This document shows positions 1-64,000 of a stretch of DNA of 64,000 nt, piece after piece. A program made the position numbers and the translations under genes. The notes under the pieces were generated by a model. The model searched no databases and was not told where the DNA came from. It saw only the letters and a program-made list of their open reading frames with translations. This stretch comes from Chrysophaeum taylorii (lineage: Eukaryota; Sar; Pelagophyceae; Pelagomonadales; Pelagomonadaceae), in the NCBI GenBank assembly GCA_029834535.1, contig JAQMWT010000020.1:35350-99349 (forward strand). Reading direction: 5' to 3'. How positions within the stretch are numbered: the stretch's first letter is position 1; the number at the start of each line of letters is the position of its first letter.

Positions 1-155
1 GCAGTGGAAAAGACACAGTGAGAGGGAGGATCTGGACAAGGAGGGGGTCGTACGTATCTCCATAATAGTAGTAGTAAGTAATGATAGATAAAAGAGGCGG
101 GGAAAAAAAAAAAAAGGGTGGTCGTCGTCGTCGATATTATCTCTTCGCTCGAAAA
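1..155. other. Downstream flank of the UAP56 gene; no gene seen
   Basis: This is the 3' side of the minus-strand helicase gene. It holds a short purine-rich A/G run and no ORF that resembles a protein. It probably contains the 3' UTR of the helicase mRNA. Confidence 0.4.
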
Positions 156-1483
156 TCACATGTAGGAGTTGATATCGATCGCGTCGGGGAGCTCGGCGAC
201 GTTGACTTCGAAGCGGGACTGGACCTTGGCGAGCTCGTCGGCGTCTTCTTTGGAGGAAATGAAGGAAATGGCGAGGCCCTTGGTCCCGAAGCGGCCCGCG
301 CGGCCGACGCGGTGGAGGTACTGGTCCGAGGCGGAGGTGGTCGTTGCCGTGTTGGCGGAATTTTCCGGGAAATCGTAATTGATGACGATGTTGACGCGCT
401 CGACGTCGATGCCGCGGCCAAACAAATCCGTGGCGACCAGGATACGCTTCTTGAAGTCCTTGAAGTCTTGGTAGCGGGAGATTCGCTCCTCTTGAGTCAT
501 CGCGCCGTGGATGCAAATTGAGGGAAAGTTGCACTCTTGAAGGAGACGGTCGAGCTCGGTCGCCCGAGCGACCTTCGACACGAAAACGACCACCTGGTTG
601 AACTCGAGAGCATCCAAGAGGTCGTTGAGCTTGCGGTTCTTCTCGGCCTCCTGAAGCTTGACGTAGTATTGCTGAAGACCGTGGAGAGTGAGCTTGGTGT
701 CGTCGTCGACGTAGATTTCCATCGGATCTTGGCAGAACTTTTTGCAGACGGGGCGGATTTCCTTCGAGAGGGTTGCCGAGAACATCATGACCTGCTTTTG
801 CCGAGGGGTCGCCCGGAAGATCTCCTGGATGTCCTTGCGCATGTCGAGGGCTTCGAGCATTCTGTCGCACTCGTCCATCACGAAGTGTTTCAGCTTGCTC
901 AGATCGAGGTCCTTGCCTGCGCGTTCGCGTCGTCTTTTTTTTTCACCACCAAACGACCCTTACTTTTCGTAAGACCCAAAATCCGCCCCGGCGTCCCCAC
1001 GACGATGTGCGGCGTGTTGGTCTTGAGCACCGTCTTGTTCTGGGCGACCGGGACGCCGCCGTAAAACACTTCGACCTTGACCGCCGACAAATATTTCGAG
1101 AAGCGCGCGTACTCGTTCTTGATCTGGAACGCGAGCTCCCGCGTGTGACACAGCACCAGCACCGACACCTCTCCATCGACGGGTTCGAGCTGGTGGAGCG
1201 TCGCGAGCACGAAAACGGCCGTCTTGCCCATCCCGGACTTGGCCTGACAAATTATGTCCATTCCGAGCACGGCTTGCGGAATGCACTCGTGCTGCACTTC
1301 CGACGGGTGTTCGAACCCGCAGTCCACCACCGCCCGCATGCACTCGGGCTTGAGGATAAAATCCCGGAAACCCGACGCGTGGATCCCAACGTAATGTCCT
1401 TTCTTCGGTTCCGCCTTCTTCTCTTCCTCCACAAGATCGTCGTCGTCGTAATCGACCAAGTCGTCCTCCTTCTCGTCCGCCAT
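156..1483 (-). CDS. SUB2: UAP56/DDX39B-type DEAD-box RNA helicase (mRNA splicing and export)
   Basis: The protein is an ATP-dependent RNA helicase of the UAP56/Sub2 family, which acts in spliceosome assembly and TREX-mediated mRNA export in the nucleus. Two exons, complement(156..916) and complement(964..1483), join in frame to give 426 residues; human UAP56 has 428. Visible motifs in order are an acidic N-terminus, the Q-motif region, Walker [14 protein letters not shown], the family-diagnostic DECD box, SAT, and [13 protein letters not shown]. An Ala/Thr/Ser-rich insert of about 10 residues sits just before HRVGRAGR, where relatives have a short acidic link. Codon use is GC-rich like the neighbours. 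The family assignment is very firm because DECD replaces the usual DEAD and both core domains are complete. Confidence 0.96.
917..963 (-). other. 47-bp GT-AG intron in the UAP56 gene
   Basis: On the minus strand the segment begins GTAAGG and ends GCAG. Removing it restores the conserved stretch [20 protein letters not shown] across the junction. Without splicing, both reading frames stop. It shows that this genome uses very short introns. Confidence 0.9.
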
Positions 1484-1611
1484 CTGTCGTCACCACGCAT
1501 CATCGTCCTCGCCACCTTCAGCACGCCGCACCTCCGTCAACTGATCTCTCTTCACTTCAAAGCGCTGCTGCACGTCTCTCGATACGATACGACCTTGCCA
1601 CCGGATTTCCG

Positions 1612-1641
1612 CGATCGATCGATCGATCGATCGATCGATCA
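1612..1641. repeat. (GATC)n microsatellite
   Basis: About seven perfect GATC tetramers lie upstream of the helicase start codon, between its 5' leader and the satellite array. A GAGGGTAAG motif follows directly at about 1,645. Confidence 0.9.
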
Positions 1642-1687
1642 TCTTTGAGGGTAAGTATTTTACCTTTATCTCAACGCCAAATATAGA

Positions 1688-4572
1688 TAGACAAGTGCAG
1701 GCCAGTAAGTTCACCTATCTCTAACCCCAGTAAGTTCACCTAATCCCAGTAAGTTTCATATAAGGTCACCTGGTCAGTAAGTTCACCTAGCTCTAACCAA
1801 CTCCTTTGAGCTCGTCGCTCTCGCCTCCGCCAATCTAAGCTGCTTTGGTCCGCACGCGCCGCCAACCTTTGAGTTTACTCTAAAAACCCTTTACTCTGAA
1901 AACCCCAGTATGTTCACCTGGTCCCAGTTTCACCTGGTCACTTAGCCCACCTAGTCCCAATCTTTAACCCCAGTAAGTTCACGTGGTCCCAGTAAGTTCA
2001 CCTATAGTGCGCGTGTCGACGCCGGAGGCTTATCGGTATTGCGCAGCACGTGGGTAGGGCAGAGTCGTCGACCCAGAAGAGGATATCCTCGGGGTTGCCG
2101 ATCGACAGAGAGCCACGTAGAGCTGGACGTGGTTGACACGATCGATCATGTATCTGGTACCGTTGCAGTGGCCGTGCGACGGGTCGAGGTTGCGAAGACA
2201 TTAAGCTCGCGATCAAAGTCAGCATGCCGTTGGTTGTCAGGGAGTTGAAAACTCTACTGTAAAGAGCGAGGCGTCGTCTTCCGACCCAGCCTAGTCAGCC
2301 GAAAAGAACTCCGACGCCTCGTCTCCGGGAAAAAAAGGCCGCGGTCATGCGCGCGTTGTCAGCATCGACAACATCGTTTCGACGGGGCGTGAGAATGGCG
2401 CGCTGAAAGAGCCGCCGCGGGTCGTGGAAATAGTCTGCGAGGTCGCCGTAGACGGCTTGGAGGATCACTGTCTGGCTCTCGCGCCTACCTGATCCTTACT
2501 CTCGCGCCTACCTGATCCTTACCCTAAATCGAGGGACAAACAGACAGACAAACAGACAGACAGACAAACATCTGTCGATTAGTAGTTAGGACAAGTGCAG
2601 GCCAGTAAGTTCACCTAGTCCCAATCTCTAACCCCAGTAAGTTCGGCGTAAACCCACTCGTGCTCACACCCACTCACCCCACTCTCCTTTGAGCTCGTCG
2701 CTCTCACCCCCGCCAATCAAGCTGCTTTGATCCGCACGCGCCGCCAGCCCTTGAGTTTACTCTAAAACCCCAGAAAGTTCACCTGGTCCCAGTTAGTTCA
2801 CCTGGTCCCAGTTAGTTCACCTGGTCACTCAGCTCACCTAGTCCCAATCTCAAACCCCAGTAAGTTCACGTGGTCCCAGTAAGTTCACCTATAGTGCGCG
2901 TGTAGACGCCGGGAGGGCTTATCGGTATTGCGCAGCACGTGTGGGGTAGGGTGGAGTCGTCGACTTAGAAGAGGATATCCTCGGGGTTGCCGATCGACAG
3001 AGAGCCACGTAGAGCTGGACGTGGCAGAAGACGGGCTTCGCCAAGAGGACGCCGACCTCGCGGGGCGTCTGGCCCTGGCTCTTGGTGATCGTTTGGCGTC
3101 GGCGGGCCTTATGTTACCATACAGGTCGGAGGAGCCTCGGTGACAACGACACGATCGATCATGTATCTGGTACCGTTGCAGTGGCCGTGCGACGGGTCGA
3201 GGTTGCGAAGACTTTAAGCTCGCGATCAAAGTCAGCATGCCGTTGGTTGTCAGGGAGTTGAAAACTCGACTGTAAAGAGCGAGGCGTCGTCTTCCGACCC
3301 AACCTAGTCGGCCGAAAAGAACTCCGACGCCTCGTCTTCGGGAAAAAAAGGCCGCGGTCATGCGCGCGTTGTCAGCATCGACAACATCGTTTCGACGGGG
3401 CGTGAGAATGGCGCGCTGAAAGAGCCGCCGCGGGTCGTGGAAATAGTCTGCGAGGTCGCCGTAGACGGCTTGGAGGATCACTGTCTGGCTCTCGCGCCTA
3501 CCTGATCCTTACTCTCGCGCCTACCTGATCCTTACCCTAAATCGAGGGACAAACAGACAAACAGACAAACAGACAGACAAACATCTGTCGATTAGTAGTT
3601 AGGATAGACAAGTGCAGGCCAGTAAGTTCGCCAGTAAGTTCACCTAGTCCCAATCTCTAACCCCAGTAAATTCGGCGTAAACCCACTCGTGCTCACATCC
3701 ACTTTCATTTGAACTCGTCGCCTCACCCCGCCAATCTAAGCTGCTTTGATCCGCACACGCCGCTAACCTTGAGTTTACTCTAAAACCCCAGTAAGTTCAC
3801 TTGTCTCAGTAAGTTCACCTGGTCACTAAGTTCACCTAGTCCCAATCTCTAACCTCCGCAAGTTCACCTGGTTCCAGTAAGTTCACCTGGTCCCAGTAAG
3901 TTCACCTACAGTGCGCGTGTAGACGCCGGGAGGGGGATTATCGGTATTGCGCAGCACGTGTGGGGTAGGGTGGAGTCGTCGACTCAGAAGAGGATATCCT
4001 CGGGGTTGCCGATCGACAGAGAGCCACGTAGAGCTGGACGTGGCAGAAGACGGGCTTGGGCAAGAGGACGCCGACCTCGCGGGGCGTCTGGCCCTGGCTC
4101 TTGGTGATCGTTTGGTGTCGGCGGGCCTTACGGGATACAGGTTGGAGGAGCCTCGGTGACAACGACACGATCGATCATGTATCTGGTACCGTTGCAGTGG
4201 CCGTGCGACGGGTCGAGGTTGCGAAGACATTAAGCTCGCGATCAAAGTCAGCATGCCGTTGGTTGTCAGGGAGTTGAAAACTCTACTGTAAAGAGCGAGG
4301 CGTCGTCTTCCGACCCAGCCTAGTCAGCCGAAAAGAACTCCGACGCCTCGTCTCCGGGAAAAAAAGGCCGCGGTCATGCGCGCGTTGTCAGCATCGACAA
4401 CATCGTTTCGACGGGGCGTGAGAATGGCGCGCTGAAAGAGCCGCCGCGGGTCGTGGAAATAGTCTGCGAGGTCGCCGTAGACGGCTTGGAGGATCACTGT
4501 CTGGCTCTCGCGCCTACCTGATCCTTACTCTCGCGCCTACCTGATCCTTACCCTAAATCGAGGGACAAACAA

Positions 4573-4611
<39 letters not shown>

Positions 4612-5629
4612 TCTGTCGATTAGTAGTTAGGACAAGTGCAGGCCAGTAAGTTCACCTAGTCCCAATCTCTAACCCCAGCATTTTCACCCCGTTATTACGT
4701 GACGGCTTTAAGTTCACCTAGTCCAAATTTCTAACCTCAGTAAGTTCGGCGTAAACCCACTCGTGCTCACACCACTCCTTCGAGCTCGTCGCTGTCGCCT
4801 CCGCCAATCTAAGCTGCTTCGATCCGCACACGCCGCTAATCTTTGAGTTTACTCTAAACCCCCCAGTAAGTTCACCTGGTCTCAGTAAGTTCACCTGGTC
4901 ACTATATTCACCTAGTCCCAATCTCAAACCCCAGTAAGTTCACCTGGTCCCAGTAAGTTCACCTACAGTGCGCGTGTAGACGCCGGGAGGGGGATTATCG
5001 GTATTGCGCAGCACGTGTGGGGTAGGGTGGAGTCGTCGACTCAGAAGAGGATATCCTCGGGGTTGCCGATCGACAGAGAGCCACGTAGAGCTGGACGTGG
5101 CAGAAGACGGGCTTGGCCAAGAGGACGCCGACCTCGCGGGGCGTCTGGCCCTGGCTCTTGTTGATCGTTTGGCGTCGGCGGGCCTTACGGGATACAGGTT
5201 GGAGGAGCCTCGGTGACAACGACACGATCGATCATGTATCTGGTACCGTTGCAGTGGCCGTGCGACGGGTCGAGGTTGCGAAGACATTAAGCTCGCGATC
5301 AAAGTCAGCATGCCGTTGGTTGTCAGGGAGTTGAAAACTCTACTGTAAAGAGCGAGGCGTCGTCTTCCGACCCAGCCTAGTCAGCCGAAAAGAACTCCGA
5401 CGCCTCGTCTCCGGGAAAAAAAGGCCGCGGTCATGCGCGCGTTGTCAGCATCGACAACATCGTTTCGACGGGGCGTGAGAATGGCGCGCTGAAAGAGCCG
5501 CCGCGGGTCGTGGAAATAGTCTGCGAGGTCGCCGTAGACGGCTTGGAGGATCACTGTCTGGCTCTCGCGCCTACCTGATCCTTACTCTCGCGCCTACCTG
5601 ATCCTTACCCTAAATCGAGGGACAAACAA

Positions 5630-5668
<39 letters not shown>

Positions 5669-6684
5669 TCTGTCGATTAGTAGTTAGGACAAGTGCAGGC
5701 CAGTAAGTTCACCTAGTCCCAATCTCTAACCCCAGCATTTTCACCCCGTTATTACGTGACGGCTTTAAGTTCACCTAGTCCAAATTTCTAACCTCAGTAA
5801 GTTCGGCGTAAACCCACTCGTGCTCACACCACTCCTTCGAGCTCGTCGCTGTCGCCTCCGCCAATCTAAGCTGCTTCGATCCGCACACGCCGCTAATCTT
5901 TGAGTTTACTCTAAACCCCCCAGTAAGTTCACCTGGTCTCAGTAAGTTCACCTGGTCACTATATTCACCTAGTCCCAATCTCAAACCCCAGTAAGTTCAC
6001 CTGGTCCCAGTAAGTTCACCTACAGTGCGCGTGTAGACGCCGGGAGGGGGCTTATCGGTATTGCGCAGCACGTGTGGGGTAGGGTGGAGTCGTCGACCCA
6101 GATGAGTATATCCTCGGGGATGCCGATCGACAGAGAGCCACGTAGAGCTGGACGTGGCAGAAGACGGGCTTGGGAAAGAGGACGCCGACCTCGCGGGGCG
6201 TCTGGCCCTGGCTCTTGTTGATCGTTTGGCGTCGGCGGGCCTTACGGGATACAGGTTGGAGGAGCCTCGGTGACAACGACACGATCGATCATGTATCTGG
6301 TACCGTTGCAGTGGCCGTGCGACGGGTCGAGGTTGCGAAGACTTTAAGCTCGCGATCAAAGTCAGCATGCCGTTGGTTGTCAGGGAGTTCAAAACTCGAC
6401 TGTAAAGAGCGAGGCGTCGGCTTCCGACCCAACCTAGTCGGCCGAAAAGAACTCCGACGCCTCGTCTCCGGGAAAAAAAGGCCGCGGTCATGCGCGCGCG
6501 TTGTCAGCATCGACAACATCGTTTCGACGGGGCGTGAGAATGGCGCGCTGAAAGAGCCGCCGCGGGTCGTGGAAATAGTCTACGAGGTCGCCGTAGACGG
6601 CTTGGAGGATCACTGTCTGGCTCTCGCGCCTACCTGATCCTTACTCTCGCGCCTACCTGATCCTTACCCTAAATCGAGGGACAA

Positions 6685-6715
<31 letters not shown>

Positions 6716-7717
6716 AACATCTGTCGATTAGTAGTTAGGACAAGTGCAGGCCAGTAAGTTCACCTAGTCCCAATCTCTAACCCCAGTAAGTTCACCTGGT
6801 CCCAGTAAGTTTCATATAAGTTCACCTGGTCAGTAAGTTCACCTAGCTCACACCAACTCCTTTGAGCTCGTCGCTCTCGCCTCCGCCAATCTAAGCTGCT
6901 TTGATCCGCACGCGCCGCCAACCTTTGAGTTTACTCTAAAACCCTTTTCTCTAAAACCCCAGTATGTTCACCTGGTCCCAGTAAGTTCACCTGGTCACTA
7001 ATTCACCTAGTCCCAATCTCAAACCCCAGTAAGTTCACCTGGTCCCAGTAAGTTCACCTACAGTGCGCGTGTAGACGCCGGGAGGGCTTATCGGTATTGC
7101 GCAGCACGTGTGAGGTAGGGTGGAGTCGTCGACTCAGAAGAGCATATCCTCGGGGTTGCCGATCGACAGAGAGCCACGTAGAGCTGGACGTGGCAGAAGA
7201 CGGGCTTGGGCAGAGGACGCCGACCTCGCGGGGCGTCTGGCCCTGGCTCTTGGTGATCGTTTGGCGTCGGCGGGCCTTACGGGATACAGGTTGGAGGAGC
7301 CTCGGTGACAACGACACGATCGATCATGTATCTGGTACCGTTGCAGTGGCCGTGCGACGGGTCGAGGTTGCGAAGACTTTAAGCTCGCGATCAAAGTCAG
7401 CATGCCGTTGGTTGTCAGGGAGTTCAAAACTCGACTGTAAAGAGCGAGGCGTCGTCTTCCGACCCAACCTAGTCGGCCGAAAAGAACTCCGACGCCTCGT
7501 CTCCGGGAAAAAAAGGCCGCGGTCATGCGCGCGTTGTCAGCATCGACAACATCGTTTCGACGGGGCGTGAGAATGGCGCGCTGAAAGAGCCGCCGCGGGT
7601 CGTGGAAATAGTCTGCGAGGTCGCCGTAGACGGCTTGGAGGATCACTGTCTGGCTCTCGCGCCTACCTGATCCTTACTCTCGCGCCTACCTGATCCTTAC
7701 CCTAAATCGAGGGACAA

Positions 7718-7748
<31 letters not shown>

Positions 7749-10700
7749 AACATCTGTCGATTAGTAGTTAGGACAAGTGCAGGCCAGTAAGTTCACCTAG
7801 TCCCAATCTCTAACCCCAGTAAGTTCACCTGGTCCCAGTAAGTTCACCTGGTCAGTAAGTTCACCTAGTCCCAATCTCTAACCCCAGTAAGTTCGGCGTA
7901 AACCCACTCGTGCTCACACCCACTCACCCCACTCTCCTTCGAGCTCGTCGCTCTCACCTCCGCCAATCTAAGCTGCTTTGATCCGTACACGCCGCTAGCC
8001 TTTGCGTTCACTCTAAAAACCCCAGTAAGTTCACTTGGTCCCAGTAAGTTCACCTGGTCACTCAGTTCACCTAGTCCCAATCTCAAACCCCAGTAAGTTC
8101 ACCTGGTCCCAGTAAGTTCACCTACAGTGCGCGTGTAGACGCCGGGAGGGGGCTTATCGGTATTGCGCAGCACGTGTGGAGTAGGGTGGAGTCGTCGACC
8201 AAGAAGAGGATATCCTCGGGGTTGCCGATCGACAGAGAGCCACGTAGAGCTGGACGTGGCAGAAGACGGGCTTCGCCAAGAGGACGCCGACCTCGCGGGG
8301 CGTCTGGCCCTGGCTCTTGGTGATCGTTTGGCGTCGGCGGGCCTTATGTTACCATACAGGTTGGAGGAGCCTCGGTGACAACGACACGATCGATCATGTA
8401 TCTGGTACCGTTGCAGTGGCCGTGCGACGGGTCGAGGTTGCGAAGACTTTAAGCTCGCGATCAAAGTCAGCATGCCGTTGGTTGTCAGGGAGTTCAAAAC
8501 TCGACTGTAAAGAGCGAGGCGTCGTCTTCCGACCCAACCTAGTCGGCCGAAAAGAACTCCGACGCCTCGTCTCCGGGAAAAAAGGCCGCGGTCATGCGCG
8601 CGTTGTCAGCATCGACAACATCGTTTCGACGGGGCGTGAGAATGGCGCGCTGAAAGAGCCGCCGCGGGTCGTGGAAATAGTCTGCGAGGTCGCCGTAGAC
8701 GGCTTGGAGGATCACTGTCTGGCTCTCGCGCCTACCTGATCCTTACTCTCGCGCCTACCTGATCCTTACCCTAAATCGAGGGACAAACAGACAAACAAAC
8801 AGACAGACAAACATCTGTCGATTAGTAGTTACAAGTGCAGGCCAGTAAGTTCGCCAGTAAGTTCACCTAGTCCCAATCTCTAACCCCAGTAAGTTCACCT
8901 GGTCCCAGTAAGTTCACCTAGTCCCAATCTCTAACCCCAGTAAGTTCGGCGTAAGCCCACTCGTGCTCACATCCACTCACCCCACTCTCCTTCGAGCTCG
9001 TCGCTCACCTCCGCCAATCTAAGCTGCTTTGATCCGTACACGCCGCTAGCCTTTGCGTTCACTCTAAAAACCCCAGTAAGTTCACTTGGTCTCAGTAAGT
9101 TCACCTGGTCACTCAGTTCACCTAGTCCCAATCTCAAACCCCAGTAAGTTCACCTGGTCCCAGTAAGTTCACCTACAGTGCGCGTGTAGACGCCGGGAGG
9201 GGGCTTATCGGTATTGCGCAGCACGTGTGGGGTAGGGTGGAGTCGTCGACTCAGAAGAGGATATCCTCGGGGTTGCCGATCGACAGAGAGCCACGTAGAG
9301 CTGGACGTGGCAGAAGACGGGCTTGGGCAAGAGGACGCCGACCTCGCGGGGCGTCTGGCCCTGGCTCTTGTTGATCGTTTGGCGTAGGCGGGCCTTAAGC
9401 GATACAGGTTGGAGGAGCCTCGGTGACAACGACACGATCGATCATGTATCTTGTACCGTTGCAGTGGCCGTGCGACGGGTCGAGGTTGCGAAGACATTAA
9501 GCTCGCGATCAAAGTCAGCATGCCGTTGGTTGTCAGGGAGTTGAAAACTCTACTGTAAAGAGCGAGGCGTCGTCTTCCGACCCAGCCTAGTCAGCCGAAA
9601 AGAACTCCGACGCCTCGTCTCCGGGAAAAAAAGGCCGCGGTCATGCGCGCGTTGTCAGCATCGACAACATCGTTTCGACGGGGCGTGAGAATGGCGCGCT
9701 GAAAGAGCCGCCGCGGGTCGTGGAAACAGTCTGCGAGGTCGCCGTAGACGGCTTGGAGGATCACTGTCTGGCTCTCGCGCCTACCTGATCCTTACTCTCG
9801 CGCCTACCTGATCCTTACCCTAAATCGAGGGACAAACAAACAGACAAACAGACAGACAGACAAACATCTGTCGATTAGTAGTTAGGACAAGTGCAGGCCA
9901 GTAAGTTCGCCAGTAAGTTCACCTAGTCCCAATCTCTAACCCCAGTAAGTTCGGCGTAAACCCACTCGTGCTCACATCCACTTTCTTTGAACTCGTCGCC
10001 GTCACCCCGCCAATCTAAGCTGCTTTGATCCGCACACGCCGCTAACCTTTGAGTTTACTCTAAAAACCCCAGTAAGTTCACTTGGTCTCAGTAAGTTCGC
10101 CTGGTCACTAATTTCACCTAGTCCCAATCTCTAACCTCCGCAAGTTCACCTGGTTCCAGTAAGTTCACCTGGTCCCAGTAAGTTCACCTACAGTGCGCGT
10201 GTAGACGCCGGGAGGGCTTATCGGTATTGCGCAGCACGTGTGGGGTAGGGTGGAGTCGTCGACTCAGAAGAGCATATCCGGGTTGCCGATCGACAGAGAG
10301 CCACGTAGAGCTGGACGTGACAGAAGACGGGCTTGGGCGAGAGGACGCCGACCTCGCGGGGCGTCTGGCCCTGGCTCTTGGTGATCGTTTGGCGTCGGCG
10401 GGCCTTAAGGGATACAGGTTGGAGGAGCCTCGGTGACACGACACGATCGATCATGTATCTGGTACCGTTGCAGTGGCCGTGCGACGGGTCGAGGTTGCGA
10501 AGACCTTAAGCTCGCGATCAAAGTCAGCATGCCGTTGGTTGTCAGGGAGTCGAAAACTCGACTGTAAAGAGCGAGGCGTCGTCTTCCGACCCAACCTAGT
10601 CTGCCTAAAAGAACTCCGACGCCTCGTCTCCGGGAAAAAAAGGCCGCGGTCATGCGCGCGTTGTCAGCATCGACAACATCGTTTCGACGGGGCGTGAGAA

Positions 10701-10848
10701 TGGCGCGCTGAAAGAGCCGCCGCGGGTCGTGGAAACAGTCTGCGAGGTCGCCGTAGACGGCTTGGAGGATCACTGTCTGGCTCTCGCGCCTACCTGATCC
10801 TTACTCTCACGCCTACCTGATCCTTACCCTAAATCGAGGGACAAACAA

Positions 10849-10883
<35 letters not shown>

Positions 10884-11758
10884 TCTGTCGATTAGTAGTT
10901 AAGATAAGACAAGTGCAGGCCAGTAAGTTCACCTAGTCAATCTCTAACCCCAGCAAGTTCACCTAATCCCAATAAGTTTCATATAAGTTCACCTGGTCAG
11001 TAAGTTCACCTAGTCCAAATCTCTAACCCCAGTAAGTTCACCTGGTCCCAGTAAGTTTCATATAAGTTCACCTGGTCAGTAAGTTCACCTAGCTCACACC
11101 CACGAGCTCGTCGCTCTCGCCTCCGCCAATCTAAGCTGCTTTGATCCGCACACGCCGCTAACCTTTGAGTTTACTCTAAAACCCTCAGTAAGTTCACCTG
11201 GTCCCAGTAAGTTCACCTGGTCACTCAGTTCACCTAGTCCCAATCTCAAACCCAGTAAGTTCACCTGGCCCAGTAAGCTCACCTACAGTGCGCGTGTAGA
11301 CGCGGGGAGGGGGCTTATCGGTATCTGGTACCGTTGCAGTGGCCGTGCGACGGGTCGAGGTTGCGAAGACTTTAAGCTCGCGATCAAAGTCAGCATGCCG
11401 TTGGCTGTCAGGGAGTTGAAAACTCGACTGTAAAGAGCGAGGCGTCGTCTTCCGACCCAACCTAGTCGGCCGAAAAGAACTCCGACGCCTCGTCTCCGGG
11501 AAAAAAAGGCCGCGGTCACGCGCGCGTTGTCAGCATCGACAACATCGTTTCGACGGGGCGTGAGAATGGCGCGCTGAAAGCGCCGCCGCGGGTCGTGGAA
11601 ATAGTCTGCGAGGTCGCCGTAGACGGCTTGGAGGATCACTGTCTGGCTCTCGCGCCTACCTGATCCTTACTCTCGCGCCTACCTGATCCTTACCCTAAAT
11701 CGAGGGACAAACAGACAGACAGACAGACAGACAAACATCTGTCGATTAGTAGTTAGGA
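1688..11758. repeat. Tandem satellite array, ten units of about 1.05 kb
   Basis: The landmark TCGGTAT at the same place in each unit recurs at 2033, 2922, 3941, 4998, 6055, 7091, 8157, 9208, 10221 and 11318. Spacing is 889, 1019, 1057, 1057, 1036, 1066, 1051, 1013 and 1097 bp. Each unit contains, in order: a GC-rich core of about 450 bp, a twice-repeated ~23-bp block containing CTACCTGATCCTTAC, a variable CAGA/CAAA tetranucleotide run, CATCTGTCGATTAGTAGTT, and then a nested minisatellite of CAGTAAGTTCACCTGGTCC-like monomers. Unit 1 lacks about 130 bp of core and unit 10 about 290 bp. ORFs of 120-200 codons appear on the minus strand, but frame-breaking indels between copies argue against coding. 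No transposase or RNA gene is seen. Confidence 0.95.
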
Positions 11759-11817
11759 TTTGGGGGGGGGAGTGTTAGGGGATGCTGTGAATGACGTCAT
11801 CCATCCTCGGACCCCAA

Positions 11818-11874
11818 GGGGGTCGGTCGGTCGGTCGGTCGGTAGGTCGGTCGGTCGGTCGGTCGGTCGGTCTA
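11818..11874. repeat. (GGTC)n microsatellite
   Basis: Thirteen or so GGTC tetramers with one interruption lie just past the array and upstream of the large synthetase gene. The rest of 11,759-12,360 shows no convincing gene; ORFs across it are products of the repeat. Confidence 0.9.
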
Positions 11875-12360
11875 CGCGCGCACGAAGGAAGACGCGCAAC
11901 TCCATTCCACGCCGCGAGGAACGTCGAGCACTGCTGTCACCCGGGGTGATGCATCGCATCAAAAAGACGCTGTACGGTGACAAATCAGCGCCGCTCCTGA
12001 CAAAAAAAAATGCGCGGAGCAGGGTCACCCGCGACCACACCGCAAATTATGCCATCATTAGCTATTTGCCCTCGCCTGCCGACGTAAACCATAAAAAGTT
12101 CAATGGCCTTCTAGAACCTCCTCGCAGCTGCCCTCACCACCCCCTCCAGCAGCACCGTTCCTTCTCGCTCATTCACCCAGCTCCGCCTTTCAAAAACCCT
12201 CAGGCACGTCGCCGGCACGACGCAGGCCGCCCAGCTCCGCGTCTGGTGTGGCAGGCCTCTGAGATGTGACTCTGATTGTCCTTTTTTGCGGAAAAAAAAA
12301 AAAAATAACGAGGTTCCTGCGTGTTGCCACAATTTTCGCTCCTTGACTTGACCTCGGCAC

Positions 12361-15300
12361 ATGTGTTGCGGATATACTACAAGTCAACAACTCATAAAGA
12401 TGCCACATTCCTCCTTTCTCCCGAACTTTCTTTCCACACGGAAAACGTCAACAAGAAGTAGAACGAGTGGAGCAATGAGGTCGAGCAAGCCGCACTGGTG
12501 GCGACCCTGGAGCGACGAAGTGAGCTGGCAGGCTCAGGCACGCAAAACGGCGGCTGCGCTCGACGCTGAAACTTTTTTGACGTGGCTCGACGACGCTGGC
12601 GCTGAAGCTGCCAATTTGTCGTTTGGAACGGTATGGAACCGCTCGGAATTCATCGCCGAGTGGCTCCTCGGGGACGTCGGCCTCGCAGCAGGCGATCGTG
12701 CCATGCTCGTGTACGCTCCGGGGCCGGAATTTTTCGTTGCGTTCGTCGCGTGTCTTCGCGCGAGCGTCCTGGCCGTGCCGGCTTACCCTCCAGACCCAAC
12801 AAATCTTCGACGCGGCCTCGGGAAACTGGATCTCGTATGCGCCAGCTGCGAGGCCGAGGTAGGCCTCACCGGCAGCATCGTGCACAAGCTGCGGGTTGCT
12901 ACGAGCGTCTGGCACTCGTGGCCCCGGATACGCTGGCACAACACGGACGGTTTGGGCCGAGGGCTTCGGGCGTTCAATCCGGCGTCGCGTTCGCGCGCGG
13001 AGACTGTTCGATCAACCTTTTCGCGCTTCTTTGTCCCTAAGGACGAGGCTCCGGTCCAAGGAAAAGAGCTGTCGCTTCTCGACGCGAGCGCCCAGCACCA
13101 ACGACAGATCAGTAGCAGCGGCTCTCTTTACCTCGACCAAGCCCCAGACGACTCGATTGCCTTTCTTCAATTCACGTCGGGCTCCACGGGGTGTGTTTCG
13201 TTTCGCGCTCGAAAATGTATTTATTGCGAGCAACCCGCGCAGGGACCCCAAGGGCGTCATGATCACGCACCAAAACGTGTGGCACAACATCAACGCGCTC
13301 TACCTTCCGGGGCAGCGCCGCATGGTCGAGGATCGTCTCGGCGAGACCACGGTTTCTAAATTGTGGGATCTCGGCGATTCTTCCGCGCGCGTCGTCGCGG
13401 TGTCGTGGCTGCCGCAGTTTCACGACGCGGGCTAGACGCGGCGTCGACGACGCCTCGTTTTGTTTGATTAATGGTGAGACCTTCGTGATCATCGCAGGTT
13501 TGATGCTCATGTTCCTCGGGCCCTTCCTCGCGGGTTACCACATGATCAATTTTTCGCCACTCTCGTTCCTCGCCGACCCGCTCGTGTGGCTGCGCGCCAT
13601 CTCCAAGTACCGCGGGATTTGGACGGCGTCGCCAGACTTTGGATACCAGCTGTGCACGAAGCGTGCCGCGGCGAACGCACCGCCGAAAGACATCGACCTG
13701 CGTTCCCTCTGCGCTCTCGGGTGCGGTGCCGGCCAGCGAGTCGTGCCGTCGATCCTCCGCGAGTTCGCCGCGTACTGGAGACGCGCGCGCTTGCCCGACT
13801 ACGGCAACTACGGGATTTTCTACCCGTCGTTCGGCATGGCCGAGCACGTCGTCGCGACGTGCGGGGAGACGGGCGGCCTCATCCCGTCGAGGCAAAGGCC
13901 CGATCTGGTCTCGTGTGGATCTGATTTCGTCGTCGACCTCCTCGTCGTCGACGCGGAGACCCGGCGCGTTTTGCCCGACGGCACTCCCGGCGAAATGTGG
14001 CTGTGCTCGGACTCGGTCGCCCTAGGGTACTGGGGAAAGCCGAAACTAAGTAACGAGACCTTTCGTGCCAGGGTCGAGCCGGACGACGGTAGAGTTTACC
14101 TCAGGACGGGCGACGAGGCGTTTATCGAGGACGGCCGCTTGTTCATCTGCGGACGAATCAAGGACATGATCATCATCGGGGGCGAAAATTATTACAGTGA
14201 TGACGTCGAAATTGCTGCGACGGAAGCCGTGGGCGACGCCGCGAGACCTGGATGCATCGCCGCCTTTGCCGTCGTCGACGACGACGACGAGAACGAGTGC
14301 TTGTGTATCGTGCTCGAAGTCCGCGATAGCGCCGTATCTGAATGCGAGACCCTCGCGTCGACGCTCCGAAAGAGCGTACGCAAGGCTGTTGGTCTCACAC
14401 CGCGCCGCGTCGTGTTCATCAAGCAGAAGACGATTTTGAAAACGACGAGCGGAAAACTACGGCGCCGGGCGATTCGAGGCGCGCTGTTGGCTGGCGATCT
14501 TAGCGTCGTCTTCGATTCGAATCCCGGACTCGGTGCCGGTCAGCCTCAGATGCCGCCCGCTGTCGTCGTCGTCGTCGCAAACGAGGGTGATGCGCCCGCT
14601 CGGAACGACGACGACGACGACAACGACGACTCGGCAGAAGATGGCTCGGCGTTTTCGCGGTGGATACGGTCGTGGCTACCGAGCTCCTCGAGCAGCGACT
14701 CTGCCGCCGACCCCCCGCCGAAATCTCGGGCGAAAGAGGAGGTCTGCGACGCGGCACCGCGACGAATCGAGGACCCAACCTTGAAGTGGTCCGAGTGCTT
14801 GCTCTCCGAAGCCCAGGATAGAGGACGCCCCTACGAGCTTTCTGACTTTCTGGGCGTTTGGGAAGTGCTCGACGACCACTACGCGATTCAACGCTTCCGC
14901 ATCAATGCAGACAACGCAATCGACGACGACGACGACGATAGCACCGGGAATCAGCAGCACCACCACCTTGGCTGCGGGCGCTTCACGCACGAGGCAGCCG
15001 TCGTCGCGAAAGTTGTCATCACGAAGCACGACGCGGACGCGCGACCGGGCGTTCTCGAGGACGTTGTCGCGCGGCTGCCGCACAAACTCTACGTCCTCGT
15101 GCTCCACGCCTCAGGCCTCGTCAAGTTCGTCCCACACGCTGCGAGCTCGAGGCGTTTGCTGGCATTGGTCGAAAGTTACGACAGTCTCGATGCCGAGATG
15201 AACTTGGAGCACGCTGAAAATTTTGGCTGCTTTCGCTTCGGCATCGTCGTCGGAAACAGCACCGACCGCAGGTTGATTCGTCTCAATCGCTGGGCGACCG

Positions 15301-18300
15301 ACAATCGTTACTTCTGGTCGGCCGTCAATGTCACGAACGACTTTCCGGATGGAGTCGATGAGCCACGCAAGCTCGTTGCGGCCGGCCTCGCCGCACACCC
15401 GGGCGTCGACGGCACGACGCCGGCGGGTACTCTGCGAGACGCGATCGTGGCATTTCAGTTCGACGACGAAAACAACGAGCGAGCAACTGTTGAGAGGACC
15501 ACCACCACCACTGTCGCACGAGCAGCATCTGCGATCGCGGACGTTGACTTTCTGCCGGCAGAAAAAAATCTACCCGGAACCGACCACCGCGAGTCTTCTT
15601 CTTTTCCGGGCGGCTCGGCCATCGTTCGGCGCGTAGCCAAGCAGATCGCCAGCCTGTTCCCACCAGGTACCTCTCTCAAAGATCACCCTGACATACCCGC
15701 GATTTTTCGGCTGCTGCTCAAGGTCCCAGATGAGCTGATGCAACGTCTCGAGTACGACGAATCTATCGTAGACGTCGCGGTTTTCGTCGACGTTATCGCG
15801 TCAAACGTCCTCCGGATGCCCGTGCTCCTGCAGGTAGCGCAGGAACTCGAGACCCATCAGCCCGGCTGGAACCTTCCGATTTCCGATGAGCGCGCTGCCG
15901 CCGACCTACGACGCGCGGTCTGCTACTGTTTCGCCCTTCACGCGATCGGTATCTCGACGTTGCGCCCCGCGAAGACGCGCTCCGACTTCTTCCTCGATTT
16001 CCTAAATGCGCAAGAAGCTGCCCTAAAAACGAGCAGAAACGCTGTCCATACTACATCCTCACCCTTCGAGTAAGAGTGTCTATTCTTCCATATATATGTT
16101 CCGGCAGCTCGAATCATCCCGCAGGCTCATGAATCGCGAGAGTGTTCTGTCAGCCGCGCGCAATCTCGCCGAGGCCCGACGCGACCCTAGTCGACTCGCG
16201 ACGGCGCGTGCAGCCGGGGGTCTGCTCGCGGACACCCTCATCATTGCAGCCATCGAGAACGTCTCTAAAAAAAGCTGTGACCGCAACGCTCGCGCCGCGC
16301 CAGAGTCTGGTTTCGAAAAAAAAAAAAAAAGATCGCTGCTGCGAGCGTCGACCCATCCTAAAAAATCGAGATGCTGACCGCCTCCATCTCAGGTGCTTTA
16401 CTTGAACTGGCCTACTGGAGCTGCGTGCTTCAACAACAACCAGCTGCTGCTGCATTAGTAGAAGTTTCCACGAGTAGTACGTCGCGGGGCGCGGAGTTGG
16501 TACGCTTTGAGACGTGCCCAGCTATGATGATGTCGGAGTGGGTCCAAACTTATATTGTATGCAATCTCTCGTTATTCGGGTCCACGGAGCCATCATGCCC
16601 GTTCCTGTTTCACATCGCGAAGCTCTTGGTGCCATGCTTGCTATCCTTAACAAACGAAGACCCAGCCTTTTTTTTGTGGATGCGCGCCGCGACGTGGAAC
16701 GCGCACGAAATGGTTTCTTGTCGTCGCGAGCTCAAAAATCAGCTTTCGACGACGGAGACGTACGACTGGCGCTTGACAGAAGCCACCACAGCCTTGTTAG
16801 GAAGACTGAGCGAGCGTCTTGCGTGCCAATCAGAGTCCCCACCTCCTCCTCCTCCTCGTCGTTATAATTTTTATTGTTTTCGCGCCGCTCGAAAGAGAAT
16901 AAATTTCGTCGTCGGTTTTTTTATGAAGTTTCGGAATTTTTTGTGTGCGGGCTGTTGGTATTATTTTCACCACCGCATAAAGCTCGCCCCTAGGTGCCAA
17001 CTTTCTAGCGCGATCTCGGCGAAGATCGCCAAAAACCGCCGATCTCCGTTGTTGCTCGAGGTCGACCGCGAACAGATTGCAACGTTGTTTTCCAAGAAGC
17101 GAGACCAGATCCTCGAAAAATATAAGATGCTGCTGCGAAGCTGCACGGCAAACGATCAGAAAGAGTGTTGTATTCGAGGACATGGATGGCTTGATAAGAT
17201 TCGATCGCGTGTGACGGAATCTGGCGACGCGGCGCACGAGGGACGAATTCGACGAGACGACAATCCACCACCACCACCACCACCACCAAAAGGAAAAGAC
17301 GACGTCAGCATCCAGATCGTTCATCAAAGTAGACATGATGCGACGGATGACGACGCACTCGAGACCGCCGTGCGGAGAGAACAGGCTGCTTACGTTCAAG
17401 CCACTCTCCTTCGCGTCCTCGCGTCGACGGCAGAGACGACCACCCAGATCGACGACGCGCAGGTAACGTCCGTCGCCCGCCTCGGCCTGACGTCGCAAGA
17501 CGCGCTCGCGGTGCAGACAGAGCTGTGGCGAGACTTGTCTGTGGAAGTGGATTTCAATACTCTTATGGATCCAAATCTCTCGATCGCCCAATTGGCAGAC
17601 AAGATTACGCGTATAGCGCGCGGCGAAGACGAGACGCCTCTCGAGGAGGCAGCAGCACCATCACGACTCGTGCCTCTTAGCAACGAAAAAGTTCTTCTTC
17701 TCGAGGCTACGACCAAGCTACCGCAGTGGGTGTGTGACATGGTACAGGCGCTGTCGGTGGTGGTGGTCGTCGTCTTAGTGTCGTTGGCGCTCGTTCCGTC
17801 CTATCGCTGGGGACGCTGGGTACAGTGGCGCGGCAATTCCATCGGCACGAAACGCATCGACGTTCGCCGCGACAACTCGCCGTGGTCGCACATAAAAATA
17901 GCGGGCACGAGCAAGGTCTTCATCTACGGTCTTGGAATCCCGCTCGTTATTCCGACGTTCATGACGTCCCTCTCGCTGGTATTTTTCGCCGCCAGAGTAT
18001 TTTTTCCCGCGCGACGCGCTGTACTGTTGTGTGGTGGTTCAAGAAATCAAACCTCTTCTATCCATAGGTCGTTATCTCTGCGAAGTGGCTATGTGTCGGC
18101 CGGCAGCGACCGACGGCCATCGCTGTTGGATCCTCGAATTATTTGCGTTGGTGGATTGTCGAACGCCTTTTCGATCAGTGGGAAATGTGGTGCGGCGACT
18201 TCCTCAAGGACACGGTCCTCATCAACGCATTCTACCGTGCGTGTGGTTGCGACGTGCCAGTTTTCGGCGCGCGGATCAACACGTTGCTGCGAGATCTTGA

Positions 18301-20114
18301 CCTCGTAGCCGTCGGTCGCGGAGCGTCGGTCGAAGGACGCGTTTATGCTCGCAGCTTTTATCGCGAGGGCGAAACGTTATTATTAGGTCTGCGTTTTGCG
18401 CGCGTTGTTATCAATGGCATCGTCGAGAAATCTGCTGTGGTCGAGCTTGGCGTTGAAATCGAGGAGGGTGCCATCCTCAGGCAGCTGAGCGTGGCGTCGC
18501 AGTTTTCGCGTCTCGAGGGCGGCGGCGGCGGCGGCGGGAAGACAGCGTCTCCAAGAAGAAGAAGAAGAAGAAGGTGTTCGGAGTCGCGCGTGATGATCGA
18601 GCTTGCCAAGCTCGCTTTGCTCGTGCCTCTGCTGTACGCGCCATTCGTGACGACCTCAACTGCCGTCGCCTGGACGATGCGTCGCGTCGGTTGGTATGCC
18701 CTATCTTTCCGTTACCGTCCTCTCGCTTGGTGGGTACTCTCGTACTACGGCGGCCTTTTCGTTTTGGTGACTTTGGTAATCGCGTGCAAATGGCTATTGA
18801 TTGGTCGCGCGAGATCAGGTTCAACTCGTTTTGAAATGAGAGCCTGGTTCGTCGACTATTTCTGGCACCGAATCGTCGTGCGCCTCTCTGGACTGCTGTT
18901 TCAAGGCAACGGCCTCGCCACAAACGGGCTGTTGCGCGCGCTAGGCGTCGACGTGGACTGGTCGGCCAGATTCGTTTCTGCCGAAGCTGTCTCCGCCTCG
19001 GAAGCGGACGTGATCACCGTCGAGGCTCGGGCTCAAATATCGCAATGCGTTGTTTCCTGTCTCACTGCCGCCTCGTCCTACGCGCCAGTTCGCATCGGGC
19101 GCGACGCCGAGGTCGGACTCGATGCCTACTTGGAGGCCGGCACCGTGATAGGAGAAGATTCGGTCGTGGGGCAGCAGACCTTGGCATCGGGCATCGTGCC
19201 GCCGGGGTCTGTCAAATTAGGTAAGATCACGTTTCGGCGGCGGCAATCTTCTCGAGGCACGGGAAACAATTCCACCAAAAATGGTGGTGGTGGTGGTGAT
19301 CTTCGCCTCGCTCTTGTCCCGTTCGTGTCTCGAACCCTTTTGCTCGCGCTTTTCGGGTTTGTCGCTCTCATCCCTAGCTACGAGCTCGCGGTTCTCGTCC
19401 TTTTCGGCTCCTCTAATTTTTACGAGGATCAGGATTATCTGAGTGGCGCGAACGAAGACGGTTCGCGCTGGACGCCGCCCGTCGACCGCAACCTTGGTCT
19501 CCTCTGCATTGGGCCCATAAGCCTCGTCGCATTTGCTTGCATGTCGCTCGTCTGCCGACTTTGGACGTACCTCGTCTTTGGCAACTTCCGCCGTCTCGAC
19601 GGCACCTCGCGTTGGGTGTTCGAAGCATTCCACGAGTACCAGTTTATGATTATCTATGCCTCGCACAAGTTCGCCATGCCTCTCCTTCAAGGAAGTCGAT
19701 TGGCCGTTGCTTACATGAGATTCTGGTATATTCTTTCGCTGCGCGCGACTAATTACCTTCCCTTCCCTTCCCTTCAGGGGCGCCGACGTGGACTGGACGG
19801 CGTTCATCAACAACCAGCTCTTCTACGAGCCGCCGCTTCTCTCTCTCGAGGCAGGCTGCGTAGTTGACCAAGGCGTGTGGCACCTTGGCCACGTCTTCAT
19901 CAGTGTCTCGCGTTATTTCTAGCTAGAAATTTTGCCTCAGGTATACACGAATGGGCGTCTTGTTTTTGGGGCGAATCGCATCTGCCGCGGAGCCATTCTG
20001 CATCCGCACGCCATCACCTGGGCCGACAGCCTCGTACCGCCCGACGCGGTGTTGGGCCCGCGTGCGCAGGCCCTGGCAGCCGAGTCTTCGTCGTCTCGAA
20101 CCGTCAGAGTATAG
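12361..20114 (+). CDS. FAAL-like adenylation / carrier protein / hexapeptide membrane transferase multidomain synthetase
   Basis: Domain order: a fatty acyl-AMP ligase-like adenylation domain (about 12,475-14,480; TSGSTG then DPKGVMITHQN, SWLPQFHDAG, YPSFGMAEH, RTGDE, GRIKDMIIIGGENYY), a linker of unknown fold (14,790-16,070), a carrier domain with the phosphopantetheine serine in LGLTS (about 17,470-17,610), then membrane segments and left-handed beta-helix repeats (17,720-20,114) matching the NRPS terminal domain related to Pls/PosA. Introns supported by frame and motif: 13191-13242, 13431-13497 (GC-AG), 16070-16124, 16458-16521, 17997-18067, 19726-19777, 19893-19940; 16261-16392 is likely. 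The start may be the Met at 12,474. The part from about 16,620 to 17,400 is unresolved. The expected role is to activate an acyl or amino acid, load it on the carrier and transfer it at a membrane; the product is unknown. It could be two adjacent genes. Confidence 0.82.
16622..17400 (+). other. Unresolved linker or intron region inside the synthetase gene
   Basis: Between the exon that begins at 16,522 and the carrier domain, no single frame gives a recognisable domain. One frame stays open but includes a T-rich, AT-biased stretch at 16,860-16,980 that is more like intron than coding DNA, and a poly-Pro run near 17,265-17,289. At least one further intron is likely here. Transcript reads would settle the exon structure. 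Confidence 0.5.
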
Positions 20115-20530
20115 AAGTCCTGAGCGTGGTAGATGATGATGGTGCTGCGACGACCGGTAAAAACCAAGACGGATTCCGCGAACGAACGAACGAAAACGAA
20201 CGAACAAAAATCCACTATACCGCCCGCCGCCAATAAAAGTTGAAAGAGCAGGACGTCTGTCTGGCTCCAAGAAGAAGAGGGCACTGACTGCCTGCCTGCC
20301 TGACTGACACAATTTCTCCTCCCTCCCTCGCTGAAATAAAAAAGAAGATGACAGGCTGTTGTCGTCGTCGTCGTCGTCGTGGATTCAAAAAGAAGAGGCA
20401 CCACCACCGCCGCCGATCGTGAGTGATGAGTCGCGATATTAGAAGAACACATCGGATTATATACTTGGACGACAAGATGATAGATATTTTTGGGGAAATT
20501 TTTCGTTCGTCCGTCCGTTTGTCCTCCGCG
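20115..20530. other. Convergent intergenic region, no gene seen
   Basis: This is the space between the 3' ends of the synthetase gene (plus strand) and the COG1-like gene (minus strand). It holds short GAAC-type repeats near 20,182-20,200, a GTC trinucleotide run near 20,358-20,380, and no supported ORF. Confidence 0.5.
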
Positions 20531-22963
20531 TCAAGAAGAAAGGTCGGTCGGTTGGAGGTTGGCAATGGCCTCTTTGAAGCGGTCGTAGTACTTTGGGGCG
20601 TGTTGTTCGAAGTAGGTGGTGAGAAGGGCGGCGGCCTGTTCGTTGAGCAGGCGGTCCCCTTCTTTGGTGCCCTTGAGGTGGTCGGGCAGGGGCGGGGGTG
20701 TGGGAACGAGGGGGAAGCGGGGGTGGACCGGGGCAAAGGCGATGAGATTGGGTGGTCTGTCGTCGAAGTCGTCGGGGGGCATGTCGTCATTTTCCTGGGC
20801 CTTGAAATCGTCGTCGAACGAGATGGAAAGCGAGGCGTCGTCGTAGCCGAAGAGATTGTTAAAGAAGAGGGCGGACCTCTCGTAGGCGCGCTGGGCGTCG
20901 GCTTTGATATATCTTCCGTACAACTCGAGATCGACGGCGTCCATTTTTGAGGCTATAGTCTCGAAGATCCTAATCCCCGCGCTCCGGTAGGGCTGCTGCT
21001 GCTGCTTTTGGTCGTAAGAGTCGTAGATCGCGGCTCTTCTGTAGGCGAACCGGAGAAAATGGGCATCGATGGAGAGGGAGAGAGGGGCGAGGTCCGAGCC
21101 TTTCGCAAATCCCAAAGCGTCGGCGTACGCTTTTTCGATCGCCGGGGCTATCACTTTGTGGAGTTCGCGGCGCGCGACGTCTCTCGACGGCGCGCCAAAG
21201 CCGCACGCCGCGTCTGACGAGCAGGTCGCGCGGTCGAGTTGGTCGCAGGCGTGATGGATGAAGGACCCCAGCTCCAACGTGAGTTCGCACGGAAGATCCG
21301 TGCTGTTGTTGTCGCCCTCGACCTCGCGCGCTCGCCATCGCGCGACCTTCTTCGCAGTCGCGAGCTCGACCGAACCAGCCGGCCAATCCGAGCGCTTCCT
21401 CGGCTTTCTCTTAAGTCGAGCCTCGGCGACGAGATCGTCTTCGAGCCACGAGGTCGCGAAGGCAGCAATTTCGTCCGCAAAGTGCGAGACCATCGCCCCG
21501 CCGACGGCACGCGCCCAACCCTGAATCGCGACGAGGTGAGCTCGCGCGAAGCAGTCTCGCGACGTCCGCTCGGCGCGCTCGCGCGCTTCGGCGTCCAAGC
21601 AGTTGGTCGCCATCAACACGAATTCTTCGAAGGTAAAAGTTCCCTCCGACGCCGACAAGAGCGCCCTGGCCTTGGCTTCCAACGCAGGACCGACGCAGAT
21701 CGCTCGCGCCGCGTCCGCGGCCTCCGCGGCCGCCACGATTCCGTCGCCGTCGAGGTCGGCGATGTCGAAAGCCGCTCGAAGTTGGGACTCGTCGATGACG
21801 GCGCGCGCGTCGCGCATGAGGTCGGGGTGAGTGCTGCGGCGCACCGCGCAGAGGGACGCGAGGAACGCAGCGGTCTGCTTGGTGGAGTTGACCGCGCTCC
21901 ACGCGACCCTCGCCGTAGCTAACAAAGACCCCGCGGCTCGCTTCGCCGCGCGCAGAGACTCGTGGTCTTCTTCCGTCGCAGCAGGAGTCACCCCCGTCTT
22001 GGCGATCAGTCGCAGGCGCCGCGCCTCGCCGGGCGGTATCTCCTGCGTCTTAAACGCAACGGCGCGGTGAGCGCGGACTCGGGCGCAGTAAGATTCGATC
22101 CTCGAATCCTCGCGCCTCGCGTAGTCCTCCAAAACTTTAGAGTACCGCTCGGCCCGGCACCGCAGCATCGCCGCGACGGCCGCGAGGGCCTCGGCGAAGC
22201 GCGGGGCCACGTACTCGCTCACGACCACCTTGGCCCCTTCGTCCTCCTCTCCTCCTCGACGCAGCACCATCTCGCCGAGCGAGGCCGCGTCGTTGGCGAG
22301 CGACGCGAGGCGGTCGTCCAGCCAGTCGGCGCACCTTTCTCCCGCCCAATTCAGCTCGCTCGGCTTGCGGTCTACGAGGGGAATCCCCTCGCCCCGTTCC
22401 ACAATCGCCAGCCGCGCTCGAACCTCGGGATCCGCACCGTTTTTTTTCGTTTCGTTGTGGAGTCGCATGCTCGTCTTTCCGGTCAGAGCGAGGTCGATCG
22501 CGTCCAGCAGAGCCGAAAGGTCCGTCTTCAAAGCCTCGAGCCCGCGCTGGAGTCGCTCGTCCACCAAACTCACGAGACTCGGGGCAAACACCGACCGCCA
22601 GAGCGGTGATGATGTGTCTTCCTCCTCTTCTTCCGCCGCGTCGTACCGCTTGGCCGCTTCGAGGAGACGAGCGTGTAGGTTGTGGTGATCGCCCTCGTCG
22701 AAAAAGACGCGTCGCGTGGCGGCGGGGGTCTTGAGGCCGAGGGCCTCCCGGATCTGGGACGGCTTGGCTTCTTCCACAAACAACAAATCGCTCGCCTCGC
22801 GAAATTCTAGAGCATCGGCGTCGCACTCGGAGCGGATGTCGTCGACGAGTTTCTTGAAACTCTCCGCGCTCGCCGACGCCTGCCCGAGGGCCCCCGCGGC
22901 CGCGGCGCGCACCTTGGAGGCGGCCGTCCGGGTCCACTCCACAGCTCTCCCGATCACAACCTC

Positions 22964-23001
<38 letters not shown>

Positions 23002-23749
23002 CAACGGGGCGAGAAGCAATAATCGACCGGACGCTTTTTTCCAAAAGATTTTTTTCGTCTAAAAAGATGGCGGCCGCGTCGATGACCGTGCGCCGCAGAT
23101 GACGGGCGGCCGCCCCAAACCCCTCGGTTTTCGTTTCATCGCCCCCGCATATCCTCTCGATCCACGCCGTCCTGGCCTCGAAAAACAAGCTCATCACCTC
23201 TCGGGGAGATTTGCCGTCGAGCGCGACTACGGACGCGAGAGAATTCGCGTATCGCGCCGAAGAAAAACAACAACCCAAAGGCTCCCGGCGCACGAAGGCC
23301 TCGGCACGCCGAACGATGCGGCTCCGGAACTCGCGAACGTACGGGTCGAGGGTCGCGCGTTCGACTCGGCCCAAAATCGCGCTCTCGCATTCGATGCAAA
23401 GCCGAGCTGCCTCCGAGTGCTCGTTCGAGTCGAGCGCGCGCCATATCAACGGCGCTCTCTGCACGACGCGCGCGGCCACCTCCACATCACTCAGCTCCCG
23501 ATGGGGCGGGGCCACGACCTCCGCTTTCGGGACTTCCTCGAGGCTCTTCACAATCCCACGAATCTCAGACCTGAACCCCTTGACCTCCTCCGCCGCCGCG
23601 CACAACTTCACGATCGCCTCCGCCGACTCCACGAGCTCTTCGTACCGAGACCCGAGCCATACCTCCACCTCCTTACCCTTGGCGGCCGCCCCCCGTCTCG
23701 CAGCGGCCAACGCTTCTCGCGCCTCGCCTATCGTCGTCGTCGTCGTCAT
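20531..23749 (-). CDS. COG1: COG1-like Golgi tethering complex subunit with an internal EF-hand
   Basis: The single ORF of 1,072 residues starts at the Met of a poly-Thr stretch; an upstream in-frame ATG at 23,827 would run past the divergent neighbour's start, so I prefer 23,749. The N-terminal region with RYEELVESAEAIVKL matches the Vps51/COG1 coiled-coil signature. The remainder is helical and Ala/Arg/Glu-rich, as in tethering subunits. Length is close to plant COG1 (just over 1,000 residues). The COG complex tethers retrograde vesicles at the Golgi. Around residue 660 (about 21,725-21,760) there is a canonical EF-hand loop, DLDGDGIVAAAE, followed by a second helix-loop-like stretch, which is not a usual COG1 feature. 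The gene shares a short divergent promoter region with the DUF3493 gene. The COG1 call is good but rests on the N-terminus. Confidence 0.72.
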
Positions 23750-23809
23750 TTTTTTTTTTTCCTTGAGGGTAAGCAGCATTGCGGCGGTGACACCATCCAC
23801 CCACCACCC
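23750..23809. promoter_or_regulatory. 60-bp divergent promoter region
   Basis: Start codons of the COG1-like gene (minus) and the DUF3493 gene (plus) are only 60 bp apart. The spacer holds a T-run and the motif GAGGGTAAG (about 23,764), which also occurs at other gene borders here. No TATA box is evident. Confidence 0.5.
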
Positions 23810-24718
23810 ATGTTTCGTCGTCACCACCTTCTTCTTTTCGTTGTTGTTGTTGTTGTCGTGGAAGCCTTCGTGGTGCCCCCTCCCTCCAGCCCCCTCCTCG
23901 TTCGGAAAAGCCTCAACGAGGACGACGGCACGGGCTACACTCCAAAGCAGCGCCTCCGCGAAGAAATAGATTCCCCTTTCCGCAAGATTCGCGTCACATT
24001 CTTCGGATTCTCGACGGCGTCGGCCCTCGTCGCTCTCTACTTCTCGCTCCTAACCCTCGGCAAGGCTGCCGCTGGCTGGGAGGGACCCTCGATCGACGTG
24101 GCGGCCTCGGACGTCGCGATCAACGTCGCCGCCGTTTCCGCGTGCGGATTTTTGACCTACCGCGACGTCAAGGCCGGCGAAGCCAACCTCGAACGCATCG
24201 CCAAGGGTGGCCAGCTCGCCTCCCTTCGAGTTGCTCCCGCCGACGGCACGCCGACCCGCGCTCTGGCGCGCTACCGCCAGCTCAAGCGCGTCGTCGTCGC
24301 CGCCGGCGGCGTGGATTACGTCTCCGAGCTCGCCCGAGATGTTCTCGCTGTCGCCTCCGACCTCCGCCGCCTCAACGTCGTTCTAGTCCCGGTCTTCCTC
24401 GATTCTCGGAATATCGTCGACGCCGACAAGACGCGAACGATCTGGCGCGACGCCCAGGGCACCACCTCTTCTTCTTCTTCCATCTCGGACGCCGTCGTCT
24501 CCTTTCCTGCCCTCTCGGCCCCCTGGGCGGCCTACCTCGACAAGGAAATCGAAACGGCCAAGTCCCAAAACATCGACCCCAACGCAAAAGGCCTCGGCAT
24601 CTACATCAAAAAAAACGGCCGCATCCTGCGCCGCGCGACTGGCCAACCCGACTGGCCCTCCTTCCTCGGCACGATGGAGGTTATGGACGGCTCACAGTTT
24701 GGCAAACCCCGCCTTTGA
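23810..24718 (+). CDS. REP27/LPA1-like plastid protein (DUF3493), photosystem II repair/assembly
   Basis: The protein has 302 residues. It begins with a strongly hydrophobic Leu/Val signal peptide ending VEAFVVPP, i.e. an Ala-Phe junction of the kind used for import into complex plastids of stramenopiles. The next region has SPFRKIRVTFFGF and two membrane segments ending in LTYRDVKAGEANL, which matches the DUF3493 (REP27/LPA1) pattern. Members help assemble or repair photosystem II D1 in the thylakoid. The C-terminal half (ATGQPDWPSFLGTMEVMDGS) is typical of the algal and cyanobacterial forms. No TPR repeats precede the domain, unlike plant LPA1. Confidence in DUF3493 is good; the PSII role is inferred from the family. 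Confidence 0.75.
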   Translation: MFRRHHLLLFVVVVVVVEAFVVPPPSSPLLVRKSLNEDDGTGYTPKQRLREEIDSPFRKIRVTFFGFSTASALVALYFSLLTLGKAAAGWEGPSIDVAASDVAINVAAVSACGFLTYRDVKAGEANLERIAKGGQLASLRVAPADGTPTRALARYRQLKRVVVAAGGVDYVSELARDVLAVASDLRRLNVVLVPVFLDSRNIVDADKTRTIWRDAQGTTSSSSSISDAVVSFPALSAPWAAYLDKEIETAKSQNIDPNAKGLGIYIKKNGRILRRATGQPDWPSFLGTMEVMDGSQFGKPRL

Positions 24719-25295
24719 ACTCTTTTTATGAGGGTAAGAGTTGTTAACGATGTTGACGCGATCACCGCGGCGAGAGCTGGTTGAGCTCCTCGTCGTCGTC
24801 GTCGTCGTCGGTCCCGCGACCACCACCACCACCACCACCACCAAAGGTGGTGGTGCGCCGACGCACCTCAAGGCGGGGAAGAAGCGGCGCCTTGAGGAGG
24901 AGGAGATGAGGAAAAACGGCGCCGCCCGAGGGAAAAAGCGGGATGTGGTGGCGGCGCTCAACATTAACAACAACTGCGGCGATGTTTTAATAAAACGTCA
25001 GGCGAGACTCCCACCCTCGACGAGCTGGCTCGACCGCTTCAGAGACGCCTCCTTAGACCCTTTGCCGCCCAGACGACGCAAGCCGAGATGTGGCTAGGAG
25101 TTAGTTGTTCACCCCCGCAACTACTACTACTACTACTACTACTACTACCCGGCATGCATAATAATAATATTCGCCGCCGCCGCCGCCGCCCCCAACGATA
25201 ATATTTCTTCGTCTTGGTCAAATTAGATGGCTCTATGAACGAAGGATAGCAATTTGAGCGCGGTCGGTGGGCCGCCTTTCCCAGCATTAATTACA
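24719..25295. other. Low-complexity intergenic region
   Basis: This stretch holds trinucleotide runs (GTC near 24,794, ACC near 24,821, CTA near 25,119, CGC near 25,175) and a GAGGGTAAG motif at about 24,729. No gene is supported on either strand. Confidence 0.5.
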
Positions 25296-25742
25296 CTATC
25301 GGCGCGCGTGTGCTTGCTTTCGGAGTAGTTTTCTCTCGATCAATGCGACGATCCTCGTGTGGCCCGCGGCGCGCGCGGCCTCCACCGGCGAAACGCCGTC
25401 CATTGACGCGTGGACGTCAACCCTCGGCGTACGCAGGAGGAGGTCGACGAGGTCGAATCTGCCCAACCTGCAGGCCATCCAAAAGGGGGAAGCTCCGCGG
25501 CGGCAGGACTTGTTGAGATCGACGCCAGGCATGGAAACCATGAGCTCGACGAGGTCGATGTGTCCCTTGATGACTGCCGCATAGAACGGCGTCGCACCGT
25601 TGTAGCACGAGTTCACGTCGACAGACGGGTCGCGCCCGAGGGACTCGACGATTTCGCACTGGTTTTCGTGGGCTGCCCACCACAACATCTCCTCGGAACT
25701 TCCGAATTCGCTCAACACCACCTTGGGCGCTAACAACAACAT
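25296..25742 (-). CDS. Small ankyrin-repeat protein
   Basis: The 148-residue protein consists of about three and a half ankyrin repeats. Helix-turn-helix units can be read around residues 20-50, 50-85 and 85-120, with typical cores such as GATPFYAAVIKGHIDLVELM and GASPFWMACRLGRFDLVDLL, ending in GVSPVEAARAAGHTRIVALI. There is no signal peptide, membrane segment or other domain. Ankyrin repeats mediate protein-protein contacts; the partner cannot be told. It might be one exon of a longer gene, but it has its own Met and stop. Confidence 0.75.
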   Translation of the reverse strand: MLLLAPKVVLSEFGSSEEMLWWAAHENQCEIVESLGRDPSVDVNSCYNGATPFYAAVIKGHIDLVELMVSMPGVDLNKSCRRGASPFWMACRLGRFDLVDLLLRTPRVDVHASMDGVSPVEAARAAGHTRIVALIERKLLRKQAHARR

Positions 25743-25835
25743 CGAGGAAGGAGTTTATTATTATTCTCCTCCTAAACCCTAAACGGTTTTTTTTTTTTCG
25801 GGGCCCTTGGCACTTTGAATATCGATATCATCGAT

Positions 25836-27479
25836 ATGGTCGAGCCTGTCGACGCCGCCACCACCCCCGAGCCGTCGTTCCACTCTGGTGGTGAGCTCCT
25901 CGCGCAGGAGAAGGCCGGGACCCGAGAAGATGTCGAGGCATACGGCAGCAAGGTAGTAGTAGTGCGCCGTTGGATGCCCAACGAAGACCGAGAATTCTTC
26001 AGCAAGTTGAGTTTTGTTGTGGTGGGTGTGGATCAAGGCGACGACGGTGTGTGGGCCAGCATCGTGACTGGCCCCGAAGGATTCCTTTCGTCGCCCGACC
26101 CTCACACGTTGACGTGGGAAAAGAGGGACCCCGGGCCGTTGGATTTTTCGCGACCCGGAACTCGGCTCGGGCTCCTGGGAATTCAGTTCGACACTCGCCG
26201 TCGCAGCCGCGTCAACGCGAAAACCGTGTCGGAGTCGTCGCTTTCCGTCGAGCTCAGCTTCGGGAACAACTGCCCGCAGTACATTCAGCAGCGGTCGGTC
26301 GAGCGCGTCGTCGCTCGCGATTATTCCGAGGATATTGTCGGAATAACAAAACTGCTCGGGGAAACAGAGAAGGCGTTGATCGAGAGGGCCGACACGTTCT
26401 TCGTGGCGTCCACCGGGGGCTCGGCGGCGGACGCGCTGGGGGGTGTCGACGTGTCGCACTGCGGCGGGCGGCCGGGCTTCGTCGAGGTCTTGGACGATCG
26501 GACGCTGCTGGTGCCAGATATGGTTCAGCACACACAGCTCGGAAATTTTCTCCCGAGAGCCGGATTAGTTTTTTTGGACAAATCCAAAATGTTGATGCTG
26601 ACGGGTAACGTCGTCGAGATTTTGTGCGAACCGCCGGCCTGCTTTGCTGACCGCGCCTCCTGGCGCTTCGAGGTCGGAAGGGGTATCTGGGCCAATACGT
26701 CTCTTCTGTTTGGAGAAAAGGAGGCGGTATTTTCGTCTACCTCGCTTTTGACGGGGACCTGGGAAGAAACGGCATGCGGCGCGGAAGCCAAGCGCCAGGC
26801 TATCCGGCCCTTCCGCGTCTTCGTCGACGACGCGTCCTACCTTATCCCCGTAGACGGAGATCCCGTGCTCCCCTTCGAGCCGGGGCAGAAAGTGACCATA
26901 TGCGACCGCGGATACTATCTCGCTTCGGGGCCATCCGAACCCTACTACCGCGTCCTCGCCCCACTCCCCGAGGATGAGGTGGTCCACCTCGCGGCGCCAG
27001 ACGGCGACGCATTCTTCGACGCCGCCGCCCCCCGGCCCGCCGTCCTTTTATGCTCGGGTGCCGGTTTGGCTCCGGTTCTCTCGATCCTGCACCACGCCGT
27101 CCGAGAAGGAAACCGGATGCGAGGGGCTCGGAAGGTGACGGTGATTGCCGCGGGAATCCCCCCTGTCTTTAAGGACGAGATTGCGAGCCTCAAACCCTAT
27201 ACCCCCGACCTCCTGACCGCCGTCTTCCTCAAAACCGCCAAAGAGATGACCAAATCCCAGCTCCAGGCGGTCCTCCCGATCGACGACTACGACTTCTTCC
27301 TTGCCCCCGGGAACGACCTAGACTTTAAGGCCGCGGCCGACGATCTCCTCATCACCGCCTTCAACATCCGCGACGCCCGCATCTTTCGCTTCCCCCCGCT
27401 TTCTTCCTCGGACGAAAACGACGACGACGACGAGAAGGGGGAGACTACTGACGACGACGACGACGACGACGGGGGTTAG
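25836..27479 (+). CDS. PPOX-like FMN-binding protein fused to a flavodoxin-reductase-like NAD-binding domain
   Basis: The first ATG in frame is at 25,836, giving 547 residues. Residues about 35-290 match the pyridoxamine 5'-phosphate oxidase-like split-barrel family: PNEDREFFSKLSFVVVG, WASIVTGPEGFLSSPDP, and RPGFVEVLDDRTLLVPD near the cofactor. Residues about 330-500 resemble a ferredoxin/flavodoxin reductase nucleotide-binding part (VLLCSGAGLAPVLSILH, then a C-terminal IFRFPP). The tail is poly-Asp/Glu. The domain pair suggests electron transfer from NAD(P)H to a flavin barrel; the substrate is unknown. The stop overlaps by four bases that of the convergent cytochrome b5 reductase-like gene, another NAD(P)H reductase. 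Confidence 0.75.
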   Translation: MVEPVDAATTPEPSFHSGGELLAQEKAGTREDVEAYGSKVVVVRRWMPNEDREFFSKLSFVVVGVDQGDDGVWASIVTGPEGFLSSPDPHTLTWEKRDPGPLDFSRPGTRLGLLGIQFDTRRRSRVNAKTVSESSLSVELSFGNNCPQYIQQRSVERVVARDYSEDIVGITKLLGETEKALIERADTFFVASTGGSAADALGGVDVSHCGGRPGFVEVLDDRTLLVPDMVQHTQLGNFLPRAGLVFLDKSKMLMLTGNVVEILCEPPACFADRASWRFEVGRGIWANTSLLFGEKEAVFSSTSLLTGTWEETACGAEAKRQAIRPFRVFVDDASYLIPVDGDPVLPFEPGQKVTICDRGYYLASGPSEPYYRVLAPLPEDEVVHLAAPDGDAFFDAAAPRPAVLLCSGAGLAPVLSILHHAVREGNRMRGARKVTVIAAGIPPVFKDEIASLKPYTPDLLTAVFLKTAKEMTKSQLQAVLPIDDYDFFLAPGNDLDFKAAADDLLITAFNIRDARIFRFPPLSSSDENDDDDEKGETTDDDDDDDGG

Positions 27480-28507
27480 AGTTTGATGACGTGACTAGCA
27501 TCATACCCGAGTTCGGCGAGGACGGTGCCCTCTTTTAGGGGGTCCGCGCGCGGACCGCAGAGCGCGTCGTAGACGCCAGGGAGGCCACACACCAAGGTGC
27601 GGGTGCGCGGGTTCGGGGGAAACGCGTGATCGCGCACGACATCCCTCCCAACCCATCCGACCTCCCGCCTCTGATTCGGGCCTAGGGGGAGTTTCTCAAA
27701 ATCCAGAGGCAGGGGCGGCCGCATGAGCGCCGCTTCCGAGGTCGCAAAGCCTTCCTTCACAACTTTGCGCTTCACGCCCGTGCGGACGTTGGCATACCTC
27801 GATCCGACGCAGTAGACGACGGTCAGACGGTCCGGAAACTCGCGCGCCCACCGGTCCAACGTCTCCCTGAGGAGGACGTCTTTCACGGATCGGTTGCCGT
27901 ACATGAGGACAACCTTGGTCGTATCCCCGGGCGTAAAGAGGAGCCGCTCGAGGCACTGTATCATGGGCGCGATCCCGGCACCGACGGCGATCATGTTCAC
28001 GCGATCGACGCCTTCGAACGGGTACCGGAAATTGACGTTCCCATACCTTAGCTCCGCGCAGGCCGGTGCTTCGTGGACAAAGGTGCTGACGGCCCCCGGA
28101 GGCCGGTAGCTCGCTGCGAAGGCTGGCGTCTCGTTCTGGCCTTCGGGCCGAAACCCCCATTCCCGATACATTTTGACGAGCAACGCGAATTCCCCGGAAG
28201 ATTCCGCGCGCAGCGACAGCCGATCGAACGACGCCGCCTCGGCGATGGGAGTGTACGGACGCACCGCATCCCCGCCCCCGTGTTCGCGTCCCGGAGCTTT
28301 CAGGTGAATGCACCCGCACACCGGGAGCCTCAGGGGAGTGTCGTCGGGGGTTGCGAACACAAACACGGCAGTGTCGTGGTTGTGGGGGACCACCCGCTTC
28401 AGGGGACACGGGGTCCACGTCGCAGGGAGCCCGCACCCCTCATCACGACACAGGGCATAACCCGAAGACGTGGCCAGGCAACATCGCGCGGCCTGTCGCC
28501 ACATCAT
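27476..28507 (-). CDS. NADH-cytochrome b5 reductase-like flavoprotein
   Basis: The protein has 343 residues. The FAD-binding motif RPYTP (about residue 80) and the NAD-binding signatures VGAGIAPMIQCLERLL (GxGxxP type) and LVCGLPGVYDALCGP near the C-terminus identify the cytochrome b5 reductase / ferredoxin-NADP reductase superfamily. VVLMYGNRSVKDVLLRETLD between them is the usual family helix. The N-terminus (MMWRQAARCCLATS) is Arg/Ala-rich, compatible with a mitochondrial presequence. Internal inserts of about 40 residues make it longer than the ~300-residue standard. It normally passes electrons from NADH to cytochrome b5 for lipid desaturation or nitrate/amidoxime reduction. The 3' end overlaps the convergent neighbour by four bases. 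Confidence 0.83.
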   Translation of the reverse strand: MMWRQAARCCLATSSGYALCRDEGCGLPATWTPCPLKRVVPHNHDTAVFVFATPDDTPLRLPVCGCIHLKAPGREHGGGDAVRPYTPIAEAASFDRLSLRAESSGEFALLVKMYREWGFRPEGQNETPAFAASYRPPGAVSTFVHEAPACAELRYGNVNFRYPFEGVDRVNMIAVGAGIAPMIQCLERLLFTPGDTTKVVLMYGNRSVKDVLLRETLDRWAREFPDRLTVVYCVGSRYANVRTGVKRKVVKEGFATSEAALMRPPLPLDFEKLPLGPNQRREVGWVGRDVVRDHAFPPNPRTRTLVCGLPGVYDALCGPRADPLKEGTVLAELGYDASHVIKL

Positions 28508-28865
28508 CCTACTTGTTCTTTTTAAAGGTCGAGACTGTGGTGTGATGCGTTGTTGTTGGTAGGTCTAAGGGTCATCATGTACTGCGCGCTGGTGGGGGGT
28601 TAAGCGTCGTGCCTGGAGGGCAGAAGGATCCCAAAGTCGAGCCCGAGAGCAGCAGGGGCGGCGACGTCAGCAAAGATGAGAAGTGTATGGGCTCCCTGAA
28701 GCAGGGTTGTTGGAGCCGTGGGGTCTACGAGGACAAACATGTAGGGAGACAAACAAACTCGCTGGCGAGAGGGCCGTCGACGCGAGTCAGACGTTGGTAG
28801 AGTCGAAAGAACCAGCGCCGCCGCGGAAAACCAGCGTCCTAGGGCGGCCTGCCCTATGCACCCTC
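28508..28865. other. Upstream region of the cytochrome b5 reductase-like gene, no gene seen
   Basis: It contains no ORF of protein-like composition. The right edge carries the (CTAA)n run that begins the dispersed repeat at 28,866. Confidence 0.4.
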
Positions 28866-29094
28866 GAGTGCTAACTAACTATCTAACTAACTAACTTCAG
28901 ACCTCTCCCGGGCATGGGAGCCAGGCCGGACCGACAGGAGCCAGTCCGGAATCACGGGCCTGAAGACGAGGAGCGCCGAAAGGTCGGTCGGCGGAGAGTG
29001 ACCATCAAGCTTGTCGCCATGCGACGAGGAGACCGCGATGTGACTGACGACCAACTCTTCGATAACCTTCCGTCTCGAGTGCTGGCGCCACAAC
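28866..29094 (-). repeat. Dispersed repeat with (TTAG)n tail, copy 1
   Basis: Read on the minus strand it ends in AGAGGTCTGAAG followed by (TTAG)n. About 190 bp are highly similar to the plus-strand copy at 49,213-49,489, and the terminal ~65 bp to the copy at 54,424. Copies share the tailed end and differ in how far they extend the other way, as expected of 5'-truncated LINE or SINE insertions with a microsatellite tail. A short frame (minus, ending ARERSEVS) is conserved between copies 1 and 2 and may be the C-terminus of a LINE protein. Confidence 0.7.
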
Positions 29095-29137
29095 TGGAGG
29101 AGACAAGAAGGTGGGGCCACTCGTTGCCTGCGCAGAC

Positions 29138-29608
29138 TCAGGACCGAGGCGAGACGGGGTTGGACCTAGACGGCGCCCGCCAGGTTGCAGAAGTCGACAA
29201 GATGCGGAAGGACGTCATGCCGACGATTGCGGCGGGGATGGACGCGAATGCTGCCACCCCCATTCTGTCTCTCGAGAGACGGAGGCGGTGGACGTCGACG
29301 TCGTCAGTGTCAACGGCCTGAAAGCACTCGGCGACCAAGTTGAGAACGGCGTCGTTGTCGCGGTGCAATGGCGAGCAAAAGAGCACATGCATCGGTGGAG
29401 GGCGACATGTAGCTCGCATCATAATGATCGTCAACCTCGCGTTGCAAAAATTAAATGCGACATAGGCGCCCCCCAATGGCAATGGCAACGGCAATGGCAA
29501 TGGATTGATGGACACGCTGTAGACTTGGAGGCCGTCGTCGGCGACAACGGGAATGCCGGCCGGCGGCGAGAACGCCGAATGGCGCAGCGCAGGTGTGGTG
29601 TTCGACAT
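29138..29608 (-). CDS. Doubtful small hypothetical protein
   Basis: This is a 156-codon open frame with a (PL)n stretch from a GGCAAT-type repeat at about 29,478-29,503. No domain is recognised. Composition is mixed and less Ala/Arg-biased than the shadow frames, which is the only reason to list it. It lies between the dispersed repeat and the GT4 gene. It may be non-coding. Confidence 0.25.
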   Translation of the reverse strand: MSNTTPALRHSAFSPPAGIPVVADDGLQVYSVSINPLPLPLPLPLGGAYVAFNFCNARLTIIMMRATCRPPPMHVLFCSPLHRDNDAVLNLVAECFQAVDTDDVDVHRLRLSRDRMGVAAFASIPAAIVGMTSFRILSTSATWRAPSRSNPVSPRS

Positions 29609-29731
29609 CTGAGGGGTCGTCGAGGAGACCGACCCATCATGGCATCAAGCGCCGGAGAGAACGCCAAATACTACTTTGTCGTCGTCGTCGTGCGTCCCTT
29701 TTTTGTCACAGGACACAAGCAAGCCAGAGGG

Positions 29732-31090
29732 TCAAGAAGGTACTGAAGTAAGCGGCTGCAGGAGATGGGCTAGGGAGTGGGCGCGGGCGTTGACGTGGGC
29801 GCGGGCCGCCGCCTTGGCTTGCGCGCTGATTTGTTTGAAGCGGGACTCGGGCGCGGCGAGGAGGGGCGCGAGCACAAGCTCGAATGCCTTCGCGGCGTCT
29901 TGGTAGTCTTGATCCCGGGCCTCCGGCCAGTCTCGGGCGGCCTCGTAGGCGTCGGGGTCGGCGACGAAGGTGGTGTTGCGCTCGATGTCGTGGACGAGAG
30001 GGAGCGAGACGCGATACTGTGGAATCAGATTAGATTCCTCGAGGCCGCCGCTCGTCGTCGATACCACAGGAATCCCGCGAAGCAATGCCTCGAGAGAAAC
30101 GAGGCCGAAGGGCTCGGGCCAGAGCGAGGGGACCAGGAGCACGCGGATCTGGGCGTATATTTGGTCGATCCGCGGGGTCGCGGGGACGAGGCGGACGTTG
30201 GGCTCGGCCAAGAGCGGCCTCGCGTCGGTGGTCCACTTGGTCTTGACGGCGAGGAAGGAGACGCTCGGCATGAGCCGTGCGAGAGCCAGGAAGACGCGCA
30301 ACCCCTTGGCCTCGCACGGACTGATGATCGCTACCTTTGACATTTTCCACGGCGCAAAACGTCCGAGGTGGTTTTCGCCTCCGAAAAACCCGTAGTCGGC
30401 CGCGTAGCAGACCCTCGAAGAAGAAGAAGAAGATGATGACACAACGTAGCGGTGGAGGAAGGCCGAGCAGCAGAGGAGCGTAAATCGGTGGAGGCGGGTC
30501 GCGTGGGCTCGGCGCGCTCGTTCTGAGGTCCAGCCACACCGCGGACCAAACGGGAGCGTGAGGTGTTGGTGGACCATCGCAAAGTAGTGGGTCGCCTCGG
30601 CGCCCGCCGCGAACTCGACGAGGTCCGCGGACGCCGCCACGCAGACGTCCCACCGTTGGCTCCTAGGAACTTCCGACCGACAGTGGACGCGCAACCCTTC
30701 GAACGTCTCGACGCGTTCTTCTTCTCCTTCTTCTTCTCGGGAATAGGCGAAGATGTCGAGGGTCGCCGCGAGCTGCGAGAGGTAGCGCGCGAGGGCTTCC
30801 GTGCAGACGACCTCGCCCGTCGGGCGCGTGGTCCAGTCCCAGAGGCGGGAACGGTCGCGGTCGAAGAGGAAGCTCGAAGTGCTGCAACAGAGGACGACCT
30901 TCAGATTGGTGGAAAACGGGACGCGCGGGGGCGGCGGGGGCTCGGGAGGAGCGCACCGCGACACGAGCCACTCCTCGGCTGCCTCCAAGGCCCCGGGTAT
31001 GCCGGCGAGGGCTTCCTTAAGACGTGGGAGCGAGTCGATGAGCATTGGTTTTCGGAAACCGAAGAGTACTATAGCTACCGAAAGATACAT
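29732..31090 (-). CDS. GT4-type glycosyltransferase (GT-B fold)
   Basis: The ORF from the Met at 31,090 gives 452 residues; an internal Met at 31,045 is an alternative start. The C-terminal half carries the GT-B/GT4 donor-binding signature LLVPSLWPEPFGLVSLEALL with the EX7E arrangement, followed by GIPVVSTTSGGLEE. The middle has HQHLTLPFGP and KVAIISPCEAKGLRVFLALA as in the start of the second Rossmann domain. A poly-Ser stretch (about residue 240) and poly-Pro (about residue 50) are simple-repeat insertions. There may be an N-terminal hydrophobic segment, so Golgi or ER placement is possible. Sugar donor and acceptor cannot be told. It is divergent from the zinc-finger/ankyrin gene with start codons 9 bp apart if the longer start is used. 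Confidence 0.8.
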   Translation of the reverse strand: MYLSVAIVLFGFRKPMLIDSLPRLKEALAGIPGALEAAEEWLVSRCAPPEPPPPPRVPFSTNLKVVLCCSTSSFLFDRDRSRLWDWTTRPTGEVVCTEALARYLSQLAATLDIFAYSREEEGEEERVETFEGLRVHCRSEVPRSQRWDVCVAASADLVEFAAGAEATHYFAMVHQHLTLPFGPRCGWTSERARRAHATRLHRFTLLCCSAFLHRYVVSSSSSSSSRVCYAADYGFFGGENHLGRFAPWKMSKVAIISPCEAKGLRVFLALARLMPSVSFLAVKTKWTTDARPLLAEPNVRLVPATPRIDQIYAQIRVLLVPSLWPEPFGLVSLEALLRGIPVVSTTSGGLEESNLIPQYRVSLPLVHDIERNTTFVADPDAYEAARDWPEARDQDYQDAAKAFELVLAPLLAAPESRFKQISAQAKAAARAHVNARAHSLAHLLQPLTSVPS

Positions 31091-31099
31091 AGTGAAAAA

Positions 31100-31852
31100 A
31101 TGAGGTGGGAGTGCCAGTGCTGTCGCAGGTGGAACAAGAAGAGCGAAGAAGGTTGCGGGGTGTGCGGGCGGCCTCGGACGTACCGGGTCCGCGAGGGGAC
31201 GAATCCGCTGCGCCTCGCCTCGCACCTCGCGGCGCTGCGCGTCGAACACGTGATTCCATATTTGAGGCAGTTCCCCGACCCGGGGGGCCCTCGGGGCCCG
31301 ATCAACGCCCGCGACGCCCAGGGGTTTACGGCGGTCCACGTCGCTGCGGCCGCGGGAAACGCGGAAATCCTCCAGATCCTGATCGAGAACGGTGGTTTTG
31401 TCGAGGCGCAGACAAACCGAGGCTCGCGACCGATTGAATTCGCGACAAAAAACGAAGAATGCGCGAGAGTGTTGCTGCGCGCCGGCGCCGAGCCCCGCGG
31501 ACTCCACGATTGCGAGACGGGAGACCTCGCTAGGCTCCTGATTTCCAACGGCGCCGACCCCCTCGCGCACAACGGGGTCCCGACGACGACCCCCCTACAT
31601 CGCGCGGCCGAGAGGGACAACGCGCAAGTCGCGAGGGCCATCCTGGAGGCAGCACCCCAAGCCCGCAATCAAGTCTCTGGCGACGGCTGGCTCCCCGGCG
31701 CTGTGGCCGCGTACCGCAACAATACCACCGTCCCGTTTTTCCCGCTCGACGACGACGACGACACTACTACGGCTATCATCATTCGGTCAAGCCGGCATTT
31801 CCACCATCGCCTGGTGCCTCGAGAGAGAGGAAAATCACAAAAATTCAAATAA
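31100..31852 (+). CDS. RanBP2-type zinc finger plus ankyrin-repeat protein
   Basis: From the Met at 31,100 the protein has 250 residues. Residues 3-25 form a RanBP2/NZF-type zinc finger (W-x-C-x2-C ... C-x2-C: WECQCCRRW, then GCGVCGRP). Ankyrin repeats follow: DAQGFTAVHVAAAAGNAEIL, RGSRPIEFATKNEECARVLL, TTPLHRAAERDNAQVARAIL. RanBP2-type fingers bind ubiquitin or single-stranded RNA. A poly-Asp run and an unstructured Arg/His tail close the protein. The stop lies inside the convergent DUF2358 gene (8-bp overlap). The call is domain-level only. Confidence 0.75.
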   Translation: MRWECQCCRRWNKKSEEGCGVCGRPRTYRVREGTNPLRLASHLAALRVEHVIPYLRQFPDPGGPRGPINARDAQGFTAVHVAAAAGNAEILQILIENGGFVEAQTNRGSRPIEFATKNEECARVLLRAGAEPRGLHDCETGDLARLLISNGADPLAHNGVPTTTPLHRAAERDNAQVARAILEAAPQARNQVSGDGWLPGAVAAYRNNTTVPFFPLDDDDDTTTAIIIRSSRHFHHRLVPRERGKSQKFK

Positions 31853-32543
31853 GAAGGGCCTTGGCGCGGGGGATGTCGGCGACGAGGACGGAGGTCGGGG
31901 GGGCGGGCGGGGCGCCCGGGAGAATGCGGGGCACGAGGGTCGAGGCGAAGGCATCAAAGGCAGAAATCGACCAGCGCTCGATGTGGGTGTCGATGAGGCC
32001 CTCCTCGTCGAGGGTGTACGTTGTCTGGCCGAGAAACGGTTTGACGGACGGCCGCCAAGGCAACCTCAGAACGCCCTCGAGGCGCCACAAGGCCGTAATG
32101 GTTAGATTGTCCCCAGCCTCGAGCGAAAGCAAATCGCACTTCGACCGGTGGTCGAAGAGCCCCGAGAGGGCGTCGGCAAATTTCTCTGGACCCCTCACCG
32201 GCATGTCCGGGTCGGGACCGTCGAAGACGCAGTCTCTCGCGTACAAGCTCGCATCCAACCGACCCGTGACGTAGTACCGTCGCTTCGTGAACTCGGCGTA
32301 GACGTCCTCCATCACCGCACACACCTCGCGGTGCGTGCGCTTCTCGCCCCCGCAACCGTACGCGGGCAGCAACGTCTTGTGCCGCGACGCGAGGAATCGC
32401 CCGATCGTCTCGAGGGCGTCGCCGGCCCGCCGCCGCCAGAACGGACACCGGATCTCCTCGAGCCGGCCCTCGGCCTCGCGCAGCGCCCGCTGGACGGGCG
32501 ACTGCACGATGAGCGCCTGCGCCGCACACAAAACTAGAAACAT
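31845..32543 (-). CDS. DUF2358 (SnoaL/NTF2-like) probable plastid protein
   Basis: The first ATG is at 32,543, giving 232 residues. The N-terminus MFLVLCAAQALIVQSPVQ looks like a signal peptide, compatible with entry into a complex plastid. The domain (about residues 85-215) has the DUF2358 pattern: YYVTGRLDASLYARDCVFDG, PEKFADALSGLF, ALWRLEGVLRLPWRP, TTYTLDEEGLI and ERWSIS. DUF2358 proteins are found in plants, algae and cyanobacteria, have an NTF2-like cone fold, and have no firm function. Its 3' end overlaps the convergent ankyrin gene by 8 bp. Confidence 0.78.
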   Translation of the reverse strand: MFLVLCAAQALIVQSPVQRALREAEGRLEEIRCPFWRRRAGDALETIGRFLASRHKTLLPAYGCGGEKRTHREVCAVMEDVYAEFTKRRYYVTGRLDASLYARDCVFDGPDPDMPVRGPEKFADALSGLFDHRSKCDLLSLEAGDNLTITALWRLEGVLRLPWRPSVKPFLGQTTYTLDEEGLIDTHIERWSISAFDAFASTLVPRILPGAPPAPPTSVLVADIPRAKALLI

Positions 32544-32738
32544 CGCCCCCCCAACATTTTTGCGGATTAACTTCAACTCGCGCGATACTGACTCATTACC
32601 TCAACCGCAACGCCGCCAGCTGCCAAGATATCGTACGTGACCTGCAACTCATCATACACCCAAAATTAATCGCAATTATGTATTAGGGTCCGAGGATGGA
32701 TGACCTCATTCACACACACTATCCCCCCAAACCTCCGC

Positions 32739-33487
32739 CTAAATCGAACAATGACCAGCGAGCCGCCGCAAGCCGCCGTCGCAGCAAGCCGTCTTCTCTT
32801 CCGGCGGGTCCGTGTCGTCCTCTTGGGTTTCTTTGTCGGGGATCGTGGTCTCGACGGCGACGTTGGCGATCTTGCCGTATTTGCCTCGGGCCCACAAGAG
32901 GACGAGCATGTCGCATTCTTCGTCCCCAAGCAGCGAGTTACCCTCGGTCAGAACGATGTTGCCGGCCGAGATGATTCGATTCGATTTGATTTGATTCGAT
33001 TCGATTCGATTCGATTCGATTCGTTCGCAGAAGCTCTCGGCAGGAAGCGTGGTGCCGATGGAACCAACCGCGCGAAGATTAATCTGGCCCCGAGCTTGGG
33101 GAGGGAGCCGTACTTGGTGTCTTTCTCGATCTTCTTGTAGAGCTTGCCCACATGGAGGGGTGGGAGGTGCTGGACGAGATCCGGCTTCTTGACGTTCTTC
33201 AGTTCGTCGAACTCATTTTCCCATTTGATCCCAGCCGCGTATCGTCTTGCTTGGATCGGTGTCTTCCTTCGCGCACTCAGGACAGGATGATCGCCCGTCA
33301 AGCGCTTGACATGCAACCACACGCCTCGAGGAGTGGGACTGCCTTTCTTCGGTGTGTTATCGCGGTACCAGTGCGCCGCGATGGCCACCGGAGATTCCTC
33401 GTCGCGCCTCCTCCTTCTTCCCGCAGCTGGTAGTCCGGCACTTTTTAGTTCGCAGCCATTATCGACAAAAAGTGTCACAACCCCCAA
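32739..33487 (-). CDS. Conserved-looking hypothetical protein, two exons
   Basis: The proposed model is complement(join(32739..33033,33069..33487)), 237 residues. Exon 1 has HWYRDNTPKKGSPTPRGVWL and KPDLVQHLPPLHVGKLYKKI; exon 2 has GNIVLTEGNSLLGDEECDML and KYGKIANVAVETTIPDKE. Both stretches have the composition of real protein. A 35-bp GT-AG intron (33034-33068) joins them with matching phase 2, which would place a (GAATC)n microsatellite inside exon 2, encoding an SNRIE-type repeat. Splicing is inferred from frame only. No family is recognised. Confidence 0.5.
32974..33022. repeat. (GATTC)n pentanucleotide microsatellite
   Basis: Nine or ten GATTC pentamers with two T-for-C variants lie within the hypothetical gene, either in its intron or translated as a repeated SNRIE-like pentapeptide on the minus strand. 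Confidence 0.9.
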
Positions 33488-33557
33488 ACTACTACTGCCT
33501 ATAGCTCACTGACAGTGGTTTCTTCCTTTGTTTCTTTCTTTCTCTCTTTCTTTTAGA

Positions 33558-35345
33558 ATGATGCTGACGTCAGCGTTGGTGCTGATGCAGGCGCAGGGTA
33601 TTCGCATGTCGGCGCTGGAGGGAGTGCGACGGTTGATGAAGAGGCAGGGCTTGGATGCGCTGGTGATTCCCTCGGATGACCCGCACCTGTCCGAATACGT
33701 GGCGCCGTGCTTCGAGCGGCGCGCGTTCGTAAGCGGATTTACGGGTTCCGCCGGAACGGCGGTGGTGACCTCCGAGAAGGCGCTGTTGTGGACCGACTCG
33801 CGGTATTGGCTCCAGGCGGAATCCGAGCTGTCGGGGGAGTGGGAACTCGTGAAGAGCGGGGAGAGCGGGGTTCCAACGGTTGCCGACTTCCTAAAATCGG
33901 CGGGGAAGGTCGGAATCGACAGTTTCGCGTGTTCCGGGAGCTTCGCGACGAACCTCCGGTCGAAGGGTGCGGAAATGTTGTTCCTCGAATCGAATCTCGT
34001 CGACGAGGTGTGGACGGACCGACCGGCGTTGCCGTCAAAACCCCTGAGAGTTCATCCGTTGAAGCTCGCCGGCGAGAGCGTCGCGTCGAAGCTCTCCCGC
34101 GTACGCGAGGCCACGACGGCCGATGCTCTGGTGGTTGCCGCTCTCGACGAGGTGTGCTGGCTGCTGAACGTGCGTGGCGGCGACGTCGAGTGCAACCCAG
34201 TCGCGCTCGCGTACGCGGTAGTGACCCGCGACGAGACGCTCCTATTTTGCGGGTGCGAGGTCGACGACGGCGTCGCCGCGCACCTCGAGGGTGTGAAGAT
34301 CGCACCCTACGACGAGGCCATTCCGTATGTGCGGAACACGGAAGGTACGGTGATGATGGACCCGACTCGCGTCACCGAAGGACTGGTCGCGTGCGTTCCG
34401 GAATCTCGCAGAGTGCTCGCCGAATCGCCGATCGCGTTGATGAAGGCGACGAAGAACGAGGCTGAGATCGAGGGCATGCGACAAGCTCACCTCCGCGACG
34501 GCGCGGCGGTGGTCCGGGCATTTTGCGACCTGGAAACGCGGGTTCTCCAGGGAAAGAAGGTGACGGAGGCGGACGTCGGCGACGTGCTGCTCGCTTCTCG
34601 CTCGCGCGACCCCCTCTTCCTCGAGCCGTCCTTCCCCACCATCGCCGGTTCGGGCCCGAACGGCGCGATCGTCCACTACCGCGCCGACCCCGCGACGGCA
34701 GCGACAGTCGATGCGACGCGGCTGTTGTTGGTGGATTCCGGCGGCCAGTACGTCGACGGAACTACCGACGCGACGAGGACGATGCACTTCGGGACCCCGA
34801 CGCCCGAAGAAAAGGAGGTCTTTACGCGGGTCTTGAAGGGCCACATCGCCCTCGACACGGCGGTCTTTCCAGACAACCGAACCCCGGGCTTCGTTCTGGA
34901 CGGGTTCGCGCGTCGCTCGCTTTGGGCGTCTGGCCGAGACTACGGCCACGGCACGGGCCACGGCGTCGGCGCCGCCCTCAACGTCCACGAGGGTCCCCAG
35001 AGCATCTCGCCGCGCTACGCAAACACCCAAGTCATGCGCGCCGGCATGATTGTCTCGAACGAACCGGGTTACTACGAGACGGGGGCGTTCGGGGTCAGGA
35101 TCGAAAACCTCCTCGTCGCCCAGCCCGTGCCTGATTCGCCGGGCTTCCTCGAGTTTTCCCGCCTCACCCACATACCCATCGACACCACCTGCGTCGACCT
35201 CGCCCTCCTCGACGACGCCGAGCTAGCCTGGCTCAACGATTACAACGCGGCCACCTTCGCCGCCCTCGCCCCCTACCTCTCCGAAGAAAAAGAATATCTC
35301 GACTGGCTCCGAGCCAAGACCCGCCCCCTCCGCCCTTCTTCCTAA
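33558..35345 (+). CDS. Xaa-Pro aminopeptidase (M24B, APP1/XPNPEP1-type)
   Basis: The first ATG is at 33,558 (595 residues); a Met at 33,606 begins the conserved part, so the first 16 residues may be a short presequence. Creatinase N-terminal domains carry SDDPHLSEYVAPCFERRAFV and GFTGSAGTAVVT. The C-terminal pita-bread domain has the five metal ligands: Asp in LLVDSGGQY, Asp in TTDATRTMHFG, His in GHGTGHGVGAALNVHEGP, Glu in SNEPGYYE and Glu in GVRIENLL. The enzyme removes an N-terminal residue preceding proline and is a dimanganese peptidase in cytosolic forms. Length is near the ~620 residues of eukaryotic APP1. A pyrimidine tract ending in AG directly before the start could be an intron acceptor, so a short upstream exon is possible. 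Confidence 0.94.
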   Translation: MMLTSALVLMQAQGIRMSALEGVRRLMKRQGLDALVIPSDDPHLSEYVAPCFERRAFVSGFTGSAGTAVVTSEKALLWTDSRYWLQAESELSGEWELVKSGESGVPTVADFLKSAGKVGIDSFACSGSFATNLRSKGAEMLFLESNLVDEVWTDRPALPSKPLRVHPLKLAGESVASKLSRVREATTADALVVAALDEVCWLLNVRGGDVECNPVALAYAVVTRDETLLFCGCEVDDGVAAHLEGVKIAPYDEAIPYVRNTEGTVMMDPTRVTEGLVACVPESRRVLAESPIALMKATKNEAEIEGMRQAHLRDGAAVVRAFCDLETRVLQGKKVTEADVGDVLLASRSRDPLFLEPSFPTIAGSGPNGAIVHYRADPATAATVDATRLLLVDSGGQYVDGTTDATRTMHFGTPTPEEKEVFTRVLKGHIALDTAVFPDNRTPGFVLDGFARRSLWASGRDYGHGTGHGVGAALNVHEGPQSISPRYANTQVMRAGMIVSNEPGYYETGAFGVRIENLLVAQPVPDSPGFLEFSRLTHIPIDTTCVDLALLDDAELAWLNDYNAATFAALAPYLSEEKEYLDWLRAKTRPLRPSS

Positions 35346-36498
<1,153 letters not shown>

Positions 36499-38043
36499 TT
36501 ATATGATTTTTTTTGCCTCTGGGTGTACCCCGTTCTGAAGGAGGTGACGGACGCGGTGACGGAGCCAGGCGGTGGCGTCGGCGCTGGACATGGTGGTCTC
36601 GTAGTCGGGCGGGAGGGGCGAGTTTGTGAGGAGAGAGTACAAAGGAAGATCGCGGCGCTGTTTGTTGGTGAGGGCGTCGGGGCCGCGGCAGACGCCGTCC
36701 TTCGCGGCGCAGTGCTGGGGTTGGTCCTCGGAAGATGTAATTGTGGGGGCGTCGGGGAGGGTTTCGGGGGTGTCGGTGCGCGGCTCGGTTTCGGCGAGGA
36801 GTTCGTAAAAGGAAGCGCTCCAGTCGTCCCTCGCCGTGAGGTTGGAGGATAGGCCGAACAAGTCTCTGGCCGTAGATATGACGCTGGTCAAGTCGAACCT
36901 CGAGGTGTTGTATTTACCGTTTGTGGGTTCTTGGAAAACCGAACCTTTGGGAATCCAGGGCGAGGCCAAGAGCGCCGCCGAACGGAGCCCGAGGCGACGG
37001 AAATCAAACGGGTCGGAGCATTCGTCGATACCCTCCGAGCACGCGGCCCCGTCCGCCGGCACGCCTTCGAAGGGAGGGACGACGTGGTCGTAGTATCCGC
37101 CGCCGTCGTCGTAGAGGATGGCGAGGAGCGTCTTGTTCCAAACTGGGGACGCCCGGAGCGTCTCGTAGACTTCCTTCTGGACGGCCTCGCCTTCCCTGTT
37201 GTCGCGACAGGGATGGTCGGTCGCGTCGTAGCGAGGCACGACCCAAGAAAATGCCGGGAGGGTTCCGAGTCTGGCGCGAAGCTTAAAGTCGGTCATCGAA
37301 CGCCACTTGGGAAGATGGCGGAGCAGGCCTTTCATGTAACCGTCGGGCGGCTGGAGGTCGTCGTAGCTGAAAAAAATTCCAAAGTCGACGCCGTCGACGT
37401 GGAGCTGATCGTACAGCGACCATTGCGGGTAGAGCAAGGAGCTTCCGTTGCAGTCTGTCCAGGGGAAGACGTTATCTTTCGCGCCGCAGGAGGTTCCCGT
37501 CTGCGTGAACATGTGGTTGGGCATCGAATTCGTCGGCACGGCGGTGAACAATCGGTTGAAAACCCCAAAGTTCTCGGCGATGGCCGTTTTCACGGGGAGC
37601 TGTTCGGGCGAATACATCTGCGTCGTCGTGTTCGAGTCCCCGAGATTCCGCACCGAGTACTCGTCCGATTGGGGGTCGTAAGGGTAGGATCTGCACTGCG
37701 ACTCCGATCCGTCGTAGAACTTGCCCGCGAAAAGGCTGAACGAGGGCCCGTGGTCGCACACGTACTCGCTCGTCCCGCACGTTGCGTTCACCGTCCCGTT
37801 CGAGACGCCGTCGATCCCAGGCAGGTCGAGACACCCGAAGATGTGGTCGAATGCATGATTTTCGTGGTACAGCACAACGAAGTGCTCGATCTTCGATTGA
37901 GGGTAAGATTCCTTGGGGGCGGGGGACCCGAGCGCCGCGAACAACGCCTCGGCCTCCTCGAATCCCATCTCGTGGATCCCCGCCCTCAGCCTCTCGACAT
38001 CCACGCCGAGACACACTCCCATAATCATCAGGATCATCATCAT
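36499..38043 (-). CDS. Secreted phosphoesterase (phospholipase C-like, PF04185)
   Basis: The protein has 514 residues and an N-terminal hydrophobic Met/Leu/Ile signal peptide. HFVVLYHENHAFDHIFGCL is the ENxSFDHxxG metal-site motif of the phosphoesterase family that includes bacterial non-hemolytic phospholipase C and plant NPC. Further family motifs are PNHMFTQTGTS, SYDDLQPPDGY and the aspartate cluster ILYDDGGGYYDHVVPP, which supplies metal ligands. Many cysteines and NxT/NxS sites fit an extracellular or vacuolar glycoprotein. The likely activity is phosphodiester hydrolysis of phospholipids or release of phosphate; the substrate is not visible. It is complete and intronless. Confidence 0.88.
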   Translation of the reverse strand: MMMILMIMGVCLGVDVERLRAGIHEMGFEEAEALFAALGSPAPKESYPQSKIEHFVVLYHENHAFDHIFGCLDLPGIDGVSNGTVNATCGTSEYVCDHGPSFSLFAGKFYDGSESQCRSYPYDPQSDEYSVRNLGDSNTTTQMYSPEQLPVKTAIAENFGVFNRLFTAVPTNSMPNHMFTQTGTSCGAKDNVFPWTDCNGSSLLYPQWSLYDQLHVDGVDFGIFFSYDDLQPPDGYMKGLLRHLPKWRSMTDFKLRARLGTLPAFSWVVPRYDATDHPCRDNREGEAVQKEVYETLRASPVWNKTLLAILYDDGGGYYDHVVPPFEGVPADGAACSEGIDECSDPFDFRRLGLRSAALLASPWIPKGSVFQEPTNGKYNTSRFDLTSVISTARDLFGLSSNLTARDDWSASFYELLAETEPRTDTPETLPDAPTITSSEDQPQHCAAKDGVCRGPDALTNKQRRDLPLYSLLTNSPLPPDYETTMSSADATAWLRHRVRHLLQNGVHPEAKKII

Positions 38044-38158
38044 ATCATATAGGGCCCTTCCTTTATTTATTTTCCACCAATCATGATCATCATCAGGGCT
38101 CTTCCAAATGGTAGTAGGGCTTAGGATGTGGTTATGAGTCGCCTTCGTCCGTCCTCAA

Positions 38159-38659
38159 ATGAGATTGAAGTTGAATCGGAGTTTCTTCAACACGATGGCT
38201 CGTCCGCCCCTGCCGCCGTTCTCGCTGGAGGACGCGATCAAAAAGGTGCGAGCCGCTGAAGACGGATGGAATTCGCGGGACCCGGCCAAGGTGAAAATGG
38301 CGTACAGCGAGGATACCAAGTGGAGAAACCGCGCCGAGATATTTAACGGTCGCGACAAGGTGGAGGAGTTTCTGACCCGAAAGTGGGACCGGGAACTCGA
38401 CTACCGGCTCATCAAGGAGTATTGGGCCCACGGCGCGGACCGCATCGCCGTGCGGTTCGCGTACGAGTACCGCGACGATTCCGGGAATTGGTACCGCGCC
38501 TACGGCAACGAGAATTGGCAGTTTGACGAAGAAGGGTTGATGCACACGCGCCACGCCTCGATCAACGACAAGCGCATTACAGAAAAGGACCGTCTCTTCC
38601 ACTGGCCCCTCGGCCGCCGTCCCGACGACCACCCCTCCCTCTCCGACCTTGGCCTTTGA
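38159..38659 (+). CDS. DUF1348 NTF2-like protein
   Basis: The protein has 166 residues; the Met at 38,195 ([14 protein letters not shown]) is an equally likely start. The whole length matches the DUF1348 nuclear-transport-factor-2-like family: [80 protein letters not shown] and HWPLGRRP. Members are small alpha/beta cone proteins of unknown function that are common in bacteria, fungi and algae. No targeting peptide is obvious. Confidence 0.9.
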
Positions 38660-38756
38660 TTATTATTTTTAAAAATTGCGTTTTTGTTGATCAACCCGAT
38701 CCTGACCCCTTTTTTGCTGCCCACTTCAAGCACCACCCTCATATCAGCAAGAGTTT

Positions 38757-39569
38757 ATGTTGCTGCTGGCGCTGGCCTCATCTTTGATGTCGACGACCGG
38801 TACAGCCATGAAGACGATTCTCGTGACTGGGGCGACCGACGGCATTGGCCTCGAGACGGCGCGCGCGCTTGTGGCCGCGGGTCACCACGTGCTCGTCCAC
38901 GGACGGAACCCGAAAAAATTGCGCGATGTCGAAACGGAACTGAAGGTTGAGAGCTTCGTGTGCGACCTCTCGAGGCCCCGCGACGTCGAGGCCTTCGCGG
39001 ACGCGGTCGCCGCCAAGCATTCCCTCGACGTCCTGATCAACAACGCGGGCGTCTTTCAGACGTCGAACGCGAGGACGCCCGACGGGCTCGACGCGCGGTT
39101 CGCCGTCAACGCCCTCGCGCCCGTCATTCTAGCGCGCCGCCTGCCGGCCCGCCGCGTCGTGAGCCTCTCGTCGGCGGCGCAGGCACCCGTCGACTTGGAG
39201 GCCCTCGCCGGCCGCAAACACCTCGGGGCCTTCGACGCTTACGCGCAGAGCAAGTTGGCTCTCACGATGTGGAACCGTTTTGCTGCCGAGAAACACCCGG
39301 ATACGGTTTTTGTCGCCGTCAATCCGGGTTCGATGCTCGGGACCAAGATGGTCAAGGAAGCATATGGCGTCCCGGGTGGCGACCTCCGCATCGGGGCGGA
39401 CATTCTCGTGAGGGCTGCCCTCGACGACGAATTTGCAAACGCCTCGGGCCAGTACTACGACAACGACGCCCGCCGCTTCTCGAAGCCCCATCCCCACGCC
39501 CTCGATCCCAGAAAAGTCGCCGCCCTCGTCCAGGCCATGGACGCCATTATCAGCGACGCCACTTCCTGA
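38757..39569 (+). CDS. Short-chain dehydrogenase/reductase
   Basis: The protein has 270 residues. The N-terminus is hydrophobic (MLLLALASSL), possibly a signal peptide or anchor; the Met at 38,808 would give a cytosolic form. The classical SDR features are all present: TGATDGIGLETARAL (TGxxxGxG cofactor loop), CDLS, NNAGV, SLSSAA with the catalytic Ser, YAQSK (YxxxK), and NPGSMLGTK. It is retinol-dehydrogenase-like in order and size. It oxidises or reduces an unidentified alcohol or ketone with NAD(P). A run of TTGAG pentamers begins at the stop codon. Confidence 0.9.
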   Translation: MLLLALASSLMSTTGTAMKTILVTGATDGIGLETARALVAAGHHVLVHGRNPKKLRDVETELKVESFVCDLSRPRDVEAFADAVAAKHSLDVLINNAGVFQTSNARTPDGLDARFAVNALAPVILARRLPARRVVSLSSAAQAPVDLEALAGRKHLGAFDAYAQSKLALTMWNRFAAEKHPDTVFVAVNPGSMLGTKMVKEAYGVPGGDLRIGADILVRAALDDEFANASGQYYDNDARRFSKPHPHALDPRKVAALVQAMDAIISDATS

Positions 39570-39592
39570 GTTGAGTTGAGTTGAGTTGAGTA
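39569..39592. repeat. (TTGAG)n short tandem repeat at the SDR stop codon
   Basis: About five TTGAG pentamers overlap the stop codon and start the 3' UTR. Confidence 0.85.
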
Positions 39593-39672
39593 ATACCCCC
39601 CCTAAAAAATTCTCCTCCTATACAGCCGTTCGTTTCGCGGTTGTTGACAGAAGAAGATAGATACCCAACGCC

Positions 39673-40360
39673 ATGGCTGCTGTGCCCGGGAATCTCCAGC
39701 GGCTGTCGTTCTCAGAGCGACCGATGCGGCGCATGTCGTTCGACGAAGCGGAGGTGGCGCGGACGAGACCGACCCAGGCGTTGGATCCGAGCGCCGCCGA
39801 GCTCGGGAAGCAGGCGCGTCGCCGGCGTTCGCTCGATCAGATGTCCTTCGGAAGCCTCGACGGCGGGATGGTCTACCTCAAGGATCAGATATGCCAGCAT
39901 TCGGGGATCCACGAGTGGACCACACCCAAGGAGAAGATGGACATATTGTTGACGATGGCCAAGCAGCGGGGACTGACCGCGGATCGAATATTCAAGCATT
40001 TTGATGAAAACATGGACAAAAAGATCACGCCCGAGGAGTTTAAAAAAGGTCTTGTCAAGCTCGACGCGGTGCGCTTCAAGATGTCCGACTCTGAGATTGT
40101 AGAGGTCGTGACCATGTTTGACAAGGATAACGACGGTCTCGTCGACGCGAACGAATTCCAATCCTACTGCTACGGATTGCCGGATACCGCGTGGAAGGCC
40201 GAACGGATCCGCGCGTCCTTCCAGGCTCTCTGTGACGACGACGCCCCGGCGTCTTCGTCGCCCGAACCGCTTCCCCACCTAGTATCACCCGCGCCCGCCG
40301 AAGCAACAACAACGACCGAAATGACGACACAACTTGTTGAGGCCAAAGCGCCGCCCCCAC

Positions 40361-40412
<52 letters not shown>

Positions 40413-40518
40413 ACCGCCCAACGAACGCCACACGAAATCATCCCTTGCCAAGGCTTCCGAAGGTCTTGGTCGAAAATTGCGAAACTCCTTCTCCAAGACC
40501 AGAACCCCCGTGAAGTAA
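39673..40518 (+). CDS. EF-hand calcium-binding protein with a poly-Asn tail
   Basis: The protein has 281 residues. The N-terminus has two Arg/Ser boxes (RRMSFDE, RRRSLDQMSF) that resemble kinase sites. Two EF-hands follow: a degenerate loop DENMDKKITPEE and a canonical loop DKDNDGLVDANE. The C-terminal third is disordered, with an (AAC)n-encoded run of about 16 asparagines and a basic Ser/Lys end. It is probably a calcium sensor; partner and location are unknown. The repeat tract may vary in length between strains. Confidence 0.85.
40361..40412. repeat. (AAC)n microsatellite in coding sequence
   Basis: Sixteen or so consecutive AAC codons inside the EF-hand protein gene encode poly-Asn. Confidence 0.95.
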
Positions 40519-40697
40519 ACGGATAATGCATACGAGGGTGCCATGGCACCCCCCCCTCACACTGGTTGGTCGTTGGGCGCCCATGGGCGAGGCCTTCCCA
40601 CACAACCCAGAAAGAAGAGGCGACGACTCTGACCCCCCCACTATCTTTCTTAACTACTAAACGCTGGTGATTGATTGATGTCCTAATAATATTAAAG

Positions 40698-43600
40698 ATG
40701 GTGGTGGTGATAAAGGGAGAGGTACACAACCTACTGAGCGTGCTCCGGTTGAACGCGCGGTGGGCGAGCGAGGAGCGGTTCGTGCGCGAGATTCCTTTGC
40801 ACGCCGAGTCCTCGGTGACCCGCGACTTGAAGGCGCTGCACGAGTACCTCCAGGAGAAGGGCGAACGCGAGGTGGATACGTTGCTGATCGTGTCGCCGTT
40901 CGTTGCCGTGTTGACGAGCAACACGACGGGTCAGATGACCGGGGCCGCGCTGAGCTCGTTGCACAAGTTTTTGCTGTACGGAATCGTGACGCGGGAGTCG
41001 GTGAACGGTCGGGAGGCTATTAACTCGATCGCCGAGGGGATCGCGGCGTGTCGGTTCGAGGACACGCACCGCGAGAGCGACGAGGTTGTGCTGATGAAGC
41101 TGTTAGAATTGACGTCGGTGAGCCTCCGGTGCGACGCGGGTCCGTTGATCGGGGACTCGCGCGTGGCAGAGATGTTCTACGTTTGTTATCGAGTGAGTTG
41201 CCAGGAGCGGGCGTCCGAGCTGCTGCGTTCGAGCGCCGACAACATCCTCGCGCACATGGTGTTGATATTGTTTCGGCGCGAGGAGAGCGAGGTGCTGGTG
41301 CAGATCATGCGGTTTCTGTCGAAATTGTGCGATCCGCGCCACAACTCTGAGTCGACGCGCGTGCTCGCGCTGTCGCTCGTGAACATCGCTCTCGAGAGCG
41401 GCGGGCAGCGGCTCGCGAGCCAGGCCGGGCTCGTGAGCACGATGCGCGGGGATTTGTGTCGTAATCTGCTCCAGAATTCGCAGAGCGAGGATAATACGAT
41501 CTTGAGCTTGACGCTCCGAGTTATTTTTAACCTCTTCAACTCGATGAAGAATCACATGAAGGTGCAGTTGGAGGTGTTTTTGGTTTCGGTGCACCTCAGA
41601 CTTTTAGACAAGGAACAGTCGGCCCTCGACCAGCGCGAGCTCGTGCTCGAGTCGCTCTTGGAGTTTTGCCGCGAACCCGTGCTGATGTTGGACTTGTACA
41701 TAAACTACGACTGCGACGTCCAGTGCACGAACCTCTTCGAGCTCGTGTGCAAGACGTTGGCGTCGACGGCAAAAATAACCGAAACGACAAAAACGACGAA
41801 AACAACAAAAAAAACCCCCGTCTCGGTGCTGAACCGGCTCGCTCTGGAGGGCGTGTTGGGCGTGGTGTCGTCGATCGCCCGGCGGTGCTGCCACGACGAT
41901 CGCTTTCCGCCTTTGGTATTGGAGGAGGACGCTTCGGATTGGTTGGCGGCCGCGAGAGAACGGACGGCCCGCGTGCTGCAACAGCGCAAGCGCATGAAGA
42001 AGCGGCTCGCTCTGGCGGCCGAGTACTTCAACCACGACCAAAAGCAGTGGGTCCAGCGGGTCCAGCAGCAATTAGGGTTTTCGACGGACGCGGCGTCTCT
42101 AGCGAAATTTCTCCGCGAAACTCCGGGCTTAAACAAGGAGTTGGTCGGCGACTACCTCTCCAAACCCGCGAACTCCGAAGTTCTCAAGGAATACGCGTCG
42201 GCGTTCGACTTCCGAGCCTCGACCTTCGACGTGGCGCTGCGGCAATTCCTGGCGGGGTTTCGGCTGCCCGGGGAAGCCCAGTGCATCGATCGGCTGATGG
42301 AGGTGTTCGCGCGCGGGTTGTACGCGCAGTGGTCCGAGGACGACGGCGCGCCTCCCGATTCGACGGTGCCCGAGGAGAGCGGCGGCGGCCACCGCGAGTA
42401 CGCCAATCCCTTCAAGCACTCGGATGCCGCCTTCGTCCTGGCCTTTTCGACCATCATGCTCCAGACCGATCTCCACAACCCCGCGATCAAAGACGAGAAA
42501 CGAATGACCGTCGAGGATTTTTTGAGGAATAACCGAGGCATAAACGCGGGCGAGGACCTCCCCGAGGAATTTGTGCGGAGCGTCTACGAGGCGATCAAGT
42601 CGCTCCCGATCCAGCAGCCCTACGACGACGACGAGCTCGCGACGACCCCCCACAACTGGGACGGCCTCGTCTCGCGGAAGACGGCCTACGTCTCGCGCGC
42701 CGCGTTTACTCCCTCCTCCGCTACGAAGCACTTTGTTGCGGGGGTCCACGAGCGCGACATGTTCCAGTCGATTGCCGAGCCGGCCATCGAGGCGACCCTA
42801 GCCGTCTTCGAAAGGTCTGTGGATCCGAGCCTCGTGCTCAAGATTCTCGACGGTCTCTCGAACTACGCGCGAATCTGCGCCTACTTCGAGCTCGCCAAGC
42901 CCTTGAACCGCATGCTTTCCGAGCTCCTCGCGATGCCTACGTCGTACCTCCAAGACGACAACCTCCGCCGCCGCCTCCTCGAGCCGCCGCCGCCGCCAGC
43001 TTTTGTGTCGTCATCATCATCATCATCGTCGTCCAAGAGTCAACAACAAGACTTATCCTCCTCGCGAGCCGCCGCCGCCGCCGCCGCCGCCGTCGTCGTC
43101 GTGGACCAGCCGCGGGAGCTGCTGGCGTTCGAGGTCGCGCTGGACGTTGTTCGCGCCCATCCCGGCATTACGGGCGAGACCTTCGGGCTCGTCGCCGATC
43201 TCTTCCTCGAGCTCGCCGATTTGCGCGCAGTGCCGCCGGAGTTGGTGGAAATGGACGACGCGACGACGGACCAAGGCGCGAGACTTCCGCCCTCCGTTTT
43301 CGCCGCTCGCTGCCAAGCCCACTGGTTGTACTACCAGTCTCCTCCTCCCCCAGACCCGGAACGCCGGGGCTGGTTTTCCTTCTGGTGGCGGCCAGCTTCC
43401 CCGACCTCCTCCTCCTCTTCTCGACGAGAGTTCGAAGGCCTTCTCAGAATCGTTTCGTCGAGAATGCCAGACCTCTTGTGCCGCGCGCACTCCTTGACGG
43501 CCGCGTCCGCGCTCGTCGCCGCGATCCTCAAAAGAGCCGACCCCTCTATATCCTCCTCCGAGGCGCGCGCCGCGCTGGCCCTCGAACTGGCGTGGCGCGT

Positions 43601-44324
43601 CGTATCGTCCAACGCCTCGCGAGCCGTCGCCCTCTGGCCCCTCCTCCACGCCCGCATCGCCAACGTCTTCGCCACCTCGCGCCTCTCCTACCTCGCCGAG
43701 CGCTGCGCTGTCTTGGCCTTGCGCGCCCCGCTCAACCTCTCCGACCCCGCGGCCGCCAATCTCGTCCGACGCACGCTCCGCCTCCTCCCCGACCTCGACC
43801 CCGACCTCGTTTCGAACATTTCCGACCGTCTCGCCCTCGGCATCGCCGCGCTTTTTCGCGCTTCCTTCGAGGAGGAGGAGCCTCGCCCGCTCCTCAAAGT
43901 CCTCGCGCGCGCCGATGCTCCCCGCCACGTCGCCGCGGCCCTCGTCGCGCTCCTCGACTCGTCCAAACACTTCGAGGCCGCTTGGGCCGCCTCCAGGACC
44001 CTCGTCTTTTCCACCCTCGACCGACACTTCAAACAAGATCAAGTCGTCCCCGCCGTCTGCTCCGTCCAGAGACTCCTCGTGGGCCTCGTTCATCATCAAA
44101 CCAACGGAGATTATGTTGATGATCTTCGTCCCGACATCCTCGCGATCTTTACTATCCTGTCCCGGCTCCAAGCACCCCCCCTCGACAAGCCGACCGAGGC
44201 TGCGATTCTCGAAATCGTCGACAACACCCGCCGCCTCCTCGTCCAGCACAGCATCCTCGATGACGATGTTGTTGATGATGACCAAAAAGGGGGGCAATCT
44301 GACCTCCTCCTCCAGGTCGTCTAA
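40698..44324 (+). CDS. Large Sec7-domain ARF guanine nucleotide exchange factor (GBF1/GNOM type)
   Basis: The first ATG is at 40,698, giving 1,208 residues. It opens with IKGEVHNLLSVLRLNARW, the N-terminal (DCB) signature of GBF1/GNOM proteins. The HUS-like region follows (residues about 200-380). The Sec7 domain spans residues about 440-640 and has the catalytic glutamate in FRLPGEAQCIDRLMEVFA and the hydrophobic groove AFVLAFSTIMLQTDLHN. C-terminal HDS-type helical repeats reach the end, interrupted by poly-Ser, poly-Ala and poly-Val runs at about residues 775-805. The protein loads GTP on ARF at the Golgi to recruit COPI. It is somewhat shorter than plant GNOM (about 1,450). It is one open exon. 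Confidence 0.93.
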   Translation: MVVVIKGEVHNLLSVLRLNARWASEERFVREIPLHAESSVTRDLKALHEYLQEKGEREVDTLLIVSPFVAVLTSNTTGQMTGAALSSLHKFLLYGIVTRESVNGREAINSIAEGIAACRFEDTHRESDEVVLMKLLELTSVSLRCDAGPLIGDSRVAEMFYVCYRVSCQERASELLRSSADNILAHMVLILFRREESEVLVQIMRFLSKLCDPRHNSESTRVLALSLVNIALESGGQRLASQAGLVSTMRGDLCRNLLQNSQSEDNTILSLTLRVIFNLFNSMKNHMKVQLEVFLVSVHLRLLDKEQSALDQRELVLESLLEFCREPVLMLDLYINYDCDVQCTNLFELVCKTLASTAKITETTKTTKTTKKTPVSVLNRLALEGVLGVVSSIARRCCHDDRFPPLVLEEDASDWLAAARERTARVLQQRKRMKKRLALAAEYFNHDQKQWVQRVQQQLGFSTDAASLAKFLRETPGLNKELVGDYLSKPANSEVLKEYASAFDFRASTFDVALRQFLAGFRLPGEAQCIDRLMEVFARGLYAQWSEDDGAPPDSTVPEESGGGHREYANPFKHSDAAFVLAFSTIMLQTDLHNPAIKDEKRMTVEDFLRNNRGINAGEDLPEEFVRSVYEAIKSLPIQQPYDDDELATTPHNWDGLVSRKTAYVSRAAFTPSSATKHFVAGVHERDMFQSIAEPAIEATLAVFERSVDPSLVLKILDGLSNYARICAYFELAKPLNRMLSELLAMPTSYLQDDNLRRRLLEPPPPPAFVSSSSSSSSSKSQQQDLSSSRAAAAAAAAVVVVDQPRELLAFEVALDVVRAHPGITGETFGLVADLFLELADLRAVPPELVEMDDATTDQGARLPPSVFAARCQAHWLYYQSPPPPDPERRGWFSFWWRPASPTSSSSSRREFEGLLRIVSSRMPDLLCRAHSLTAASALVAAILKRADPSISSSEARAALALELAWRVVSSNASRAVALWPLLHARIANVFATSRLSYLAERCAVLALRAPLNLSDPAAANLVRRTLRLLPDLDPDLVSNISDRLALGIAALFRASFEEEEPRPLLKVLARADAPRHVAAALVALLDSSKHFEAAWAASRTLVFSTLDRHFKQDQVVPAVCSVQRLLVGLVHHQTNGDYVDDLRPDILAIFTILSRLQAPPLDKPTEAAILEIVDNTRRLLVQHSILDDDVVDDDQKGGQSDLLLQVV

Positions 44325-44375
44325 TAATAATAATTGTTACTACTACAAAACCCGACTTCAAGAAGAAAAAAGACG

Positions 44376-45398
44376 ATGATGTTTTTGTTGTTGGTTTTAG
44401 TGGTGTCGCGATGCGAGGGCCTCAGCAGCAGCGGCCACGCCGTCATCGTGCAGAACAAGGGCGGCGGCCACGGAGAGATCGGGTTCCACCTCGCCAAGGC
44501 CCTCGCCGCCGCCAAGGACCTCGAAGTGACGATCTTGCAGGACGCCGCCGCAAAGGCGAGCGCCCTGCCCTTTTGCAAATACGATGAGGTGCCGGCGAAA
44601 GTGACGTGGTGCGACCTCGGCGACACCGCGGCTATTGAGGCCGCGCTGCGGGGAACTCCGACGGTGACGCACGTCTTCGACAACTTTGCGAAAAGCAGAG
44701 ACGAAGCTGCTCCCTTCGCGAACGCGGCCAAGAAATCGCCGATGCTCCGGTGCTACGCCTTCGTGTCGAGCGCCGGGATGTACACGTCCAAGGGAATTTT
44801 GAGGGAGACGGACCCCGTGAAGGAAACGGGGCAGCGGGACGTCGAGGTCTACTTGAACGAAGAACTCCCCGGAAAATGGTGCTCGTTCCGGCCCCAGTAC
44901 ATCTACGGACCCTATACGAACAAGCGCGATTACCTCGACTGGTTCCTTCACCGCGTTTCCCGCGAACTCCCGCTCGCCGTCCCCGGGGACGCCCAGCAAC
45001 CCGTGAGCGTGACGCACTGCGAGGACGTCGCGACGCTGCTCGCGTCCGTCGTCGGCAACGAGCTCGAGGCGGCGAACCAGGTATTTAACTGTGGCACGGA
45101 CAAACTCTGTTCCTACGACGACCTCTGTCGCGCCGCCGCTCGGGGTCTCGGAAAACCCCCTCCCGTCGTCGCCTCGCTTCCCCCCGGTACGAAATCAACC
45201 TTTCCCTTTCGTCCCAATGCCGAGGGGTTCGCCGTCCGCGTCAAAAAGGCAAAGGACAAGCTCAAATGGGCAGGCGCGACCCACGACGTCCTCGCCGACC
45301 TCGAGGGCTTTTATAAGGACGACTTCCTAGCTTTAGGCCACCATCTCGGTCCTCTCGACACCCAAAATGACATGCTCCACCTCGCGGCGAATCTTTAA
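44376..45398 (+). CDS. CSP41-like chloroplast stem-loop-binding protein (atypical SDR)
   Basis: The protein has 340 residues. A hydrophobic N-terminus (MMFLLLVLVVSRCEG) precedes HAVIVQNKGGGHGEIGFHLA, a modified Gly-rich cofactor loop. The epimerase-like fold and RPQYIYGPYTNKRDYLDWFL, LPLAVPGDAQQPVSVTHCED and QVFNCGTDK match plastid CSP41a/b. CSP41 proteins bind and cut stem-loop RNAs and stabilise plastid transcripts; they lack normal reductase function. A complete bipartite plastid signal is not obvious after the signal peptide. Codon use matches neighbours. Confidence 0.82.
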   Translation: MMFLLLVLVVSRCEGLSSSGHAVIVQNKGGGHGEIGFHLAKALAAAKDLEVTILQDAAAKASALPFCKYDEVPAKVTWCDLGDTAAIEAALRGTPTVTHVFDNFAKSRDEAAPFANAAKKSPMLRCYAFVSSAGMYTSKGILRETDPVKETGQRDVEVYLNEELPGKWCSFRPQYIYGPYTNKRDYLDWFLHRVSRELPLAVPGDAQQPVSVTHCEDVATLLASVVGNELEAANQVFNCGTDKLCSYDDLCRAAARGLGKPPPVVASLPPGTKSTFPFRPNAEGFAVRVKKAKDKLKWAGATHDVLADLEGFYKDDFLALGHHLGPLDTQNDMLHLAANL

Positions 45399-45515
45399 CC
45401 CTTATGTTATCTCTCTGACGCACCACGCATCCTCCACTTGGGACCGTCAGGAGACGCAACAAACGTCAGTCCTATAGCAGTAGTGACCTCGGTAGCAGTT
45501 GCAGTTAGAGATAAA

Positions 45516-46760
45516 ATGAGTTCGAGTTCTTCGTCGTCGTCGTCCTCCGTCAAGATGGTTGTCCGCGCTCAGACGAGCGTCCGGCGATGGATGGGGACGC
45601 TGCCCGAGGGCTTCTCCGAGAAGGAGATCGAGAGCGTGGAGCGCGTGGCCTCAAAAATGTGTCACCTCTTTGCTTTTCAGAGCGCCGACCATCTCCTCGA
45701 AGCTGTCGAACGCAAGAGAGGAACCCTCGTCGAAGGCGCTGGCCGCCTGCTCTTCAGCGCGGTCGTCGCGGCGGCAGGAAAGGTTCCGCACCCCCGCGGG
45801 GGTCGCTGGGGTTGCCTCGCGGTAGAGGAGGAAGACGCTTCGGAGCCCAAATCTCCCGAAAAGCAGCAGCAGCCGGCGTCGATTTCGCGATACTTTCGGT
45901 TCTATACCTCGACGCCCACCCCTTCCGAGGAGCAGCAGCAGCAGCAGCCTCCTCAGAAGGAGGAAGATGAATCCCCCAAAGAAGAGGAGCCGCGTCGTGC
46001 TCCCCCCGCGCGCCTGGAGCGCGCGAAGGAGCGTGCGGCCGCGGTACTCGATAAGCTCGAGGCCGCGGCCCAGCGCGTCGACGTCATCGTCGGTCCGCCG
46101 GTCGGCGCCTGCGCGCGTCGCATCGAGAAGTGGGTACCCTACACCATTGAGCCTTTCGCTCGCCGCCACGCCATCCTGATCGCGTTGTGCTCGCTCTCTG
46201 CCGCGGTCGGCGCCGTCGGTGCCGCGTGCGTCAAGGCAAAACCATGCGCGCGCGCTACGCATCCGGGAGGATTTTTTGTCCGAGAGGACCCCGTTCTGGC
46301 CAAAGTCGCCCAGCGCCTCGGCTTGAACGCAACACAAGACGAATCCTCGTCCAAATCCTCCGTGTTCTCGAAGATATCGTGGCTCGGCTACGACAAGACC
46401 GCGTCATCGCCACCCTCGCCGCCCCCCAAGGCAAAGAAGCCCCGCTTCTCCGCCCCGGGCCTCCTCAAGAAGAACAAACCCCGCACCACCACCGACGCGG
46501 TAAGGCACGTCTCCACGCGCAAGACCATGCCGGCCGGCCACAAACCCGCAAAATCTCTCCTCCGACCTTGGGAAGATCCCGACCACCTCACGACGAGCGA
46601 CGTCGCCATCCTCCCCCCGAACGGCGTCCTCCGTGGCAAGGTCTTCTTCGTCCTCAAGATTGCCGCCCCCATCGTGGCCATTATCTTCGCCCAGTTCTTC
46701 GCCGTCCGATTCATGGTCGGCCAGGGCGTCAAAGGCCTCGTCGCCTCCCTCACCGCGTGA
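45516..46760 (+). CDS. Hypothetical membrane protein with two transmembrane segments
   Basis: The first ATG is at 45,516 (414 residues). The N-terminus has a poly-Ser tract followed by a helical soluble region (residues about 25-90). An acidic Gln/Glu/Pro-rich linker follows, then a coiled-coil-like stretch (ARLERAKERAAAVLDKLEAA). One membrane helix lies at about residues 210-235 and a second at about 380-400. The C-terminal loop is basic and Pro-rich. No family is recognised. An organelle-envelope location is a guess only. Confidence 0.6.
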   Translation: MSSSSSSSSSSVKMVVRAQTSVRRWMGTLPEGFSEKEIESVERVASKMCHLFAFQSADHLLEAVERKRGTLVEGAGRLLFSAVVAAAGKVPHPRGGRWGCLAVEEEDASEPKSPEKQQQPASISRYFRFYTSTPTPSEEQQQQQPPQKEEDESPKEEEPRRAPPARLERAKERAAAVLDKLEAAAQRVDVIVGPPVGACARRIEKWVPYTIEPFARRHAILIALCSLSAAVGAVGAACVKAKPCARATHPGGFFVREDPVLAKVAQRLGLNATQDESSSKSSVFSKISWLGYDKTASSPPSPPPKAKKPRFSAPGLLKKNKPRTTTDAVRHVSTRKTMPAGHKPAKSLLRPWEDPDHLTTSDVAILPPNGVLRGKVFFVLKIAAPIVAIIFAQFFAVRFMVGQGVKGLVASLTA

Positions 46761-47186
46761 GGGGAGAGGAGAGGAAAGGAGCGGAGCCTTGCTGCTCCAC
46801 GAGCTGCGGCCTTCTTGTTGTTCTCATCTTCCCTTCTTTTCTCTTCACACGTGCGCTCCCGAATCATCGAATCACCTCATTAGACGAGAACCAACCCCCT
46901 CCTGTTGTTCGACTAATACCCTTGCGCCGCACGCCCCTGTCGCGTTCATCATGGACACGTGCCCTCGATACCCGCCGCTGCCCGCCGCCGGGTTCCATCA
47001 ACAACAACATCCATTATTCCATTATTATGTTATAACCTGGGCTGCTGGCGCCTTTGCTGCTGCTGCTGCTGGTGGTGTTGTGTAAAGTGTACGACGACGA
47101 AGGGGGGTTATTTGTAAAGTACACGACGAAGGGTTATTTATTACTACTCCTACTACTACTACTCGCGGTCGCGAAGAGAGAGAAGA
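46761..47186. other. Intergenic region upstream of the proteasome gene
   Basis: It contains two near-copies of a GTAAAGT...ACGACGAAGG block (about 47,083-47,132), which may be promoter-proximal repeats, and short CTA/CTG trinucleotide runs. No gene is supported. Confidence 0.5.
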
Positions 47187-47981
47187 ATGGCTCGTCGATA
47201 CGACCGGAACGTGACGACGTTCTCGCCAGAGGGCCGGCTCCACCAGGTCGAGTACGCCGTGGAGGCCATAAACAACGCCGGGACTGCCGTTGGGATCCTG
47301 GCCGTGGACGGCGTGGTGATGGCGGGCGAGAAGCAGAAGGTGACCAAGCTGCTCGAAGCGCCCAAGTCGAGCGAGAAGATCTACAAGCTGGACTCCCACG
47401 TCGCGACGGTGGTCGCGGGACTGACGTCGGACGCGAATATCCTCATCAACGAGGCCCGTCTCGCTGCGCAGCGGTACTTGTATCAATACGGCGAACCGAT
47501 TCCGGTCGAACAACTCGTCGAGCGGGTGTGCAACCACAAGCAGCTCTATACGCAGTACGGCGGCCAGCGTCCGTTTGGCGTCAAGTTTTTGTTCGCGGGT
47601 CACGACAAGCATTTTGGGTATCAGTTGTATCTGTCGGATCCGTCGGGTAATTACTCGGGGTGGAAAGCGACGTGCATGGGACAGAACTCGAACGCCGGAC
47701 AGAGCCTTCTTAAAAACGAGTACGAAGAGACGATGACCACCGACGCCTGCGTCAAGTTGGCCTTGAAGGTCCTCCACAAGACGATGGAGAGCCTCACGGC
47801 CGACAATTTGGACCTCTTTTCGCTCAAGCTCGTCGACGGCAAGATGGTCCACACCGTCTACGCCCACGACACGGTCGCCGACCTCCTCGCCGTCGTCAAG
47901 GAAGAACAGGAAGCGGCCGACCGCGCCGCCGAAGCCAAAGCCGCCCAGACCCTTCAGTCCACGACCACAACCCCGGCTTAG
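47187..47981 (+). CDS. PSMA4: 20S proteasome alpha-3 subunit (PSMA4/Pre9/PAC)
   Basis: The protein has 264 residues. It begins MARRYDRNVTTFSPEGRLHQ, with the proteasome alpha N-terminal signature, and continues VEYAVEAINNAGTAVGILA. KRPFGV-type sequence (GGQRPFGVKFLFAGHDKHFG) and LYLSDPSGNYSGWKATCMGQ are alpha-3 specific. Length fits the subunit (about 250-260). Alpha subunits are non-catalytic and form the outer rings of the 20S core. The C-terminal tail is Ala/Thr-rich. The gene is uninterrupted and convergent with the MOCS3-like gene 16 bp downstream. Confidence 0.95.
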   Translation: MARRYDRNVTTFSPEGRLHQVEYAVEAINNAGTAVGILAVDGVVMAGEKQKVTKLLEAPKSSEKIYKLDSHVATVVAGLTSDANILINEARLAAQRYLYQYGEPIPVEQLVERVCNHKQLYTQYGGQRPFGVKFLFAGHDKHFGYQLYLSDPSGNYSGWKATCMGQNSNAGQSLLKNEYEETMTTDACVKLALKVLHKTMESLTADNLDLFSLKLVDGKMVHTVYAHDTVADLLAVVKEEQEAADRAAEAKAAQTLQSTTTTPA

Positions 47982-47997
47982 GATACAACAACACGCG

Positions 47998-49167
47998 CTA
48001 GTACACCGGAAGGCGGGGGTCGACGTCGCGCGCCCAGGCGAGAATGCCCCCTTCCATGTTGTAGAGGCGGGTGAACCCGAGCTTGGCGAGGGCCTTGCAG
48101 GCGAGGCGGCTCCGGAACCCGGTTTTGCAATGGACGAGGACGTCCCTGTCGCGCGGGAGTTTCGACGCGAGGGTCGCGACGCTTCGGTGCTCGCACAATC
48201 CGTCGGCAAACGGGAGGCCGCAAATGGCCGCCTCCTGGGGCATCCGGACATCCAACACGTAGGGGGTCCACCCGTCCGCGAGGCGCGACGCAACGTCCCG
48301 CGCTCCGATCGTCTCGAACGCAAAAGCGTCCTCTTCGAGTACGGCGGCGGCGGCGGCGGCTTCCGTCTCGTTGACGACGACGACGCGGGGACGCGCGCCG
48401 CGAACCAGCGGGATTTCGTTGAAGCGCATCGCGAGCGCATCGTAGCAAAGCAGGCGGTTCGCGAGAGTCTCGCCGATCGGCCTTCCTATCAGGAGCTTGA
48501 CGACCTCCGTGGCTTGAATGCTCCCGAGGACGCCGCAGAGGACGCCCAAGACCCCGCCTTCCGCGCAGCTCGGGACGGCACCCGGCGGCGGTTTCGCAGC
48601 CAGGACGTCGCGGTACGTCGCTCCCACGCCCGGCGGGTAATTGAAGACCGAGACTTGTCCGGCGAAGCGAAGGATCGCCGCGTACACGTTCGGCTTACCG
48701 CACGCCACGCACGCGTCGTCCACCAAAAACTTGGTGTCGAAGTTGTCCGAGCCGTCGACGACCACGTCGTGGGCTGCGACCAGCTCTGCCGCATTCTCGA
48801 GAGTCAGTCTCTCTCTCACCTGTTCGACGACGCATCCAGGATTCACCCGCTCCAGCGTTTCGCTCGCCGACTGCGTCTTCGGTACCCCTACGCTCCCCGA
48901 GCTGTGGATGATCTGCCGCTGCAGGTTCGACACCTCGACCACGTCGTCGTCGACCACTGTGATGGTCCCGACGCCGGCGGCAGCCAGGTACAGCATTGCC
49001 GGACTCCCGAGCCCGCCCGCGCCGACGCACAGAACTCGCGAATTTTTCAGCTTCTCCTGACCCGCCACGCCCACCTCCCCGAGGATCAGATGCCTCGAGT
49101 ACCGAGCCACTTCCCCGTGGCTCAGATGAGACCACGCCCAACACGATGCTGACAACAACAGCAACAT
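47998..49167 (-). CDS. MoeB/ThiF-type E1-like sulfur-carrier activating enzyme with rhodanese domain (MOCS3/UBA4/MoeZ-like)
   Basis: The protein has 389 residues. The adenylating domain has VLCVGAGGLGSPAMLYLAAA, VSNLQRQIIHSSGSVG and DGSDNFDTKFLVDDAC, with the catalytic-cysteine loop PSCAEGGVLGVLCGVLGSIQ. The C-terminal rhodanese domain has the active-site loop VLVHCKTGFRS. The enzyme adenylates and thiolates sulfur-carrier proteins for molybdopterin or tRNA thiolation. The zinc-binding CxxC of MOCS3 is replaced by TYRD, as in cyanobacterial MoeB, hinting at a plastid-lineage origin. The first ~14 residues are hydrophobic and may be a signal peptide. Confidence 0.9.
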   Translation of the reverse strand: MLLLLSASCWAWSHLSHGEVARYSRHLILGEVGVAGQEKLKNSRVLCVGAGGLGSPAMLYLAAAGVGTITVVDDDVVEVSNLQRQIIHSSGSVGVPKTQSASETLERVNPGCVVEQVRERLTLENAAELVAAHDVVVDGSDNFDTKFLVDDACVACGKPNVYAAILRFAGQVSVFNYPPGVGATYRDVLAAKPPPGAVPSCAEGGVLGVLCGVLGSIQATEVVKLLIGRPIGETLANRLLCYDALAMRFNEIPLVRGARPRVVVVNETEAAAAAAVLEEDAFAFETIGARDVASRLADGWTPYVLDVRMPQEAAICGLPFADGLCEHRSVATLASKLPRDRDVLVHCKTGFRSRLACKALAKLGFTRLYNMEGGILAWARDVDPRLPVY

Positions 49168-49212
49168 CCAGTGTTACTTACTTACCCTGGTTTACAGGCA
49201 TTAGTAGGGTAA

Positions 49213-49489
49213 GAGTTACGTGTCGACTGTCGGTTGGCAGCAGCCGGAACGTTCGCAGTGGGACGGGGTATGGCCGGGGGGCGAAGACGGAAGGTTATCG
49301 GCGAGTTGGTTCTCAGTCACACCCCGGTCTCCTCGTCGCATGGCGACAACAAGCTTGATGGTCACTCGCCGCCGACCGACCTTTCGGCGCTCCTCGTCTA
49401 CAGGCCCGTGATTCCTGACTGGCTCCTGTCGGTCCGGCCTGGCTCCCATGCTCGGGAGAGGTCTGAAGTTAGTTAGTTAGTTAGTCAAC
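49213..49489 (+). repeat. Dispersed repeat with (TTAG)n tail, copy 2
   Basis: The right ~190 bp match copy 1 at 28,866-29,094 in opposite orientation; similarity stops near 49,297. It ends AGAGGTCTGAAG plus about four TTAG units, beyond which the AT-rich island begins. The pattern fits a 5'-truncated non-LTR element; no reverse transcriptase is present. Confidence 0.7.
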
Positions 49490-50462
49490 TACTGCTGCTG
49501 CAAAGAATGGCTAATGGCGACGCACGCCATACGCAGCGGAGCGAGAGGTAAACCGCAACGCCCAAAGTAGGAGCGATTTCTTTCGATGAAGGTACTCCAG
49601 AGAGCTACACTATTATGTGTGGGACACTGGAACATTTCACACCTATCTCTACACGAGGGTTTTCTCTCCTTAATACGACTTTCCCTCCCTCCTTCCTTCC
49701 TTACCCCTTCCGCCCTTTTATCTCAAATTATTATGAAGAACCCAATCTGAAGCTCTTTTCCAACATGGAGTAGGCCTCCAGGTGCGTACCGTCAGGTACG
49801 GGGTTTTCTGTTTAATTAACAGAGACTTCGTTCCTCGTTGTCAGTGCAAACGCTTCTATGGGACCTAATGTCCTTAAGGAGTCAGGGCTTAAATCCCTAC
49901 CTTGTGTAGTAGCATGTGACAAGCGGAATGGTCTGTACACGCCTAAGACTGCACGCAGTCTATACCATGTACCCGGAGAGGGTCAAATCTCTCCAGGTTA
50001 TGGGCCCAGATGCGTAGGTGTGTCAGCCCAACTGTGTTGTACGTATAAATGGAGTGATCAATTTACGCCTGATCACGAGTATAATGCGACAATGTGTTTG
50101 GCGGTGGTCTACTGTACATATTAGTTGTGTGACGGTATGTGCCCACCAGTTAAATTTGTTTGTGACCGAGTTGGGTCGGTCACTGGTCGTATGCACTCGC
50201 ATAACCAATATAATTAAAATTTTTCCTATACAAGCCGCGGAAACTTGTACGGTTTTTTCCTTCCATTCCCCAACAAAAGACTGACTGCTCGAGAACTCAA
50301 GTCGCCCTGTTTTAAATAGCATGTTGATTTGTTTGGTCTTGTCAATAAGCCCACGTTTAAAATAGCGTACTGTACATAGAACCCGCACTTGAGAAACCCT
50401 TCATTCTTATGTGTCGAATATGTCTATCAATCCTATAACCTATTTCTTAATTGGTCACAATC
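49490..50462 (+). other. Leader or possible LTR-like region of the AT-rich element
   Basis: No protein is recognised. A TATA-like GTATAAATGG lies at about 50,042. Short repeats of TACTGTACATA occur at about 50,112 and 50,368. No matching downstream copy was seen that would define it as an LTR, nor a primer-binding site of the common initiator-tRNA type. Confidence 0.35.
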
Positions 50463-53165
50463 ATGTCAAAACAAAAAATTACATCCACCACGGATATCTA
50501 CAAACAAGAACAAATCCTCGTTGATAAGATTAGCGCAGGAATGCGTTTCCAAGACAATTCAACCAAGGTGAGCTTGCAAATTGAGGTGCTTCGCAGGCAT
50601 ATGACAAGTCCATATGTGGACGCGTTATTCTGCTTCGATTCATATGAAGCTCATACCCGAAATGCTCCGGAATATAATCAACTTCTTGAACAAGAAGCTG
50701 ATATCATCTTCGCTCAATGGAAAGCCGAACAAGTAAACGATTTAAACTTGCCTGATGAAGATACCCTGCCTGACCATATTAAAACTTGGCACGTCAACTC
50801 ATCGCATCAATTATCAATTGATGTCCTTAATAAACTTGAACGACTTTACTACCAAGAGTCGTACAACACCATTCGTCCCGAATTAAATGAGGATGTCAAA
50901 CGTGTCCTCACTTTATTAAATACCCGATTCCCTAAATCAATTGTGTATGATTCATCTCTAACTAACATGTCCTTTACAGGTCTCTCTAATGCCGACTGGA
51001 TCAAACACTGCGAAACTTATGCTGGTTTCTTGTACACATTCTTTAACTTGGAGTCGCAGGAAAAGCCCGCACTCGCTATGTGGCCTCAACTAAAGAAGAT
51101 TTATGCAACTACTGCACATCCCAATAAATTACGTGCTATAATGCTTTTAGCTTACCATTACTATGAGACAGTGTCTTGTACAGATGTAACTGAGCTTAAA
51201 TCTCAGTTTAACCGAATGTTTCTAAATGTTAATTGGTATGCCCATGTTTTTGTCGAACAACTCCTTGCCTTCCAGTCTCAGGCAAAGCAATTAAATAATG
51301 ATGAAGCATCAATCCAATTTAATAACTCCATAATCACTCTTAAAGCTCACGAGGAGATCTACCGTCTATATGCTAATTCCTCCGATCACGAGCGCTATTC
51401 TCAATCTTTATTGGAATGGTGTAAACTCTACGAGACACGCCCTAGGAACAACTCGACTCACGATCCTGAATTGTTAAAGCTAGTTGATCCTAACGACGTT
51501 CGCCCACTATTAGAATTCTTGTTAAAGATATACAATGAAACAACGTTTTCCTCTAACCGACGCTTGGATAAACCCGCTTCTTGGATCCCGTACATCCCTG
51601 GTACTACCGCTACCAAGCCACCTAAGGTATTATTGATGGATACTATTCATCAATCACACGACTCTCTAAACAACGCTTACTCGTTGTTAGCTACTGTAGC
51701 TGGACAGTCTGGCTTCAACGCTCGTAAGCTTCGTAATGCAAAAGTTAAAGCATCGACAATTTCACCTCGTGACACATCGTACTATCGTCCACCCTCAAAT
51801 TATAACGTCAAAGGTACCAGCTTCGATCGTCCTGTCTACTCATCTTCCTCTAACCGCAATGCACGCTCTAATATGTCTCTTATGGACCGGGCTACTTATC
51901 AAGTTGATCGTCTTCGCCACCTGTTTGGTAAATTACAGGAAGCGAATCCCAACCCCTCTACCGATTCTAAAATGGTACAGGAGGAAATGAAAAGCTTGTT
52001 GAGTACCCTCTGGATAACCGCTTCTCAAGCTTCGACACAGTCCTTAGATCCTGACGAAGCCACCCAAGTTCATCTCTACTTATCTCGAGTTGATACTATG
52101 TCCAATACCATATCGAACCTCTTAGAAGCCGATAAGGAATCTCTTGTTTCAGAAGAAAAGCATAAAACTGAAACATCTGCTCCTGAAGCGTCCCCCAGTG
52201 ATGCGGAGCAGAGGGGGACTGCTGATACAGAGAAAATGTTCCACACTTTTCTGTCCATTAAAGATGATGAAATCGATAACATCCCTCAGCCGCTATTGCA
52301 GCACATAAATGCTAAAGCTCAGAATGCTATCGTTCGTCGTCAAGCTCGGGAAACTTCCTCGCACTCTGAGCTCCCCAGTAGTCTATCCAATGAAGATAAT
52401 GAAGATGGTACAAATCCCCCTGTGTTGCTACCAAAATCAAATACTGGTTTTACACTCGTCGTTGTGCCTTCCGAACAAACGCTAAATTTCATGACACAGT
52501 ACGTGTTTGGTCAAAGCTCAACGCATGCCTGTTATGCAACAATGCCTAAACTGTACAACGAGTGCAATTTGCCGCTAATGACTACGCCAGGATATGCTGA
52601 CACATGTGCTTCTCAACATGTAATTAACTTTAAACGTTATGCTGATCCTATTCACATCGTAAAGCTACCCGAGTCCTTATCACCTGCTATCCAGACTGCT
52701 ACGGATACGCAGAGAATCACACATGCTATGATTATAAGGACCGTCATTCCCGCTCTCCCAAAGCATCCAAATGAAGGATATGTAAAGCTAGACGTTGCGC
52801 TTTTTCTACCCAAGCAAAACGACCATAACGATCCCGTTCTGCACATCATCAGTATGACCCAATGGGGAGAAGATAAACTTGGTATACATCTTTATGGAGT
52901 TGAATTTAAAGGACAATCATCTATCCCGAGTAAAATTGATGATAATGTCAAGATTACTTTGTTTAGACTCAGTAACCTGTTGCCAACTCTACCAATTTAT
53001 TCGCTACAACAAGCAAAAGCGCGTAAAATGGAACTTCGCTCACTACAGTTCAGACTATGTGCTTTTAATGAACAACGCGAAATGCGCAAACTATATTCCA
53101 CCCTCATGGAACGCGTAATTTACGTCCCATGGCTCAAAACCATCCTGGAGTCAATGCATTCGTAG
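50463..53165 (+). CDS. Copia-like Gag-protease polyprotein
   Basis: The protein has 900 residues from the first ATG. Residues 1-350 are helical and charged, Gag-like, without a CCHC zinc knuckle. Residues about 400-480 are Ser/Asn/Arg-rich; about 490-560 are helical; about 560-700 are acidic and disordered. At residue 713 GYADTCASQHVINF fits the Copia aspartic-protease site D[S/T]GAS.H, with Cys in place of Gly. Downstream, VALFLPKQNDHNDPVLHIIS is followed by MTQWGEDKLGIHLYGVEF, which parallels the Copia LYVPxLxxNLLSVSQL block. The frame stays open over 2.7 kb, so the copy is young or selected. No integrase or reverse transcriptase follows. The Gag part is assigned by position and composition only. 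Confidence 0.65.
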   Translation: MSKQKITSTTDIYKQEQILVDKISAGMRFQDNSTKVSLQIEVLRRHMTSPYVDALFCFDSYEAHTRNAPEYNQLLEQEADIIFAQWKAEQVNDLNLPDEDTLPDHIKTWHVNSSHQLSIDVLNKLERLYYQESYNTIRPELNEDVKRVLTLLNTRFPKSIVYDSSLTNMSFTGLSNADWIKHCETYAGFLYTFFNLESQEKPALAMWPQLKKIYATTAHPNKLRAIMLLAYHYYETVSCTDVTELKSQFNRMFLNVNWYAHVFVEQLLAFQSQAKQLNNDEASIQFNNSIITLKAHEEIYRLYANSSDHERYSQSLLEWCKLYETRPRNNSTHDPELLKLVDPNDVRPLLEFLLKIYNETTFSSNRRLDKPASWIPYIPGTTATKPPKVLLMDTIHQSHDSLNNAYSLLATVAGQSGFNARKLRNAKVKASTISPRDTSYYRPPSNYNVKGTSFDRPVYSSSSNRNARSNMSLMDRATYQVDRLRHLFGKLQEANPNPSTDSKMVQEEMKSLLSTLWITASQASTQSLDPDEATQVHLYLSRVDTMSNTISNLLEADKESLVSEEKHKTETSAPEASPSDAEQRGTADTEKMFHTFLSIKDDEIDNIPQPLLQHINAKAQNAIVRRQARETSSHSELPSSLSNEDNEDGTNPPVLLPKSNTGFTLVVVPSEQTLNFMTQYVFGQSSTHACYATMPKLYNECNLPLMTTPGYADTCASQHVINFKRYADPIHIVKLPESLSPAIQTATDTQRITHAMIIRTVIPALPKHPNEGYVKLDVALFLPKQNDHNDPVLHIISMTQWGEDKLGIHLYGVEFKGQSSIPSKIDDNVKITLFRLSNLLPTLPIYSLQQAKARKMELRSLQFRLCAFNEQREMRKLYSTLMERVIYVPWLKTILESMHS

Positions 53166-53280
53166 CTGCCTTACATACGCAAGCATTTCCCACCTGTATG
53201 ACGCAAGGTTACAACACGTTTGCTCCATACAGTAACTTCATCTCCTAGCCCACGAATACCTACAGTAACTCTACTCTGGG

Positions 53281-54423
53281 ATGTCCACTCCTCCATTCTT
53301 GGCTTGCGCTTCTAATGACTTGCAAATCAACATCAACGTTAAAGTTCTTGTTGAGAGCGACGACAATATCACGCACATGCTACGACGACGTTTTGGTAAT
53401 TCCATCGAAGTTTTCCCATCCCTACCTAAGGTTTTGACACATCTCCATCGAGCATCGGACGTTGAACGTGCACGATATTACACTGACATAGTGGAATTGA
53501 CATCACCATGCACGAATCGCAACATAATCAATGGGAGATCCATTTCCACCTTCGAGCGCGATATGGATGATTCCTTGTTCCCAAGTGCTCTAAGTGTACT
53601 TGAGCTTTTAAAGCCGCTTGTTCTCTTCATGGAAATGACACCACCACACTCCGCATCGTATGAAGATCATATTCGAGTTGCTAATCTCATCTTCTCAACG
53701 ATGCACTATACGGTGGACATATGTGACCGATTTCCATGCTATCTATGTGGAGATTATCAAGCCAGAGAAAGATGGATCCTCGTCGCACGCAAATATAACA
53801 CCGGCTCTCTTGATCTGCTTTCATGGCCTAATAAACGAGTCACTTCCTTTCTGGATATTGCTGGCCACGCTAATTCCATCAGTCGCAAGCTAATAGTCGA
53901 CGAACCTTGGACGCAGGTCTTTCCTGACATACCATTCGTGTCCACACCTAAAACCTACAATATTTTCAGTCGTTCAGGATCCGTGCGCTTAACCGTGACC
54001 GAGCTTGAAACCTTAACTATGCTGTTCCTTCGTCTGCACTCTAACAAAACAGTCGAGCATCCCTGTCAAGATGAAATGGAAGGCATTTCTAACTTTCGTC
54101 TGGGATTCTTGATTAATTCAAGAAAACCACTTGCTTGCATGAGATCCCCTATTGAACTCAAAGCTTTTGTGCTCCTCTATAATATTATGGGAAGATTATT
54201 CCCTCAATCCATCACATTACCTGTGTCCTTTCGTATTACAACTATCGAATCTAATCAACCATCTCACAGGTTATTCTTAAATAAATCCTCTACTTCACCT
54301 AGTATTTACATCACTGGTGGAAGACACACAGGCGGAAACATAACAGTGTCTAACTCTTCTTCTAAATACCAGGCACATATAAATATTTTTGGCGAAACCT
54401 ACACCCTCCTAACAACTAACTAA
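53281..54423 (+). CDS. C5-cytosine DNA methyltransferase-like protein in the retroelement
   Basis: The protein has 380 residues. Ordered DNMT motifs: II VLVESDDN (Glu25), IV DIVELTSPCTNRN (catalytic Cys77), VI LVLFMEMTPP (Glu118), VIII GDYQARERWILVARK (Gln160, Arg162, Arg164), and IX SVRLTVTELETLTM (about 235). In M.HhaI the same residues are Cys81, Glu119, Gln161 and Arg165, so spacing from motif VI to VIII is identical (42) and from IV to VI differs by three. The target-recognition segment would be residues 170-230. Motif I is degenerate (FLACAS for FxGxGG) and motif X is not clear, so SAM binding may be altered. It starts 115 bp after the Gag-protease ORF. DNMT genes in retrotransposons are known in dinoflagellates and charophytes. 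Confidence 0.72.
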   Translation: MSTPPFLACASNDLQININVKVLVESDDNITHMLRRRFGNSIEVFPSLPKVLTHLHRASDVERARYYTDIVELTSPCTNRNIINGRSISTFERDMDDSLFPSALSVLELLKPLVLFMEMTPPHSASYEDHIRVANLIFSTMHYTVDICDRFPCYLCGDYQARERWILVARKYNTGSLDLLSWPNKRVTSFLDIAGHANSISRKLIVDEPWTQVFPDIPFVSTPKTYNIFSRSGSVRLTVTELETLTMLFLRLHSNKTVEHPCQDEMEGISNFRLGFLINSRKPLACMRSPIELKAFVLLYNIMGRLFPQSITLPVSFRITTIESNQPSHRLFLNKSSTSPSIYITGGRHTGGNITVSNSSSKYQAHINIFGETYTLLTTN

Positions 54424-54495
54424 AACTAACTTCAAACCTCTCCCGAGCATGGGAGCCAGGCCGGACCGGCAGGAGCCGGTACGGAATCACAGAGG
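54424..54495 (-). repeat. Dispersed repeat with (CTAA)n end, copy 3 (short)
   Basis: About 65 bp match the tailed end of copies 1 and 2: ACTAACTTCAAACCTCTCCC, then the CATGGGAGCCAGGCCGGAC block. The orientation is opposite to copy 2, so the two tails face each other across the AT-rich element. The ORF2 stop codon sits in the CTAA run. Confidence 0.7.
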
Positions 54496-54815
54496 AAAAT
54501 CACGCAGTTGGGGCAGAGGCGAGGGACGAGGACGGACTTGTTGATGGTGTACCGCCACTGCGCGCGGTCTTATGCGAGGTCGTGCAAAAGCGTCGCAGGC
54601 CGCGGACGTGTTGGTCCACGAACAATCGACCTGTCCGTCGCGTTCTGCCCAACCGAGCGAACCCATCCCAGCGCGGACTTTCCGGGTGCTAACCGGCCAG
54701 CCCGGCAGGCACCGTCTCACTCCGGGACGGCCGGGGCCGCCGCAGGGAGCAAGCGTGTTAGGCGCCGTCCTCCATCGCAACCAACGGTTAGCGATCGCAG
54801 GGGTTAGGGCACACG
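54496..54815. other. GC-rich fragment of unknown origin
   Basis: Base composition returns to GC-rich for about 320 bp between two AT-rich stretches. Both strands have open frames, but neither resembles a known family. The algal-like composition suggests a piece of host or other repeat DNA. Confidence 0.35.
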
Positions 54816-56085
54816 ATCCTGAAATCGATAAGACTGCTTCTCTCGAACCAGTTACCGGTTTTCTTTGGCTTTGCCAAGCATACCATCATAATAATGAAAA
54901 TCAAGACACGCGTCGTCTAGTACAAGCATTGGTTCCCTATACTTCTCCTGTATTTCACGATTCTTTTGTCTTCTACCCTCAGGAAAATCGTCTCGAATTT
55001 ATCGACAAAATGTTTGCGTTAAGTGACATGCATTTGTCCCAAAGCAGATATTTGGGCTAACATCATATAGGAAGCTGGAATAGGTCATTCTATATACTCC
55101 CAGGAAAATTCGTGGATTGCTAATATCGATGTACCATTCGTGTCTTTCGACATATCGGGTCATCACGCGCCAACCGGCTATTCAATCAATTTTCGGCACC
55201 GCCTATGCCTCGCAGGATATCATCGCAAATGCTATTCCAGCTGGAACATATCATGCATATCATCATAAAGCTTTCCAGCTTGCGTAATTAACGCTATCAC
55301 CATCGTTTGACCCTGATCAGCTTCTCTAACCAAAACTATCACCATCGCCTTCCGTTCTCCAATATATTCTTCACAAATTCCCAGATACATCAAACATTAC
55401 ACCAGAGTTCCATTACAAACTCTTCTAAAAATATGTAATACTCTAACCACGAACTTCCTTCTTGTCATATTGATTTAGTAGCTCGTGCCTTCCTCTCAAC
55501 TACCTCGTCCGCAGATATATCATCTCCTACTAACTAACTAACTTAAACTAACTAACAAAAGTAACTAAAGAAAAACAAATACCCCTTATAACGCCAAGGC
55601 AGCTCCGTGAGAAGCATGCACCCTTCGATAAGAAAGTCCATGCTAGGGGCACACTGCATTTCGAGATGCGCAACAACGAGCTACCATTTTCACAACTTCA
55701 CCATTCTAGTGATTCTCAAGCTATAAGCTGTTCAGGTTATTGCCAGTCCTGGACACCACCCATCTGACGTACCCTACCGTAAGTTTCTGTGTGGATTGTA
55801 CGATGATAAAAACGCTTTCCTCATCCACACCACCTTCAAGCAACACCATTCGAAAAATTTTTCAACCCTGGCTTCGCGTGCTGTGCGTCGTATTCTGTGC
55901 TCTCGGAATGGGGATCCTTTCGACATATCATTGTTTCAAGTGTCTCATTTCTAAATTTCTGTTAGTGTACTTTTGTCGTAGCACTAACTCCAGCGAATTT
56001 TGTAACGCCCTTGAGTTTGTCCGCAATTTTTGCTCTACTCATGTGTCAGGCATTCATCTGAAACAAAGCCTTTGATCCTTTGGCA
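54816..56085. other. Degraded AT-rich segment, possible second mobile-element remnant
   Basis: Composition resembles the methyltransferase element. A frame runs from about 54,800 to 55,060 (ending SDMHLSQSRYLG) with protein-like composition, and another short frame lies at about 55,725-55,950 (VPYRKFLCGLYDDKNAFLIH). Both end in stops and no family is recognised. (CTAA)n runs occur at about 55,527-55,560. It could be an old copy of the same or a related element. Confidence 0.35.
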
Positions 56086-56089
56086 ACCC

Positions 56090-57124
56090 TGCTGGTCATG
56101 TCATGTCGACGCCCGCGCGCATGGTAATCACGTCCCGCCTGTTCTTCAGATTCGCCACGCCGCTGTTCATCAATTCAGCCACTGCTTCCAGTCCGGATAC
56201 GATCATGCCGATCAAGCACCCACTCGCCCCGGCAATACATCATCCATGAGATATTCACGGCCCTAACGTTTCCCCGGCGTACATCATTGAACGTCCTCAT
56301 CATGGAGACCGGTGCCAGCCAACGTGGCGTAGAAGGAGGCAATGGTTCCGAACAGGCTTTGAACCTGATGTCAGCAGACCCATAGTCGCGGCCGCCAGTT
56401 GGGGCACCATATGCGCCGAAGTGTTTCGTCGCAGCGAGAATGGTGTTTGGGGCTGCCAGGCTTTCGCCCTGATAGCCCTCGACCTGCCGCGACTGCCATA
56501 CGAGACCCCAAATATGAGTCCGCACCAGCACTCTCGACGATTCTGCCCCATCGCGGGTCACGCGCAATGTCAACCATCGGGGCGAACGTCCAGTGAAGAC
56601 CCGCTGACGACGCCTCGTCAGCGGAGATGACGGCTTCCCGCCAGACGTCTGGATCCCATGATGCCGCCATTGCCAGTGGTACCGGAAAAATCGTTCGGTA
56701 GCCGTGAACTACGTCCATCGCAAGGAGCGGGATGCCCCAGACGGCTTTCTTCAATGGCGACCTTTGGAGCTCACCCAGCAGCAGCGCCCGCAACATGAAG
56801 ATAGGAGCCAATCTCGCCATTCCGGACTTTGCCGAGTTCTTCAGGGGTGAGCTTTTGAATTCAGCGACTTGCGCAGCCACCCCTGCGGCCTGGTTTAATT
56901 GACCGAGTTTTCATCAATGGTCATCTGGGCCACCAACGAACGTACGCGCTGTGATGCACTCGTCGACTCACATTCGGCGTGCAGGCTCTGGCCTCGGAAA
57001 TGTCAGAAACGACGGTGTCAGCAGGTGCGGTAGGCCTTGCACAGGCATGGCCAAGCGGTCCCAACAAGGTGGTCGCCAAGGCGCCAATCGAACCGGCCTT
57101 TGTGCCCGTGTAAGCATCGGTCAT
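56090..57124 (-). pseudogene. GH3 beta-glucosidase (BglX-like), truncated and frameshifted
   Basis: Read on the minus strand from a probable signal peptide near 57,124, pieces in different frames match GH3 N-terminal domains in order: LVAQMTIDENSV, GIPLLAMDVVHGYRTIFPVP, HWTFAPMVDIARDPRWGRI, AATKHFGAYGAPTGGRDY, and a last piece ending ITMRAGVDMT. At least three frameshifts separate them. The order is right but the gene stops at the boundary with AT-rich DNA, at about 345 of the usual ~750 residues. GH3 enzymes release glucose from beta-glucosides, often in the periplasm. The bacterial origin is clear. Confidence 0.8.
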
Positions 57125-57239
57125 AATTCCCTCCCCATAAGTGTCGCGTCACCGTTTCGTTGACACAATCATTGGGGGAGTGGCTATTTATGTCAACGCT
57201 AACATTTTCCGTCCAAGAGTGTTCGATGTCTGTGACCGT

Positions 57240-58196
57240 TTAGTGCAGCGGGGCGTGGGTATACGTCAGGCTTTTTACGAGGCCGATCTCGCGGAGCCGT
57301 TCCATGAGATAATCCTGAGCCGTGATCGGGCTTCGGCTGCCGCCTTCAGCGACGCAGCCAGGTAGCGCTTCGATCAGGTAATCCTGATTGAAGTGCAAAA
57401 GAAGGAGCGTCAGTAGCGCGGGAATTTTGCGCGCTCGGCAGATGGGTTAAGCACGCGGTGCGTTGTGGACGGCAGTACACGCCGTCAGGCGCTGTAGCAT
57501 GTCTCCGCAATTGATGACCAGCGCGCCACGGGCGGATTAACGTCCAGCCATTCGCCTGAACTGTGCAAGACCTGGAGGCCGGCCTCCTCAGCACTCAATA
57601 AAAGCGTGATGACATTAATGTCCTCATGCGCGCCGGCGCGGACCGTGCCTGCGGGTGGAGGAGTTTGCTGCGGGGGTAGTGGAGCAGACGCAGGATCGAG
57701 TTGCCGAAATTGACCTTGTCGTCGAACCAATCCTCGGCGAGCCCAAGATGCAAGGCGACACCTTCCAGAATTTCAGGCCCATTTGATCCAGTGCATCAAA
57801 AAGTGCGGTTGTGGCTTCGTCAAAGCAGGCACTTCGGGAACGCTGGGTGTGTCGGCATCGTTGCGCGATAGGGGCTGTCCTCCGGTAGGGCGCGACCGGT
57901 ATGCCAAAATTCCTTGAGATCGGCATGAGCGTTGCCCTTGGCGTTTTCCGTCCCAAAGGCCGTATAGCCGCGCTGGCCACCCCCTTGGCGTCCGTCATAT
58001 TTCAGCTTTCCGCGTCCGGCAGAGCAAAGAAAGCCTGGGTCGCATCAGATTGCGGTCAATCACGCCCTGATCGACTGTATGGCCGGACACCACTGCGAAC
58101 CCTGTCTCTCGAAAGGGCGGCAGAGCGCATCTCCGAAGCTCTTTTATCGGATTTGAACAGGTCGAACGGGACGGGTTTGAAATAGTCGGTCATCAT
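57240..58196 (-). pseudogene. Isopenicillin-N-synthase-family 2OG-Fe(II) oxygenase, frameshifted
   Basis: Starting at the Met at 58,196 (MMTDYFKPVPFDLF), successive pieces in different frames match the family: FGFAVVSGHTVDQGVIDRNL, YTAFGTENAKGNAHADLKEF (corrected by frame changes), HEDINVITLLLSAEEAGLQV with the His-x-Asp metal pair, ALVINCGDMLQRLT, and the C-terminal ITAQDYLMERLREIGLVKSL. Total extent matches a full-length ~320-residue protein with about four or five frameshifts. Such enzymes oxidise small molecules using iron and 2-oxoglutarate. The second His region is damaged. Confidence 0.8.
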
Positions 58197-58388
58197 TATC
58201 GGGGTCTCTGGCAAGAATTAGAGGGGAGATTAGCACAGAGGGATGGGCCGACCATACGTAACGCCACATATGTAGCAGTTGCGCGTGCACATTGAGTTTG
58301 GCCGTGCTTTCGTGGAGATTTTGACGGCTCCACCGAATTCAGGGCTTGCGATCAGGATGGGGTTTCTCTAGACCCCATATTCGGCGGT

Positions 58389-58481
58389 GGAGAGGTGGCC
58401 GAGTGGCTGAAGGCGCTCCCCTGCTAAGGGAGTATACGGTGTTGAGCCGTATCGAGGGTTCGAATCCCTTCCTCTCCGCCA
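58389..58481 (+). tRNA. tRNA-Ser (anticodon GCU), CCA encoded
   Basis: The acceptor stem GGAGAGG pairs with CCTCTCC; the anticodon loop CTGCTAA gives GCU on a CTCCC/GGGAG stem; a long variable arm (TATACGG/CCGTATC) and the T-loop GGTTCGAATCC follow. The discriminator is G and the CCA is encoded. All stems pair. It is a bacterial class II tRNA and the only undamaged gene in the bacterial segment. Confidence 0.96.
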
Positions 58482-58611
58482 CACCGTTTGAATTGTAGGA
58501 CGCCTGAACGGTCAGCTCTTCTGCCGAGCACACATTGGGCAAATAAGGCCTCCATCAGAGAGTGGGTCTAAAAAAGCCCAATCTACTGACGCTGAAATCT
58601 TTTGGCCGGTG

Positions 58612-59418
58612 TTGTCAGCGGAACCGGACTTGAGGTAACCAATCTTGGGTTTAGCCTCAAAATGGTCAAAAACCCGTTTCGCTACTTCAAAATCTCACCT
58701 GAGATCATCCAGCTCGCTGTACTCCCTATATGCCCGCTTTCCGCTCTCACTTCGCAATATCGAGGATCTGCTCCACGAGCGCGACATAGATGTCTGCCAC
58801 GAAAGCGTCCGCCTATGGGTCGATCGGTTCGGGTCTTACTTCGCTCATAAGATCCGGAAGCAGCGTTCGGATCCATGCGGCGCAGCCTGCCAATGGCAGT
58901 GGCACCTGGACGAGGTCTTCGTGAAGATCCGCGGCGAGAGGCACTATCTTTGGCAGGCTGTCGACCACGAAGGCGAAGTTCTTGAGGTCTTTGTCACGAA
59001 GAAGCGCGACAAAGCCGCCGCGCTGAAATTCCTAAAGAAAGCAATGAAGAGATGCGGTAATCCACATGTCGTCGTGACAGACAGATGCTCTTCTTATCAG
59101 GCGGCTATGAAAGTGATTGGGAACGAGGGCCGCCAATAGACTGGTCGGCATCTCAACAATCGCGCCGAGAATTCCCACCTGCCCTTTCGACGAAGAGAGC
59201 GAGCAATGTCGCGATTTCGTCGTATGCGAAGTCTGCAGAAGTTCGTTTCAATGCATTCGTCAGTGTACAATCACTTTAATTTCGAAAGGCACATCAACCC
59301 CAGAATTCAATTCAAACAGAAACGCGACGCCGCTCTTCGCGAATGGCGCGACCTTCTCGTCGCCTAGCACCTGCTCGTTCACGAATAATGGAGACAGGTT
59401 CGCGTTAGACTGACACCA
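58612..59418 (+). mobile_element. IS6-family insertion sequence
   Basis: About 0.8 kb carrying one transposase gene. Imperfect inverted ends are visible: GGTGTTGTCAGCGGAAC at the left and the complement of a GGTGGTGTCAGTCTAACGCG-like end at about 59,400-59,418. Size and gene content are typical of IS6. Target duplications (8 bp in this family) were not confirmed. Confidence 0.75.
58662..59367 (+). pseudogene. IS6-family transposase, two frameshifts
   Basis: The Met at 58,662 starts MVKNPFRYFKISPEIIQLAV, then the frame changes near 58,715 to give ARFPLSLRNIEDLLHERDID, CHESVRLWVDRFG, and the DDE domain WHLDEVFVKIRGERHYLWQA and VVVTDRCSSYQAAM. A second frame change near 59,135 leads to LNNRAENSHLPFRRRERAM, containing the catalytic Glu, and the IS6 C-terminus YNHFNFERHINPR to DALREWRDLLVA. 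All three acidic catalytic residues can be located. The copy is inactive as read. Confidence 0.88.
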
Positions 59419-59581
59419 CCCAGTAAGTGTATCATCTTAACTGCGCGGTCCGTTGAAGGCCTCGTCGAGCAAATAACCTCCAAGAGTCTCCAGCCATTCA
59501 ATAGATTACCGCTTCACTATGTCCAAGCCGGAGGAAATTGTTGTCTTTACATATAGACTAAATTGAGCTTTGGATCGTGAC

Positions 59582-59856
59582 CATGCACCGTCTGGTAGCT
59601 CTTCTCTGTGCGATTTTCGCCATATCACCATTCCTGTCAGGGGCGGCGCATACGCGTGCGCATGCTGAAGAGCTGCATCATGATGCCAATCGATCATCAT
59701 CTTGATGAGCGGGGCCTCGGTCATGACACTCTGTCCGATCTGGACGATGAGCACTCGCACGAGCTTGATCATGAGGATCACCCTGCGGAACTTCATTTTG
59801 TTGCGCTGGCATTTCTTCACCGACTGGTCTCGTCAAGTCAGTTGTGCCTTTTGTAA
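59582..59856 (+). pseudogene. Small His/Asp-rich secreted protein of a metal-efflux operon, frameshifted
   Basis: The protein begins MHRLVALLCAIFAISPFLSG, a signal peptide, and passes by a frameshift at about 59,700 into a His/Asp/Glu-rich stretch (LDDEHSHELDHEDHPAELHF) that could bind metal. Small proteins of this sort often precede CBA heavy-metal efflux genes in alphaproteobacteria. Function is inferred from composition and position. Confidence 0.5.
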
Positions 59857-60000
59857 GGCTTGTATCCGGTCCGCCATCCTATCGCGGACCCATCACCTGA
59901 AAGATCGGATCCCGAACGAATTTCAGCCTGAACATAATATCGTACATTGTTACGCCATGCGGGCGTCAATGTTTGCTTGTTCAGCCTGGAGTAAGTTTCA

Positions 60001-61283
60001 TGGCACTTAAAATTATAGGCTGCGCCTTGATCATGGCGTTGCCAGTTCTGCCGGTCAGCGCGCAGACATCCGTTTGTGAAGCAGGCGAAGATCTCGAAAA
60101 TTGTGACGTCCTCTCAAGCCATGCGGGCTGCATTGACGCCGACCTGCGACCCATCCTGGCGGACAAGGGTGTGGCCCTGGCCCGCACGGAACGGACGATT
60201 GCTGCACTTCGCCCAATGGATACGATCAGTCTCGAAACTGAAAATTTTCAGGCATCGGTCTGGCGGGCGAGATCGACAATCTGGAAGTGACAGGGCGATT
60301 CTCAAGGACGTGGGAGCGCGGTGGCAAAGAGAGGCGCGCGAAGCGGTGGCGCGCGCAGGGATAGCCGTTGCAGAAACTGAGCGGGAAATCATCGAGCACG
60401 ATATCGCTCACGCGATTGAGACGCTGTATGTTGAAGCTGTCCTCCTGGAGCGCCGAGCCGATCTCGCCTGCAAGCGGGTCGCGATTTCACGGTCTTTGAA
60501 GGAAATTGTTGATCGCCGCGTGGAAGCTGCGAGACCCACTTCTTAACGTACGTAACTGCGGGCAGTGACGGACCTCGCTAGGGCTGAGGCAGAAGCGCTT
60601 CAATACCACCCGCCTCGCCCGCCGTAGCGTATGACCATTGCCAGTATGTGGGGCAGGGCGGAGGATTTTGCGATCGAGCCTGAATTCATTGAGCGCCGCT
60701 TGAAATCAGGCAGCTGGATATTCCAGGTGTGTACTCACCTGAATTCGAAAAACTGCAGGCGGAAGATCGCCGCCTTGCGGCTGAGACAGAACTTCGCAGG
60801 GCGGAAGCAGTGCCAGATGTGACTTGGAGTGCGGGTGTTCGGAAATTCGGATATCGAGAAGACATTGGCGTCATCGCCGGTGTCACCATCCCTCTGGGTA
60901 CGCAGAGTCAGTCAGCTGCCAAAGCTGCCAAACACCAGGTTCAACAAGAACTCGTCGCTGTCCGCGAACGTGTGCTGCGCCAGCAATTGCTGCGTCAGGC
61001 AGTTAACTATCAGCGCGCGGCGCAAAATGCGCAGGCCAGCATACGAAGACCCGCCGAACACGACGTTTTACTTCCTGAAACGATCCGCGCGCTTGATCTG
61101 GCCCAAGAGGGGTATGACCGCGGCGCATTTTCGTACCTCGAAATCATTGATGCGCAGCGAACACTTGCTGAACTGCGTGAACAGCGTCTCGGCCATATCG
61201 AGACCTTCATCCTGAACGAAGCTGCTCTTTCCCGCGTCACGAGGCGGGAAGACTGGCGATCCATCGTGGAGACTGCACAATGA
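60001..61283 (+). pseudogene. TolC-like outer-membrane channel (CusC/CzcC-type), frameshifted
   Basis: The N-terminal signal peptide begins at 60,001 (MALKIIGCALIMALPVLPVS). Later pieces in other frames have the coiled-coil composition of outer membrane efflux proteins: VAETEREIIEHDIAHAIETL, VTWSAGVRKFGYREDIGVIA, GVTIPLGTQSQ, and the C-terminal LAQEGYDRGAFSYLEIIDAQ. At least three frame changes occur. The stop overlaps the start of the next gene as ATGA, an operon arrangement. Confidence 0.8.
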
Positions 61284-62516
61284 ATCCTCGCATTCTTTAT
61301 CCTGTTGCCGCTGCAGTAATTGCAGCGCTGATGACCCTCACCGGCTGCGGCAGCCAGAATTCAGCGCCAGGCGATGGCGACAATATTTATACTGGGGCCG
61401 GAGAATCTGAAACTGCGGAAGGGCCTCGCGGAGGACGTCTGTTGGAAGAGGGGATTTTGCGCTGGAAATGACGATTTTGAGTCAGGTGTCCCACTGAGTA
61501 TCAATTTATCCTTTCCTTGCAGGTGAACCTGTTGATCCGTCCCGTGTCATGCTTCTGACAGTTCGCCTCGACAAACTTGGAGACGAGGATATTTTCGAAT
61601 TCTCTCGGTTCAGGATTATCTGAAAGGCGACGGTGTCGTTACCGAACCGCATTCATTCGAGGTCTTCGTCGACGCCCAACATCAGGCGTCTTACTCTTGG
61701 AGTTATAAGATCCAGGAGACGCACCACGATTGCCGACGACAGCTGTGTCCATGGGTGTCAGACTGAAATACCGGTGCTGCGGTGATCAGGGACATAATTC
61801 CTCTCTCGGGCGTGACGACCCTCTCGCCATCTGCGACCGCGGAGGTTCGGGCCCGCTACCCCGGTCCAGTCAGTCGGTCAGCGTCGGCGTGAATGATATG
61901 GTTCGCAGGGACAGACGCTGGCGCGCGTCAAGCTCCTCCAGTCTTCAGAAGTTATTCGGTCACCGCGCCGGTATCGGGGACAATCCTTGAACGCAACACC
62001 AATGCGGGCGATGTCGCGGGCGATCAATCTCTCTTCACGATCGCTGACCTCAATCAGTTGGAGGCGCGTCTGCGTCTTCCCTAAGGATGCAGGGAAGGTG
62101 AAAACAGGTCAGAGCGTCCGCATGGGTGTTGCTGGGTCTGACCTCGAGTTTGCGTCAGAGATCACCCGCTTTCTGCCGATATCCAGAATGTCGGAACTCG
62201 TATCGCCGTAGCCTCCGTGCCGATCGAAGCGGAAATGACCCTGGCATGCGGGTCATGGCGAGCGTTATGACCGAAGAGTCTGAAGTGCCGCTCGCCGTGA
62301 GAATCCGGGCTGCAGAGCTTTCGTGACTTCACCGTGGTGTCTACCTGAAATGGAGCGAGACCTACGGGTCGGATGCTCGACCTGGGAGGAAACGATAATT
62401 GAATTTGTCCAGAAGTCCTTGGCGGGTTAGATCCCGGCACTGGAATATGTCAGCGCCAATTCCTTCCTCATCAAAATAGACATTGAAAAAGTCAGCGCCA
62501 GCCACGACGCCATTAG
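61280..62516 (+). pseudogene. Periplasmic membrane-fusion lipoprotein (CusB/CzcB-type), frameshifted
   Basis: The start overlaps the previous stop. The N-terminus has a lipobox (MTLTGCGSQ). Recognisable pieces are VTAPVSGTILERNTNAGDVA, GDQSLFTIADLNQLEARLRL, and the C-terminal EYVSANSFLIKIDIEKVSAS, in differing frames. It would link the outer channel and the inner RND pump. Confidence 0.8.
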
Positions 62517-62529
62517 AGGCAGCCATAGC

Positions 62530-64000
<1,471 letters not shown>

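Follow-up and report, generated by a model that had tools for sequence, protein, structure and literature searches.

A broken C5-cytosine methyltransferase domain from the Pol polyprotein of a Copia-type retrotransposon in the alga Chrysophaeum taylorii

The open reading frame (ORF) at positions 53281-54423 of the 64,000-nucleotide stretch of the Chrysophaeum taylorii genome analysed here (the window) is a damaged fragment of a C5-cytosine DNA methyltransferase (DNMT) domain. This domain makes up the N-terminus of Pol in a retrotransposon. The complete element almost certainly has the layout LTR, Gag-protease, UGA stop codon, DNMT, integrase, reverse transcriptase (RT), RNase H, LTR and belongs to the Ty1/Copia type, the identity of the DNMT domain included. 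A sequence-only reading of the same DNA had described a methyltransferase as the second ORF of a retrotransposon-like element. The present finding exceeds that first description in one way, as the methyltransferase is a whole Pol domain common to elements of other records. It is also weaker, given that the window copy is dead, that one relative has lost its catalytic Cys and that the activity is predicted.

The window contains a dead copy of the element

The following features were delineated in the window.

49596..56081, + strand: Copia-type LTR element copy, 3'-truncated; the sequence shared with other copies begins at 49590-49596 and extends to 56081 at most, and the RT and the 3' LTR are absent from the window
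49596..49995, + strand: 5' LTR of ~400 bp; the same stretch is present at both ends of copy L055
49996..50014, + strand: putative primer-binding site, adjoining the 5' LTR, with presumed tRNA complementarity
50451..53165, + strand: ORF1, Gag-protease, with a premature TAG at 53163-53165 and a DTCAS motif, without Pfam match
53199..53201, + strand: in-frame stop that separates Gag-protease from Pol, a TGA with a C after it; same stop position in 29 of the 30 other copies read
53202..53276, + strand: start of Pol, in a frame different from that of the reported ORF (tblastn of P0003 residues 1-25, 96%)
53281..54423, + strand: reported ORF, covering DNMT motifs II to VIII plus some of the region after them (ORF list, alignment and predicted fold)
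54415..54809, no strand assigned: GC-rich insert of ~395 bp that ends the reported ORF; other copies are continuous without it (query positions 4515 and 4911)
54810..56081, + strand: decayed continuation of Pol, comprising the rest of the DNMT with its motif X region and the start of the integrase (tblastn with P0001 and P0003; blastn to copies)

The reported 380-residue ORF is present in the ORF list and, as had been described, lies downstream of the Gag-protease ORF, whose protease-type DTCAS motif is found at residue 712 of the ORF1 frame read from 50466. Rather than being the element's second ORF in its own right, it is a part of the N-terminal Pol domain cut out by damage. Pol begins at 53202, shifts frame near 53270 and continues as the reported ORF, whose ATG is located inside motif I; after 54414, Pol is interrupted by the insert, which causes the stop. 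A free-standing methyltransferase gene was ruled out, since both the start and the stop of the ORF stem from this frameshift and this insert within Pol. Past the insert, the tblastn match to Pol resumes at 54806, and the part from residue 559 onward (motif X) matches from 55216, while the motif IX stretch of the window corresponds to a gap in the tblastn alignments with the Pol proteins. The decayed Pol reaches the integrase core and ends before the RT. The window copy is a dead element.

A direct repeat of the LTR was sought in 46001-64000 and none was found, so the window has the 5' LTR only. In L055, the LTRs occupy 2-309 (clipped at the start of the locus) and 8119-8520 and are 91.9% alike over 310 columns. 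The stretch at 49996-50014 looks complementary to what we take to be the internal part, or anticodon region, of initiator tRNA-Met; the half-tRNA priming of copia represents a precedent for internal tRNA complementarity. The GC content of the AT-rich stretch is 0.41-0.47 in 2-kb windows over 50001-56000.

The start of the insert (54414-54490) is repeated in inverted orientation at 49408-49485, just upstream of the element, and the stretches 49240-49485 and 54414-54490 recur in several other loci, forming another small repeat family. The region immediately past the truncation of the element, 56371-56880 on the - strand, encodes a glycoside hydrolase family 3 N-terminal domain (PF00933, E 4.4e-19), and a tRNA-Ser (gct) gene is found at 58389-58481 on the + strand. 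Bacterial contamination was ruled out by the Sec7, M24 peptidase and ThiF-rhodanese genes within the same window.

Copies with longer reading frames define a Copia-type family

Searching all 697 contigs of the genome (70.8 Mb) yielded at least 111 protein matches to the DNMT ORF, 100 of them at ≥88% identity. They represent ~108 distinct places, three of which hold two pieces each; these copy counts are lower bounds, as 108 of 1186 candidates were scored. The coordinates on contigs C25 and C521 are identical, and the two could be a single contig. The pairing of the DNMT with Gag-protease, which the sequence-only reading had proposed to look for elsewhere, is present in other genomic copies.

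The frame is open much further in several copies, with lengths of e.g. 1184 and 1464 codons. In L053, the DNMT frame continues through two integrase-like Pfam matches that do not reach the cut-off (22.7 bits for SH3_retrovirus and 16.4 bits for rve) into the start of RVT_2, and the next ORF matches RVT_2 at 111.8 bits for a cut-off of 31.6. In the Pol protein P0001, integrase-like Pfam matches at residues 778-874 come before the start of RVT_2 at 1419. The integrase thus precedes the RT, which is the Copia order. At Pfam E≤1, a tyrosine recombinase was not listed for P0001 and P0002, and an rve-type integrase was listed weakly. At 18 or more of the 111 DNMT matches, RVT_2 follows downstream in the same orientation at a distance of 2.5-6 kb, including 10 at 4132-4195 bases, a lower bound given that the best 150 of 1670 RVT_2 candidates were used. 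Among these best 150, none lies upstream of a DNMT match and none on the opposite strand. The order protease, integrase, RT and RNase H with an RVT_2-type RT fits Ty1/Copia, and L055 possesses both LTRs.

ORF1 and Pol are in one frame with a single intervening stop in 29 of the 30 copies read at the junction; the remaining one, L010, diverges upstream of it. The stop is TGA in 28 of the 29 copies and TAA in one, and it is always followed by C. UGA-C is a leaky stop context. The TGA is kept in L053 and L055, which are at ~0.5 synonymous changes per site from L014. We infer from these sequences that Pol is probably made via UGA readthrough. No excess RNA structure 3' of the UGA was detected in the five copies folded (z -0.55 to 1.10).

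The domain has the predicted fold of C5-methyltransferases and is under purifying selection

No Pfam family was found in the reported ORF up to an E value of 10. The gathering score of PF00145 is 22 bits, and the best window-family copy tried, L055, reaches 15.4 bits. A related second family (see below) passes with 46.3 bits; the PF00145 check suggested in the sequence-only reading thus failed for the ORF itself and came out positive only by way of these relatives. The profile of the window family together with relatives from the ENA database matches that of the second family with a probability of 96.7 (E 4e-10); without the ENA relatives, the match is weak (probability 20, E 0.0011). In PDB sequence searches, the window family (A1) gave chance matches only, such as leptin. 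Weak matches to the methyltransferase 8yf3 were obtained with A3 (E 0.95) and A2 (E 0.84), and A3 gave another weak match to phage Gp2.7.

The suggested structural check supported the reading. For the predicted folds of two different members, the PDB matches at E≤0.001 are C5-methyltransferases only, with M.HhaI ranked first and Dnmt2 structures among the best matches. The model of the window ORF itself is of low confidence (pLDDT 45.4). The ~108 genomic places, the dN/dS values well below 1 and these fold matches place the observation above chance, and the central claim of the earlier reading, i.e. a divergent C5-methyltransferase fold adjoining Gag-protease in a Copia-type retrotransposon with many genomic copies, is upheld. 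Such domains can fall below the Pfam cut-off, and therefore surveys based on PF00145 may undercount them.

Motifs II (VLVESD), IV (SPCTNR), VI (LFMEMTPP) and VIII (CGDYQARERW) occur in the reported ORF in the order described, but motif IX, which had been placed there as well, is outside it. In P0001 numbering, motif I spans residues 22-32, motif IV contains Pro104-Cys105, motif VI Glu146 and motif VIII Gln188-x-Arg190-x-Arg192; motifs IX (528) and X (555-568) are past the position of the insert. The Cys-Glu-Gln spacing had been described as almost identical to that of M.HhaI; the spacing of the Cys, Glu and Arg residues is similar in the two. E119, R163 and R165 of that enzyme are named in the titles of PDB fold matches, and we take its catalytic Cys to be C81. 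M.HhaI has the same motif order, but it is a free bacterial enzyme with 12-20% identity in structural alignments, and the window family differs from it by a changed motif I and by ~320 residues that separate motifs VIII and IX.

We read the catalytic residues in 36 distinct copies, taken from the best-scoring matches, so that intact ones are favoured. The Cys, the Gln and both Arg residues are present in all 36, the Pro in 34 and the Glu in 35, the remaining copy having a stop. Motif VI reads MEM/EMT instead of ENV. In motif I, the SAM site (FxGxG), the sequences are LLCSGMSTP and LCYGxxTES, with only the first Gly kept. The Pro-Cys, the Glu and both Arg residues are also found in all seven clusters of ENA polyproteins, at 51-57% identity, with a His in place of the motif VIII Gln. 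In contrast, P0005, an MMETSP relative, has no Pro-Cys, while its Glu and QxRxR stretch are kept; this loss of the catalytic Cys is the main result against general catalysis.

Of the 36 copies, 12 have an open frame without gaps over the whole domain; their dN/dS values (Nei-Gojobori) are 0.074 for the I-VIII block, 0.109 for the region from VIII to IX and 0.128 for IX-X. In the four copies with a readable integrase, they are 0.170, 0.093 and 0.183 for the DNMT, compared with 0.051 for the integrase. Purifying selection acts across the DNMT domain, and it is stronger on the integrase in those four copies.

Relatives of the domain in other elements

The window family and the seven ENA polyprotein clusters are 27-34% alike in the DNMT (7/7), 26-30% in the integrase (7/7) and 35-36% in the RT-RNase H region (6/7, as P0006 ends before the RT). 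The order protease-DNMT-integrase is kept in the ENA polyproteins. This shared order fits, without proving, one capture and common descent of the DNMT in a Copia lineage. In the tree, which covered the element domains and two host DNMTs on long branches, P0005, itself a long branch, groups with the window family (A) and subfamily B (L054) at 99/98. Searches of viral contigs and of bacterial and archaeal genomes with peptide patterns and tblastn returned no relatives and thus pointed to no close viral or prokaryotic source in the searched sets.

The genome also contains a second family of retroelement-like loci, with a PF00145-positive DNMT (L003-L008 on contigs C4, C120, C64, C326, C683 and C564, respectively). 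It was read at six of the 55 PF00145 matches other than those of host-type loci L001 and L002. Four of the six (L005-L008) have a DGGAS protease-type motif upstream, and three (L003, L004 and L007; E 0.022, 0.001 and 1.5e-5) have an integrase zinc-finger-like stretch downstream. A third DNMT-bearing subfamily, ~45% alike, is represented by L054:2435-3886, where a Gag-protease ORF ends in a fused DNMT. It lies directly upstream of a window-family Pol, in a nested or recombinant copy.

Proposed role of the domain and alternatives

We lean slightly towards a proposal in which the reported ORF is the remnant of a Pol DNMT domain that, in intact copies, is produced by readthrough, packaged and used on cDNA. 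Some ribosomes would read through the UGA to yield Gag-Pol, and the DNMT would thereby be packaged alongside the protease, the integrase and the RT. It would then methylate cytosines of the element cDNA in the particle, before integration, and the new copy would arrive with a host-like mark, possibly to its benefit. The proposal draws on the layout of L053 and of the 18 linked places, the fold matches, the homology to the PF00145-positive second family, the catalytic residues in the 36 copies and the seven ENA clusters, the low dN/dS in the 12 copies, the conserved UGA-C and the precedent of PMC5890265. Counting against it are the loss in P0005, the altered motif I, the EMT in place of ENV, the weaker constraint on the DNMT motif blocks than on the integrase in four copies, the lack of a Pfam match in the ORF, the lack of RNA structure after the UGA in the five copies folded and the undepleted CpG content. 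For active methylation of the cDNA taken by itself, we consider the chances to be just short of even.

Some of these unfavourable points also bear on an alternative that we regard as unlikely, though not negligible, in which Pol retains a catalytically weak or dead methyltransferase fold that serves to bind nucleic acids or as a structural module. P0005, with its Glu and QxRxR stretch but no Pro-Cys, would suit such a module, as would the altered motif I and the motif blocks less constrained than the integrase in the four copies; the retention of the Cys, Glu, Gln and Arg residues in the window family (with the bias of the best-scoring copies) and of the Pro-Cys, the Glu and both Arg residues in the ENA clusters argues against it. 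Methylation of RNA, e.g. of the tRNA primer or the genomic RNA, in the manner of Dnmt2-type enzymes, appears improbable. The fold class is the same, Dnmt2 structures are among the best matches and an RNA role has been suggested for the LINE-borne DNMT in a passage of PMC5890265, but a DNA enzyme, M.HhaI, ranks first, although ranks between DNMT classes decide little. Finally, the lack of a Pfam match in the ORF, the chance-level PDB sequence matches of the window family, the weak profile match without ENA relatives and the low-confidence window model might point to a chance ORF or another protein family with coincidental motifs. This reading is very improbable and largely contradicted by the exclusive C5-methyltransferase matches (E≤0.001) of two members, by the profile match obtained with the ENA relatives and by purifying selection on a family present at ~108 places.

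Returning to methylation of the element cDNA, a broader scenario can be put forward tentatively. One ancient capture would have set a C5-methyltransferase between the protease and the integrase of a Copia element, and the lineage would then have spread through distinct eukaryotes; here the enzyme would be made only by UGA readthrough and would methylate the cDNA in the particle, so that insertions arrive marked. If true, the capture would predate the published DIRS, LINE and Gypsy cases and differ from them in structure, the DNMT being a core domain of Pol. These elements may mark their own DNA. Hosts silence transposons by DNA methylation, which makes a methyltransferase kept by an element puzzling: it might serve camouflage, self-restraint or protection of the cDNA. 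A Copia lineage whose DNMT lies between protease and integrase, under selection and with about a hundred copies in a 70.8-Mb genome, would make the question testable on particles and cDNA.

Comparison with described retrotransposon DNMTs

In its passages on retrotransposons, the work of De Mendoza et al. 2018 (PMC5890265) reports DNMTs in LINE, DIRS and Gypsy elements, shows CG methylation by retrotransposon DNMTs in a heterologous test and states that the Copia elements of Symbiodinium are without any DNMT domain. SymbioDIRS-Dnmt3 and SymbioLINE-Dnmt of Symbiodinium, as presented there, resemble our case in that a C5-methyltransferase is carried by a retrotransposon with many copies under purifying selection; they are, respectively, a DIRS element with a tyrosine recombinase and a LINE, whereas the present element has the Copia order and, by weak Pfam matches, an rve-type integrase. 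KnitGypsy-Dnmt3 of Klebsormidium nitens, from the same passages, has the DNMT inside the Pol of an LTR element, with Ka/Ks <0.2, but as a Gypsy element its RT comes before the integrase, unlike the integrase-first order and the Copia-type RT (RVT_2) found here.

One sentence of PMC12344493 (2025) places DNMT3 members in 'LTR Copia and DIRS' elements and gives no detail. Copia is thus named as a DNMT carrier, but the mention cites the 2018 paper, whose text, in the passages concerned, says Gypsy. In Ectocarpus, the Sola1-1_Ec32 ParB-MTase, as portrayed in the relevant part of PMC12477816, is likewise a case of presumed self-modification by a stramenopile transposon; in contrast, that element is a DNA transposon with a separate N4/N6 methyltransferase gene. 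The pertinent passages of PMC9998398, PMC3145265 and PMC10449503 describe no Copia DNMT. Next to the published LINE, DIRS and Gypsy cases, a Copia lineage with a DNMT between protease and integrase is new; the comparison covers open-licence literature, and an earlier description elsewhere is possible.

Host methyltransferases and substitution patterns

Full PF00145 matches are found at loci L001 and L002, neither of which showed any retroelement parts. L002:1006-3537 is a long host-type PF00145 gene (E 7.9e-18). Judging from their motifs, we take L001 to be DNMT2-like and L002 to be DNMT5-like; L001 presumably also contains a light-harvesting-like ORF, which would give the host the look of a photosynthetic chromist.

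The CpG observed/expected ratio is 0.95 in the element, which is thus not depleted, and 1.27 in the rest of the window. Comparison of 11 copies shows more third-position transitions at CpG than at other sites (C/T, 0.228 vs 0.152; G/A, 0.233 vs 0.032), the copy pairs being non-independent. This excess would fit methylation of the copies at CpG. At non-CpG third positions, the coding strand of the DNMT region shows far more C/T than G/A differences (0.152 vs 0.032) in copies L010-L034, whose pairs are likewise non-independent.
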